This document shows, in pieces, positions 1-64,000 of a stretch of 64,000 nucleotides of DNA (position 1 is the first letter of the stretch; each line of letters opens with the position of its first letter). The stretch is taken from contig CM033118.1 of NCBI GenBank assembly GCA_019321725.1, forward strand, positions 9,140,071 to 9,204,070, in the 5' to 3' direction. The position numbers and the translations under genes were made by a program. Source of the stretch: Paulownia fortunei (Eukaryota > Streptophyta > Magnoliopsida > Lamiales > Paulowniaceae). The notes beneath the pieces were generated by a model. It was not told the DNA's origin and ran no database searches. It saw only the letters and a program-made list of their open reading frames with translations.

Positions 1-545
1 ACCCTGGTCCTGAAATAAATATCCCATGTCATGAGTGGCTTTATTTATAGAAACAAGATTAGTTGACAATTTAGGAACATGAACTACATTCTTAAGAACA
101 AATGAAGAACTAATCTTAACATCTCCAACATTAGCCACGGTGGTTAATGAACCATCTGCAGTGGCGATTTTCCCTCTTATTGGGACATGGAACATATGTG
201 CTAAATTTGTGAGAAGAATTGAGTCAGATGATCTGTAGCTCCCAAGTCGATGATCCAGGAGTTTGTAAATGTTCTACCTGAGATACTTACACCTTGTGAA
301 AAAGGAAATTTATCTAAATGTGCCAATTAACATGTACCTATATGCTTCTCGAGGTTTACCAATAGCTTTTTCAGCCTTTTAATGTCTTCTCTATCCATTT
401 CCCCTTTTTCCTTGAGCCTTCTCATCTCTTTGCTAAGTAATTGTTTCCGACATGGCTGATTGACAAGTGAATCGAACAAGAAAAAAGAATGGCTATGAAG
501 GCGTGGATTATAGATGGTTGACAATTTTTTGTGATATAGCAATGA
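1..545 (-). pseudogene. Ty1/copia gag-pol remnant (gag end, protease start), runs off window edge
   Basis: Read on the minus strand, about 450-330 gives a linker with KQLLSKEMRRLKEKGEMDRED followed by a stop and then LDKFPFSQG, and about 270-1 gives SWIIDLGATDHLTQF and later VVHVPKLSTNLVSINKATHD. The DLGATDHL motif is the copia aspartic-protease active site (usually DSGATDHM), and the HVPKLSTNL stretch is the conserved segment leading into the GAG-pre-integrase region. At least one in-frame stop (TAA near 325) breaks the frame. Only about 100 bp separate this from the primer-binding site at 636-647, so nearly all of gag is missing, which suggests an internally deleted copy. The rest of pol would lie to the left of the window. 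The remnant sits in an intron of the SCD1-like gene in antisense orientation. Confidence 0.8.
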
Positions 546-647
546 AAGCTGGAAATATACTTTGTTTTGATATCATATTACAGAGTACGAAACAAAAAGG
601 GTTATGAAGGCCAAAGGTTGTAGAAAGAGCCTAATGCTATAATACCA

Positions 648-882
648 TGTGGGAAATTAGAGGATGAATATATTTTTCATTCATTTGATTATACAGTATT
701 AACTCCTTACTTAGACATGCCTACCCTAAATATAAAGAAAGAAAACAAAAAAACTGATTGCCTATCAAATCCCTTTAAATCAGGGATCTAGAATTAACTC
801 TCTTATTCTAGGAATCTAAATAATACAAAATATACAATTTCCTAAAGTAAATGATCACTTAACAAACAGATTTTTTCCAACA
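648..882 (-). repeat. Copia 5' LTR (235 bp) with adjacent primer-binding site
   Basis: On the minus strand this begins TGTTGGAAAAAATCTG and ends in CCCACA, giving TG...CA termini. Immediately internal, at plus 636-647, the minus strand reads TGGTATTATAGC, a two-mismatch version of TGGTATCAGAGC, the initiator-tRNA-Met primer-binding site typical of plant copia elements. It belongs with the gag/protease remnant at 1-545. The partner LTR is outside the window, so no target-site duplication could be checked. Confidence 0.7.
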
Positions 883-1990
883 GTATTGCGGTCAAATAGC
901 GTAATGGTTCTAGTAATGCTTTGGATCTATACACAGGGAGATGTTAACTGTTGATTGGATGAACTAGATAAATGTTAAATGTGTTGTGAGGTATATGCAG
1001 TTAATAGGTACAAGTCTGAAGGAAATAAGTGATTTTGTTGAAAAATTCAGGAAATAAGCTGGAAGCTGAAAGGTAGAAATTGAGAAATTGATTATGAAGT
1101 CTGTATTAATGTGATGCAAGGAGAAGTAGGATTAAGGTGAGACCAAGAACTAAAGAGGCTTCAGAACTCTCTCAGTAATAACTAATAATTTTTGTTTGAT
1201 GAAAAGAGAAGGAACTTATCAGCAAAGGGTTGAATGGAGCTGTTGACAAATAACAAGTGCAATAATGTATGTCTTGAAAACTTGGCATGCTGATTCTAGT
1301 TGCAGGTGCATTTGAAGTGGTTTTCTTTGTCAGTTTCTATATCTTAGTTCTGCCACTTTCTATGAATCTTCGACAGTCTTTGGCTAGCATTACATGGTTG
1401 CCAATCTTTAGGTGCTTATAAAGAAACTTATACTGGCAAAATGAGAGTACCATGTATAAGTTCCTTTTACATACCTCAGGGATTATCCTGTGTAACCTTA
1501 AACTCTTTTCTTGGGCTTGTCAATAGATCCTAGCCTTAGTAAAGCTTACAGGCATTTTTTGAAGATATCTTCTTGACTTTAGTAACGAACCTTTACTCTT
1601 TTCATCATCAAGTCTGAAGAGGAGGGATAAAGCACAAGAGGAAACTATTCCAGTTCATTGAAATGACAATTGTTGGTTATTTTCTCTTTTCTTAATCCTT
1701 AATGTTAGAAGACCCTATTTGGTGTTGATATCATTTTCTTTCTTGGTATATGGAGAGTAGTCGGATAATAAGTCAAGGACACAAAATTGAAAGCAAAAGG
1801 CCTGTACTTATCAGTTCTTTTATGCTATTGTTATGTTAGGTCAACCAATTATGCAATGTTGGTGACAACACAACTAATCATTGTAGCGACGCATATGGTA
1901 TAACTTCTTTTTCTCATACCACTCACTCACCTTAAAGTTTTTGTTTTCACGCTCTTGATTGCCAAATTCTCTTTTCTTACTGTTATGGAG
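883..1990 (+). other. Intron sequence of the SCD1-like gene, no exon recognised
   Basis: I find no reading frame with SCD1 similarity between the copia LTR and the acceptor at 1989-1990 (a pyrimidine-rich tract ending ATGGAG). The preceding exon is therefore left of the window or was not recognised. Confidence 0.45.
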
Positions 1991-4920
1991 GCTGGTTTGG
2001 GACTTGCTGACACTGATGCGTGGTACATGATTGAAACAATAGCGGGAAAGAATAACATTGGATATAAGCACATAGTAAGTTTCATTAATCGCATTTGTTA
2101 AACAGCCTTATTTTGCCTGAACTGTTTGGTTGAAATGTTGTTCACTTGAAGCACTTACTGGCTATGTTTGGTTTCATTATTATTTTTCATTTTCATTTTC
2201 CCAAAATAAAACCAAACGTTGCTGCACATTGTCCAATACATTTCTATCCAAAATAATCTTCTGTTTCCTCAAATATTTCAAAACATCCTGATCGTTAGAT
2301 TAGAAAACACATTCCCAAAATAAAATCAAACATAACATCACATTCCCCTATACTTGTCCCCAAAACACCCAAAATAGAAACAGACATTCCTGGTTTTCTC
2401 CAAAGTTTGGATACCCTGTGTCCAAAAACTAAGAACTATACTACTCTAAATTAAGCTAGAAACTGATCACTACCTGTTCATTTGAGCTTGTCCTTTAAAT
2501 TTAACAGACCAAGCTTTAACTTCTTTATTGTTCTTTAATTTTGAATCTAAACTTGAGCTCATCTCCGTAAGCTAATGAATAGCGAAATATATCTAAAATA
2601 TAAGACTCACAATTGTGTTCAAATCGATTAAAGTTTGTTTGAGATTGGCTCATTTAACAATAAAAACAAGCTCAAACATAATTTTAACTTGATAAGGAAT
2701 TAAAACCAAGCATGAACAATATGTTCAGTTCAACTTGATATGTTTACACCTATAGCTACTATGACTAGTGGGGACTCTAGGTTTTATAATTGGGGTCAAC
2801 AATAATTATTAATATCCCAAATAACTGAAAAAAATAAGTCACTATTGAAAAGGGTATATGACATCTTGCAGATTGATTTTCCTTCGACTGCCTCTATGAT
2901 TATTCATAAAATAAAAGTCACATAATACGCTTCTAAGATATTGTCTGCAACATATGTAACTAAGCAATCATTTGTAATTGATCTTCCTATTTCTTGGACC
3001 CCAGTAACTTTTCTAACATATATAGGCTCAGACTATGAATCCCATGAGTTGGCTATGTACCTTGTTGTACTTGTGTCTGACTAAACAAGCTCCTGCGAGA
3101 CAATGACTGGTTCTCTGCACTTGTGGAATTGATTCTACATGAACTTTCTTCGCTGTTCATTTCTACACGTCTTTTCTTCATCTTTGTTATCCTATCATGT
3201 TTTTGACCATCAAAATGACTTGTCTCTCTGACATTTGATACTAGTCCTTGACTTGAGCCATATCCACAATATACTAGCAGACAAAACGCGTGTTCCTTCA
3301 CCTATCCTTTTATCATAATTATTACTTAAATGCAACTTGACATGTAGTGGAGTAATATGAGACTCCTTAGTCGTCTTGATACACTCACTGGTTTGCCTTC
3401 CGTAAATTATTTCCCTTTATGCTTCCAATATCTATAATCTTTAGCCCGCTTTATGATAATCTGCTGCATCTGTTATTTTGCGTATATTGTATCAGATAAA
3501 GATCAGGGGATTCCTGTCGCATATCCGACAAATTTGCATTGGATATTGGGGAATCTATTCTGGAAAATCTCAATCTGTATCCACTTTTGGATTGCCTTCT
3601 CCACGTCCACAAGATGCTGTCGATAGCACTCAGCAATCTTCTGAGGCATCTGGTGTTGGAAGGAGCTGGGTTCAGAGCATGTTCAGCCGGGATAGAGCCA
3701 GCTCTTTTAGTCGTGTTCGTAACTGGACATCTGATAGTGGCAATTTAGGTACCCTTCTTTAGAATGGAACGACTTAATGTAATTGTGCTGTTTTGAGATC
3801 ATGATCCATTATTGTTGATTCAGCTACAAATGAGAATGGATCTCTTCACAAGCAAGATGTATCTGCAGCAGGGCAGAAAAAAGTGCAGACCAACATCCGC
3901 ATGCTAAGAGGTCATAGTGGAGCAGTCACTGCTTTACATTGTGTGACCAAAAGAGAAGTGTGGGATCTAGTTGGTGACCGTGAAGATGCAGGATTCTTTA
4001 TCAGTGGAAGCACAGACTGCACAGTAAGATTAAATAATACTAGATTCGAAGTAAATTTCATCTTGGAACCACTTAGAGTCAGCATAAGGCTACTCTCCTC
4101 TTGTTGTTTTCTTTACATGCGCAATTACTGTTTCCTCTTTTAGAGCCAAAAGCTTTCGTTGAGCACTATATGTACTGTTTTAGACTGGTGATCTTTCTAA
4201 CAAATTATAGAATTTAAAAATGCAGTTTTTTAAACATTGTTCATGGGGTGCCCAGGTCAGGGTGGTTGAAAATTGTCTCGAGGCAATGCTGGGGGGAGTT
4301 TCTCCTGTGAGGCGCACTCCAGGCATATGCCTGTTGCACCCCAAAGCGTCTCAAGTCACTGGACATATGCTCCAGAGATGTGTGAATCGAAAATTCGTTT
4401 TTCCAATTTTAGAATGCCCCGATGCCAAAATTGTATCAGCCTTTCTTAAATTTTAAATTCTAGTAGCAAACATCACTTTTTCTAAAATCATCTCTATTTA
4501 TTTCATGATTTAGATTTCATAAATTATTCTCCTACTACATTTTAATATGTTGAGCTGAAGCTTTCTACCCTTCTGATATATTATATTATATACCATTTAG
4601 ATCTGAAATTTTCTCTTACGATCTTTTTTCCTTCTAGGTTTGTAAGTTTTAGCCTTTTTATTTTGTCAGTTTATGTTCTTTTATACTGTTTTAAATATAC
4701 TATATGAAAACTCATGGGCATAGGACCCACAACTTGGGGCATATGCCCTGCCCAAAGACATGTGAAACACCTCGCCTTTCAAATCGCAGCTAACATTATG
4801 GTGTTCTTCAATTATGTTTGATATCATATTTATTAAATGCAGGTAAAGATATGGGACCCTAGTCTTCGTGGTTCTGAACTCAGGGCAACTTTGAAGGGGC
4901 ATACTAGGTATTTGCAAAAC

Positions 4921-4953
<33 letters not shown>

Positions 4954-4974
4954 TCTTTTCTCTGTGTGTTTGCC

Positions 4975-5008
<34 letters not shown>

Positions 5009-8000
5009 GAGATATGGGATGGGTTGGTTGATCTTCACATGCATGCAGACGCAGAAACATGCTTGGGAGGCGAACTAATTTCATTTACATATGCTTAGTT
5101 ATGTGCCCACTTACTAAAGCATTTGAAGGCTGATAGTCATTTATTTCTACTTTATAATTCTCTCTGCAGAACTGTCCGAGCCATAAGCTCTGATAGAGGG
5201 AAGGTTGTATCCGGTTCGGATGACCAGTCTGTACTTGTGTGGGATAAACAGACGACGCAGCTTCTAGAAGAGCTGAAGGGCCATGATGCGCAGGTTTGGT
5301 TGGAGCATTACTGTTATGTTGCCCTTATGATTTTTTTTTTTCCTTTGTGTATGTTGAGTGTATCGTTTTGGTTTCTGGATGTAGTTTGGTAGTTCTGATT
5401 ACAATTTCAAATTATATGTATTGTGAGGAATGTGACCAATATAGTAGGAAAAGACAGAATTTGAGAGGAAGGCTTATCAGATTGAGCTGTTATTCCTTTG
5501 AAAAAATCCATACAAGGAAAATAAATGGACTCATTCAGCAATTCGTGGGGGAAAAAACCTTTACAAGGAAAATACAAGATTTTACAATTCTGGAGATTCA
5601 GTGCCTAAATTCCATTGGATATTGCCAAGGTAGTTTGCCAACACTGAGCGCATCATGCAACATCATAATTTAGCTTGCTTATTTTCTTGAGTCACTTGAT
5701 GCAAAACAGCTCTAAGGAATCTAGATGTTGGGTTGTCATTGAATTCTCACAAAAATAGTGTATTCCTTGTCCTGTTATGAACTGATTTTTTCTTTTTCAG
5801 TTACCTATGTATGCTTCAGTTAGTGGTTTGAATGGGTTCCATCTCTTTAGTTTGCTACTTTGAGTTGATATATGCAAAACTTTGATTTGCTTGGTAAGTC
5901 AATGTGGGCCTCACACCTAGCAGTTCATTATCTTTTACTCCTAATTATGAAACTTGTTGGGAAATGCAGACATGATTGAAACTTTATACTCTGAGGATTT
6001 GCTAAGTTGCTCTAAATATTTCCTCCCCAACCATTGGCCAGTAATTTGTTATTTCATTGTCCTTTTTCTTTCCTTGGGTAAGTAATTAGCGATGTAGGAC
6101 ACAAAATGAAGGTAGTATGTATTTAGTATGACCTAGGCCTGTCAGTGGGCAGGGGTCTGTACTGTACTAACCTGGATCTGAGCAACCAATACTAATTCCA
6201 GTCCTGATTTGGCATAGGGCTAGGGTTAACCTTGACCACACCCTGAGGTTGATCATTCTATTTTTTTTTTTTTTTTTTTTGTTTCTTCTTATTTCTTTTG
6301 GTTGCTACATTATTTATACTATGTTTTCGAGTGATGGCACATTCAATCCAGAAATTGACCCAACCTATATGTTGGACCCTGAACAGTACCAGACCTGATC
6401 TTGAAAACCAGAATAGATTTGGCTCAGCAATGAAGTTTAGCTACCTGACCCATCTCATCCAACCAACCCAACACATTTACAACCCTATTTGATTAATCAC
6501 TTTGGAAAACCAGAATACGTTAGTTCATTATCAAAGTACAGTTGCCACTAGATCTTAAATATTTTTATGTCAACAAAAAATCTGGAATTGCTTTCTCTAA
6601 CACCTAAAAGATGAAGCCTAGGAAACTCCACTTGCAGCCAAGACTGACAAGTTCACCTATTGAAGTGTCAAAAAGATAATCTCAAACCAAATTACATTAT
6701 GGTGAAAAGATCCAGCTAGATCTTCAAAGCTCACCTTCCTGGTTTTCTTTTAGGGACACTCTGGTCCATATGAAGGTTTGAAATGACCACTAGGTGGTGA
6801 TGCCTGTTAACTTTTGTCAGATGGTCCTGTAGAAGGTTAGTTAATGGGTAGTGTAGTATTTATACTGGCTGGAATGGTTTCTGCGTCTTTATTACTTATA
6901 TTCCCTTTTGGGATGATCTAAATAAAGCTCTATTTCCTATATTGGATTTCCTACTTTTCAGGCAATCTTTCTCTCAACCACTACTTTTCAGGCCAACTCT
7001 CAACTAATACTCCGTTCTGAGTCAAAATGGACCTATGATACTGGACAGAATGAGTATGAGAAAATAGGCATAATTTGTCAACCTGCACAAGTTGTATGCT
7101 TGTATGTTTGAATTTTAGGTTTGCAAGTATGGACCTGTGATGATGCAGTCTTAAAAGTTCACCTTACTGGCCGAATTACTATTACTCCAGCTCAGAGACA
7201 TAAAATTCAAACAGTTCGTAATGTCATGCACCTCTCTCACGAAAAAACATAATAACAATAGTAACATGAGAAATATACTAGCTTCTATTATGTGAAATCT
7301 AATTTAATATATTTGTTACTTTCACTTTAAGCTAGGGATTCAATCGATTGGTTGACCTTTCAACTTTCAGTATTCATGTACTGTGTGCTTCTAAATTTAG
7401 ATATTGGAGTTTTAGGAAAATGTTACTCTTTGTGTGTATTTTAATTTTCTCCTTAAACTTGAAAAGCAAAAGAATGAGAAGGTAGAATCTGCATTGGAGA
7501 ATTTATTAACACAACAGTAATTTTTAGATCTGAGAGTTGGTGATGCAGTAATTGCCTACACCTACCTCTGTAATTCTCTGCTTGAAGAAGCTACTCATTG
7601 ATACATTAGCAATTCAATAGGTCTGGTCTTCTTTGTGTACCTTTTAATCATTCTGTCCAGTTAATTTTGACTGTCTAGAAAGTGTGCTTCTCTGACTATT
7701 GACATATGTATGGCTGCAAAAAATTATTTGATGTGCGATACTAGTTTGTAAAGTTCATGTATCTGCCACTTTGAGCAGATGGTCACTGTTGTTTCCTTGA
7801 TGTTGTCCAACATTTTCCAAGGCATGCATTCTATGATTAGTTTTATATCCTAGTTTGTCTTTTGCTGCTTATTGGATATTTCTGTACACCTATCTGATTT
7901 TTTTACATATTTTTTCCTTGATGTCTTGTTAAAGGTGTCATCACTTTGGCTAATGCTTGTTATGCTCGGTTTTAGGTCAGCATTGTACGGATGCTCTCAG

Positions 8001-11000
8001 GAGAGCGTGTCCTCACAGCTGCACATGATGGAACTGTGAAGATGTGGGATGTAAGGACAGATACCTGTGTTGCAACTGTAGGCCGTTGTTCAAGTGCAGT
8101 TCTCTGCATGGAATATGATGACTCCAGCGGGATCTTGGCTGCTGGAGGCAGAGATGCGTAAGCCATTTAAACTTCTTGTCTAGACTTTTCCTTATATTCA
8201 TCTGACGAGAGATAGTTGCTACAGCGGCCTCTGCAAATTAGTGATAGTTCATCATTTCTGCCCTTGTCTCCCTAAAGCCTGACTTCTTCACACATTCATT
8301 TTAAGGGTTGTGAACATTTGGGACATTCGGGCTGGAAGGCAGATGCACAAGCTTTTAGGGCATTCAAAATGGATTAGGTGAGTCATGGTCATTTGAACAA
8401 ATAATGCTGCATCATAATTGTGGTGACTAAACACACCATGGTGACTACATAGGTCTATCAGAATGGTTGGAGACACTGTAATAACAGGTAGTGATGATTG
8501 GACTGCCCGAATGTGGGCTATCTCTCAAGGAACTTGTGACGCTGTTCTAGCTTGCCATGATGGTCCCGTTTTATCCGTGGAATACTCTATAGCAGATAAA
8601 GGAATTATTACAGGTTAAAATCATTTGTCCTTGCAACTGGTGGTTTCTTTGGCTGGCGTCTCAAGTTAATAGTTGCTTAAGTTCAGATATGTGATAAATT
8701 TGTGCACTAACTTTTTTGTATAATTTTCATATATTCAGGATCAAATGATGGACTACTTCGGTTTTGGGAAACTGATGATGGTAAGAGTGACAAATTTTGT
8801 TTTATTACCATATATAGGAATATCCCATGTGTATAATTCACATGACACCTTTTGAAAACTTGCTCCAGCTTCTTTTAGATAAAACATAGAAAATGTTTGT
8901 CTACTTTGAAAACTCGTGGATAGATGGTGACCCCCCAGAACTAGTGGTAACAAACCACAAGTACACAGTGTCAACAAGTAATAAAGAGTGAATAGAGTAT
9001 CGTATCTTTAGGGAGTGCGTGTGTAAATACCAAATATAGATTACCTATGCTATATTTGACCTAACGATTATAGTAGTGATTGAATTAAGATGCAATAACT
9101 ATCAAATTTAACAAAAGCAACTAAAAACCAAAGAGATTGGCGGATTGAAATCAATACTAAGAAGAGTCGAGGCATTGATTAGTCATCCTATGTGGTTATG
9201 AACCTAGCTTAATTGTGATTAGGAATGATGTGGGTTGTGTGGCAGCGGGTCTTCCCAATGTAATTGGTGCTCTTTTGAGTCGGACCAAGTCTACCCCTAG
9301 TAGGCCATTGGTGCCATTTCTAGCTATGGGATATCCCACTAAGTGTGCCTTGAGCTTTGTGAATTCCACTTGTTTTCGGTTTTCACACCTATGACTACCA
9401 CACATACTTATGCTTATATCTCTATAGGGGTCGGTCTGTGGCATGTACTACCCGATCCATTGCTACAACCACACCTATCGGTCTTAATTGCAATAATTAA
9501 AATCAATTTAAAATTGGTCAAGTCTCAAAAAGCATTAGAAACATAGTATATGTTCATCATAATAAAAACAACATTCCAATCACATTATAAGCATCAACTC
9601 ATAACTACTCATAACTCCATTAAGATGGCTTTCCAAAACTTAACAAAAATGGTTTAGTTCCTATTGAAATTAAACAAGCACAAAGTGTTTGCCAACATCA
9701 TGATTCTTACAAAATTTTTCAAAACTAAGCTAAATGAAAGAAGAAATTAAAGTAGAAGATTACAACCACTAAGTGATTCTTTATTTCTTCTTCAAAATCT
9801 TCAATGCCCAATGAAGCTCCTCCTCTTCTTCTCTTCAAATCTCAAGCTCCTTGGTAATGGGTGTGTTTTCTTGGTGTAGTGTGTGAAGAAATATGGAAAA
9901 ATGTGTTTTTGGGTGGAGAGAAAATGTGTGAGAATTTAGGCGTAGAGTGTGTGAGGTGTGAATTGTGCGGTCATTTTCTCCATGTTGCCTCTACACACAA
10001 ACCTTATACAATGAGTGCACAAATCTATCGATAATATGAGAGAATATCCTAATTTGTGCTTATCAATAGAGTTTGATGCCTTTACTTGGTGGACTTGCTG
10101 CTTTTGTCTCATTATGTTATATAAATGATTATAATATGCATATTTGTTGTATGCATTGTTTCTCTTTGGTATTAAATTTTCAATAGTTGGGACTAATATT
10201 CTGGGTTAGTTCCATCGTACTGCCATGATTGTGTTTAAATTCAAGTTCCAATGTAACTTTTAAGATGCACTAGTTTGCCACTTTGATTTGGGACCATACC
10301 CATCCATATCCTGGCGCCTCCCCCTCCCCCCCAACCTCAAAGACAGACACATACAGATAGATACAAACAAATATATCCATAGTTCACGTATATATACATA
10401 TAGGTTATAATATACATACATACATATAGGTTATAATATACATGTACACATACATGTGTATATGTATATATTTATAAATACAAGTCTTCCCGTTGCCTCT
10501 TTTTCTGTTTTTTCCTTCTATTTAGTAATTCTACTGTCACCATGTATTTCGAGTTTTAAAAAAGTACTGGTGCAAGTATCAAAGTATGGGAAACGAACAA
10601 AGTTCAAGGTCAAAAATTGAAATAGTGACTTTAGTGTGTAACTTTAACAAGAGGTGAGAATGTACTAATATTCATTTTTCACCATATTTTTCAAGAGCAA
10701 GGGAAGTTTTCAAACTTATTTGCATGTGATGCCATTAAATCTCAACCATTACTTTTAAGGTTTAAAAAAAAAAACAGCAAAACTTTTACTAATTCAACTC
10801 TCATTTAAAACTTCATTCCAATTCAAACATGGACATTCATTAGCACGCACTATTAACTTGACTGGTGGCCAAAGTTCTAACAATTTTTTGTTGCATTAAT
10901 AATTTCTTAAAAATGACAATGTGATTGTTTCTACACTAAGATCCCTGTCTCAACTCTTAGATCTGGCCTTGTGTCAAACACTAGCTGCCCCCAACACCGC

Positions 11001-12728
11001 TTGGGGGCTCCTAACCCCAATGGGGATCAAGGTCCTCCTTGAGAAACCTAGAGTCAGTTCTTGGATGCCCTTATGGCTAAAAGACATCGCTTGCTTAGTG
11101 CCGAAAGATTCTGCTTACGGGCCTGGCATTAGCGAGGGTCGCCAAAGCTCACAAAGCATGTCCCAGTATATAAGACTCAGCAAAGAAGTCCCAAGTCCTT
11201 GTATGAGAAATTGAATAATTGAGGAATCACAATGTCAGTTTTGTTCTCATTTTAACTCCTCTCCTGGTCATTTCCTTTTTTATTCATTGAGTGGCTCATA
11301 ACTTCAAGTTCAACTCCATATCTCAGCTGCACCAGGTTATCCACCAGTGAGATATTTCCCTTGGAACTTATGTCAATGCCTTCTAGCAGCATGTCAAAGG
11401 TAAATGTCATAGCCCACCCAAATGTATTTTAGAGTTCAAATTGGTAGAGAACTTTACATTTCCAAAAACTTCTAACTGAAGTAGTTCCCTGCTGCCTGCT
11501 TGCTAAATCTTTTGCTCAAGGCATAAAGTGTTTGTTCAGGCATGCCAACGACTCACTGTCACCACTGGGTAAAATTCATTTTTTGTCCCCGATATTGTCT
11601 AGTAATCAAGCTGTTGTGTGATCTAACTGATGGAAATTCACTACTGGCCAATTTTTCTCTTGTAGAAGAGTTTACAGAAGGCACCCATTATAGGGAATGT
11701 TGTACTTCATTTAGTGATGGCACTGTATTCGAATGAATACATTATATGCTTCTGAGTCCTTACTCTTTTCAACAGAAACAAAGGAATCAAATGCAAGCAT
11801 AACAATATGATATATAGTTGCTTGCTAAATAATTCAATAATTAGCAAGAAAGCCCTAGAGTTTGTTTAGAATTATGTAGAGATTTAAATATTCATAATCA
11901 GTTGAAAACAAATTTGGGACAGTGACTTTTGTCTCTAAGAAAGTTGATTTTAAAATTAGAATTCATATCCTAATATTATAGAATTACACTGTAATTCATG
12001 AAATAAAAGTACTGCAGTATACTTCAAAATTATGTCTATTTAACATAAATAACAAAAAAAGGAAAAAGAAAAAGCTCATATTACTTGCTAAAAGTAATAT
12101 TCACCACAATCAATTCAAAATTAACTTTGTGCGGGTAATAAATCGAATGTGTGACTGTTCACAAAATTTAGCAATACAAAAACTACATAGATTGTGCATG
12201 ATCATGTCAAAATGGTATAGCAAGTTTTATCTTTGACCTTGAGCAAAATAGTAGAACATGTGATTCTTCCCTTTCAATTTATTTTTTCCATTGTTGCTTC
12301 TTCACTAAAATCATTTTTCTCTCAAAAAAGCCACGAAAAATTCCTTAATCAACAGTGGAAACTAGCGACTTGAAGGTTTAAGGCAATGCAGTGGAGTATC
12401 AGTAAGGGTGATAAAAGAATTCGAAATGTAGGCTTTTACGTTTTAGTTTGGGTTCTTCAATGTGAGGATTTGCCCCCTAATTTTTCTTTGGCGCAATATT
12501 AAGTCAATCAACTCTTTCATGGACGTGTCAAAATCAGATTTCTTGGGTTTGAGTCTCAAAATGTGTGGGTACTTGATTACTTCTATAGTAGTTTCTTCCC
12601 TTAAGTTGAATGCTTTGATTTGGAGTCATTGGTTGTATTTAACTTTTTCAGTCTTTTCTTAATTTTGAAGAGTACTACATTTATATTTTACATGTGAGTT
12701 TAACATATAACATACATACATACAATTG

Positions 12729-12767
<39 letters not shown>

Positions 12768-15700
12768 CATATATATATTCATATGTAATTTAGGTGGAAT
12801 GGGATTGGGGTTGGTTGGCCAAGACTCATGAATTGCCCCGAACCCACCCAGGTCCAAAAAACAAACCCGAGATGTGCTTTCTAACCCGTTTATGGATTCA
12901 GAACTGCCAATTCGAGGCTGGTTGGGGGCCTGTCTGGAGCTATTGCCATCCCTACTTGTTAGGGCATGAAGGAAATGAAGAAGATGCAAGACATAGAAAA
13001 GGGCGAAAAAATTACCGGAACTGATTGTGGCCGTTATTCTTCTATGTAGCCATGATGGGATGAAGAATATTGGTTGAAGACTACCTAGTCAAAACTTCTT
13101 ACGTTCAATCCAGTCTTTTGCAATTAAACCTCAAAGTTCCTTGAGTTCTCAATAGTTACCGTACTTAAATATCCTAATCATTGCATTACCCCAATTTATA
13201 TCCTTTTGAATTTACCTTAGCATCATTTTGATTTGCCTATTTGGACTTACCTCTTTGCACTTAAGACTGGTCTCTGGAGGAAATTACCAAAACAGGGTTA
13301 GGACACACTTTTGTTGTTGAGGTGAAGGTGAAGAGAATTTGCTGAACTAAAAGGAGAACAAGAAATGTTTCATATCTCTAGCTTGTATTGGTGCGCTAGA
13401 ACTTAATATCATATTGGAAAAGTCACAGAAATGTTGGTTTTAAGAGAGTTACAGCAGGTCTTAAAGGTCCTTGGTGGGGTGTGACGACAGAGAGATTATA
13501 CAGACAAGGGTTCATGTGTTATTTTAACTCCAACATCTTCTACACCTGTAACACACACTCACATAGTCTTTCTTACTTCTATTTTTTTATTTCATTTCAT
13601 TTATGCCTTCTGAAATTTAATTATGCCTCAAAATTTGGAAAGATCTAATTTTCATCCATATTTCCTTCCTATTCTTACATGTTTCCAAATACTAAGGATC
13701 TGTATTCAACATTTCAATTTTCTGTTTTGTTTTTTAACTTAAGAGTCACATAATGGAATAAAGAAAACATTTTTTGAATTGCTCCATTTCAGAAATGCTT
13801 CTTAAAAACAATGAACAACATTAATAGAATCTACACAGAAAACCTATATCTGATCTATTTTCTATTTAAAAGTCTTAAATAGGTTATTAAAAGAACAGAA
13901 AATGAAAAAAAATTGTCATGCTTGTTTTCTTATTACATGGGTCCACACATCTTATATTCCTAAAAAGAACATTTCATTTTTTAAATACTTGTTTTCTAGT
14001 CATCTTGTTATAAATGCTGACAAACAGGCCAACAATTGGCTTCAGCTGTTCTCTTTATTCCTTTTGGGGAAATGCTGACAGACAGTATGTCCTTATATCC
14101 AACCTTTCTGGAAGTAGGGCAATTTAATGCCTGTGAATACCTTTTGGTTTAGTTTTTATGACTTGTTAACATCTTTTGGTAGTTTTTTATTACCCCTCTT
14201 TTGACATGACTCATAAATTCTACCAGATGAAAAAATTGCAGTACTGATATAATGAAAAATTCAAGCTGAGAAAGATAATGCTATTGAGATACAAATACGG
14301 AGTCCATACTTTTACAACACATGCTTTAAAATATTCATATGGTTCCTGTATTTTGAAATAGTGTACATTTTCCCTACAATCTTTAAACTAGATGAAGCAA
14401 ATGGTTCCAATATGTTGACTCCCGCATGTGGTATCATACAGCACTGCATTTGTGTTGGTAACGAGTAGTGTTACTAGGTGTATGCACTTTCCAAGAAAGT
14501 CTGGGAGTGTTTCTCTTCATCCCCTTTCTTTTTTTGCTGCAAAGAATCTTTGATTGATAAATAGTTTGCTGAATGTGGTTTATTTTACTCTTTTATGGTT
14601 CTGTTGTTTTAGCTTACAGGTTTTTAGAAATTTGAACTTGAAATGGAATTGTTTAGAATTGTTGGAATGTGAATTAGTATTGGTGAGCTTAACTCAAAAC
14701 TGTTCATCAGTTCCTCCTGCTCAATTGTCTTTTCTTTTAAAATAGTTTTCATAATAAGTTAAACTATTAATTTATCTTGTTATGATCCGTACATCGCAAT
14801 GTTTGTTACAATGGTAGGAATTCTCTGTACTCTACAGTTCCTTATGTTTCTGAATATTTTCTTTGAAATATAGGACTTCGATGCTTGAAGCTTAAACCCA
14901 TGTGGTTAATAATTCATATTTGTAGGTGGTATAAGATGTGTCAAGAATGTTACCATTCATAATGCTCCCATATTGTCTATAAATGCGGGCGAACACTGGT
15001 TAGGAATAGGAGCAGCCGATAATTCAATGTCCCTCTTCCATCGACCTCAAGAGAGACTTGGTGGACTCTCCAGTACAGGTTCAAAGATGGCTGGGTGGCA
15101 ACTCTACAGGACTCCACAAAAAGCAGTTGCTATGGTGAGGTTTTCCCGCCCTACTTACTACTATTATTATTTGGGTTCTGAAGCCATCAAGCTCATAATT
15201 ATGACCCATATATTCTGATCTGATCTAATTATGGTTTGCTGAGCCCGGGCGTATGCTTTGCCTTCTAGCTCTGCTAATGTTTTTTCTTCTCTCCCCTAGG
15301 AGTTGTGATCACCTTTATCTAAGCTCAACTTTGTTGTGCAGATACCAGTGGATTTGATCAAGTTGTTAGTGATCATATTTTAAATACCCAGACCTATCTA
15401 ATAAACACTATTCAGAGACTAATTCTCCTTCATTTTGAAATTCACTGTTGATTTACTTTGATAAACTGTCTTATAGTATCATAAAATTGGTGAGAAAAGA
15501 TAAATTTATTTAAATATACATGTAACTTCCCTCATGGGTTCAATGTCCTTTTCACTTGAGAGATGATTAACTCCTTTAGAAGTGTCAGTGGAAAATCTGT
15601 GGTTTTGAAAACACGAGGCTGTAAGTTGCATATTTTTCAACCATAGATACTGAAATATTAAAATGTTCTAATAAAACATATGAGACCTTTTGGAAACACC

Positions 15701-17269
15701 TATATATGTAAAAGATGCAGAAAAAAATAAGGTTCTTGTTAGTGTGTGTGCGAGTGTTTTTGCTGTGATTAAGTTCCTCATAACTACAACATATCAATAT
15801 TTGTTTTTGATCCTGTTCTGAAAAATCATTGGTCAATGATGATCTGTTTTAAAGAATGATTGTAAAAAAATGTTGTATTTCCATGGTTGATAAAACTATA
15901 TCTTGACTGAAGACTTCATATTATTTACTAGACAATAGGCGACTCACATAAACATAACTGTCACTGAGATTGTTTGAGCATGTACAGTGTTGGCAGTCTG
16001 GGAACATTAACAGATATGTTTATGGTAAAACTGAGGAGTTGAACTAAAATCACATGGAAAAGGTTACTAAAACGGATATTGTGGAAAAAAGTAATAAACT
16101 GTATTTTCATATTTGCTGGATTTACACATTCTCTCTTTTTATATACAAATCTCCTTTGGAGATAAAAATGGAAAAGAATAAATATTGACACAAAAAAAGA
16201 ATGATTCCTAAGAATCAGGAAACTGATTCCAATATATCTAATTCCATGATTCTAGGAACATAATTAATAAAACATCCCTGAATTAGTTATACAACTAATG
16301 AGAGAGAATCAGATTTTTCCACAGATATAGTTTCAAGTGGACTTATATCTGAACTTGAAACCCTATTGTTTGGTTTTAAAATATTGGAAGTGAAGTGTGA
16401 TAACAAAGTAATAGGTAGATGGAAAACAGAAATCTGTTCTCCTACGATATAGGGCACCTTATTAAATGATAGTTCAAAGTTGTAAGTGTGCTTCTATCTA
16501 TATTCTTGTTTTCTACTTAATGTTTAGCAGGTACATCCTGTTTCATTTGACTTAATTTATCTTTCTAAATGCTCATTCTCGGCAGGCCATATCTGGGGAA
16601 TGTCTCTCCACTCAGTACTCTAGCCAGTAACTTGAAAGGCAGCCGCATATATTCTGATACATGAATATCAACAATACCAATTGTTAGCAAATAAAACAAA
16701 ACTATTAGTTTCAATTTGCAACTCAAAGCAATTCATTTCTGACCAGTCATGGAGACAAAACCCAATTTTATTGCTGTTTTTGTTTAGTCTTTTAAGAACA
16801 ACCTAGGTACTGATAAAGGATAAACAATTTGTTTAAGGAACCTAACAGCTAGAATTTGAACTGAAAAAATTTGATGGAAAGAAAGGATTTCGTCAGGAGA
16901 TGATAGGCATTTGAGTTAAATTCATACATCTTGTTAGGCATTTCAAAATTAAATATTGTTCGGCATTTTATTATTAAGTGAAATAGATTTGTAGCTCTTT
17001 TATGCCTCTGTTGAGGATAGTAGCTGAGGAATTGTGTGTCTGGGTGAATAATGTTGAATAATGTCTCAAAAATACTTTATGCAATAACGCTTAGCACTTC
17101 ATGCACCACTGATGAGCGGCTGACATTGATTATGACTGGTTGATTAGTTTGGCAATTTTCTTGATGGTTTCAGGTTAGATGTGTGGCTTCTGACCTCGAA
17201 AGGAAGAGGATCTGTACCGGGGGACGTAATGGGATGCTTAGGTTGTGGGATGCTACTATTAACATCTGA
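1991..17269 (+). CDS. SCD1: SCD1-like DENN/WD40 protein, 3' part (11 exons, 495 codons plus stop; 5' partial)
   Basis: SCD1 (Stomatal Cytokinesis Defective 1) is a plant DENN plus WD40 protein acting in clathrin-linked trafficking at the plasma membrane and in cytokinesis and cell expansion (established knowledge). Exons, all GT-AG: 1991-2074, 3496-3748, 3824-4023, 4843-4907, 5170-5293, 7976-8157, 8306-8377, 8453-8613, 8739-8780, 14926-15134, 17174-17269 (stop TGA 17267-17269). They sum to 1488 bp and stay in frame. The first exons give LADTDAWYMIETIAGKNNIG and IKIRGFLSHIRQ, followed by a Ser-rich linker (GVGRSWVQSMFSRDRASSFS). From GHSGAVTALH onward there are eight WD40 blades, for example GSTDCTVKIWD, GSDDQSVLVWD, AAHDGTVKMWD, GGRDAVVNIWD, GSDDWTARMWA, GSNDGLLRFWE, AADNSMSLFH and GGRNGMLRLWDA. 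The protein ends ATINI. The DENN domain is upstream of the window. No lesion was found, so the gene looks functional. Introns of 2.7 kb (5294-7975) and 6.1 kb (8781-14925) are unusually long. Confidence 0.93.
4922..5007. repeat. Compound microsatellite (CT)n ... (GT)n in an SCD1 intron
   Basis: About 14 CT units (4922-4949) are followed after a short spacer by about 14 GT units (4979-5007). They lie 15 bp after the donor at 4908. The CT run could serve as a polymorphic marker. Confidence 0.95.
5294..7975 (+). other. SCD1 intron of 2.7 kb, non-coding
   Basis: Flanked by a GT donor after GHDAQ and a TTTTAG acceptor before VSIVRM. It contains a poly-T run (about 6262-6281). Around 6130-6490 is a stretch with a TAGGCCTGTCAG-like left end and a right end whose reverse complement is TAGGGTTGTAAATGTG, perhaps an old hAT-type MITE. 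Around 7118-7250 is a short open stretch described in the findings. No independent gene was seen. Confidence 0.6.
8969..10065 (-). repeat. Probable solo Ty3/gypsy LTR inside SCD1 intron
   Basis: The block begins TGTCAACAAGTAATAAAG and ends TTGTGCTTATCA, giving TG...CA ends. The TATCA terminus matches the style of the Athila-type LTR at 40176-41783, which ends CACTTATCA. The segment AGTGCACAAATCTATCRATWATRT near its right end recurs at about 38039-38090 next to a gypsy gag remnant, so this is a repeated LTR family. No internal pol sequence is attached, hence the solo-LTR call. Flanking 5-mers (CACAG and ATAGA) do not match, so ends may be off by some bases or the target duplication has decayed. 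Confidence 0.6.
10066..12727 (+). other. SCD1 intron continuation, no gene recognised
   Basis: Contains an alternating TA/CATA low-complexity tract (about 10380-10475), a small GC-richer island at about 10960-11170 that I could not identify, and otherwise AT-rich intron sequence. An open frame over the island (10921-11214) shows no recognisable protein. Confidence 0.5.
12728..12778. repeat. (AT)n(GT)n(AT)n microsatellite
   Basis: Alternating AT, then about ten GT units, then AT again. It directly abuts a GC-richer MITE-like stretch at 12790-12955. Confidence 0.95.
12790..12955. mobile_element. hAT-type MITE fragment
   Basis: A GC-rich stretch full of CCC/GGG runs ends in ATTGCCATCCCTA. Its reverse complement, TAGGGATGGCAAT, is the usual terminus of a very common plant hAT MITE family. 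The left terminus is not clear, so this is scored as a fragment. Confidence 0.45.
12956..14925 (+). other. SCD1 intron remainder, nothing recognised
   Basis: AT-rich intron DNA up to the acceptor TTTGTAG at 14919-14925. No coding or mobile-element signal was recognised. Confidence 0.5.
15135..17173 (+). other. Last SCD1 intron (2.0 kb), nothing recognised
   Basis: Bounded by donor GTGAGG after KAVAM and acceptor GGTTTCAG before VRCVASD. The splice junction preserves the WD40 frame. No other feature was identified. Confidence 0.7.
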
Positions 17270-17700
17270 GTTCTTTTTTTGTGCAAGTTTTGCTGTAACT
17301 TGAAAACATGCTTTGTATGGATACATCTTGTCTATAGACTTGGCATAAGAGATGGCAGAGCTGCAGTATAGGAGCCAGTGAAATTGTTCATTGAGGATAA
17401 TATTCTTCTGAACATCTTTAATTTCTCTTGATTTACTTCAAGGCATCAATTTGTAAATTGAAGTATAATTTTATGGTGTATACTACTAGCTGGATTGGGT
17501 TTGTGATGTTGCAAAAGCAAAGAGTTCCAACTGCGAATTTTTTTTGTGCCATATATGCCATTAGAAGTTCATATTAGAGTAGCTTATGTTTGGTGTTGAA
17601 CGAAATGTGATTTAGCTCCAATAGCCAAAAACCCTTTTGGTCACTTTGATCTTATAATTCTTAATACGCGCCTGCTTGTATAATCAATCATTTTGTAATC
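17270..17700 (+). other. Probable SCD1 3' UTR and downstream flank
   Basis: Moderately T-rich sequence after the stop. No canonical AATAAA was seen close to the stop, so the cleavage site is not placed. Beyond about 17700 the composition falls sharply to very AT-rich. Confidence 0.4.
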
Positions 17701-18314
17701 AGTCATTTTGTACTACTAGTAAGAAGCAGCATGTGCCTTGCACATGATGATGCATATAAGTATATTAAAGTAATTATATTAATTAATAACTAAAATATTA
17801 GAAGGTATTTTTATAAATAAAGAAATATTAATTATATACTTAATTAATTAAAATAAAAACAATACAAAGTACTAAATATTTTATTTTTAGTAAGTATAGA
17901 TTTATATGAATGATTACAAATATTTAAAGAACTAAATTTAATGATAATTTAAAAAATAAAAAATAATTAAACTGAATAAGTTCTTATATAAATTTATAAT
18001 CATTTTAATCATTCTTTTGTTTGATTTTGATGGTTGGATAAATCTTCCTTCTACTTGATTTCTTAATTTTTTGTGCATTAGATATGATCAAGTAATTTCA
18101 CATACTAAAACTTGATGAATATTATTTTTCAACTATTTATAATAATATTCAACTTTTTAAGTTATTGTAATATTCATATTTAATCAAGAAAAAATATTAA
18201 AAAAATAAATCAAAAGGTCACATTTAATAAAAAAAAAATCAAGTAAACTAAATTATTTTTTGGCCAAAATCAAATACAGTATCATGATATTATTCATAAT
18301 TATTAATTAATTCA

Positions 18315-18315
18315 A

Positions 18316-18362
<47 letters not shown>
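18315..18362. repeat. (AT)n(AG)n microsatellite
   Basis: About 13 AT units followed directly by about 10 AG units. Confidence 0.95.
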
Positions 18363-18749
18363 CTAATCTTATACATATGCTTATTTACTTCTCTTGTTCA
18401 TGTCATTTTTTCTCTCTTATTCCTTCCAATAAAAAAATATAACCAAAAACAAAAGTTGCAATATAGAAGCTCAATAAAAAGTTAACTTTTATATTTATTT
18501 TTTTTGTTCATTTCATTAACAACCTTATAAATATTTTTAACATAAAATCTAAAATTAGGGCTATTGAAATTCACCTCTCTTGAGGTTTAAATTAACAAAT
18601 GGTTTAAGGAATGCCCAAATAATATCAAATTAATACACATTAAATGAAGTTCTTCTAATTGTTTATACAATGGCTTATATATCTATTCAACTTTAATTCT
18701 TGTTTTAGTCTTTCATAATATATTTTCGTTTTGTAAAGTTAAATTATTT

Positions 18750-19965
18750 TGTTACTTGAATTTTATCATAAATACCATATTGGTGATTAAATTTTTTCAA
18801 TTTTTAAGGGTCTAATTTTTTAAGGAGCCTAACTTTTGAGATAAATATTAATACATATTAAATAAAATCCTTTAAATTTTTGTTCCTATTTTATTTTTAC
18901 AAAAACATTTACACCCTTTTTAATTCTTTTTACTTTTAATTATCCTTTATTTTGTCATTTAATTCTATTTATTATTAACATTGATTTAAGATGCTCTAAC
19001 ATACCTCATATGAATAAAAAATAAAAAGACTATACTAAAAATACAAGAGATTGAAATTTTTATATATAACTTTCAAACTAATATTTATGAGGTGTACTAT
19101 CAAAAATATGATTTGCAAAAGTCATAATAAATCCTTATTTATGGTTTTAAAATGTTCTTCTTAACTTTTTGGACTTTTCATCTCGTTGATTAGACTCAAT
19201 TAATTTAAAGAATGAGAAGAAAACATATTAAAAATAAAGCAAATATTTCTCTTATTCTATCTACTCTCTGTTTTCTCAAATCTTAGTATTTTAAAATTAA
19301 ATTTAAAATCTCTTCTCAGGTTTATTAACAATCATGTGAGTATTATATAACACTTGAATTTAAGGTTATTTGAATCTCTCTCCAGATATTTACAATTTAT
19401 CTCTTTAGTCTTATTAAGTCTAAAAAAAAAATTATATTTACACACAAAAAAACTTAACCTAGCATACATGAAAACAACCCATCATTTTAATTAAGAGCTA
19501 TGCTTTAAATAAAATAATAATAATAATAAATCAAAATTAAATTTTGAAACTCTCTTTGAATGTATACCATATACCTTAATTTAATGAGTAATAAAACCAC
19601 ATATAGCTTTTAAAAAGAAATATGAGACCAAAATTTTAATTTACAGGCAACAATCAATAATTATAAATAATATTAATTAACTTTTATGTTTAATAATACT
19701 TTATAAAAACTATAGTTTTTCAAATGATTCTTTTAAATTAAATTAAATCTATCTTCTTCAATGAGTAAAAAGACTAAATTAATTCATATATGAAGAAACA
19801 ACGAATAATAAAGAAAAAAATATAGTTTTCAAAATGTACAAATTATTGAAATAAGTAAAAGATCAAAATTAAAGTTAAAGTATATTTACTAAAGAAAAGA
19901 GTATAAATTAAATTTTATATGTTTGAAATACATATAATTTAAAAAACACTAAGTGAGGGTCATGA
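18750..19965. repeat. Diverged long duplication, copy A
   Basis: Aligns collinearly by eye with 20485-21545. Shared landmarks include ATTAACAATCATGTGARTATTAT, the AAAATATAGTTTT...GATCAAAATTAAA stretch and the terminal TTTTATATRTTTGAAATAYATATAAT. Many substitutions and small indels show it is old. No terminal repeats or coding sequence were found. Confidence 0.7.
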
Positions 19966-20484
19966 AAATGCATAATTATGAAAAAAAATGTTATACCAAA
20001 ATTTAAACCACGATGTTTAATAATATAAAATATGCATTAATATTTAATCAATGATAAAAAAAATACATATGAAAATAACTCCTCTTGATTTTTTTTCTAA
20101 AAGCGTACAATAACATTTACAATTGAACTTGAATCTTCCATTTTATTATGAAATTATGCAAGTGCAAATTCATGAATCAAATTTAATTATAAAAGTCTAA
20201 TTATTCTATATGAAATTAATTTATACTTCTTATGTTGTGGAAGAGACTACAAAATTTATAATTTGATTTCTTTCATTTCTTTTTTTTTTTATAAAATTAC
20301 TTATTGTAAAACATAACTACCAATTACCTTTTCTAAAAGTTATGCTTTTTTTTATCTTTAAATAAATTTCTCTAAATTTTTTTATTAAATAAGGAAATGT
20401 GGTTGACAAAGACTTAAACCTCAATGTGCAAATAACCACTTAAATTTGTTATGCATGATCTGACATAGTAAACTTAAAGATAAA

Positions 20485-21545
20485 TTTGTTACATAAGTCT
20501 TACCGTGAATGCCGTATTGGTACCTAAATTAACATATAAGGAAGAAATAGTTGACTTTTACCATAATGTCAAATTGATACATTTAAATAAAATTCTTTTA
20601 GTTTTTCGTCTTACAATAGCATACATTACTTTTAGACTTTAATTTGTTATATATTGACTTTTTCTTGTTCTATCTACTCGTTTTTTTTCTTTTGAAATCT
20701 TAATATTAAAAATTAAATTTAAAATCTTAATATTTAAAAATTAAATTTAAAATCTCTTCTAAGGTTTTATTAACAATCATGTGAATATTATTATTATAAC
20801 ATATGGATTTAAGGTTATTCGAATCCACATTTTCTCAGATTTGCAATTTTATTAAAATATATCTCTAGTCCTATTATGTCAAAAATTCCAAAGAATATTG
20901 TATTTAAGAAAAATAAATTAACCTAATATATATGACAATAATCGATCATTTTAATTAAAAATCAGGTTTTAAATAGAATTATAAAAAAAGTGATAAGCCA
21001 AAATTTAAATTTTGAAACACTTTTCGATTGAATACAGATACATTAATCTAATAATACATAGTTTTAAAAAGAAATAGGAGCTCAAAATTCTAATTTTGAG
21101 GCAATCATCAATAATTTTAAATTTTGGAACTCTCTTTGATTGTATGCTAAACTACCTTAATTTAGTAATAACAAAACCATCTATAGTTTTAAAAAGAAAT
21201 AGGAGACTTAAATTTTAATTTTGAGGCAACTATCAATAATTATAAATAGTATTGATTAACTTTTATGTTTAAAGATACTTTCCCAAAACTAAAATTTTCT
21301 AGATGAATATTTTAAAGTATAAAATAACTTAAATTAAATTCTATCTTCTTGAATAATTAAAGAGAATATTATAATTCAGATATGGAAAAAAATGAATACT
21401 AATGAAAAAAATATAGTTTTTGAAATGCATAAATTGTTAGAATTAACTAAAAGATCAAAATTAAATTTTAAGTAGAAAGGAAAGATTATAAATTAACTTT
21501 TATATATTTGAAATATATATAATTCTAAAAACTTAAAATGAGTAA
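20485..21545. repeat. Diverged long duplication, copy B, with a nested ~128-bp tandem duplication
   Basis: Second copy of the unit at 18750-19965, in direct orientation. Inside it, the segment containing ATAGTTTTAAAAAGAAATAGGAG occurs twice (about 20990-21117 and 21118-21245), so a further local tandem duplication followed. Confidence 0.7.
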
Positions 21546-21599
21546 TTATGAAAAAAAGAAAAAGAAATGTTATTTTTAATCTCTCCATTTTTTAATCTC

Positions 21600-21636
<37 letters not shown>
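21600..21636. repeat. (TG)n microsatellite
   Basis: About 17 uninterrupted TG units. Confidence 0.95.
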
Positions 21637-21638
<2 letters not shown>

Positions 21639-22029
21639 GTGGACTCCAACAGCTGTGAGGTTCTTTTTATCTATGAAGTTGATTTAATTTTTTAAATTAT
21701 ATACATGATATTGGTTGTGAAAATTGATAGTTAAGTTATTATTATTTTTTTGTAAGGTCAAGCTTTTTTTTTCTCTGAATCGATAAATAGTAACATTATT
21801 CTAACAATATGATATAATTTAATTTTAACAAATGAAATAGTGTGAAAATTTGAAAGAAAAATCAAAAGTGAATAAAGTTAAAAGTGTATACCATGTCATT
21901 ATGAGAAATCTAGAAGACAAATTATAAGGGTTTCACTCAATAGGTTTGAATTTGATATTAACGGTGAAACTGGGTATGACTTAAAATATTTGTAAAAATT
22001 CAATTACTAATGCGACTTTCATGAGAAAA

Positions 22030-22480
22030 TATGAGTACCAAAATGATATGTACTCTTCAAAATTATTATATTATAGTACATTACAGGTTTAAGTATTATT
22101 ATAAAAATATGTAGATGTTTATAATAAAATGAAAAAAAAGTTGGAAAAAGTGTTTTTTTGTAGTTCTTTGTACTATATTTTTTTAGTTATGTTTGTAACT
22201 TTTTTTTTTTTAGTTACATTTCTTTGTTGCAGAGAGTAAGGGAGAGAAATGGAAGGTGGCAAGATGAATAAGTAAGGAATAGACATGATTATAGTTTATA
22301 TTTTTTAATTTAATAACTAGTAATTATGAATAAAATCATCAAGTTGTGCTTGGTTTTGATAAAATAATAATAATAATTTATTTGAAGATTTTTAATTAAA
22401 CATAATATTTATTGGTTATTTGTTAATTCTTCTCTTGATTAATTATAAGTATTACTTCAATTGAGAAAATTGAATATCAT
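22030..22480. repeat. Diverged direct repeat, partner of 24480-24900
   Basis: Shared order of motifs: GGTTTAAGTATT or equivalent, TAATAAATAGTAATTATGAAT-like, a TGCTTGGTTTT stretch, then TTTATTGGTTATTT followed by TTCTCTTRATTAA. The two copies are strongly diverged. Confidence 0.55.
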
Positions 22481-22756
22481 TACAAATAATTAAAAAATTA
22501 TTCATCATAGCTTAGCAGTAAAGTTACTCGTGGTAATAAATGATGCACTTAAAGCGTTGTATATGGTAATATATTTTGGGAAGTCTATAGATAAATTGGG
22601 ATAAAAGTACGAAATTAAAATTGTTATACTATCTATTATAGCTCTAATCAGTAATTATTAAATAGTCAAAAAGTTTTCGGACTTTATCAAGTTCAAAGTT
22701 GTACTTTAATACAACACAAGTTTTTCTTTTCAATCTGAATCTCTTATTTAAAAGTT

Positions 22757-22986
22757 GGCAATTTGTATTCTTTCTATCATAATTCTTTGAATAATTTGAC
22801 TTTTTAAATAAAATAAATTTCACATAAAACTCAGGCCACATTTATTTTCATTTCCATAAAAAATCTTTATTGACAATTTGTATTCTTTTTATCATAACTC
22901 TTTGAATAATTTGACTTCTAAAATGAAATAAGTTTCACATAAAACTTAGGCCACATTTTTTTATCATTTCCATAAGGAATTTTTGT
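22757..22986. repeat. 115-bp tandem pair
   Basis: CAATTTGTATTCTTT...CTTTGAATAATTTGACTT...TTTCACATAAAACT.AGGCCACATTT is repeated with a 115-bp offset and few differences, so it is younger than the surrounding duplications. Confidence 0.85.
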
Positions 22987-24479
22987 ATTTTTTACTATTT
23001 GAAACTCCAAAATATATTTGTTTTATCTATTTTTATTAGAAATATAATTTATTTTAATATTTTTTTTAAATCTACTATCATTTTACGTCTTTTTATATAA
23101 AAAATACTTTAAAATAAATATATTTTCATTTCCAAACCTATATACATATATAAATATAACTAATCCAAACACATGCTCATTTTTACATGAAAACTTAGTA
23201 AAATTACTTTCAGCCACAAATATACTAAAAATATGAAAATGAGTTTAAAAATAAAATCAAACTAGCTCTTAGATTTGGAGAGTTTTCCAACCATAGATTA
23301 TGGCATATAGATGACAGAGTTATCATCTTTTAAAATTGATCATTTTGCATAGTTGTGGATTTATATTTTCTCTAATTTGCTCACCAATTATCCTATTCCT
23401 ATTATAATTTCAGGAGAAAAAGAAAAAATGATTTACAACATAAATGAAAAAAAAATATAAGGTTAGTTCCAGAAGCTTAGAAGCTAAATAAAAAAAAATT
23501 AATCATAACATAACCAGAACAATTAAGATATTATTAAAAGTTAGAATAAAAATCATTTTGGTACTCAAGTTTTTGTTATTAATCTCAAATTGATAGATTA
23601 GTTTTTACAATACTCTAATTGATACCCAAAATTTACCATAAATGTTAGATTTATCTACATTGGTTGGTCTTCATCCAATTCTTCATTGGGAACTTTTTAT
23701 GATTGTAAACATATATTTTAAACACTTTTTTAATTTCAATTATCCATTTAGTTTCCACGATAACTTTGATTGATTAAATAAATACTATAATAATATAAAT
23801 GTAAAAACTGAATATATTATTTATTTACAATATACAAGCATGCCAATAAGAAATATAAAAGTTTATAGTAAATTATAAAATTAAAAATTAAAATACACCC
23901 AGATGAGAGCAATAAATTTGAAATTGAAATTTATGAGTTGAGTTTTTATAATTGTAAAAGTTGAGATTTTAAGAAAAATACTAGCGAGAATGAGAAAAAT
24001 ATATAGGCCTAATCAATCGGAAGAAAAGTTAAAAAAAAATTAAAATAGAAAGATTAAAAGTTTGTTGAAGCAAAAACATTACCATTAACATCTGAATAAG
24101 GATTTAGTGTAACTTCCACAAATTAAATTTTAGATCTCACCTCATAAATTTTAGTTTGAAGATTATTATTCTTTCTTTAAGTATATTATAATTTAACCTC
24201 TTTTATTTCATCACAATCTTTTAATATCTTACTTTTATGATCATAGAGAATGTTAAATATATGTTATCAATATGAAAATTTAATCTAAACAAATAAAATA
24301 TAACATGAAAATTGAAGGAATTAGTGAATAGAGTTTAAAATGGTATATGTCACTTTAAAAGTTTTAAAAAAAAAAACTAAAAGGGCTTAAGTCAATAGAT
24401 TTAAAATTTATAAAAAACTCAAATATAATTTAAACCATTTGTGAAGATTAAAGTACCAATTTGGCATTCATAATAAAAA

Positions 24480-24900
24480 CTCAGATATCAAAATAACTTT
24501 TACATTTAAAACTTATTGGTTTATAATGCATTATAAATTTAATGTTCGTGATAAAAAAATCTACGTAGCTGTTAATAAAAAAAAATAGATAAACAATTAT
24601 TTTTATAGATTGTTCTTACTACAATTTTATTTTATATTTTTGATTGTGATTATATTTTTTTATTGGAAGGAGTAAAGACATGAAAATGGATAAGTGAAAT
24701 CGGTAAATAGATGAATAATCTTAGCATTAATATATTTTTCAGTTAATAAATAGTAATTATGAATTATATCATTATGGTATGCTTGGTTTTTGTAAATTGA
24801 TAATATTTTAGTTTATGGTAGGTTTTATCATTAAACGTGATATTTTTATTGGTTATTTCTAAATTTTCTCTTAATTAACTATGAATATTACATTGATTAT
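24480..24900. repeat. Diverged direct repeat, partner of 22030-22480
   Basis: Second copy of the unit described at 22030-22480. No coding capacity or terminal repeats were seen. Confidence 0.55.
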
Positions 24901-27789
24901 ATTTATCAATTTTTAACATTTGAAAATACTCAATGGTCATAGACAATCCGTTGCAATCACCATGTATATAATAATATAATTTAAAAATTGTTAGAATAAT
25001 TTTACAGTAAAATTTTGATAATTTATATTTCATTTCATTAAGATCTTTTAATCCTTTCTATTTTTTTTGATGATTAACTAGATGTGCATACTTAGTATTA
25101 GTTCAATGTTTACTAACTCTTTATAATTTTTTTTAAATTCTGCATCTATGTGATTAGTGTATTGCATAAATTTTAGATTATATCCTAATATTATAAAGAT
25201 TGTTTAAAATTTTAATTTACAAATTTGTATTTCCTTCATTATTAATTTTTTTTTCATTTTAGAATAATCGAACCTAAGTTAGTGCATGTTTAGTGTAGAT
25301 TATTTTTAATTAATTCTAATAAATTTATTTAGCCACATTTACGTAATCAATTATTTGGTTAATTTGAAAAGGATGAGTAAAAAGATAATTTTGACACTTG
25401 ATTAAATAAAAAATAAAGATTACAAAAGAAATATAAATTCGAATTTTCAATTAAGCACATTTGAATAAGAGAAAAATATTCTTTATAGTGGACTTTTAAT
25501 ACTTTTGATTGATTTTACATTTTCAAATTGATTATAAAAAGTCAAATAGATTATTAGATATTGTTTAATAGATTTTAAATTAATCTTAATTCATTAATTT
25601 AAATCTCTTTTTCGTACAATCTTTTCAAAAGAAAATATTCTAAACCAATTAGACCATCAATTAAATTTGACAATTTTAAATTCCATACTGATGATTATTA
25701 AAATTATAAATTATTTTATAAAAGATGATTTATGAGTAGTAGACATATGTAAAGAAAACTATAAAATAAGTTTATTTAGGTTAAGAACGGGCCTCTTTTA
25801 TGATAATTTTATTTTTTAATTTAAAAAAATAATATTTATTAGCATATAAATTAAAGGTTTTAAATATTTTATTTTTAAGGATCACATAACTATTAAGAGA
25901 TCCTGTATTCCTTCCAAATTATGAACAATTCTCAAAAAGTATTTTATTTTTAAAAACAAATTTCAATTATTTGTGTTGATTGAATTTATTTTTCCATTCA
26001 TTGCCTTAAATGTTTAAAACATTTAATCAATCAAATTCGTAAGTCATGCAAGCGAGGTCATATATTTAAATCATTGTAGTTTTTGCAAATAAGTTACTTA
26101 TACCTTCATTTGGAATATGATTAGGGTGTTTTTTTTTTAAGAAAAAAGTAGTTGCAATTAAAAATTGGTAAAAACTAACGAGAATCAAGTTAAAAAGTAA
26201 AAATATATTATTTTTTATGTTTTTTATCATTAAATTTCTCTATTGTCACAGTGTTATACGTGAAAAAAAAAATGAAGCTTAAATTGTCAACTTTTTTTGT
26301 AGTAACTACTAAGAGGCAGTAATTTATGATTTTTTTTATTTTTTTATTTTTGACTGTGTACGTACAACTTATCTCCCTAATTTTGGGGGAAAAGATCATA
26401 GCTTTTCTTTCTTAATTAGAATCTTCTCTCTTTTTCAGATTATGTAAAACTGTATAATGATGAATTTACAGATTATGGCTATTTCTTCAAATCATAGATT
26501 ATATTACTACCCATCCATTTGAAGGAATAAGCCGTCCAAAGAGTGATTCCTCAAAACATAGGCAAAGATTTACTTTAAATTAATTTTTAACAAGAAATAA
26601 TAAAATAAATTTTAACTTCATAAAAATATAAGTCGGTTCGGACTCAATTCATTTATATTTAACTTAGTAAATATAAAAATTTAATGCTTATATTATACTC
26701 ATTTATGTAAAATTAGTAGTGTAGACCTTATACAAAGCAAGAGAATGGAAAATTTAAAATTAATTTTTTTTTGTGAGAGTTAGAATTAACTTTACATATT
26801 AAATAGGTATATATAATTTTTTAACATATTGTTGTAAAAGTATTAAGCATCAATGTTTTGCAAGTTGGTCTTTGCTTCGCCATTTCCGTAGTCTGAATCC
26901 TCTTAGCCTCATTTATTTTCTTTAAGTTCGACTTTGGCCTCATTTAAAATGAGATGAGCTCGAGCTCGATCTCATTTTCTATTTTGAGCTCGAATTTCAA
27001 AAATTAGGTTTATTTAACTTGACTCGTTTATCCTTAATTTGGGGATTGTACAATTAGTACGAGATATTGAATTCGAGTATCACCAATATATACGTACATT
27101 AGCGAGTACATTTTGATAGCAGTGTCTTTCCTTTAAATATATACTTTGATTTAGAATTAAGATTCTACTTAATTAATCTTTGACATCTTGCTATACTGAA
27201 TGGTGTAATTGAAGGTTTTTTTTAATTATATATGACTCCATATATATGTACGACTACTTAAATATGTAATTAATTATTTGTGTGATATTTGTGAAGTGTA
27301 GTGTAACAATAGAAATTTCATGAATACTCGAGACTCAATACTTTGTATCAGTTATTTGATTTTACAATTATTTAACGTAAAATCAAGGTCAAAGATTTTT
27401 ACCAAAAGAATTTTATCTAGAATGAACCTTTTTTGTTTTTTTTAAGATTTTCATCAAAATGTAGTATTACTAGTGAGAAGTGTGTGTTATGTGTATTACG
27501 TGACTTAATTTTGGAATGCAAGTATGTTTTGCCTAGTTTAGAATCAATATGAATAATGAAAGTTTTTATCAATTATTATATGCTCAATTATTTTCTTGTA
27601 TATGTTCTGTAGGCAAACACTGCAAATATATACCAACTATTCAAATGCATTAAATTTAAAGTAAAGGATAATCAGAGGATACAAATGGGACATAAGCTGC
27701 AGGATACAACGACCACCACCACCATCATAATCATCATCTCAAGGGTGCTGATTGAAAGAAAATAGTGCTCAACAAAAGAGCACGGGAAA

Positions 27790-27862
27790 AAGTCAAGTCA
27801 CGTGGATATCTTCCAGACAAGTCATGTAGATATCTTCCAGACAAGTCAATACATGTAGATAT
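27790..27862. repeat. 24-bp tandem repeat at the hAT insertion site
   Basis: The unit GATATCTTCCAGACAAGTCA, plus linker, occurs twice, and a third partial GTAGATAT is where the hAT-like element inserted. The sequence after the element resumes GATATCTTTC, consistent with a split third unit. Confidence 0.75.
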
Positions 27863-29002
27863 TATAGTTGTCACTTGATTGGTTAGAACCGATTCAACCC
27901 AGACTCGACTCATCAAGAATTGGCCGAAGGCCGGCTTATGAATAGTACGTGCTAATTGGACCAATTTTAAACATATAATTTGAATTCTTATTAGGCCCAT
28001 ATATTAAAATTCAGTCCATACATATGAACCTGTTTAGATACGAAATCATTTCAAAATTGGCCCACCATAGGACTGGCCGGGCCTGATTCTTAATAGTTGG
28101 GCTTTTTTATATATATAATTCATATATAGATAAAAATAATATGAAGAAGCCAAAAGAATTTTTTTTGGGCATATGGCTAAGGATTTTTTTTAATAAGTTT
28201 AAAAATCAAATTTTTTCTAAAATATAAAGGTAAAAAGTAATTATACTACTTAAAAAAATATAATTTTAGTTAGTATACTAAATTAAAAAATTATCAAAAT
28301 AAAATATAAAGTTAGAAAAGAAGTATATTACTAAAAAAGTAAAAAAGTACTTAGTATACTAAACTAAAAAAATTTGATCAAAATAAAATATAAAGTTAGA
28401 AAATAAATATATTACTAAAAAAATATAATATTACTTAATATACTAAATTAAAAATAATTCATCAAAATAAAATATAAAGTTAGAAAATAAATATATTACT
28501 AAGAAAATATAATGTTACTTAATATACTAAATTAAAAATAATTCATCAAAATAAATTATAAAGTTAAAAAATAAGTATATTACTAAAAATATATAATACT
28601 ACTTAATATACTAAATTAAAAAAAATTATTAAAATAAAATATAAAATTAAAAAATAAATATATTACTAAAAAATATTATATTACTTAATATATTAAACTA
28701 AATAAAAATTCAACAAAATAAAAAAACCCATCAAAATTCATAAAAGAGAAGTCCACTGGGCGAACCCATAAACCCAACCTGTAGGCCTAGCTCATATAGC
28801 CCATCCAGGCGTAGAACCGATCCACTAGAACCAAACTAGTGGAGTGAGGTGGGCCTACAAAAAAAAAAAAAATTATTCACCCCAACTCAAACCGCTTTAG
28901 GTCCGGACTTGGGTTTGAATAACCCATTTTTCTGGCGGGGCAATGCGGTCTTGGGTCGGTCCTGGGCCGGTCCTAACTAGACCGACCCAGTTGATAACTA
29001 TA
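27863..29002. mobile_element. Non-autonomous hAT-like element (1140 bp) with 8-bp target duplication
   Basis: Left end TATAGTTGTCAC; the reverse complement of the right end is TATAGTTATCAACTGG, giving imperfect terminal inverted repeats. Flanking 8-mers GTAGATAT (27855-27862) and ATAGATAT (29003-29010) match at 7 of 8, the hAT target-site size. Both subterminal regions are GC-rich with GGCCGG, GGGCC and GACC motifs, in contrast with the AT-rich centre, which holds the 84-bp minisatellite. No transposase reading frame was found, so mobility would need a partner element. Confidence 0.75.
28190..28725. repeat. 84-bp minisatellite, about six copies, inside the hAT-like element
   Basis: The landmark TATACTAAA (TATATTAAA in the last copy) recurs at about 28273, 28354, 28439, 28523, 28607 and 28689, a spacing of 81-85 bp. 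Each unit contains AAAATATAAAGTTAGAAAATAA-like sequence and ATATTACTAA. Copies differ by scattered substitutions. Non-coding. Confidence 0.92.
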
Positions 29003-29010
29003 ATAGATAT

Positions 29011-32000
29011 CTTTCTCTTGATAGCTAGTCACAACTCTTTATTTTGTTTACACACAATATGCTAGTGCATAAACTACTAGGGTCGTATTCTATAATTTTA
29101 ATTCAATAGTATATTAGTTTTTGATTCTTTTGAAAAATAATTTTATACATTTATGTCCTCATTCTATGTCTTTCAATAATGATTTGCATCATTACCACAA
29201 TAATGTTGTCTAAAATTAAATTATTTTGTATTTTGTATTTAGTTAAATATAAAAGTAATTCTAATCATATACTCAAATAAGTTTTGTATAAGTGCATCGA
29301 CGTATAATTAAATATTTTGATTTATCATTATTTCATTTTAAGCAGAAAATTTGATTGACATGTATGATCATACATTCTTAATGCATTATATCTCTCATAT
29401 TAGGTGCCATTCTTCTATAACTTCTGTGATGTTGACAACTACTCTTAGCTTTTACTTAAATACCAAGCAAGAGTTAGACCAAGCTTTAAGAAGTTTTTTG
29501 TAAAAAATTGTACTCTTGAAGAAGTATCGACTTATAGAAAAAGTAGAAAACTGCTATTCTAAAAAACTTGTTGAAAAGTGGAAATAGAAAACTATTGTTT
29601 GATTAATAAGTGGAAAGAATGATTAACTTTGTGGAGAAGCTAAAATAAATATGATAACCATTTCTTGATCAATTTTTTAATTATTTGAACATTATGAATA
29701 TTTTCAACAAAATTATCTGCTTAGTCACTTTTGGAAGTGGGCAGTGTGAACAAACGCCTTGAGATTCTTCTTCTTCCGTTCTCCACTTTATTTGTTCATT
29801 CCTTCTCTATTCACCAACATAAGTATAGGAATATGGGAACACAAACACGACATGAGTCAAATAAATGTAGGACATAAAATGGTTATGACACTCATATAAA
29901 GAACACAAAACTTAATTTATATCTAAAACATCTGTAGAAAAAATATGTAAATTCATGGGAAATAGCATATAATATGATTTTGTTCCCTTAGAAAAGCTTT
30001 TGTAGGCAACCACGAACTCAAAGCAAATTAACACTTGCTGTGAATGTACATTTATAGATACTACTAATTTCACAGTGTGGAAAAAATCCTATTTTCTTTA
30101 GTGAATTATATAATATTTTTGATTATGTTTGTACAATTGACTCACTACCAAACCACATGTAAATATGCTTTTATGTTTATCCAAACTAGAGTTATTTGTA
30201 TTTTGTTTAATTTTTGATAAGTATAAAATTAGAAAGTATTTTGAACAGCTAGGAGACAGGTTCGCAACAAAAAAAAATGAAGGAAGGAATTTGATACTAA
30301 ATAGGAGGTGGAAATAAGTTACAAGATCTTATAAAGTTCTATAAGCTCCTAATGTTTTTGAAATTTATAATATATTAGATTTTATTTTGATTAAAATTTT
30401 TAAAGTGTTTGGATAAAATAAATTATAATTTTTTTAAAATAGAAGTAATAAATTTTTTATAATTGATATGTTTAAAACTTAATAGTGTTAATATCTTAAA
30501 AAAAATAAATAGAAGCTGTGGGAATGAAACTCGAGAAACTCTTTATCACGTGTCAACTATAAAAAAGTTTGTCAACTAATACAGCCAAGAAGTAGTTATT
30601 ATGAGAATCTCTTCAATTATAAGACCCCCTTTTGCAATCGTCAATGCGTGCATAATTTTCGGCTAAACTTATAGTTGTCAATTGTGTTTCTTTTCCTTTC
30701 TTCTCTTTTTTCTGTTGTATTTGTGTTTATCTATGAAAAGTAAGTATAACTACTTATTTTGTTTCAGTTGAATCAATGATAATAAAAAATGCATAGTTAT
30801 TTTGAAAGATTATGAGAGTTGATAGTAAAATAAAAGATTATGGGAATTGGAGAAGCCACTTGGCATGTGCTAATTTCCAAGATATGTGAGTACAGGAAAG
30901 CTATCAAGATTGTTATTGAAAGGTCTCTTCAATTATAACTACCATAGATTTAAAATATTTTAACAAAAGAACAAAAGCAAAACACATAAATATACAATAA
31001 ATAGACCTAAAACACTGCATTTAAAGAATCAATAAGACTAATAATTTCAAACCACAAGTTTTTGCATCGAATTAAATGGTACAACATTTTTAGAAGTTTT
31101 TACCACAGTGTAAATTTATAACGTGGTGGGGTCAAATTTCACAAACATGAGAGATATTTTAAGTTGAATGAAGTTAATGTACATATATAATTTGTTTTAA
31201 AACTTAGGCCAAAACTCTTATGCATTTGGATTGGATTGGAGTATTTGAGAATTAAAAATCTTAAATTCCTAATAATATATTTTTTGCACTTGTTTGGATG
31301 ATTTTCAATAATTATAGATTTTAAATTTTTTAGCAATTTTTTTTTTCATTACGATAAATTTCTTAAAATTAATTTATCATCGAAGTCAATTGAATCTTTA
31401 ACTTCAAATTCTGCCTGAAAATCCAAATCTTTTAATTCAATTCAAACTCCAATTAAAAAGTAAAGTTTGCTGATTCAACACTGACTTTGTATTGAGATTA
31501 TGTCATAGTGTAAGAAAGTCCCAGCCCTAAGCAACTATTCTTCTCTTTATACATGTAGTTTGATCTTACAGTAATCAATATTTAGCCTTGATTTTGTATT
31601 CTTCATTTAATTCTTGCATCGATTTGAATAAGAGACTATCATTTGGTAAGGGAATTTATTATACAATGATTTGTCCCCAAATGAAAAGGTTTTCTTTTTC
31701 TTTCATCACTTAAAAAAAGCTATAAGAAAAGATAATATCAGTGATTAAATATTAAGTAAATCATAAATGATATGTATAGAATCAAAACAATTTTGTTTTA
31801 TCATAATTACTACTGACAATTCTCAAACACATAACAATTTAGTGCTAGTACAAATGTTGTTATATATTTTTAATAGTGACAGTTTATACACAATTTTTGT
31901 TATTATTACACTTGTGAAAATTATTCTTTTGATAAAATAATTTTTTTTATCTTTTAACACATGTAATTTAATTAGTGATAAATTTGACAAAATAAAAATT

Positions 32001-32667
32001 TTCGTTACTTAATATATATAATTAGTGATAATTTTGACATTATCTCTTAATATCTTGTCATTAACATTACTTTTTCTTGGAGCAAAGTATTCTTCTTTCA
32101 ATTTTAGGAGAGCTTATACACTTTCCACAACCCACTTTATTATGATACCAAAAAACACGTTTCCTTGATGCGCATTACAAACTTGTAAAAAATATAAAAC
32201 CATAATAGCTAGTTTATTCAACATCCTGTAGATCATACGAAAAAAAAATAAAATAAAAATGAACTTTGGAATTATTGAGGAAAGCATGTGGACAATTCAT
32301 CAGTAACAAACTTGACATTATTCTCGTCACATCATCCTTTGCTGCATTGGAGGTATCATAGCAAATTGCTGTTGCTGCCTGAGCCTGGCTACATTCCCCA
32401 ACCATCCTAATAACACCCATATCCAACAAAAGATGCCATATTCAGCATTAATTCTTATTTAACACACCAATACACCTTATTAAATTAATTTGATTGCAAA
32501 ATCAGTTTACTGTCTCCTATGCAAATTTTCCATAACCTCCAATTAATACATACAATAATCTCTTTTTCTCTGGACATCCATAAATATTTCCACATTTATT
32601 ATAGATGTAATTAAAATTTAACATTGTCCATTTTTAGAATACTAGGTGTGACTAAAATTAAAATTTT
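29011..32667. other. AT-rich intergenic DNA, no gene recognised
   Basis: No exon-like reading frame or element ends were found. A short minus-strand open frame (32214-32429) has fairly normal amino-acid composition in its first 50 residues but no recognisable family. Confidence 0.5.
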
Positions 32668-33266
32668 GTTAGGTGTGCAATAAAGTCTCACATTAACTAG
32701 AAGTGTGGAGGATTGTATGGATAATATCTCCATTGATATGAAATTTTTTGGGTAAAATATAAAAGTAAATTTATGAGAATTTAGACCAAAAGTGGACATT
32801 ATTATATCAATATGCAGATATGTGGTGTTCATACTTTTTCAACAAGGGAAATCATAACCATGTTCCGGACTTAGCCATGTGTAGGGGGGTACTATAGTGT
32901 ATCACACAAGGTGTGCGCTCCAAGGCATGGAAGAAGAGTAGTCAAAATCCCACATTGGCTAGAAGTTAAAAGTAGGGAGAATCATGGGTCCAAAGTGGTG
33001 AAGAAAAGTAGTCGAAGTCCCCTATTAGCTAGAAGCTAGAATTAGGGAGGATTATAAGTTTATAAATATGGACATGAGTAGTTAAAGTCCCGTACACTTT
33101 GGCTAAAAGTATAGAGGAATATGAATTTATAGGTAAGAACAATATTTATATCAGTATAAAGCTTTTTAAATTAAAATTCAAAAGCAAATTAATGAGGATT
33201 TATGCCCAAAATGGGTAATATAATATCAATATAGAGATACATGGTATCTATAGTTTTCTAACAATT
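32668..33266. mobile_element. TRIM-like element: two ~180-220 bp direct repeats around a repeated 'tCCCACATTGGCTAG' core
   Basis: The left repeat (about 32668-32846) begins TGTTAGGTGTG and ends TTTTTCAACA. The right repeat (about 33050-33266) ends TTTTCTAACA. Both share a segment running from AAAGTC(T/C)C through ...GAGRATTTA...ATATCAATATRSAGATA. Between them lie further copies of AGTAGTC..AGTCCC..AT(T/A).GCTAGAAG (about 32932 and 32999). Size and layout fit a terminal-repeat retrotransposon in miniature, but I found no clear primer-binding site, so a local tandem amplification of one LTR is possible. Confidence 0.5.
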
Positions 33267-33703
33267 TTAATCCCCACTTTTGAAAGGCAAATTTCTAAAT
33301 ATGTTCTACCATCTCAAATCTTTGTCCAAAATATTATATCAATTGAAAGAGACAATTCAAAGTTGGACAACACAAACATAATCAGTTTGATCTCCTACTT
33401 TAAATTATTTTTATTTTATATTTCACATTATAAATGCGCATCAAATATGGTAAAATATTTATTTTTCAAATATATACTTAATTGTGAATTACATATACTT
33501 AGCATATATATATTTGTAAAAATAAAATAAAATATAAGATAAAACACAAATTGTAAGTATAACATACAAATGCATGCAAGAAATAAGTTTCATTCATGAT
33601 TAATTGTCTTGAAAATAGTTAGATCTGCCTTAATTTACATTTTTCACACTAGTCAATATTAGACTTAAAAAAAGAAAAAAAAAAAAAAGAAAACCATTTA
33701 CGG

Positions 33704-34899
33704 TTAAAAATCAGCAAGGTGCACGGGATTCCCTAAAATACCTGCTAGTGGAGGATTGTCTTTAAATTTTGTACGTGTTGACAAGTACATCGTTTTACTT
33801 AAAAATTTGAAAATGGAAAACACTTGTTAATACGCGTAAGTTCATATGTAAGTTGGGGGACTAATAGTGTGAGTTGATTGTGGGGGAAAACCTACCAATA
33901 GAAGGGTCGAGGCCCCTTTCCTGAAGCTCTCTATATTCTTGACAGAGAGCACAGCATTCGCAAAAGCAGTGAACCACCCAGTCTGGTGCGGGGGATTCAA
34001 TCAGCCCAAAACGACTCCTCATCTTGCTCCGATAAGTGCATGACATTATGCAAGGCATCGCTATGCAACACGCGATCAGCCCGTACAGCATCCCGCTCGT
34101 CCCACAAGCTACACATACATATACGTTCAAAGGAAAATATTTTAGCTTTCAGACTGAATTAAAACTGTATATAGACTTCTTACAGGTACTGCCGGAGTCC
34201 ACTATTTCTGCAATCTGGCCAAACGTTAAGCATGGGAAGAGCGCGGTGATGATAGCTGAAATTAACTCATTTACATTAGTATTTGAATAATCAACAACCA
34301 ACATCTCATGACTTGTAATTACAACACATTAGGTAGCAAACCAACATCCAAGAAAAGAAAAGAAAAGAAAAGTTGAATTGTACCAAGACACGATTACCAT
34401 TTTGTGGATCTTTCATGCAATCAAAAAGATGATTCTTCCAAGGCTGATTTTGGACTTGAGGAATAAATGGAGAAGGCGACGTTCCCACCGGTATCCCTCC
34501 AACAGGTTGAGGAAAAGTTTGCTGTTGTGGAAACTGCATTCCCACATTTGGTTGTTGGTGGAAATATTGATCACTAGTTTGATTCGGAGGAAAAGGTTGC
34601 GGTGTTTCATGATCTTGTTGATGAGGAGGGAAAGATTGAAGCTCGTCTTGTGAAGGAGGGAATACTTGAGGTTGTGATGGAGGAAAAGACTGTGCTTCAC
34701 TTGGCACTTGGACTCGTGGCTTAATGTTTTCCGTCGCTGATTTTTGTGGCTTCTGGTAATCACTAGGTGGCTCATAAAGATCTTGGCTTTCTTCGTGTGG
34801 AGGCGCATCATCGATAGTCTCTGGGGCCTGAGTTTGATGAAATTCTTGAAACTGAAGTCCTTGGTGGTATTGGGTTGCATTCGTATCCACCCGTCCCAT
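33704..34899 (-). CDS. PLAC8-family protein of the plant cadmium resistance / FW2.2-like (CNR) type with a long Pro/Gln-rich N-terminus
   Basis: Exons on the minus strand: 34899-34398, 34255-34184, 34108-33896, 33741-33704, all with GT-AG junctions and a total of 825 bp (274 aa plus stop). Residues 1-167 are rich in Pro, Gln and Ser with repeated SFPPSQ/FPPHQQ/PFPPNQ units and end in [14 protein letters not shown]. The PLAC8 domain follows: [20 protein letters not shown], a hydrophobic segment ([19 protein letters not shown]), [11 protein letters not shown], and the Cys-rich [16 protein letters not shown] with RGLDPSIG. Family members are small plasma-membrane proteins that affect divalent-metal efflux or organ size (established knowledge). 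The usual CCxxxxCPC signature is reduced here to a single FPC. The last exon is only 38 bp ([14 protein letters not shown]) and is the least certain. No frame breaks were seen. Confidence 0.88.
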
Positions 34900-34979
34900 T
34901 TTCTATGCAACTGATCTTTGCCTCTCTCTTGGTTTAATTTGCTTGTGCTCTGTGTTTGTTTGTCCCTGAACAAGGAAAG

Positions 34980-36850
34980 TTTGATGGATAGCTCTTATTA
35001 AGAAGTGGGAAAGCTAGCACCCTTATTCCGAAAATTCTTGTTCATACCAAATATTATTGTACTCCTTAGAGTGTACCATAATTATATATCATTGTACCAT
35101 ATAATTGATTTTGAATAGGAACACGATTCCAGCTAAAATTCCCCATGTTATTCAAATAAAATTAGACTTGTTATTATTACAATAAAATTAGAGAATGAAT
35201 GGCTGTCATTATTCTAGTTGCTGTTGGCAGTTTTGAGAGACATGGGTTGGCCACCATGACAAAAACAAGTGGGGCAAAAGATATTGGTTTGTAAAGGGCT
35301 ATTCAAACCCCAAGTCTCACGTTAATCAGTTAATCGGCAGACATGGAGTTGACTTTGTTTATTGAAGAAATAGTATGATTGTGAGATAATGGAAAGTGGG
35401 TAGTTAGAGGATGACTTTGACTGCAGCAAAGTTGACTCTGCCTGGCTTATCGAATGAGCTGGCATAGAAACTAGAATTAGAGTGGTGTATTACATGCCAC
35501 GTCTGCTTCAAGTTACCAAAAAATTTAGTCTAGATTTGATTTTTAATTATATATAATCAACTTATATTCGATCAAATTGTATTTAGAATAAAATTTGTAA
35601 CATTAATTGTTTTAGCTAACTGTGCTCTTTCGCTTATTGTGGGAAACAATTTCATTGTTGAGATAAAGAATTCACAATGTTGTAAGAAAGCTCAAATAAA
35701 ATTAGTTTTAATAAGCGTGTTTTATTCTTATGCACAAAATTGAATTACCTCTATCCAATTCTGAATGTCTATAGCTGAATGGAGGCATAATTTTAGATGA
35801 AGTTGAAGCGTAAGTTTAGATATCCTATATTTTAACCTTAAATAAATAGGATTTCGAAACTAGAGGTGTCGCGTCATTATTTAATATAAAAAGGTATTGA
35901 AAAGAAAAATGACCATATCTCAAATTTATTGCTCATATTCCTTTTTTTTTTAAATATATTAAAATAAGAATTCATTTTCTAAAATGAGGATTTTTTTTTT
36001 TTGTAAAAATATCTTCAATTGAAGCAATGATATGGTATCACTAACTTTTATAACTACTTTTTATGAATGTAAATATACACAAAATTTATATTTTTTTTCA
36101 AATTTTATTTAAAATTCCACGGGGGGTTAAACTAGACCTAAGATGGAGGGAGAAGTATTTTACAAATGTGAAACCCAATAGGCATAAAAACATATAGTAG
36201 CATTGAATTGTGGGTGGAAAAACTAGAAGGCCAGCTAGCAGGATATGTTCAACTCTCATGATAAAGATTTCGCCAACAACGGCGATGACTGAAGGGAGCT
36301 TGACTTTTGAGCTAAAAATCACTTGAAGAATAAATTTTGAGACGATTGGTGCGGCTACAATCAAGGGCTGTCTGCGGCTCCAGTTTCATATCCGCAGACA
36401 AGAAGATTAACAGCAAGAATTGGGGCCAGCAAAGCCAATTCATTGATTATTTTCAAATTTTTACCTCGGAAAAATGCCAGGCTGGTTGATACTTAAGTAC
36501 TTTCATAGGCAAAGATACTGGATTTAAATGAACTGTTAAAAGATTGAAGTTTAATTGTAACTTTTGAGTCATTAAGTTTTGTATAATGTTGTTATATAAG
36601 TTACAAAAACTAGCATTCGATATATAAGGAAAATTATTTTTCTAGTCCGATAAGATAGGAAGTTCTACAACTTTAGTTCCACGCTTCATAAAATCTCGGA
36701 AGTAGTTCCAATTTTTAGAAAAATATGAGCATATTTTGTTCCGAACTCATTTTGCCATTAGAAATTAATGGAACCACGCACCGGGGTCATATGTGGCCGT
36801 TGATTTCAAAACTTGGAGGGAGAAAATAGGGACAAAAAATACTTTTTTAG
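34980..36850. other. Upstream flank of the PCR gene and intergenic DNA, no gene recognised
   Basis: This should contain the promoter of the minus-strand PCR gene, but no unambiguous TATA box or element was identified. Open frames such as 36098-36364 (minus) have no recognisable homology. Confidence 0.4.
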
Positions 36851-37725
36851 CCCATAAGATAGGGATGTTAGCAATTAGAATCTTGTGACATCCACGAGTC
36901 CTTAAGCTCTGTTGGAAGCTTGTTTTGGACAATGACTGAACATTTTCCAATTTTCTTTTGTTAGATAGAATCTCCTTCAAATTTTTTACATAATTAGGCA
37001 TTTGGAGCAAAGCACCTGCGAAAGGAATATTAATACGTAGTTTCTTGGACACTTCTAAAAAGTTTAGAAAATTGCATATCCCATTTACGTTTCTTTATGA
37101 CTAAAGGAAAAGGGAGAGTAATACTTATCGTCTTAGGTGGAACAACACGGGTAGATGGATTACTTGGCTCAGATGTGGACTTGTCCTCCTCCTTCACTTG
37201 CATTTCAACTTCCTTACCACTCTCAAAGTGATTGTTTTGACTTTTTCCCTTAGATTTTTCTCAGTGTCACTAGGTACCACACCTTGAGCTCTTGTTGATG
37301 ATATCATGCTAGCCAATTACCCCACTTGAGTCTCCAAATTATAGATTGAGGCCTCTTGATTTTGGAGACGGGTTTCAATAGTCGATATGAATTTCATCAT
37401 AAGCTCCTCCAAATTGGGCTTCTTCTCTTGTGCGGGAATTTGGGCGGTGGTGGCCCACCATGTTTTGATTTCTTTGGTTACCCTATGAAAAGTTTTGAAA
37501 CGTATCGCAAATTTTAATGAAGTTTGAGATATGAGCATTAGGATCATCGCTAGGTAGACTGCCAAATTGAACCGACGTTTGAATCATTTGAATAATTGCA
37601 GGCTTGATCTCAAACGTGTTGGCTTGAATGGTCACCCTCCTAATGCTTGACATAGTGCAATTAACTAATAGTTTGGCACAATCCAACAATGATCGATTTT
37701 TGGCATCTTGCTCATTGTTCACCAT
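36850..37725 (-). pseudogene. Ty3/gypsy gag remnant with start of the protease-proximal region
   Basis: On the minus strand about 37640-37500 gives TIQANTFEIKPAIIQMIQ and LPSDDPNAHISNFIKICDTF, the standard N-terminal part of plant gypsy Retrotrans_gag. Next come a Glu/Gln-rich segment (37430-37320) and, at 37052-36950, KKLRINIPFAGALLQMPNYV and LKEILSNKRKLE, the segment just before the protease. Frames change and stops intervene between these blocks, and protease, RT and integrase are missing. Confidence 0.8.
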
Positions 37726-37824
37726 TTTTCCTTTTTGTTCTCTTCAATAAATGGTGGAAGGTTCTTTTAATTTTCGGGTCGAATGTCACGAGTTCTCGAC
37801 AAGTCGATCGGGTCATGCACCAAT

Positions 37825-38088
37825 GTACCTTTTCAAAACAAAACAAAATAGACCAAAGCAAACTAGAATAAAACAAATAAAGAATTAAAACTAAATGATC
37901 AAACTTCGATATTATAAAAACACAATCCCCACCAACAACACCAAAAACTTGTTGTATGTGTACAAAGACTAGCTTTCATCTTTCATCTTTCAACCCCACT
38001 TAAGTGTATCTACCTACACAACATATATCAATAGATAAGTGCACAAATCTATCAATTATGTAACAAAATATGCCAATTTGTGCTATTA
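37825..38088 (-). repeat. Partial gypsy LTR next to the gag remnant
   Basis: The segment GTGCACAAATCTATCAATTATGT...AATTTGTGCTATTAA matches the right end of the intronic solo LTR at about 10015-10065. Its position just upstream (minus sense) of the gag remnant fits a 5' LTR. The inner boundary is approximate. Confidence 0.5.
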
Positions 38089-38924
38089 AAGGTGTTGAAT
38101 ATGTTTTGAATTATGACCTTATCAATATCTTTATTGAAGGGAATCAAGAAAAGTTTGCAACTTCCCAATATAGCATAGAGGCCAAGCACCAAATAAGAGC
38201 ATTGACGAGTGTATATATATGATAATTTCTCCTCGTGGCATGATATTTTCTTCTTTAGGTAAAATATCATTTATTGGACAAGATGTTCCAACAAGTGACA
38301 AGTTGAATAAATGTATTTTAGTGTGATTGTTCGACTCCACAAAGTTATGATAGAGTGTTATTATTCCAAGTTAGTACAAAGTTTTTTTCCTTATGGTGAG
38401 ATTGTTGGGGTCCATCCAAGTTATGGGACCTATGCCATAAGAAAAATAGAAAAAGAGATTAGGGTTGATCAACCGTAGTTGAATGAGAATGTAACACCAA
38501 ATTTTAATTAATTTGAAATTCCAATTGACATCGCATTAAAATAAAGAAAGCGAAAAGGACGGTGTTTTTACATTTTTAAGGATTTTGGGCAAATCAAATA
38601 GAGGTATAATGTAAATAATTAGAGTTGTGTTTATTTGACTATTAGGTTGTTGTAGTTGAGATTTTCGCCTTATATGTGAATAGTAGAGTTTTTTGTTGTG
38701 TGATACCCCAAATATTTTTTTATATGCAATTAACTCGTGTTTGGAGGAAAAGCTTGTGTGTTTGTACTCACTATCTTTTGATGATTCCATTTTTATTTTA
38801 AATATACTTAATTGTGATTAAGTGTGTCTTTTGATTTAGCACATTTCCATTTTAACATGTATGGTTTTTACCTCCAAATCGTAGACTAATAGTCACATGC
38901 AAATCTCATCTGTTGGTTCATCTA
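38089..38924. other. Unassigned repeat-flanked DNA
   Basis: No gene or clear element ends. A minus open frame at 38536-38790 shows no recognisable domain. It lies between a gypsy LTR remnant and a copia RNase H fragment and is probably degraded retroelement sequence. Confidence 0.4.
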
Positions 38925-39738
38925 ATTACCAATGATCTCTCAGATATGGTGGTATTGCCTCACATGTCCTTTGACATTTGATGAGATTTTGGCTCATTTG
39001 CTTGTGTAACCGTTGATAGAGAAGTGTCGTCTAGCCAATAGATTGGCCGCATATATACTCTTGTAGTAAATAATCTTATTCAAAGTTTATTTAGGGGTGC
39101 TTATTCAGTTAAATTGAATTGAACCGAAATAAAATTTTTGTTGTTCAAAATCTTAAATCAAAAACTAAACCGAATTAATTGGTTCGATTCAATTATAATT
39201 GATTTTTTTTTATTTTTTGATTCGATTTTTGGTTAATCGATTCTTATAAATAAAAAATAGAAAAATAGATAAAAATTAAATAACAAAACTAGAAATATAT
39301 TTTTTATTTATTATTTTTAGTTTGGGTGAGAAAAGCATAAAAAATAGTATTTAAATAAATAACAAGTATAAAAATATAATTTTTAATATAAAAAATGCTA
39401 CAAAAATAAATAACAAGTATAAAAATCTAATATATTAACTATATATATAAATATATAAAAATAGTAATTCAGTTTTCGATTCGATTTGATTAACTCAAAT
39501 GAAAAACAAAAATCGAATCAAAAATTGAAAATTTAGAAAATGAAAAATTAAAAATCGAACTTAAATTTTTGATTCGATTTTGGTGCAAATTGAAATTTTG
39601 ATTTCGGTTCGGTTCGGCCGGTTAACCGAATTATGAGCACCCTTAAGTTTATTAATAAAATGATAATTTCTTTATCTTCAATTATGATCATCAATTAGAT
39701 AAAGTCCTTAGACCATACATAGCCACTTGCATGGTTGC
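38925..39738. mobile_element. Copia fragments: RNase H piece (minus) followed by an LTR piece (plus), split by a MITE
   Basis: 38925-39010 matches the minus-strand RNase H segment at about 58760-58850 (shared CCAATGATCTCTCA and TTTGATGAGAT.TTGGCTC). 39014-39091 plus 39654-39738 match the start of the copia LTR family seen at 56395 and 58618 (TGATAGAGAAGTG..., ATATACTCTTGTA, TCAATTAGATAAAGT). The LTR piece is cut off at 39738 by the next copia LTR. Confidence 0.65.
39092..39645. mobile_element. hAT-type MITE (554 bp) with perfect 8-bp target duplication
   Basis: Left terminus TAGGGGTGCTTATTCAGTTAA; the reverse complement of the right terminus is TAAGGGTGCTCATAATTCGG. The 8-mer AGTTTATT is present exactly on both sides (39084-39091 and 39646-39653). 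Subterminal arms are inverted copies rich in AACCGAA / TTCGGTT, and the centre is AT-rich. It has no coding capacity and is inserted in the copia LTR fragment. Confidence 0.88.
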
Positions 39739-40175
39739 TGTTAAGATCAACTTGTATATATTTTGATGATGAGTAAGTTACTCTAGGATAGATCCTTAAT
39801 ACTTTTGAAAGATTTTTTTGTTTATATAAGACCTTTGTAAAGGCTACACTATTAGACAGTATTCAAAGAAGACTTAGCCTACAAAACAGAAAAGATGAAG
39901 AAGAGCTCACAATCAGAGTAGTGATGAAGAGTTCAAGATTGAGATGGAAAAGTCCAAGATTGGAGCAGAAGGCTTAGCAGGGCAAAAATGTTTCAACAAA
40001 CATGAGGACTGATGTAGTCTAGTGAGAATTTAAAGTCACTAAAAGACCAGTGGAGTCAGCCACATCCGATGAGCTAAATGACAAATAATGAGATTCTGAG
40101 AAGTGGTCGAGTCCAAGACTAGAGTAACGCACTTAGCAGGGCTAAGCATAACGACATAGTGGAGTAATGTGTACC
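39739..40175 (+). repeat. Copia (SIRE-like) 5' LTR, first part
   Basis: Begins TGTTAAGATCAACTTG, the kind of start seen in long-LTR copia elements, and runs to the insertion point of the Athila-like element. It continues at 52244 after the target duplication GTACC/GTACT. Confidence 0.7.
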
Positions 40176-41783
40176 TGCTACAACTTTAAGGTTGCAAACT
40201 CAAGTGCAGGTTGTAGTCAGTAATAAATTTCTCGTGAGTCCGAGGTCGATCCACAGGGAAATTGTTTGAAGAATTCAAGTTTATATTTCTAAAAAGATGG
40301 AGTTTATGTGAATCAAAATATATGAACAATTAATGTATGATGTAACTAAAGAAAAACTGAAGTAATAAAAGTACTGAGGATTAGGGATCTACTCTTGAGT
40401 TTTGGATAAAGAAATGGTTATTTATTCTTTTTACCTCTATTAATTGCCACAATTGGAATCCATACATAATGAAGGTTTCAATGGGAAGATATTATCAAGT
40501 AACTCATGCAATAAGGTAATCATGATATTGTCTTACTATTACAAATTATCTCTTAACGCCAACACTTATTTATGGAATCAAGCATTTATGTATACCTTCG
40601 TCAACAACAAATCAAGGTTTCACATTAGCAGTCGGTGGGGTAAAACCGTACAATAAGCTAAATGAACCCAAGTATTTATTGTGCCATTGGAGATACATAA
40701 ATCAAGAATCAGCACAAAACAAGTAGGGTTTAGATCAAAAATAAAAAATAATACAACATACTTAAACAATTTCTACCCTTATAACCATTTCTCTTCCTAC
40801 ATCAAGAGATTCACCATTTTTCCTCAGCAAAATAAAATTTAGAAAGATATAATAAAAGTAACAAAGACTAAAAATATAAGAGAAACTAGAGAATGCATTT
40901 CTATTACTACTAGAAAACTTACAATACTAGAAAATATACAAACTAGATAACTTAGCCTAAAGAAACCCTCTATCCCCCTCCTTACAAGCTTAATATATGG
41001 CCTATTTATAGTACTTGGAGTAATCTAGAGGCCAAACAAATAATAGAGGGGTTAATCAAGTGGTATGCTAGTTGCTAACAGTTGGTAAGTTGTTACATAA
41101 ATTTCTCATCCACTGAATTAAATTACATTTTTCGGTCAGATACAGCCAGATTTTGAAGATACGTGAAGAATCAAAATTGTAGATCTTTCAACGCTGATAT
41201 ATTTTCATATATCTTTTGTCAAATTTGGCAATCGGATGAAGGAGATATGGTCAAATTATCGAGTCATGTCCAAGAACCGCCCTGTAACATCAGCAACAAC
41301 TTGCAGCCTATGGTTTTACCATTTCGACACATTTTCACACCATCTTGTCTTCAGCAAACTTGTTTATTTACCTCTTGGGTATAAGATATCTAAATTTCAG
41401 ACCAAAATAAATTTGGGCTCAAGATATATAATCGAATTGGTAAAATAAGTCAATACTGGGCTGAACTCTGATCTGAATTTTGGTGATCCATTTTGTGCAA
41501 CTATTTGGATGAATTTTCTGCTATCATCAAAACTAAATTGGGCTGAGCCTCCAACATAAAAGTTGTACCTCTATCTCTTGGCTTTTAACTGAAATAAGCT
41601 TTAGGTCCATAGAGCTTTTGATCATGAAATTATGCTCAAATTACAAAAATTGCATAAGTTTGGAAACATGCTTCAATTTATTCCCTAACACAAAACATTA
41701 ATAAAACAATAATATTAACAAGAATAAAGCAAGAAAAGTATAAAGGATTTGATACAAAAATATGTCAAAATATTCACTTATCA
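40176..41783 (-). repeat. 3' LTR of the Athila-like element (1608 bp)
   Basis: Plus-strand ends TGCTACAACTTT...CACTTATCA. Compared by eye with the other LTR, I count about 12 substitutions and 4-5 small indels, concentrated in the first ~290 bp and in A-rich runs; most of 40900-41640 looks identical. Short open frames inside (for example 41163-41384) occur in both LTRs and are not considered genes. Confidence 0.97.
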
Positions 41784-41798
41784 AATTCCCCCACACTT
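41784..41798 (-). promoter_or_regulatory. Polypurine tract (plus-strand primer site)
   Basis: The minus strand reads AAGTGTGGGGGAATT directly before the 3' LTR start TGATAAGTG. This is the expected position and composition for second-strand priming in an LTR retrotransposon. Confidence 0.9.
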
Positions 41799-43539
41799 AA
41801 CCCTTGCTTGTCCTCGAGCAAGTTTAAAACAAATATAAACTAATCCACTTTCGTAGGAAATCACGATTCCATTTAGCATATGCAACAAGCCTTTAAACCC
41901 CTAGGTGGCCCATAGAGGACGAGTTGTAGTCTTGTGAAGGTTTCCAGCAGTGATACCTACAAACACCTATAATAATTATCTTCCAACTTTTATTCTCATG
42001 AAGCAACAAAGTAATATGAAAATAAAATCAAACAAATGTTGAGTTTAACTCTTAGTCATTCAAAAATCAATATATTTCCACAATAAGCATACTCAAGTGT
42101 GTGTGTGGACAGTTAATGTCAATAGTGATAAAACTATGCATGTTTCAAATAAGTGAATTCTCATAAAACCTTGCAAAAACCATCACCCAATCTCTAACAG
42201 AAAAGTTAAACATCATAGGCTCTTCCTTTGGTGCAAATCTTCACTACACTGAAGTCACCATATGAAATCAAAAGGTCTTCAACAATGGTTGTAATGGGGC
42301 CAAAGTGTGGTAATGTAGCTAAGAAATAAAAGGATAGGTTGCAACAAAGGTTCTAAAAACTTCATGGAATTAGAGATATAAAATTTATCGATGAAGAATT
42401 TTCCAACTCCACAAATTTCACACTGGAGTCTATTTTTATTGAATTGGACCCATCTTATTCATCTTGCAACATCTCATTTTTAGTTGCAACTTGTAGCACT
42501 TTGTAACTTTTTTTTCTTTTCTTTTCTTTTTTTTTTTAAAAAACTCCCCCACACTTATCTTCTATTCCAACCTGAATTTCTTTTGTAAGTTCAAGCTGTC
42601 AATTGAATGTCTCTTAAACTCCAATCATTTTTAGAACAAGGGTTGGATAATAGTGTATTTAGGGTAGGTAAAAAGATTGGTTACAAAAAAATAATTATTT
42701 ATTGTATGGCTCAAAGTGGTTTACTAAAGGGATGTTTTCTTGAAACATCATATAGGAAACAAGCTGATTTGACAATGGTGCTAGAAAGCCTAATGCCTTA
42801 ATCATTTTTCTAGTGGTGCACTATCAGTCGTTCGCCTCGACAAACCAAAAGTAAAAGTTCTAATACTCAACCCCTACATGTTGAGGATTCAAGTGATGAT
42901 TAAAGCAAAGGCATAAGAACTATCTATTTTGACATAATTGTCTTCACACTAAATAACATAACTATTTGTGCAAAATAAAATTTGAGTATAATTATCGCAA
43001 AAATATATTAACCAAATAACAACATCAAAGTCCAAAACAACACCCATCATCAATCAAACCATATTATTCATGCTTAATTTTAATCATTGAAGTTGGAAGA
43101 ACCTATACAACTAAAAAAAAAAAAAAAATTGATAATTCACAAACATTAGTTAAAAACTTTACAAACCTGCCATGTTATGCAAAAAAAAATTAGGAATGCG
43201 TCTCAAGAGTGTTACAATTACCCTTTACTTAGCCATCTTTTTTTTTCATGCTTTCAACGGACCCAAAAAAAACACGCTTGATTTATATTTATTTATTTAT
43301 TTATTTATTTTTTATTTATTTTTTATTTTTTATTTTTTTAGTAAATACTAGAAAAACACACATTGAATATACAAGTCATGATATCAATTATCCCTCCTCC
43401 CAACCTAATCGAGACATTGTCCACAATGTCAAAAATAGATAGGAAAGTAGAGTTTGAAAGATATCACCTGAAATGCGGCTAATGAAGCTGAAACAAAAAA
43501 AAAATACATACTATTAGATAAAATTATTAACAATAAGTA
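41799..43539 (-). other. Long 3' non-coding region of the Athila-like element
   Basis: About 1.7 kb between the LOG-like frame and the PPT with no supported gene. It contains a second PPT-like tract (42542-42556), a T-rich run (42510-42537) and an (ATTT)n tract (about 43280-43340). Confidence 0.7.
42542..42556 (-). promoter_or_regulatory. Second polypurine-tract-like sequence
   Basis: The minus strand reads AAGTGTGGGGGAGTT, differing from the terminal PPT (AAGTGTGGGGGAATT) at one base. It is about 750 bp further inside, beside a poly-pyrimidine run. It could be an extra priming site or the scar of an earlier 3' end. Confidence 0.6.
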
Positions 43540-44169
43540 TCACAAACTGAGAGTCAAATTCAATTTGCGTTTTCGACCATTGTTCCTATTGGACCAATCC
43601 ACATTGGCCAAGGTTGGATCAGGTTTTGGCACATATGCTAGAAGTTGATCAATTAGCTGGTCAGGTGTTGGAGCAGAAATGATGATTCTTCTCGCAGAAG
43701 TTGAAATAAACCCTTTTTTCGCAGCATGATCTACAAAAGATAGCAAACCATCATAAAAACCATTAACATTAAGAATACCTATAGGTTTTTGGTGAATGTT
43801 GAGTTGTGCCCAAGAAACAATTTGGAATAATTCCTCCAATGTACCAAAACCGCCAGGTAGAATGATGAATGCATCCGCATTGTTTAACATGTTAGGCATT
43901 CTGTCCTGAATATGTGACACTTTTAGCTCATCTCCAATGGTCATACCTGTGATATTCTGTACTGTTAAAGATTTTGGGATAACTCCCAAAACTTTGACAC
44001 CTCATACATAAGCAGAAATAGCAACACTCCCCATTAACCCCAAACTGCCTCCCCCATACACTAAATGAATTTTTCTTTCTGCTAAAGTTCTACCAAGGTT
44101 ATTGGCTGCCCTTATAAACTCACCATTTTTTCCTAGATTGGATCCACAAAAAACACAAATGGAATTAAA
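43540..44169 (-). pseudogene. LOG-like cytokinin riboside 5'-monophosphate phosphoribohydrolase captured in the retrotransposon (one in-frame TGA, no clear ATG)
   Basis: The minus-strand frame of 209 codons spans essentially a whole LOG protein without introns, although plant LOG genes normally have several. LOG enzymes release active cytokinin bases from the nucleotide form. Motifs: ICVFCGS (4-10), LVYGGGSLGLMG (36-47), GVIPKSL (62-68), an Arg at about 90, LPGGFGTLEEL (104-114, the LOG signature PGGxGTxxE), GILNVNGFYDGLLSF (131-145), FISTSARRIIISAPT (154-168). A TGA at 44002-44004 interrupts it at codon 56 at what is a Gly/Arg-rich site in the family; a single C-to-T change could explain it. 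The upstream frame has no ATG before a stop. The C-terminus is basic then leucine-rich (GRKRKLNLTLSL), resembling a nuclear localisation signal followed by an LxLxL EAR motif. Same strand as pol, downstream of integrase. Confidence 0.9.
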
Positions 44170-44332
44170 TTTGCGAGTTGAAGAAACTTCTATTTTTTTT
44201 TCTTTTTTGAAAATAAGTTGTGCAAAAATAGAGTGAGTACGGTGATATTTATTGAGGTGTGAACAGGGAATGCATTTATTGCATGTCTTTTTCTTTTGTC
44301 AAAAAGGTTGAAAATAAGGACACATACGAAAT

Positions 44333-44986
44333 TTAAAAATTACCTACTAACAAGTGTATGTACATGTAGTTGTGATTGTGGCTTACATCTTCCTCTGGTT
44401 TTATGTCCAGTAATGGCTTAAACGCCCTCTATGGGTCGAGGATATGCTTTCCATTCAGTTTTCTTATAAACTGGCAAACAGGGTCATTTAATGTCAGATT
44501 CCCAAGACTATAAAGCTCATATTCATTTCGAAAACGATCTCATAAATCAAGAATTGCATGTTGTACCAATCCACATGAATGCGTCTCAAAAGTCAATATA
44601 ATATGATCTAAAGACTCCTTACTCATTCCATCCATAATGAATTTAAGTTTATCTTCTCGATTTTTAGAGACCATTCCTAAAGAACGACACTTTGTGTTGC
44701 AAGTCCATCTAGCACAAATATGACAAACTTTCATTTTTTTCGCCCTTCGTTTTTTTGAATATGTGCTTTTACCAAAACCAGACATGTATCTAGTAAGCAA
44801 ATCTGGAAACTCATGTGAAAACTCACCTGCCCTTACCTTTGCTTCAATTATCCATCGTATGTCCTCCGGAATGCCCTTGTGCATAAGCATCCTCAATCTT
44901 TCAATCCTGATTTTATAAATTTTTAAAATTGCATTTTTAGGAAGAAAAGGAAATCGCTTCTTGAGAGTTAGAAAAATGTCACCCAT
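44333..44986 (-). pseudogene. Viral NABP-like (Betaflexiviridae-type) cysteine-rich reading frame carried by the retrotransposon; two in-frame stops
   Basis: An ATG at 44986-44984 opens a 148-codon frame to a TGA at 44542-44540. The same frame continues with protein-like sequence through a TAG (44431-44429) to a TAA (44335-44333), about 217 codons in all. Around residues 73-100 it has KSTYSKKRRAKKMK and then a Cys cluster spaced C-X2-C-X4-C-X3-C (residues 88, 91, 96, 100), followed by EDKLKFIMDG. A basic stretch joined to a short Cys finger and a charged tail is the layout of the small 3'-proximal nucleic-acid-binding proteins of vitiviruses, trichoviruses and carlaviruses, several of which suppress RNA silencing (established knowledge). 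The relation here is judged from motif layout only. It lies 3' of integrase, where Athila elements may carry env-like genes, but I see no membrane protein features in the frame after the ATG. Confidence 0.68.
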
Positions 44987-45189
44987 TTTGAAAAGAATAA
45001 GAAAAGAGAATGAGAAAAATAAAGAAAATTTGTACAAAGATTTCAGTTGATTGGGAAACTGACAAGTTCGATTTTTATAGCCACAGAGTACTGTTATCCG
45101 CCATTTAACCGGGAAAAAAAAAAAAAAAATAAAAGAAGAAGAAGAGAAGAAAAAAAAAATAATGTCAGATAAAAAGAATATATACAACA
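44987..45189 (-). promoter_or_regulatory. Leader of the cargo region with TATA-like box and pyrimidine-rich tracts
   Basis: Between the integrase stop and the NABP-like ATG, the minus strand has long T/C-rich runs (about 45170-45110), then CTATAAAAAT at 45080-45071, then another pyrimidine-rich leader up to the ATG. TATA-to-ATG distance is about 90 bp, a plausible plant promoter and 5' UTR. The pyrimidine runs could alternatively act as splice acceptors for a subgenomic RNA. Confidence 0.45.
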
Positions 45190-46584
45190 CTAATCATAAC
45201 AAGGGTTAGAAAGAAAAAGGATTTCCTCTTGTGAAAATTGATTTTCTAGAAATGGTTTAACTATTTGTCCATTTACTTTGAATATGTTACCATTTCTAGG
45301 ATTCTCAATGTCAATCACCCCATAAGGATATACTTTTTTTACAACAAAAGGACCACTCCACCTTGATCTCAATTTTCCAGGAAACAAATGCAATCGAGAA
45401 TTATAAAGCAAAACCTTTTGACCAACCTCAAATATTTTTCTTGAAATTTTATTATCATGAAAATCTTTGATTCTTGCTTTATAAATTTTAGAATTCTCAT
45501 ATGCATCATTTCTCAGTTCTTGAAGTTCATTGATTTGCAATTTGCATAATTTTGAAGGTTCATCAAGGTTGAAGTTAAACATTTTGATTGCCCAATAAGC
45601 TTTATGTTCAAGTTCAATAGATAAATGACAAGGTTTTCCATAAACTATCCTATAAGGAGACATGCTTAATAATATTTTGAAAGCAGTTCTGCATGCCCAA
45701 AGTGTATCGGTAAGTTTAAGAGACCAATCTTTACGGTTTAGGTTAACTGTTTTCTCCAAAATTTGTTTTATCTCCCTATTTGCAAGTTCAACTTGTCCAT
45801 TTATCTGAGGGTAATAAGGGGTTGCAACTTTATGTATGATTCCATATTTCTTCATTAAAGTTCTGAAAACTTTGTTACAAAAATGTTTTCCCCCATCACT
45901 GATAATAGATTTAGGAATTCCAAATCGACTTAAAATATTTTCTTTCAAAAATTTTATCACTATTTTGTGATCATTGTTTCGACAAGGAATTGCCTCGATC
46001 CATTTTGAAACATAATCTATGGCAACCAATATGTAAAGAAAATCAAATGATAATGGAAATGGCCCCATAAAATCAATACCCCAACAGTCAAAGATTTCAA
46101 TCACTAGGATAGGGTGTAGGGGCATCATATTTCTCTTTGAAAGGGACCCTAACTTTTGACAATTTTCACAACTTTTGCAGAAAGTGTAAGTATCTTTGAA
46201 AAGAGTTGGCCAATAAAATCCACATTGCAAGATTTTTGCAGTAGTTTTTTTTACAGAAAAATGACTACCACATGCTTCTGAATGACAAAATTTGACAATA
46301 TTACCTATCTCATTGTCAGGCACACATCTTCGAAAGATTTGATCCGGACAATATTTGAATAGGTATGGATCATCCCAATAAATTTTTTTAACCTCAGTCA
46401 AAAACTTTTTTTTGTCTTGAGAGTTCCAATGCGATGTCATCTTTCCTGTCACAAGAAAATTAACAATGTCAGCAAACCAAGGTAAAATAGAAACGTTAAA
46501 TAATTGTTCATCAGGGAAAGTGTCATTAATAGGTGTGGTTTGAAACGAGTCATCACAAACAAGTCTCGACAAATGATCAGCCAC
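45190..46584 (-). CDS. Athila-like integrase (with end of RNase H), open 464-codon frame
   Basis: The frame begins in the RNase H/integrase linker (ADHLSRLV). The zinc-binding region is degenerate around CHSEACGSHF ... FCKSCENCQKLG. The catalytic core shows WGIDFMGPF, ISDGGKHFCN and GQVELANREIK. The spacing from the second Asp to the Glu is exactly 35 residues (D,D35E), so all three catalytic acids are present. The C-terminal part has KIFEVGQKVLLYNSRLHLFP and LRSRWSGPFVVKKVYPYG. The frame ends in a TAG at 45190-45192. It is uninterrupted, unlike the rest of pol, but upstream it is separated from RT/RNase H by an in-frame TAG near 46624, so it would not be made as part of a full polyprotein from this copy. 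Confidence 0.93.
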   Translation of the reverse strand: MADHLSRLVCDDSFQTTPINDTFPDEQLFNVSILPWFADIVNFLVTGKMTSHWNSQDKKKFLTEVKKIYWDDPYLFKYCPDQIFRRCVPDNEIGNIVKFCHSEACGSHFSVKKTTAKILQCGFYWPTLFKDTYTFCKSCENCQKLGSLSKRNMMPLHPILVIEIFDCWGIDFMGPFPLSFDFLYILVAIDYVSKWIEAIPCRNNDHKIVIKFLKENILSRFGIPKSIISDGGKHFCNKVFRTLMKKYGIIHKVATPYYPQINGQVELANREIKQILEKTVNLNRKDWSLKLTDTLWACRTAFKILLSMSPYRIVYGKPCHLSIELEHKAYWAIKMFNFNLDEPSKLCKLQINELQELRNDAYENSKIYKARIKDFHDNKISRKIFEVGQKVLLYNSRLHLFPGKLRSRWSGPFVVKKVYPYGVIDIENPRNGNIFKVNGQIVKPFLENQFSQEEILFLSNPCYD

Positions 46585-46623
46585 TATATTCTCTACTCCC
46601 TTTTTATCTCGAATAGTAATATT

Positions 46624-48186
46624 AAATTCCTAGAGTAAGAGAATCCACCTAATCAGTCTTGGTTTACCATCTTTTTTTGACAAAAGATATTTCAAAGCTG
46701 CATGATCACTGAAAACAACAATTGGTGAGCCAACAAGATAAGATCGAAATTTGTCCAATGCAAAAACTACAACAAGTATTTTTTTTTCAGTTGTTGTATA
46801 ATTCAATTGAGCACCATTTAAAGTTTTACTTGCATAGTAAATAACATATGGTTTTTTATCTTTTCTTTGTTCCAAGACCGCTCCAACAGCATAATCACTA
46901 GCATCACACATTATTTCAAAAGGTAAAGTCCAATCTGGAGGCTGCATGATTGGAGCAGACGTAAGCATGCTTTTAAGCTTAACAAAAGCATTTTCACAGT
47001 TTTCAGTCCATTCAAAAATAGTGTCTTTTGTTAGAAGATTACACAAAGGTTTAGATATTATACTAAAATCTTTGATAAATCTTCTATAAAAACCAGCATG
47101 TCCTAAAAATGATCTAATCTCCTTCACAGTCTTTGGTGTTGGCAAATTGGCAATTAACTCAATTTTAGATTTATCAACCTCAATACCTTCTGATAATATA
47201 ATGTGTCCAAGAACAATACCAGTTGTTACCATGAAGTGACATTTCTCCCAATTGAGCACAAGATTCTTTTCTTCACACCTGATCAAAATTTTTTCTAAAT
47301 TAGATAAGCAATCATCAAATGAATTGCCAAAAACAGAAAAATCATCCATGAAAACTTCAAGAAAATGTTCAACCATGTCACTAAAAATACTAAGCATGCA
47401 TCGTTGGAATGTAGCTGGTGCATTACATAATCCAAAAGGCATCATTTGATATGCAAAAGTACCAAAAGGACATGTAAAAGTTGTTTTCTCTTGATCTTCA
47501 AGTGCAATTGCAATTTGATTATACCCAAAATATCCATCTAAAAAGCAATAAAATTTATGTCCCGTAACTCTTTCTAAAATTTGATCCATGAAAGGTAATG
47601 GAAAATGATCTTTTCTAGTAACTGAGTTGAGTTTTCTATAGTTAATGCACATTCGCCAACCAGTAACAGTCCTAGTTGGAATTAATTCATCATTCTCATT
47701 CTTGACTACAGTAACTCTAGATTTTTTAGGTACAACTTGGTAGGACTTACCCATTTGCTATCAGAAATAGAATAAATGATTCCATTATCTAAGAGTTTAA
47801 TGACTTCATTTCTTACTACTTCTTTCATATTAGGATTTAGCCTTCGTTGCATTTCTCTAGATGGTTTAACATTTTCCTCTAGATAGATGTTATGTGTGCA
47901 AATGAAAGGATTAATACCTTTAATATCAGCAATGGTCCATCCTAAAGCATTCTTATGCATTTTCAAAGTTTCGATCAACTTACCTTCTTGAAATGCATCG
48001 AGTTTGGAAGAAATTATTACTGAAAAAGTCTCATTCTCACCCAAGAAAGAGTATTTCAAATTAACTGGCAAAGGTTTCAATTCAACCATGGGAGCTTTAA
48101 TACTTGATGGAATAGATTTTTCTGTTGATGATGAAAGTTTTTCGAACCTTGGCTTCCAAAAATATTTTTCTTGTACCTGCAAAAAT
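46624..48186 (-). pseudogene. Athila-like reverse transcriptase and RNase H, broken by a frameshift and a stop
   Basis: The N-terminal part (about 48186-47760) includes ALGWTIADIKGINPFICTH and LNPNMKEVVRNEVIKLLDNG. The frame shifts near 47750. The main RT block then reads [53 protein letters not shown] and [10 protein letters not shown], where MDD replaces the YVDD catalytic box as is usual in Athila. RNase H follows with [18 protein letters not shown] and [12 protein letters not shown]. The frame stops at a TAG near 46624 just after RWILLL; similarity continues into the integrase frame beyond it. Confidence 0.93.
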
Positions 48187-48894
48187 TCAGAGATAGTTAT
48201 TAGTTTGTTCCTTTCTATAAATACTTTCACTTTCAAAATAAGTCTCCAAAGAATCTGAAGAGTTAGTAGTAGTAAAGTATTCATGAACAAGTTCCTCAAT
48301 AGAATCCACTTCATATACTTCGACATCTTCTGCAGGTTGCATACAAACATTAAACACATTTAGTTCCAAAGTCATATTTCCAAATGATAACTTCAAAATA
48401 CCATTTCTACAATTGATCAAAGCATTTGAAGTTGCAAGAAAAGGACGACCCAAAATGATAGGAATTTGTATATGTGTTTGTGCAACAGGCTCTGTGTCCA
48501 AAATAATGAAATCAACTGGAAAATAAAACTTATCAATTTGTACCAACACATCTTCTACTATTCCCTTTGGAACTTTAATCGAACGATCAACTAGTTGGAG
48601 TACAACAGAAGTTGTTTTAAGTTCTCCCAAACCTAACTGTTCATAAACTGAGAAAGGTAGAAGATTTACACTAGCACCAAGATCAAGCAAAGCACGCTCT
48701 ATTCTAGTGTTTCCTATGATACATGAAATGGTTGGACAACCTGGATCTTTGTACTTTGGTGGAGTGAATTGTTGAATGATTGAACTAACACTTTCAGTTA
48801 AAAATGCCTTCTTTTGTACATGATGTTTTCTTTTGATTGTACATAAATCTTTCAAAAATTTGACATAAGGTGGAACTTGCTTGATTGCATCCAA
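48187..48894 (-). pseudogene. Athila-like protease region
   Basis: A 235-codon frame containing ALLDLGASVNLLPFSVYEQLG, the Athila-type aspartic protease active site, then VDFIILDTEPVAQTH and IPIILGRPFLATSNALINC with the flap and ILGRPFL motifs. It ends in a TGA at 48187, where a one-base frame change separates it from the RT part. It is preceded by a gag-protease linker whose frame is also shifted. Confidence 0.9.
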
Positions 48895-48939
48895 TAATAG
48901 AATATTAATCTTGACTTGTTTAAAAATTTCAAAATTTCA

Positions 48940-50445
48940 GCATTTGAGTTCAATTTCTGAGTTGCTTGCAATCTTTGAGGAAAGGGTGCTGGAGGTAAAT
49001 ATTTTTCTTTTTCATCATTTTCACGCTTACCTTCTTCAAACTTACCTTTGTCGTCAAGACTATTTCCATTTTTCATTTCTGGAGGTGGATTAGAAACTTT
49101 CTCCTTGGATGAATAGTCTTGTCAACAACTTTTCCATTCCGAAGAGTTGTAACTGAATTAGCCTCCTTGACTGCATTTTCACTTGAAGAAGAAACATGAC
49201 ACTGAGTAGAAGGATTAGGTTGAGGTTGAGAAGGAAATTTACCTTTTTCATGAGTACGCAAAGAAGTTGTCAGTGTTGAAAGTGTGCTTTTGATCTCATT
49301 GATAGCTTGTGAAGTCTGATTATTGATGTTTGTTTGTTCATGCATAAATGCTTGCAAAGTCTCCTCAATGGATTTTATATGTGGAGGTGGATAAGAATGA
49401 AAGTTTTATGGTTTTTGTGAATGCAGTGGTTGGGCACGGTTATCATCTCGCCAACTGAAATTGGATTATTTCTCCATTGTGGATTGTAAGTTTCAGAATA
49501 TGGAGAATGGAAAGGTTTTTTGAATGTGTTCATAAAATTTGCTTGTACTGGAATGTTTGAACATTCATTGGTGGAGTGCCCCAAAATTTCACAATTGCTA
49601 CAAACTTCTTCCTCTTGTACAAATTTGATTTCCTTTACTTTTTTAAGTTTCATGGCTTCAACTTTTCTTGTTAAACTAGCAAGTCTAGCATTTAGATCAT
49701 CTTCTGGGCTAAGGTAATATTTTCCTTTATTACTATTAGCAAGATTAGATCTAATAGAACCTTCGGAAGAATTAACACTATGCCATGATTGTGAGTTTTC
49801 TGCCAAATGATCTAGATATTCTAGGGTTTCATCAGGTTCTTTATCAAGAAACTCACCATTACACATTGTTTCAACAAATTATTTTGTTTCAGGAGTCAAA
49901 CCTTCATAAAAGAAACTAATTAAGCGTCATTTTTCAAAACCATGATGTGGGCATGAATTCAACAAATCTTTAAATCTTTCCTAACATTGAAAGAAAACTT
50001 CATTCGAATTTTGAGAAAAATTTTGAATTTGTCTTTTCAAAGCATTAGTTTTATGAGTTGGAAAGAATTTTTTCAAGAATTCAGCTTGCATTTCTTGCCA
50101 AGTGCCAATTGACCTAGGTTTTAAAGAATTAAGCCAATTTTTTGCTTTATCTTTTAAAGAGAAAGGAAATAATTTCAGCTTAACAATCTCATTTGTGCAA
50201 GTTTGATCATCAAAAGTGGCACATACTTCATCAAATTCTTTTAAATGCAAGTAAGGACTTTCAGAGTCTAAACCATGGAAATTAGGAAGTAAAGGGATCA
50301 TACCTGACTTGAATCGAAAATTGTTTGTATTTAGAGGAAAAATGAAACAAGAAGGAGAAGAATTTCGAGGAGGTTGCAAGTAATAACGCATGGTACACAC
50401 TTGTTGATTCTCATTTTCATCCTGGACACTTTCATTTTCAGCCAT
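48940..50445 (-). pseudogene. Athila-like gag, several stops and frameshifts
   Basis: Likely start ATG at 50445 (MAENESVQDENENQQ). The conserved capsid part reads SGMIPLLPNFHGLDSESPYL, IVKLKLFPFSLKDKAKNWLN and MQAEFLKKFFPTHKTNALKR. A CCHC knuckle CSNCEILGHSTNEC is near 49600. The frame is broken by stops at about 49979 and 49920, a frameshift near 49460 with a further stop at about 49410, and another shift near 49075. gag should package RNA and form virus-like particles; this copy could not make a complete one. Confidence 0.9.
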
Positions 50446-50610
50446 GGTGGAAGTGTGTGGAGATGATTCAAACAAAGTTTCGGAATTATTTCTTACTAAA
50501 CGTCAAGAATTATGACTACGATACCATATAACCATATATCCATAAAGAAAATAAATAAACTATATTTACAAAGGAAAAATATTAACAAACCTGAATACTT
50601 ACTTTGCCTT

Positions 50611-50625
50611 CCCCGGTACGCGCCA
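50611..50625 (-). promoter_or_regulatory. Primer-binding site of the Athila-like element
   Basis: The minus strand reads TGGCGCGTACCGGGG six bases inside the 5' LTR. It resembles the TGGCGCCGTTGCCGGGG class of PBS used by many plant gypsy elements and usually attributed to tRNA-Asp, with a few mismatches. Confidence 0.8.
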
Positions 50626-50631
50626 AAAACT

Positions 50632-52238
50632 TGCTACAACTTTAAGGTTGCAAACCCAAGTGCAGGTTGCAGTAAGTAATAAATTTCTCGTGAGTCCGAG
50701 GTCAATCCACAGGGAAGTTTTTGAAAAATTCAAGTTTATATTTCTAAAAAGATGGAGTTTATGTGAATCAAAATATATGAACAATTAATGTATGATGTAA
50801 CTAAAGAAAAACTGAAGTAATAAAAGTACTGAGGATTAGGAATCTACTCTTGAGTTTTGGATAAAGAAATGGTTATTTATTCTTTTTACCTCTATTAATT
50901 GTCACAATTGGAATCCATACATAATGAAGGTTTCAATGGGAAGATATTATCAAGTAACTCATGCAATAAGGTAATCATGATATTGTCTTACTATTACAAA
51001 TTATCTCTTAACGCCAACACTTATTTATGGAATCAAGCATTTATGTATACCTTCGTCAACAACAAATCAAGGTTTCACATTAGCAGTCGGTGGGGTAAAA
51101 CCGTACAATAAGCTAAATGAACCCAAGTATTTATTGTGCCATTGGAGATACATAAATCAAGAATCAGCATAAAACAAGTAGGGTTTAGATCAAAAATAAA
51201 AATAATAATACAACATACTTAAACAATTTCTACCCTTATAACCATTTCTCTTCCTACATCAAGAGATTCACCATTTTTCCTCAGCAAAATAAAATTAGAA
51301 AGATATAATAAAAGTAACAAAGACTAAAATATAAGAGAAACTAGAGAATGCATTTCTATTACTACTAGAAAACTTACAATACTAGAAAATATACAAACTA
51401 GATAACTTAGCCTAAAGAAACCCTCTATCCCCCTCCTTACAAGCTTAATATATGGCCTATTTATAGTACTTGGAGTAATCTAGAGGCCAAACAAATAATA
51501 GAGGGGTTAATCAAGTGGTATGCTAGTTGCTAACAGTTGGTAAGTTGTTACATAAATTTCTCATCCACTGAATTAAATTACATTTTTCGGTCAGATACAG
51601 CCAGATTTTGAAGATACGTGAAGAATCAAAATTGTAGATCTTTCAACGCTGATATATTTTCATATATCTTTTGTCAAATTTGGCAATCGGATGAAGGAGA
51701 TATGGTCAAATTATCGAGTCATGTCCAAGAACCGCCCTGTAACATCAGCAACAACTTGCAGCCTATGGTTTTACCATTTCGACACATTTTCACACCATCT
51801 TGTCTTCAGCAAACTTGTTTATTTACCTCTTGGGTATAAGATATCTAAATTTCAGACCAAAATAAATTTGGGCTCAAGATATATAATCGAATTGGTAAAA
51901 TAAGTCAATACTGGGCTGAACTCTGATCTGAATTTTGGTGATCCATTTTGTGCAACTATTTGGATGAATTTTCTGCTATCATCAAAACTAAATTGGGCTG
52001 AGCCTCCAACATAAAAGTTGTACCTCTATCTCTTGGCTTTTAACTGAAATAAGCTTTAGGTCCATAGAGCTTTTGATCATGAAGTTATGCTCAAATTACA
52101 AAAATTGCATAAGTTTGGAAACATGCTTCAATTTATTCCCTAACACGAAACATTAATAAAACAATAATATTAACAAGAATAAAGCAAGAAAAGTATAAAA
52201 GATTTGATACAAAAATATGTCAAAATATTCACTTATCA
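50632..52238 (-). repeat. 5' LTR of the Athila-like element (1607 bp)
   Basis: Partner of 40176-41783, with the same TG...CA ends. It is followed by GTACT, the target duplication of GTACC at 40171-40175. In the minus sense it drives the element and is followed by the PBS. Confidence 0.97.
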
Positions 52239-52243
52239 GTACT

Positions 52244-53405
52244 TTCAAAGGATTAATTTAAATCTGTAACCTCATGTGTATAAATCACTATAGTCCAGAC
52301 CAATAAATAAAAAAGCATAAACAAGGCAGATAAGATGTAAAGGACAACGGTTGCAAACAGTGTTAGACTGCGACTGTGATAAAACAGTTGCACAGTGATA
52401 AGAGAAGAGTAGATGCAATAGTAACGATTAGAGACATCTATAAAAGGGCTCAAGATAAGAGAAGAAATACACTATTTGATAGCCTTCTGAAGCTCTAAAA
52501 TTTTCAGAGAAATAAGATCAAAAGCTAAATCCATTTTCTTAAAAGAAAAAAAATACACAAAAAGGCGTAAAAGCAGTCTGTGAGAGAAAATTCTCAGCAA
52601 ATCTTCACTGAGTGATACACTTATCACCAACATCAAAGAGCCATTAGGGTAAACTTTAACCTTTATGGGAAAAGTTCTAAACTTGGACTTGTGTGGGAAG
52701 AGAAGTTAGACTTGTGTGGGCAGAGCTAAAGAATCTAACCTATGTGGGAAGATTGAGCAGTCAGACTAGTATGGAAAGGCTGGGTCGGACTTGTGTTGGA
52801 AGACTAGGTTGCGGTATCAGTAGAGTTTGGGGAATGAGAAGCTAAGAAGAAATTGAAGACCTAATTTGGGGAACTAAGTGGTTATATTAGAACTAACTTG
52901 TTATAAGTCTTAATTATTCTACTGGATTCCTCCTGTATGTCAGGGTTAGAATAGAGGAGAAGAAATACCCCACCTTTAAAACCCTATAAATTATTATATT
53001 ATTTGTATTTCCGCACTCACTTTCTAGCAATTGTATTTACAAAATGACGCACTCTACTTTCCAACAATTGTATAAAGTTATTGTATTGTTTATATTTTAA
53101 CACTTTACTTGCCAACAATTTATTTACTTGTATGCTTGTTGACTTGCAATTGTATTTACTTGCTTATACAACTTAAACTGTACATTGCATACAAAATTAT
53201 GCCTACGTCTTTAAATGTTTAAACAATATTTTTGCTGCATAATAATTACTGAGTTGTTTTTAGAATATTAACTCAGTTTCATATCTCACTAAACCAAGAC
53301 CAAACGTAAGTATTTGAAAAATAAACGTATATAAGATTTACAAGTGGCATTTTAGAAAGGGCTTTGAACCCATCCCCAGACCTTTCATGCCACGTGGGAC
53401 TAACA
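52244..53405 (+). repeat. Copia (SIRE-like) 5' LTR, second part
   Basis: Continues the LTR begun at 39739; total LTR about 1.6 kb. It contains a TATA box (TCTATAAAAGGG, about 52438-52449) and repeats such as ACTTGTGTGGGAAGA around 52690-52800, and ends GGGACTAACA. The primer-binding site follows two bases later. Confidence 0.75.
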
Positions 53406-53407
53406 AG

Positions 53408-53419
53408 TGGTATCAGAGC
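53408..53419 (+). promoter_or_regulatory. Copia primer-binding site (tRNA-Met type)
   Basis: TGGTATCAGAGC, an exact match to the standard plant copia PBS, directly downstream of the LTR end. Confidence 0.93.
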
Positions 53420-53509
53420 ACTTGAGTTTTGAAAACTCTTACTATGTCTTCCAAATCTCACGATTTAATTCAGATCCATTTTTCTTAAGAACGTATACTT
53501 TATTTTTCA

Positions 53510-55432
53510 GTATGAAGAATATAGATAGTATATCCAGACTTATATGTTCTTTATTGATGAATATAAAGATTGGAAGATTCGTCTGCAGGCACATTTATCA
53601 GCAATAGATGATAACATGTTGACAATGTTACAAGAAGGTCCACTGAGAATCACAAAGGAAGACACATTAGGTGGAACAGAGCTTATGGACAAACCAAAAG
53701 CTGAATAACCCTCTACATACAAGAAGAAAGCAATTTTGATAATATGTCCAAGGACATCCTCTTCAAAACTTTTGATAAGTTTATGTTTAACAAAGTTAAG
53801 AAATATCAAACTGTAAATGAGATTTGGGAAAAGATCACTTTGATATGTGAAGGAACAAATCAAGTAAAAGAAAATAAACTCTCCCTAGTTATTTAAAAGT
53901 TTGAAAACTTTAAGATAAAGTTAGGAGAGACCTTGGATGAAATAGATGTGAGATTTACAGCTCTTTTCAATGAACTTACTACTCTTAAAAAGAGCAAGGA
54001 AATGGTCTTAAAGGTGATTAGAGGACTTCACAAGCAATGGGATATCAAGACAGTAGCTATGAGATAGTCAAAAAGATCTCTCAAAGATGACATTCCATGA
54101 ATTCTTATCTGATCTCAAAGCTTGTGAGTTTGAAATAGGGAGAAGGATAGAAGAAGAAGCTACTACGTTAAGTCAAAGGACTACTGCTTTAGTAATCAAA
54201 TACCAAAGTAGAAGACCACTAATCCTTCATATGGTTAGTCAATAGCCCCTGGATGAGGAACTTATGCAAATTCATGAATAAAAATCTCAAGAGCAAAGGA
54301 CAATCATTGACACTAAGAATTTAGCCTCAAAACTAGGTTCGTGAAAATAAACTTGAAAATCAATTACTTACTGGCTTGTACTTTAACTGTAGAAAGAAAG
54401 TTCAGAAAGAAAGAAGAAATCTTACTTGCTAAAGTTGAAGCCAATAAACAACCAGTAGAAATGGAGTTGAAATAGTGTTTAAATGCTCAAGCAGCAATGA
54501 TAGTGATTCGAAGGATGATGCCTTATTGTGTCTTATAGCAAATGATGTTGCTGAATCTAACTCAATAACCAACAAGGTACATCTTCCGCTCTCAAATGAT
54601 TTATTTCATGAAGATATACATGAAACTTTTCAAGAATGCATTTATGAACTCTATAATCATTACTGAAAAGAACACACTACTCACTATTGAGAAAGACAAG
54701 CTTCAAAGTGACCATAAAACTCTCATAGCCAAGTTGAAAAGCCAACAATGTTACATGGATAAGTGCAACAACCTCAAAGCAAAAAATACTCAGGTAAAAT
54801 AAAATATTGCACTCACAACATAAAGAGAAATTATACTAAGTGCAAAGAATGCAGAACTGGAAAAGTTAATCTCTTTGTTTACTAAAGTGTCCAAATCTAT
54901 GGATAGCTTGATAAATGTGCAAAAAGTATTTGGTGACAATTGTAATAGGATTTGACCACTCAGATGCTACCAAATCCTCTCTAGCAATGATTGTTGACAA
55001 AAAGGACTTTTTTAAAGAAAAGAAATATATAAATTTTATCAAAAGTCATATCAAATAGATTTAGAGTCTAGACTATCGATAAATGTCAAAAGGCCTAAAA
55101 CTAGTCAAGTTATTAGAAGGGGCAGAGATACATGGAAAAATAGAAACCAACTATACCTCAAACATCCAAAGTTCAAAGTCCTAAAATATGGTCCACCAAA
55201 GGACTGCAAATGCAAGATAAGCCAGGTATTCAGCATATACAATTCAAAAAATCCCATGTTGAGCTACACTACTTGATATAGAGAAATATGGGAACCAACT
55301 ATCAATTTAATGATAGGAAATGTAGACCTCACAAAGAGAGAATGGATCATCAAATTGCAAGATACGATTAGTACCATGCATTTGCACACTACATAGTGCA
55401 TACATTGAATGTGTACAAACACAACCACACAC
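53510..55432 (+). pseudogene. SIRE-like copia gag and spacer remnant, plus strand
   Basis: About 53560-53710 reads DEYKDWKIRLQAHLSAIDDN and MLQEGPLRITKEDTL, and the frame then breaks. 53880-54060 reads ENFKIKLGETLDEIDVRFTA and LKKSKEMVLKVIRGLHKQW, standard UBN2-type gag of long-LTR copia elements. 54480-54800 is an acidic coiled-coil-like spacer region. Multiple stops are present, and all of pol is missing beyond 55432, where another copia LTR begins. Confidence 0.8.
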
Positions 55433-56394
55433 TGTTGGGTTTGTATATCCTAGGATAGTTATGCAGTAGAAATTCAAAAATTTAAAAACATAGAAACATG
55501 CATATCAAATATGCTATACTAATCCCAAGACCGATAAGATTAATCAGTTTGCGTCCATTGATAACCATCTTTAAACAAAAATTAAAGATTACAAATATTA
55601 CTTGAATTTCACTCTGACTAATGAAAGGTATGTAATGATTTAAATCATTAAGCCTATTTAAAATTCGACTCACATAGGGTTCCAAGCATCACCTCTCTAA
55701 TGGTATCCACACCACAAGAGATTCCACGAGTAACATATCTGTACTAGTAAATACAAATCCTGAATCTTAGTCTAGAATATAGGAGTGTAGTTCAACTTTT
55801 AATTCAACAAAGGTGAAGAAAGAATTGAACTAGTGTAAAAAAGGTGGAACCTTTCTATTGGAAAAAGACTACACGAGAAGAGAGGAAAGAGCGCAATTTT
55901 TTTTCTTCAAAGGGGGCGAAGTTTTGCTTTTGCAAGACTTGTCAAAAATTGGCCCCTATGTGTACGTATATAAACAGTCTAATTTTACTCTAATCCATTT
56001 AGGAAACAAACTCCTTTCATTTTTGTCTTGTATCTTTTTTTCCATCCAAGATTAGGAGTCCTTGACTTACTCATCAAGACTCCTAATGGCTTCTACAGAC
56101 CCATTAACTTGGGCTTGTACTTTAATTAATTTAGTTAAGTCTATTTAAATGACATCTATAATTAAACAAGCCCATAATAATTAATTGGTCCCACTTAGAA
56201 AACCTAATCAATTTAGACCCAATTAAATAATTATATTAGATATTATTTAGACTCAATTAAATAATATTATTATTTAATTGGATAAACTAGTTTCACTCCT
56301 TAAAATAATTTATGCTTATCTTAATTAATTGATTTAATCAATTAATTAATTAACTCCTCATGAGCTCCTAATCTTATTTTAAGAACCTCACTAG
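55433..56394 (-). repeat. 3' LTR of a minus-strand copia element, distal part
   Basis: Begins TGTTGGGTTTGTATATCC on the plus strand and matches 59371 onward, sharing TCTAATGGTATCCACA and the AATTAATTAATT-rich tracts. It is interrupted at 56394 by a solo LTR of the same family and resumes at 58046. Confidence 0.75.
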
Positions 56395-58045
56395 TGTTAG
56401 AGTAGTACCCGACGTGCCAATTAGATTGGATATTTTTTATACTCTTGTATTTATAAAAAATCCTTTTCAAATCATATTAATAAAATAGGCATTTTTCTTT
56501 TTCTTTAATTACGTATGTTAATTAGATAAAGTTCCAAGGCCAAACTTAGCTACGGGGGATGGTCGCGCATATGATGGCGATCATGGAGTATACCTCTAAG
56601 ATTTTGGTCTTAAATAAGTTTCGAGTTGAGGGTTTTTTGAGATGGACATCAAATAACCTAGTAAGACTCGCGCATATGATGCGTGCTCGTATGAGAAGGG
56701 TGTCTCACTCCATAGGTATCAGCATAGTGATGCTAGTGCATGTGAAAGAGTGCTTGTTAGATAATAAGTACACTAAACTGGCCCATTGAAAATTCTTAGT
56801 TGGAGATGTAGTCTGTCGAAGTAAGAATTCTCATGTTATGATAGTACACAACTAGTTCTTAGACTTGAGGCACCATGGTAACCTTGTGTATGTCGTATTC
56901 CATCTTGATATATTTTTTGATTGCCTGACAAATCACAAAAGGGGTACATTAGAATTTGCATTAACATGTATAGAGATTAATGAGTAGCCAACAAAGGATC
57001 TGTTAGTTGTCTAGCATAACGAGTGAATCTCTTATGCTTTCATAATTCATGATTCAGAAGTCCTTGACCAAGGCAAGATGAATGTTAGATTGATATTTCT
57101 AATGATTCATCATGAGTCAATTAAACTTGAAATGGAATCATAGTTATTGAGTCATTTAGGATTTTGACTTATAATCCATACCCTACACTCAATCGATAGA
57201 TTAGGTGATGGAAGGACCTTACGTGTCTGGTACTCATAATTGAAATAGGTTCGCCTGCTATTTCACCTAAGAGTATGTAGCATGATATACTTGCTAGGTG
57301 TTTCCCATGACTTGTGAGGCTCTTGTAATTAAGGAGCTAATTCTAAGTAGATTAATTAATTAAAATAATTATTATTCATAAGTTGCAATTGTTGCAAGCC
57401 TACTGCTAGTTTAGTTGTGAACCTAAAATGTCACACACAATTTGAGATGAAACATTTCTAATTTAGGAAATGATTCAAGGAGTTTGATCTAATTAATTAA
57501 TAGAGATTAATTAATTGGGACTTTATTTAATTTAAAGAGTTGAATTAATTATTCAATTAAATAATTAGATTATTTAATTAGACCTAATAAGATTAGAGGA
57601 CCCAATTGGAGTAATTAAATGATTGAATCAATTAATTGAGTTAGCTATAAAATAATTTAATTATAAAATTAATTTAATTGGACCTATTTGATTAGGTGGG
57701 CTTGATGGAATTAAATTAATTGATTAGGATCAATTAATTAAATTTGGGCCCAATCAATTAATTAAATTAGTTGGCGAATTTAATTAAGAGTCCAAGTCCA
57801 ATTAAAATGGTCCATTAGGAGAGGTCCACAAGAGTTGTTGGAAGAAGATGGAGTTCCAAGAATTATATATTCTCGGAGTGTATAAAGGTATAAATCAAAA
57901 CTCATTTTTATTTGTGCTAAGACAATTAGAAATTGCAAAATTAATAAAATCACATCGAACCGAGATGGTGCCATATTCGATCTGACTTCTTTATTTTTTT
58001 AAAAAAATTCCATTGCACACACTCCGTGGTTAAGTGAACCTAACA
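56395..58045 (+). repeat. Solo copia LTR (1651 bp) nested inside the related 3' LTR
   Basis: Plus-oriented LTR with ends TGTTAGAGTAGTACCC ... GTGAACCTAACA. Flanking 5-mers ACTAG (56390-56394) and ACAAG (58046-58050) match at 4 of 5. Removing it joins the two halves of the host LTR in the same order as in the intact copy at 59371-61590. No internal coding sequence. Confidence 0.75.
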
Positions 58046-58618
58046 ACAAGTCATGAGAAGTACCTAGTATTGCATCATGACTACCAAGTCTTATGTGAAA
58101 AAGTAATGAACCTATTTCTTATTATAAGTACCAAGGTTACTATGGTGTCTCAAGTTTAAGGACTAATTCATGCACAATCGTAACATGAAATTTTCAATTC
58201 AACAAACAACATTTCTAATTGGTAATTTTTCCAACGGGGTAGTTCAGTGTACTTGTTATCTAACAAACACCCACACACATGCACTAGTATCCCTACACTG
58301 ATGCCTACGGAGCGAGACATCATTCTTTCAAGCATACATCATATGTATAAGAATTAATTGGCTTATTGATATCCTATCTTAATGAACCCTTGACTCAGAA
58401 CAACTTTCATATCAAAATCATAAAGGCATATTCCAAAATCGTCATCATATACGCAACCATGCCCCATAGCTACGTATGGTCTAGGGAATTTATCTAATTG
58501 AATAAAGATAATTGAAGATAAAGTAATTGCCAATTTTATTAATAAACTTTGAATAAGATTTTCTATTACAAGAGTATAGATGGGACCACTATTTGGCATA
58601 TCGAGCACTACTCTAATA
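58046..58618 (-). repeat. 3' LTR of the minus-strand copia element, proximal part
   Basis: The reverse complement begins TATTAGAGTAGTGCTCG, the mutated LTR start. It is preceded on the minus strand by TAAATGAAAAAT, a decayed form of the TAAGTGGGAGAT polypurine segment that follows RNase H in this copia group. Confidence 0.7.
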
Positions 58619-59370
58619 ATTTTTCATTTATCCTAGAGCCAATTACATATATCTTAGGTTCATCTTCTTAAGATGTCCTTCGTAAAGTCTTGGTGCTAGG
58701 GGTTTAGTCAATAGATCTGCTATATTTTCTATCGAGATAACTCTCCTTCTTGATGTCACCTCTACCAATGATCTCTCAAATTAGGTTGTATCTCCTCGTA
58801 ACGTGCTTGGATCTTTGATGAGATCTTGGCTCTTTTCCTTCCACAATCACCATGTTGTTATCACAATATACCAAGACTGGATTAATAATCATCAGAACTA
58901 TGCCCAAATCACATCTAAATAGCTTCTTTCGCAGCACCTCATGATGCGATGTATTCAACATTGGTGGTGGAATCATGATAATCTCATACTTGGAACTCTT
59001 CCAGCTGACTGCCCTACTGTTAGGGTAAATACGTATTTGGACATTGACTTCGAGCTATATATATATGTCTGAAAGTTAGAATCAGTGAAGCCAACTAGCT
59101 TAATTCTCCACAGCCGTATACCAAGAAGACATTCTTAGTCCTTTGCAAGTACTGAAGGATCGTCTTTACGCCCTTCAAGTGTTGTTCGCCTAGATTGGGC
59201 TGATATCTACTTGTAACACTCAGAGAATATATGACATCAGGCCTCGTACATAGCATTGCGTATATTATACTTCATATTGTAAATGCATAAGGTATGTTAG
59301 TCATTATTTCTCTTTCCTTAGGAGTCTTTGGGGACATCGAGTTTAAGAAACAAATTCCTTAACTTATTGA
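58619..59370 (-). pseudogene. Copia RT end and RNase H, minus strand, decayed
   Basis: Reads SMSPKTPKEREIM, IIYAMLCTRPDVIYSLSVTS, VKTILQYLQRTKNVFLVYG, then PVLVYCDNNMVIVEGKEPRS and HQRSKHVTRRYNLIREII, the classic copia RT/RNase H end. Internal stops are present. The upstream RT part continues at 61591 across the solo LTR. Confidence 0.85.
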
Positions 59371-61590
59371 TATTGGGTTCGCATTATCACGAGATAGCAT
59401 ATATAGTAGAATTTAAAATTTTCTATAATTGAAATAAAGCATACAACATATGTCAAGCATATCCCGAATTCATTGTGAATATTCACTTTGCATTTTTAAT
59501 TGCTCGCTTAATAATTAAAGCAAGAGTTTCATGGATTATACATTGACAAGAACTTCGGCTAATGTAGGGAGTGAAATAATTCAAATTACTACCTCCTCGC
59601 TAAATCTTCACTGGAATTTCAAAATAGATTCGAATCTTTAAGCCCAAACTAGCAATGGATTTTTCTAGGGTTCCAGATATATCATCTCTAATGGTATCCA
59701 CACATCATGTAAGTCCACAAATTTAACAGTTCTTACTAGAAAACTAAGAACCTTTGTTTCTGATCTAGAATTTGGGAGCCCAACATAATTCTTAAATCAA
59801 CAAGTGATTAAAAGAATTAAATTGATATCAAAAATGGATTCAACTTTTTTGATGGAATAGAAATTTTCTGTAAAGAGAAAAAAATAGAGAGATACAAGAA
59901 GGAAATAGAGTCAAATTCTTGCTCATAGAAGCACCAAGAATTTGGCCATCATGTGGAGAAGGCATTTTAATACTCCTTCCCAAGACCTAATCCCATTAGG
60001 TCTCAAATTCTTTGTTTCCTTAACTTATACCTCTCCATTTTTATCTCCTTCTTTTCCATCTAAGACTAGAATCTTAGACTTGCTTTCCAAGACTCCTAGA
60101 TGGGCCTCCCCTATGAGCTCATAAAGCTTAGGCTTGGACTCAATTAATTTATTAAGCCCATTAAATTGATCTCCATTAATTAAACAAGCCTAATTTATTT
60201 AATTGATCAAATCAATTAATTAATTAATTTCATCTAATCAGCCTAATCAAATTAGGCCTAATTAGATAATCATATTATTTAATTGGATAAACTAATTTAA
60301 TTTCTTAAATTAATTTATGCCTTTATTTAATTAATTGATTCAATTAATTAATTAATTCACTCTCCATGAGCTTTCAATCTTAAATAGGTCCAATTAAATA
60401 ATTTTATTATTTAATTGAATAAATTAATTTAAATTGCTCTAGTTAATTAATCTCCATTAATTAACTTAATCTAACTCAGATTACTTTTTAGATTAGAAGT
60501 GGACTATCCCGATGTGACCCTTTAAGTTTAGAACCAAGATAGCAGTGGACTTGCAACTTTTGCAATTTAGTGAATAAATTAATATTTTGATTAATTAATT
60601 CAATTAATTAATTATTTTGAAATTAACTACTTAATTCCAAGAACTTCATGAGTTATGGGAAGCACCTAAACCTATTTCTATTATGAATACCGTTCAAATA
60701 CGGTCCTTTCATCAACTAATCTCTTGATTAAGTTTAGGTTATGGATTATTAGTCGAAACCTTATTTTGACTTAATAATTATGATTTTATTTCAAGTCAAG
60801 TTAATCATCTGATGAATCTTTAGAAAACTCTCGTCTAACATTCCTGCGTTGGCCAAGTCTTTGAGGTCAAGGACTATGAAAATATAGAAGATTTTTCTAT
60901 TCTACCAGATAGGTAATAAATCCTTTATTAGCTACTAATTAACCTCTATACATGAAGATATTACATCCAACGTAAACTTATTATGATTGTCATGCAATAA
61001 AAAATACATCAATTAGTTTGTCCTACTTCTTATTCATTTTGTTACTAAAAAGGGATAACGAAACTCAATACCAAATGCTTGGCAATCCTTGGTAGAGCTA
61101 ATTTATGATTTCGTGTCGAACCTGGTAAACAAAGAGTAAGGACTAATTAATGTACTATCATAACTAGAAAATTCTCATTCGACAAACAACATTCCCAATT
61201 GAGAATTTTTATTGAGCCTATTTAGTATACTTGCTCTATGACAAGCACCTACACACATGTATTAGCGGCGCCACTCGGATGCCTATAGAGCGAGATATCC
61301 ACCTATCGAGCATGCATCGTGTGTGCGAGTCTACTGGGCATATCAACACCCCATCTCTATGAACCCTTGACTAGAAATGAGTTTAGGACCAAAGCTATAG
61401 AGGTATGTTCTATGATTATCATCATATAGACGGCCATGCCCTGTAGCTATGTATAGTTTAGAGACTTTATCTAATTGACTAAATATAATTAAAGATAATA
61501 AACACCAATTTATTAATATCTTGAATAAGATTATTCATAGTAAGAGTATAAAAATAATCAGTAATTAGCATGCTGGGCACTATTCTAATA
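59371..61590 (-). repeat. Solo copia LTR (about 2.2 kb) inserted within copia pol
   Basis: Ends correspond to those of the LTR at 55433/58618, but with TG-CA mutated to TA-TA. Flanking 5-mers ATTGA (59366-59370) and ATTGG (61591-61595) match at 4 of 5. On either side, RT sequence of the host element continues (SKRGYLP before, SMSPKTP after). About 600 bp longer than its relatives, probably from internal insertions. Confidence 0.7.
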
Positions 61591-64000
61591 ATTGGGAGAT
61601 ATCCCCTCTTGGATTCGTCTATGTTAAACCTCATTGGCATCTTATCTATGTACACAAATTGGGATAGTCCGATCATCTTCTTAGATTTATCTCTATAGAT
61701 CTTAATCCCTAAAATATAGGATGCATCTCCCAAATCCTTCATGAAGAATTATATAGACAACTAAGCCTTTGTTGACTTAACTATAGCATCATTACATCAT
61801 TCACTCCTAAATTCTTCATGGAGAATTGCACAGATAACCAAGCTTTTGTTAACTGTAGCAACCCTATATTATTCCCAATGAGTATCGTGTTATCAACATA
61901 AAAGATAATAAATGTCACTGACATCCCACTAATCTTCTTGTGTACACAAGGTTAATCCAAACTCTTTAGAAAACTAAATGATTGATTGCCTATAGAATCG
62001 GATGTTCCAGCTTCGAGAAGCTTGTTGAGTCTATAAATGGAACTCTAAAGTTTGCAAACCTTTTGCTTGATTTCTTTGGATATGAAGCCCTCTGATTGCT
62101 TCATGTAAATCTCTTCCTTAATATTCCCATTGAGGAAGGCAGTCTTCATATTATCTGCCATATCTCATAGTCAAAATAAGTAGATATGACGAACAAGATT
62201 CGAATGGATTTTAGCATCACTATTGGTGAGAATGTTCTCTCATAGTCAATTTCTTGCCTTTGAGTGTAACTCTTTACAACTAGTCATGGCTTATAGGTCT
62301 CTACCTCTCTATCTACTCCAAACTTTTGCTTGTAGACCTATTTTGCAGTCAATGGATACTATACCTTCTAGTGGGTCCATCAGTCTATACCTTGTTGCAG
62401 TACATGGAGTCCAACTCAAATTACATGGCCTCTCTCCATCTTCCCAAATCGATGTTAGACATCACTTCTACATAGTTTCTTAGACCACTATCCAAAGAAT
62501 GCTCTTTCTTGTTGTTCTTTAATAAGAAGCCAAACCTCCCATGTTGTTTTGAGAATCTTTTAGATCTCCTAAAAAGTTATGTTTCAAAAATGTTAGTTGT
62601 GGGTGGTTCAGACAACATTGCCTCTTGTGGGATATATTGTGGCTCTCAAATTTCTTCATGCTCTATATCTCATCATTTCTATCTATAGAAACTCTTTCTC
62701 TAGGAAGGTGGTTGTCCTCAAAACAAACACCTTTTATTTCGAGGGGTTATAAAAATAGTATCAAATAAATTTGTTAGGAAGCCCACAAACTTTTGTAAAA
62801 TGGATCTCACATCCAACTTATCACACATTTGTTGATTCAAATAAGTAGGGCAACCCCATACCATAAGGTAATTATAAGAAGGGGTCCACACTATATATTA
62901 TATGGTATTTTTGGTACCAACTTAGATGACACTCTATTTAATAGAAGTGCCCCCATTTCCAGAGCATAGTCTCAGAATGAAATAGAAAGACCAGTGAAAC
63001 TCATCAAGGACCGAACCATGTCTAACAAAGTTTCATTCATTTGCTCAACTACCCCTTTGAGCTATGAAGTACCAAGCAGAGCCCACTACGAGAGAATATC
63101 TATTCTCTCTTATATAATCAAGAAACTCCAAGCCTAAGTATTCACCACCTCGATTAGATTGAAGAACCTAAATACTTCGCCTTATTTGTTTCTCCACTCC
63201 TTGCTTGAATTCCTTGAACCTTTCAAAGGCCTTAGACTTGTGCCTCAATAGGTGCACATACCCATATCTTGAATGATATCCAATAAAGATAATGAAATAA
63301 TGGTAGTTCCCTTCGAAACTAACACTTAGTAGCCTATATATATCCGTATAGATCAAATCTAATAGATTTATGGCACGCTCTACTTCTCCAATAAACGATA
63401 GTTTGGTCATCTTTCCTTTAAGGAAAGATTCACATGTAGATATTTCATGCTCATTCGTAAGGTCAAGCAATTATGCCATCTTGTAAATTCTCTTCTTAGA
63501 GATATGACTTAATCTAGCATGCCACAAGTATGTGGAACTATGATCCTCTAACTTTTATTTATTGAATAAGTAGCATGGAATTTTGCAGTTGTATAAATCA
63601 TTATCACTGTACCAACATCAAGAACTATGGAACATTTCTATCCTTTAATTTTTCAATCTATCTTTCTTGGTCCAATAGAGATTCTATTCTTAATGTTGTT
63701 TGGTACTAATGCCAACTAATATATTCTACACTAATTCCATCATGAGCTAAGTGGACTATCCATATGGCCATTAAAACAACACTTGCTCTATTCTTAAGCC
63801 TATGGGTTGTCCTTTTTCTTAGCCTTATTCTTCTTATCATCTCCTGCAACCCTTGCAGAGATGGGATTATTATCTGGTATCTAATATCCAAAAAAATTAT
63901 CAACCCCAATGGTTAACTTCAGCAAAGCATAAACTAGAATTAGAACATTCCGAATTCACTTAAACAAGTTAATACTTGTATCTTTTTAATACGCCGACTT
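61591..64000 (-). pseudogene. Copia pol (RT and integrase) remnant, minus strand, runs off window
   Basis: 61742-61591 gives MKDLGDASYILGIKIYRDKS and GLSQFVYIDKMPMRFNIDES, the RT thumb region. 63470-63168 gives ESFLKGKMTKLSF, LLDLIYTDIYRLLSV and HYFIIFIGYHSRYGYVHLLR, the GAG-pre-integrase to integrase junction. Stops and frameshifts are frequent, so the element is old. Together with 58619-59370 and the LTR at 55433-58618 it forms one element in 3'-to-5' order; gag and the 5' LTR would be beyond 64000. Confidence 0.82.

Follow-up and report, generated by a model that had tools for sequence, protein, structure and literature searches.

An Athila-like LTR retrotransposon of Paulownia fortunei with NABP-like and LOG frames between integrase and the 3' LTR

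In 2011, Steinbauerova et al. reportedly noted two Athila-like elements with similarity to LOGL4. A 2022 study that cites Steinbauerova et al. (PMC9289625) described a LOG (YgdH) domain in consensus Gypsy elements from Citrus sinensis and C. clementina and, with one filter disabled, from Populus trichocarpa; the presence of LOG in Ty3/gypsy elements has thus already been published. The same report describes orchid Ty3/gypsy elements that stably hold an m6A demethylase-type domain. In another survey (PMC6317226), the aRH domain marks the Tat lineage, and extra frames were counted only if they had at least 250 codons; because of this threshold, frames of 182-185 and 217 codons, such as those treated here, fall below its count. 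Viral proteins of the NABP type act as silencing suppressors (PMC12172455), and Bertsch 2009 (PMC2714080) reported the absence of positive-strand RNA virus sequences in the grapevine genome. Among the literature matches listed, there is no report of NABP, or of NABP paired with LOG, in retrotransposons. The first-pass annotation of the present locus was aware of no described LTR retrotransposon with the pair; this stands for the pair within the literature searched, but not for its LOG half, which was already published (PMC9289625).

The window, i.e. the whole stretch of DNA analysed (64,000 nucleotides of Paulownia fortunei contig CM033118.1), holds a minus-strand Athila-like Ty3/gypsy element at 40176-52238 (Table 1). 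Its LTRs differ by 13 mismatches (12 transitions) and 5 gap positions against 1595 identities (K2P 0.0081), and the putative primer binding site adjoining the 5' LTR, TGGCGCGTACCGGGGA, resembles a tRNA-Asp complement. Pfam matches give the order gag, protease, reverse transcriptase (RT), RNase H and integrase, followed by two frames matching NABP and LOG, which lie between pol and the 3' LTR, where an env-like gene would fit. Neither a second RNase H (aRH) nor the Athila ORF-1 domain is among the Pfam matches in the element. The gag-pol of the window copy is broken and divided among seven listed frames, with an in-frame stop between the RT/RNase H frame and integrase. The earlier description of a recent Athila-like element is borne out by the near-identity of the LTRs and by the domain order lacking an aRH match.

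Table 1. Coordinates of the element's features in the window.
Feature	Coordinates	Strand	Evidence
Target-site duplication GTACC	40171..40175	.	4/5 bases equal with 52239-52243
3' LTR	40176..41783	-	LTR pair comparison
Polypurine tract	41784..41796	-	GTGTGGGGGAATT adjoining 3' LTR
LOG (cytokinin riboside 5'-monophosphate phosphoribohydrolase) frame, 217 codons, single exon	43543..44193	-	PF03641 3.8e-35
In-frame stretch past NABP stop, RAFKPLLDIKPEEDVSHNHNY	44366..44428	-	Conserved vs L029
NABP-like frame, 185 codons	44432..44986	-	Carla_C4 above cut-off, tblastn family span, translation
Conserved non-coding block, integrase-NABP interval	45081..45116	-	L029 comparison
Integrase	45190..46584	-	PF00665 9.6e-17, PF17921 1.5e-12
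Reverse transcriptase + RNase H	46630..47754	-	PF00078 2.7e-27, PF17919 6.7e-34, PF17917 4.1e-33
Protease piece	48187..48894	-	PF13650 2.5e-5
Gag piece	49981..50475	-	PF03732 5e-15
Primer binding site, tRNA-Asp-like	50610..50625	-	TGGCGCGTACCGGGGA adjoining 5' LTR
5' LTR	50632..52238	-	99.2% identity with 40176-41783
Target-site duplication GTACT	52239..52243	.	4/5 bases equal with 40171-40175

The NABP-like frame begins with a start codon at 44986, is interrupted by a single in-frame stop at 44540-44542, and in the family runs on to 44432. The window region 44540-45190 matches the Pfam profile Carla_C4 above its cut-off (1.6e-5; 25.2 vs 20.9) and Viral_NABP below it (0.0016; 18.8 vs 23), while one relative (P0004) passes Viral_NABP at 29.5, and each profile matches 23 of 25 aligned relatives, with best values of 3.7e-8 and 1.2e-8, respectively. 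The encoded protein is small and basic, with an RRAK stretch and a four-cysteine finger (C-x2-C-x4-C-x3-C), and is most commonly 182 aa long among the relatives listed; the exact finger pattern is missing in 39 of the 135 NABPs of at least 160 aa among the matches listed. The LOG domain (Lysine_decarbox/LOG) is matched at 43540-43989 with 121.4 bits against a cut-off of 27, and the window LOG is 97% identical, over residues 1-217, to an intact 217-aa Paulownia protein (P0116), from which it departs by one in-frame stop (44002-44004) and by ATA in place of ATG. The window copy cannot make full-length NABP or LOG. The first-pass annotation had recognized both frames on the pol strand between integrase and the 3' LTR, a placement upheld by the Pfam matches in the window and, as to the order and shared strand of the two frames, by all 45 copies described below. 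Its identification of the viral NABP-like frame stands on the Carla_C4 match and that of LOG on the domain match, but the limits of both required correction, to 44986-44432 with one stop and to 44193-43543 with one stop and no ATG.

The pair is not peculiar to this copy. In the P. fortunei assembly, 45 distinct LOG copies were examined, that of the window among them, and each has NABP upstream on its own strand at a distance of 235-463 bp. In 30 copies the matched ends are 235-253 bp apart, the others being partial matches or having longer gaps; integrase lies upstream in 43. This recurrence of the same two frames in the same order puts the matches well beyond chance. An LTR end is readable in 36 copies, and all 36 flanks are distinct, so that the host-genome comparison proposed at first pass does recover multiple insertions with both frames. 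Seventeen NABP loci had no counterpart in the LOG locus list; six were fetched, and all six have LOG sequence downstream. The full-length frame is open in 27 of the 45 copies for LOG and in 14 for NABP. In Orobanche hederae, a gene model (P0099) fuses NABP and LOG.

A first search found 113 NABP relatives, and a profile search found 995 proteins; among the 120 of these 995 that were listed, together with the earlier 113, the named relatives come from Populus, Acer, Xanthoceras, Rhamnella, Parasponia, Orobanche and Paulownia. Both rosids and asterids are represented. IMG/VR scans with NABP and with integrase found no relative, that with LOG gave 28 loci whose best segments are 25-52% identical, and a phage tblastn gave no match. 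A further relative, on one plant-like contaminant contig from a prokaryote-genome scan (L029), has integrase, then NABP, then 983 bp without LOG. Because of this contig, and because no Reevesia NABP is among the matches listed (120 of 995 plus 113), the pair may not be universal.

Among the LOGs of at least 200 aa in the matches listed, PGGxGTxxE is exact in 77 of 94 and missing in 17, the GGGxxGLMG pattern is found in 75 of 94, and the commonest length among relatives listed is 216-218 aa. In 16 chosen relatives, 13 of 14 active-site motif positions are invariant, compared with 41 of 203 elsewhere (p 5e-8), and the LOG of intact copies is likely to be an active enzyme. All 21 sampled element-type LOGs form a single clade (95/97), and joining them to LOG3 gives p 0.03 in the AU test, their age and single origin being judged against two host LOGs only. 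Three proteins clustering with the element LOGs (P0126, P0127 and P0128) carry ordinary LOG names in a database; entries of this kind could inflate reported LOG gene families.

Comparison with L029 also brought out conserved sequence on either side of NABP. A block of about 36 nt in the diverged integrase-NABP spacer is nearly identical in the two, and is in frame with NABP in the window but out of frame in L029. The stretch past the NABP stop shows 6 differences in 22 codons, of which 4 fall at third positions (p 0.10), and three gene models (P0046, P0047, P0072) read through into it; among Paulownia copies it is as variable (0.033) as its neighbours (0.029 and 0.027). A conserved RNA structure was considered for both and rejected, since folding was no better than that of shuffles (z -1.3 and -1.2 for the stretch, 0.0 and -0.6 for the block). 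A splice acceptor upstream of NABP was likewise dropped because the AG of the window is absent from L029.

The dN/dS comparison among copies suggested by the first-pass annotation gives low pN/pS values (NG86; LOG 0.45, NABP 0.46), but control frames are nearly as low: these values lose force in view of shifted frames of LOG/NABP (0.51-0.93), non-coding spacer (0.55-0.91), the integrase control (0.82), and codon-position tests among Paulownia copies that were not significant for either gene. The contrast of singleton with shared differences gives p values of 0.023 (NABP) and 0.13 (LOG), and in older LOG copies (L078-L083) differences from L047 are not clearly concentrated at third positions. 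By themselves, open frames carry modest weight, because a neutral simulation leaves 134 of 1000 LOG lineages stop-free at 64% identity. Constraint appears between lineages: NABP of one Paulownia copy (L033) differs from that of L029 at 42/32/62 first, second and third codon positions (p 0.002; integrase 99/64/211), and the LOG motif is invariant in the 16 chosen relatives.

These observations bear differently on the possible readings. A one-off insertion or assembly chimera confined to the window copy is refuted by the 45 copies with the pair and their 36 distinct readable flanks, and nothing among the 45 copies speaks for it. It is improbable that both sequences are passengers, picked up by one or a few founders and amplified without function: the lack of clear selection among Paulownia copies, the frames not open at full length in 18 of 45 copies for LOG and 31 of 45 for NABP, and the window copy broken in both would fit such cargo, but relatives of both proteins occur in several plant families with common lengths (among the relatives listed, most often 182 aa for NABP and 216-218 aa for LOG) and conserved motifs, and NABP has its third-position excess between lineages. 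We regard it as quite probable that the cassette has been kept because it benefits the element, and the window copy as probably a defective member of an Athila-like lineage in which the two genes form a lasting cassette downstream of integrase and ahead of the 3' LTR.

NABP could serve the element by chaperoning or packaging its RNA in place of an env-like or nucleocapsid function, unrelated to silencing, with LOG independent and optional. This is a serious possibility, though short of an even chance; it suits a small, widely distributed basic zinc-finger protein and the L029 arrangement of integrase and NABP with 983 bp lacking LOG, while the silencing suppressors among viral NABP-type proteins (PMC12172455) and the linkage of LOG to NABP in every one of the 45 Paulownia copies examined argue against it. 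A comparable, minority likelihood attaches to a non-viral origin, whether the basic zinc finger arose convergently or viruses acquired the gene from plants: the match to the viral profiles is confined to the finger and at most about 90 residues, and the present data do not give the direction of transfer. Against this, the two viral profiles each match 23 of 25 aligned relatives, with best values near 1e-8, and the basic stretch stands immediately before the finger. Carlavirus proteins have their basic stretch in the same position, directly before the finger.

In the preferred reading, of a cassette kept for its benefit to the element, the NABP gene would descend from, or share ancestry with, cysteine-rich proteins of carla- or vitivirus-like plant RNA viruses; LOG would have been acquired a single time in the distant past, in intronless form, and retained ever since. 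The element's RNA would yield both proteins; NABP, through its RRAK stretch and finger, would bind nucleic acid, shield or chaperone the element RNA and perhaps weaken RNA silencing, while LOG would release active cytokinin and so favour dividing cells, in which new insertions would be heritable. Both the retained LOG motif and the likeness to virus proteins would fit host manipulation of this kind. That NABP suppresses silencing is possible but somewhat doubtful, and joint action of the two proteins on the host is unlikely. Slightly less likely still is the full proposition that a rosid- and asterid-wide LTR retrotransposon lineage keeps a host-manipulation cassette, in which an RNA-virus-type silencing suppressor or transcription-modulating zinc finger and a cytokinin activator would together bring the host cell into a permissive, dividing state. 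If true, such a cassette would be to transposons what accessory genes are to viruses, woody and parasitic plants would harbour transposons with their own hormone and anti-silencing tools, and the role of Athila extra frames, long a question, would become a direct experiment.

Among known systems, the element resembles the Athila lineage (OTA, non-chromovirus Ty3/gypsy; PMC6317226) in its RT-RNase H-integrase order, with no second RNase H found and extra frames 3' of pol, but ORF-1, the domain that this survey names for Athila, is not among the Pfam matches here. The Citrus and Populus elements share LOG, which the relevant passages of PMC9289625 describe without mention of NABP or of a two-gene linkage; the orchid elements likewise have a host-type enzyme in Gypsy, but a different one, and with no virus-like partner gene mentioned in those passages. 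Element LOGs have the GGGxxGLMG and PGGxGTxxE motifs in common with Arabidopsis LOG3 (2a33) and LOG8 (1ydh), which are 49% and 45% identical to P0116 over a nearly full-length match; unlike these, the element LOG is transposon-borne, encoded in a single exon and present in many copies, and its clade lies outside the LOG3/LOG8 pair. The cysteine-rich NABPs of carlaviruses and vitiviruses (PF01623, PF05515), whose profiles match 23 of 25 relatives, likewise have a basic stretch ahead of a four-cysteine finger; by contrast, the element NABP, of 182-185 aa with the finger C-x2-C-x4-C-x3-C, has its gene in an LTR retrotransposon within plant nuclear DNA.

The window element carries a gag, protease, RT, RNase H and integrase domain order (Pfam), a tRNA-Asp-like primer site and a polypurine tract, and is flanked by 5-mers that match at 4 of 5 positions. 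Across 1608 aligned bases the two LTRs show 13 differences, of which 12 are transitions (K2P 0.0081). Its gag-pol region is broken into seven listed frames, the frames for the nucleic-acid-binding protein (NABP) and the cytokinin riboside 5'-monophosphate phosphoribohydrolase (LOG) contain one in-frame stop each, and LOG has ATA at the position of the ATG of an intact relative. The element is thus young yet broken. The first-pass annotation placed two cargo frames, a virus-like NABP and a LOG, downstream of integrase on the pol strand, and both were located there. The ~1.76 kb between LOG and the 3' LTR contain no listed frame as long as 80 aa. In and beside a gag frame, antisense to the element, is a near-threshold Rfam match to the plant snoRNA snoR71 (49937-50045, + strand; 39.7 bits, gathering 40, E 3.2e-5). 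Elsewhere in the window, G+C falls to 19-22% at 18001-26000, versus 25-38% in the remaining 2-kb steps, and an 84-bp tandem repeat of about six copies occupies 28218-28723.

Coordinates of the retrotransposon and its two cargo frames in the window
Feature	Position	Strand	Basis or location
LTR retrotransposon	40176-52238	minus	two LTRs and internal Pfam domains
NABP	start codon 44986, family end 44432	minus (pol strand)	3' of integrase
LOG	44193-43543	minus (pol strand)	3' of NABP

Searches of the Paulownia fortunei assembly returned first-look candidates, which are not copy numbers: 2486 with the LOG profile PF03641 (150 scored, all 150 over the cut-off), 485 with PF01623, one of two viral profiles matched by NABP (150 scored; at E 0.001 the list has 23, every one over the cut-off, without the window NABP), and 3764 with the NABP protein (150 scored, all at least 86% identical, the window NABP included). 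Linkage was examined in 40 regions from alternate rows of the scored PF03641 list, skipping small-contig rows, and in 8 further loci from the same search; removal of four duplicates (L030, L032, L034, L036) left 44 distinct copies, or 45 with the window, a sample drawn from the best-scoring LOGs and therefore biased towards intact copies. NABP lies upstream of LOG on the same strand in all 45, with a gap between matched ends of 235-253 bp in 30; in the other 15, several with partial matches, the gap is 264-463 bp. Integrase was found upstream of the cassette in 43, and was looked for but not found in L058 and L071. The 3' LTR end is readable in 36 copies, and these represent separate insertions, since their flanking 20-mers and 5-mers all differ. 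A one-off insertion confined to a single copy, the alternative that the first-pass annotation set against its proposal of a host-manipulation module, is thereby excluded. Starting from NABP, 17 of the 23 PF01623-matched loci had no LOG in the scored PF03641 list; six of these were examined, and LOG sequence lies downstream in all six. In one of the six, L080, the downstream LOG is a 38-residue N-terminal match only.

The dN/dS comparison suggested by the first-pass annotation gave low ratios but does not establish selection among copies. Among Paulownia copies pN/pS is 0.45 for LOG and 0.46 for NABP, and lower in diverged pairs, but these values carry less weight because of the controls, which gave 0.51-0.93 for shifted frames, 0.55-0.91 for the spacer and 0.82 for a piece of integrase. 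Shared variants among copies show no significant unevenness over codon positions, nor is a third-position excess clear in the older LOG copies L078-L083 when these are compared with copy L047. The contrast of singleton with shared variants gave p 0.023 for NABP (43 of 45 copies) and p 0.13 for LOG. Between lineages, comparison of Paulownia copy L033 with the plant-like contig L029 gave first-, second- and third-position differences of 42/32/62 for NABP (p 0.002) and 99/64/211 for integrase. NG86 ratios between lineages are 0.185 for NABP and 0.095 for integrase, of a kind that the copy controls show to be biased low. Of 14 LOG motif positions, 13 do not vary among 16 relatives selected out of the 120 listed, versus 41 of 203 other positions (p 5e-8). 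Counting against constraint, exact PGGxGTxxE is missing in 17 of 94 listed LOGs of at least 200 aa, and exact CxxCxRWxCxxxC in 39 of 135 NABPs of at least 160 aa.

Outside Paulownia, NABP relatives numbered 113 by single-sequence search and 995 by profile search, 120 of the latter listed. The named sources are Populus, Acer, Xanthoceras, Rhamnella, Parasponia and Orobanche besides Paulownia itself; of 25 aligned relatives, 23 match Viral_NABP (best 1.2e-8) and 23 Carla_C4 (best 3.7e-8). LOG relatives numbered 4211; those listed, 120 in all, come among others from Paulownia, Rehmannia, Reevesia, Pterospermum and three species of Orobanche, and certain of them belong to clusters that reach 244 members. 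Their copy number suggests that these LOGs are element-borne. Three Rehmannia LOGs that group with element LOGs (P0126, P0127, P0128) stand in UniRef under the ordinary cytokinin phosphoribohydrolase name, which may inflate LOG family counts. The sole evidence of the pair outside Paulownia is P0099, an Orobanche hederae gene model in which NABP precedes the C-terminal portion of a LOG; that portion forms a long, poorly placed branch in a 34-row tree. In L029, integrase is followed by NABP, with no LOG in the 983 bp remaining; LOG may therefore have joined the cassette later or be optional in it. This contig (DAIEQH010000041.1) is filed as a Candidatus Nomurabacteria MAG, yet encodes a plant-type integrase and NABP, and is likely plant contamination.

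In a 25-row tree, the 21 chosen element-type LOGs group as a single clade (95/97) that excludes two bacterial LOGs as well as LOG3 and LOG8 of Arabidopsis; the 34-row tree agrees (94/97). Constraint groups were defined only after the first LOG tree had been seen: joining LOG3 with all element-type LOGs was weakly rejected (p 0.03), Lamiales rows with LOG3 were rejected at p 1e-55, and Reevesia rows with both Arabidopsis LOGs at p 0.001. The element LOG is encoded in a single exon; introns are present in host LOG genes. A single capture of LOG by the element lineage is likely on these trees, rather than proven, because they contain only two host LOGs. Paulownia LOGs stand beside a group of Rehmannia plus Orobanche, the placement that descent along with the hosts would give in view of the relation of these genera.

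Around NABP, ~36 nt before the frame (window 45081-45116; L029 ~1667-1705) are nearly identical in the window and L029, the rest of the spacer not, and next to them comes a short complementary pair (CAGTT...AACTG) that both sequences share; the block folds no better than shuffles. The NABP stop is TAG in all 45 Paulownia copies. The in-frame codons after it are conserved between the window (44366-44428) and L029 (2345-2410), with 6 differences, of which 4 fall at third positions (p 0.10). The stretch is translated through in gene models P0046, P0047 and P0072, and within Paulownia it is as variable as its neighbours. Readthrough of the stop codon, a splice site or an RNA element could each account for the conservation; RNA folding lent no support to a structure. 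Ten-base complementary words, CCCATAGAGG and CCTCTATGGG, occur at window positions 44426-44435 and 41909-41918, one spanning the NABP stop, and could pair within the element RNA.

The NABP and LOG proteins most likely serve the spread of the element. NABP would act by its predicted binding of nucleic acid, and might suppress silencing, since viral proteins of the same type do so (PMC12172455). LOG would release active cytokinin through its predicted activity; if the element NABP acted like its viral counterparts, both would push towards division.

Among the literature matches listed, in a search whose reach excluded subscription papers and supplements, none was found to describe NABP in a retrotransposon, and the available portions of PMC7264820 and PMC11963269 mention neither NABP nor LOG. 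PMC6317226 surveyed extra frames only from 250 codons upwards, a limit that exceeds the length of NABP and of LOG. LOG, as YgdH, is already in print as a component of Gypsy elements (PMC9289625).
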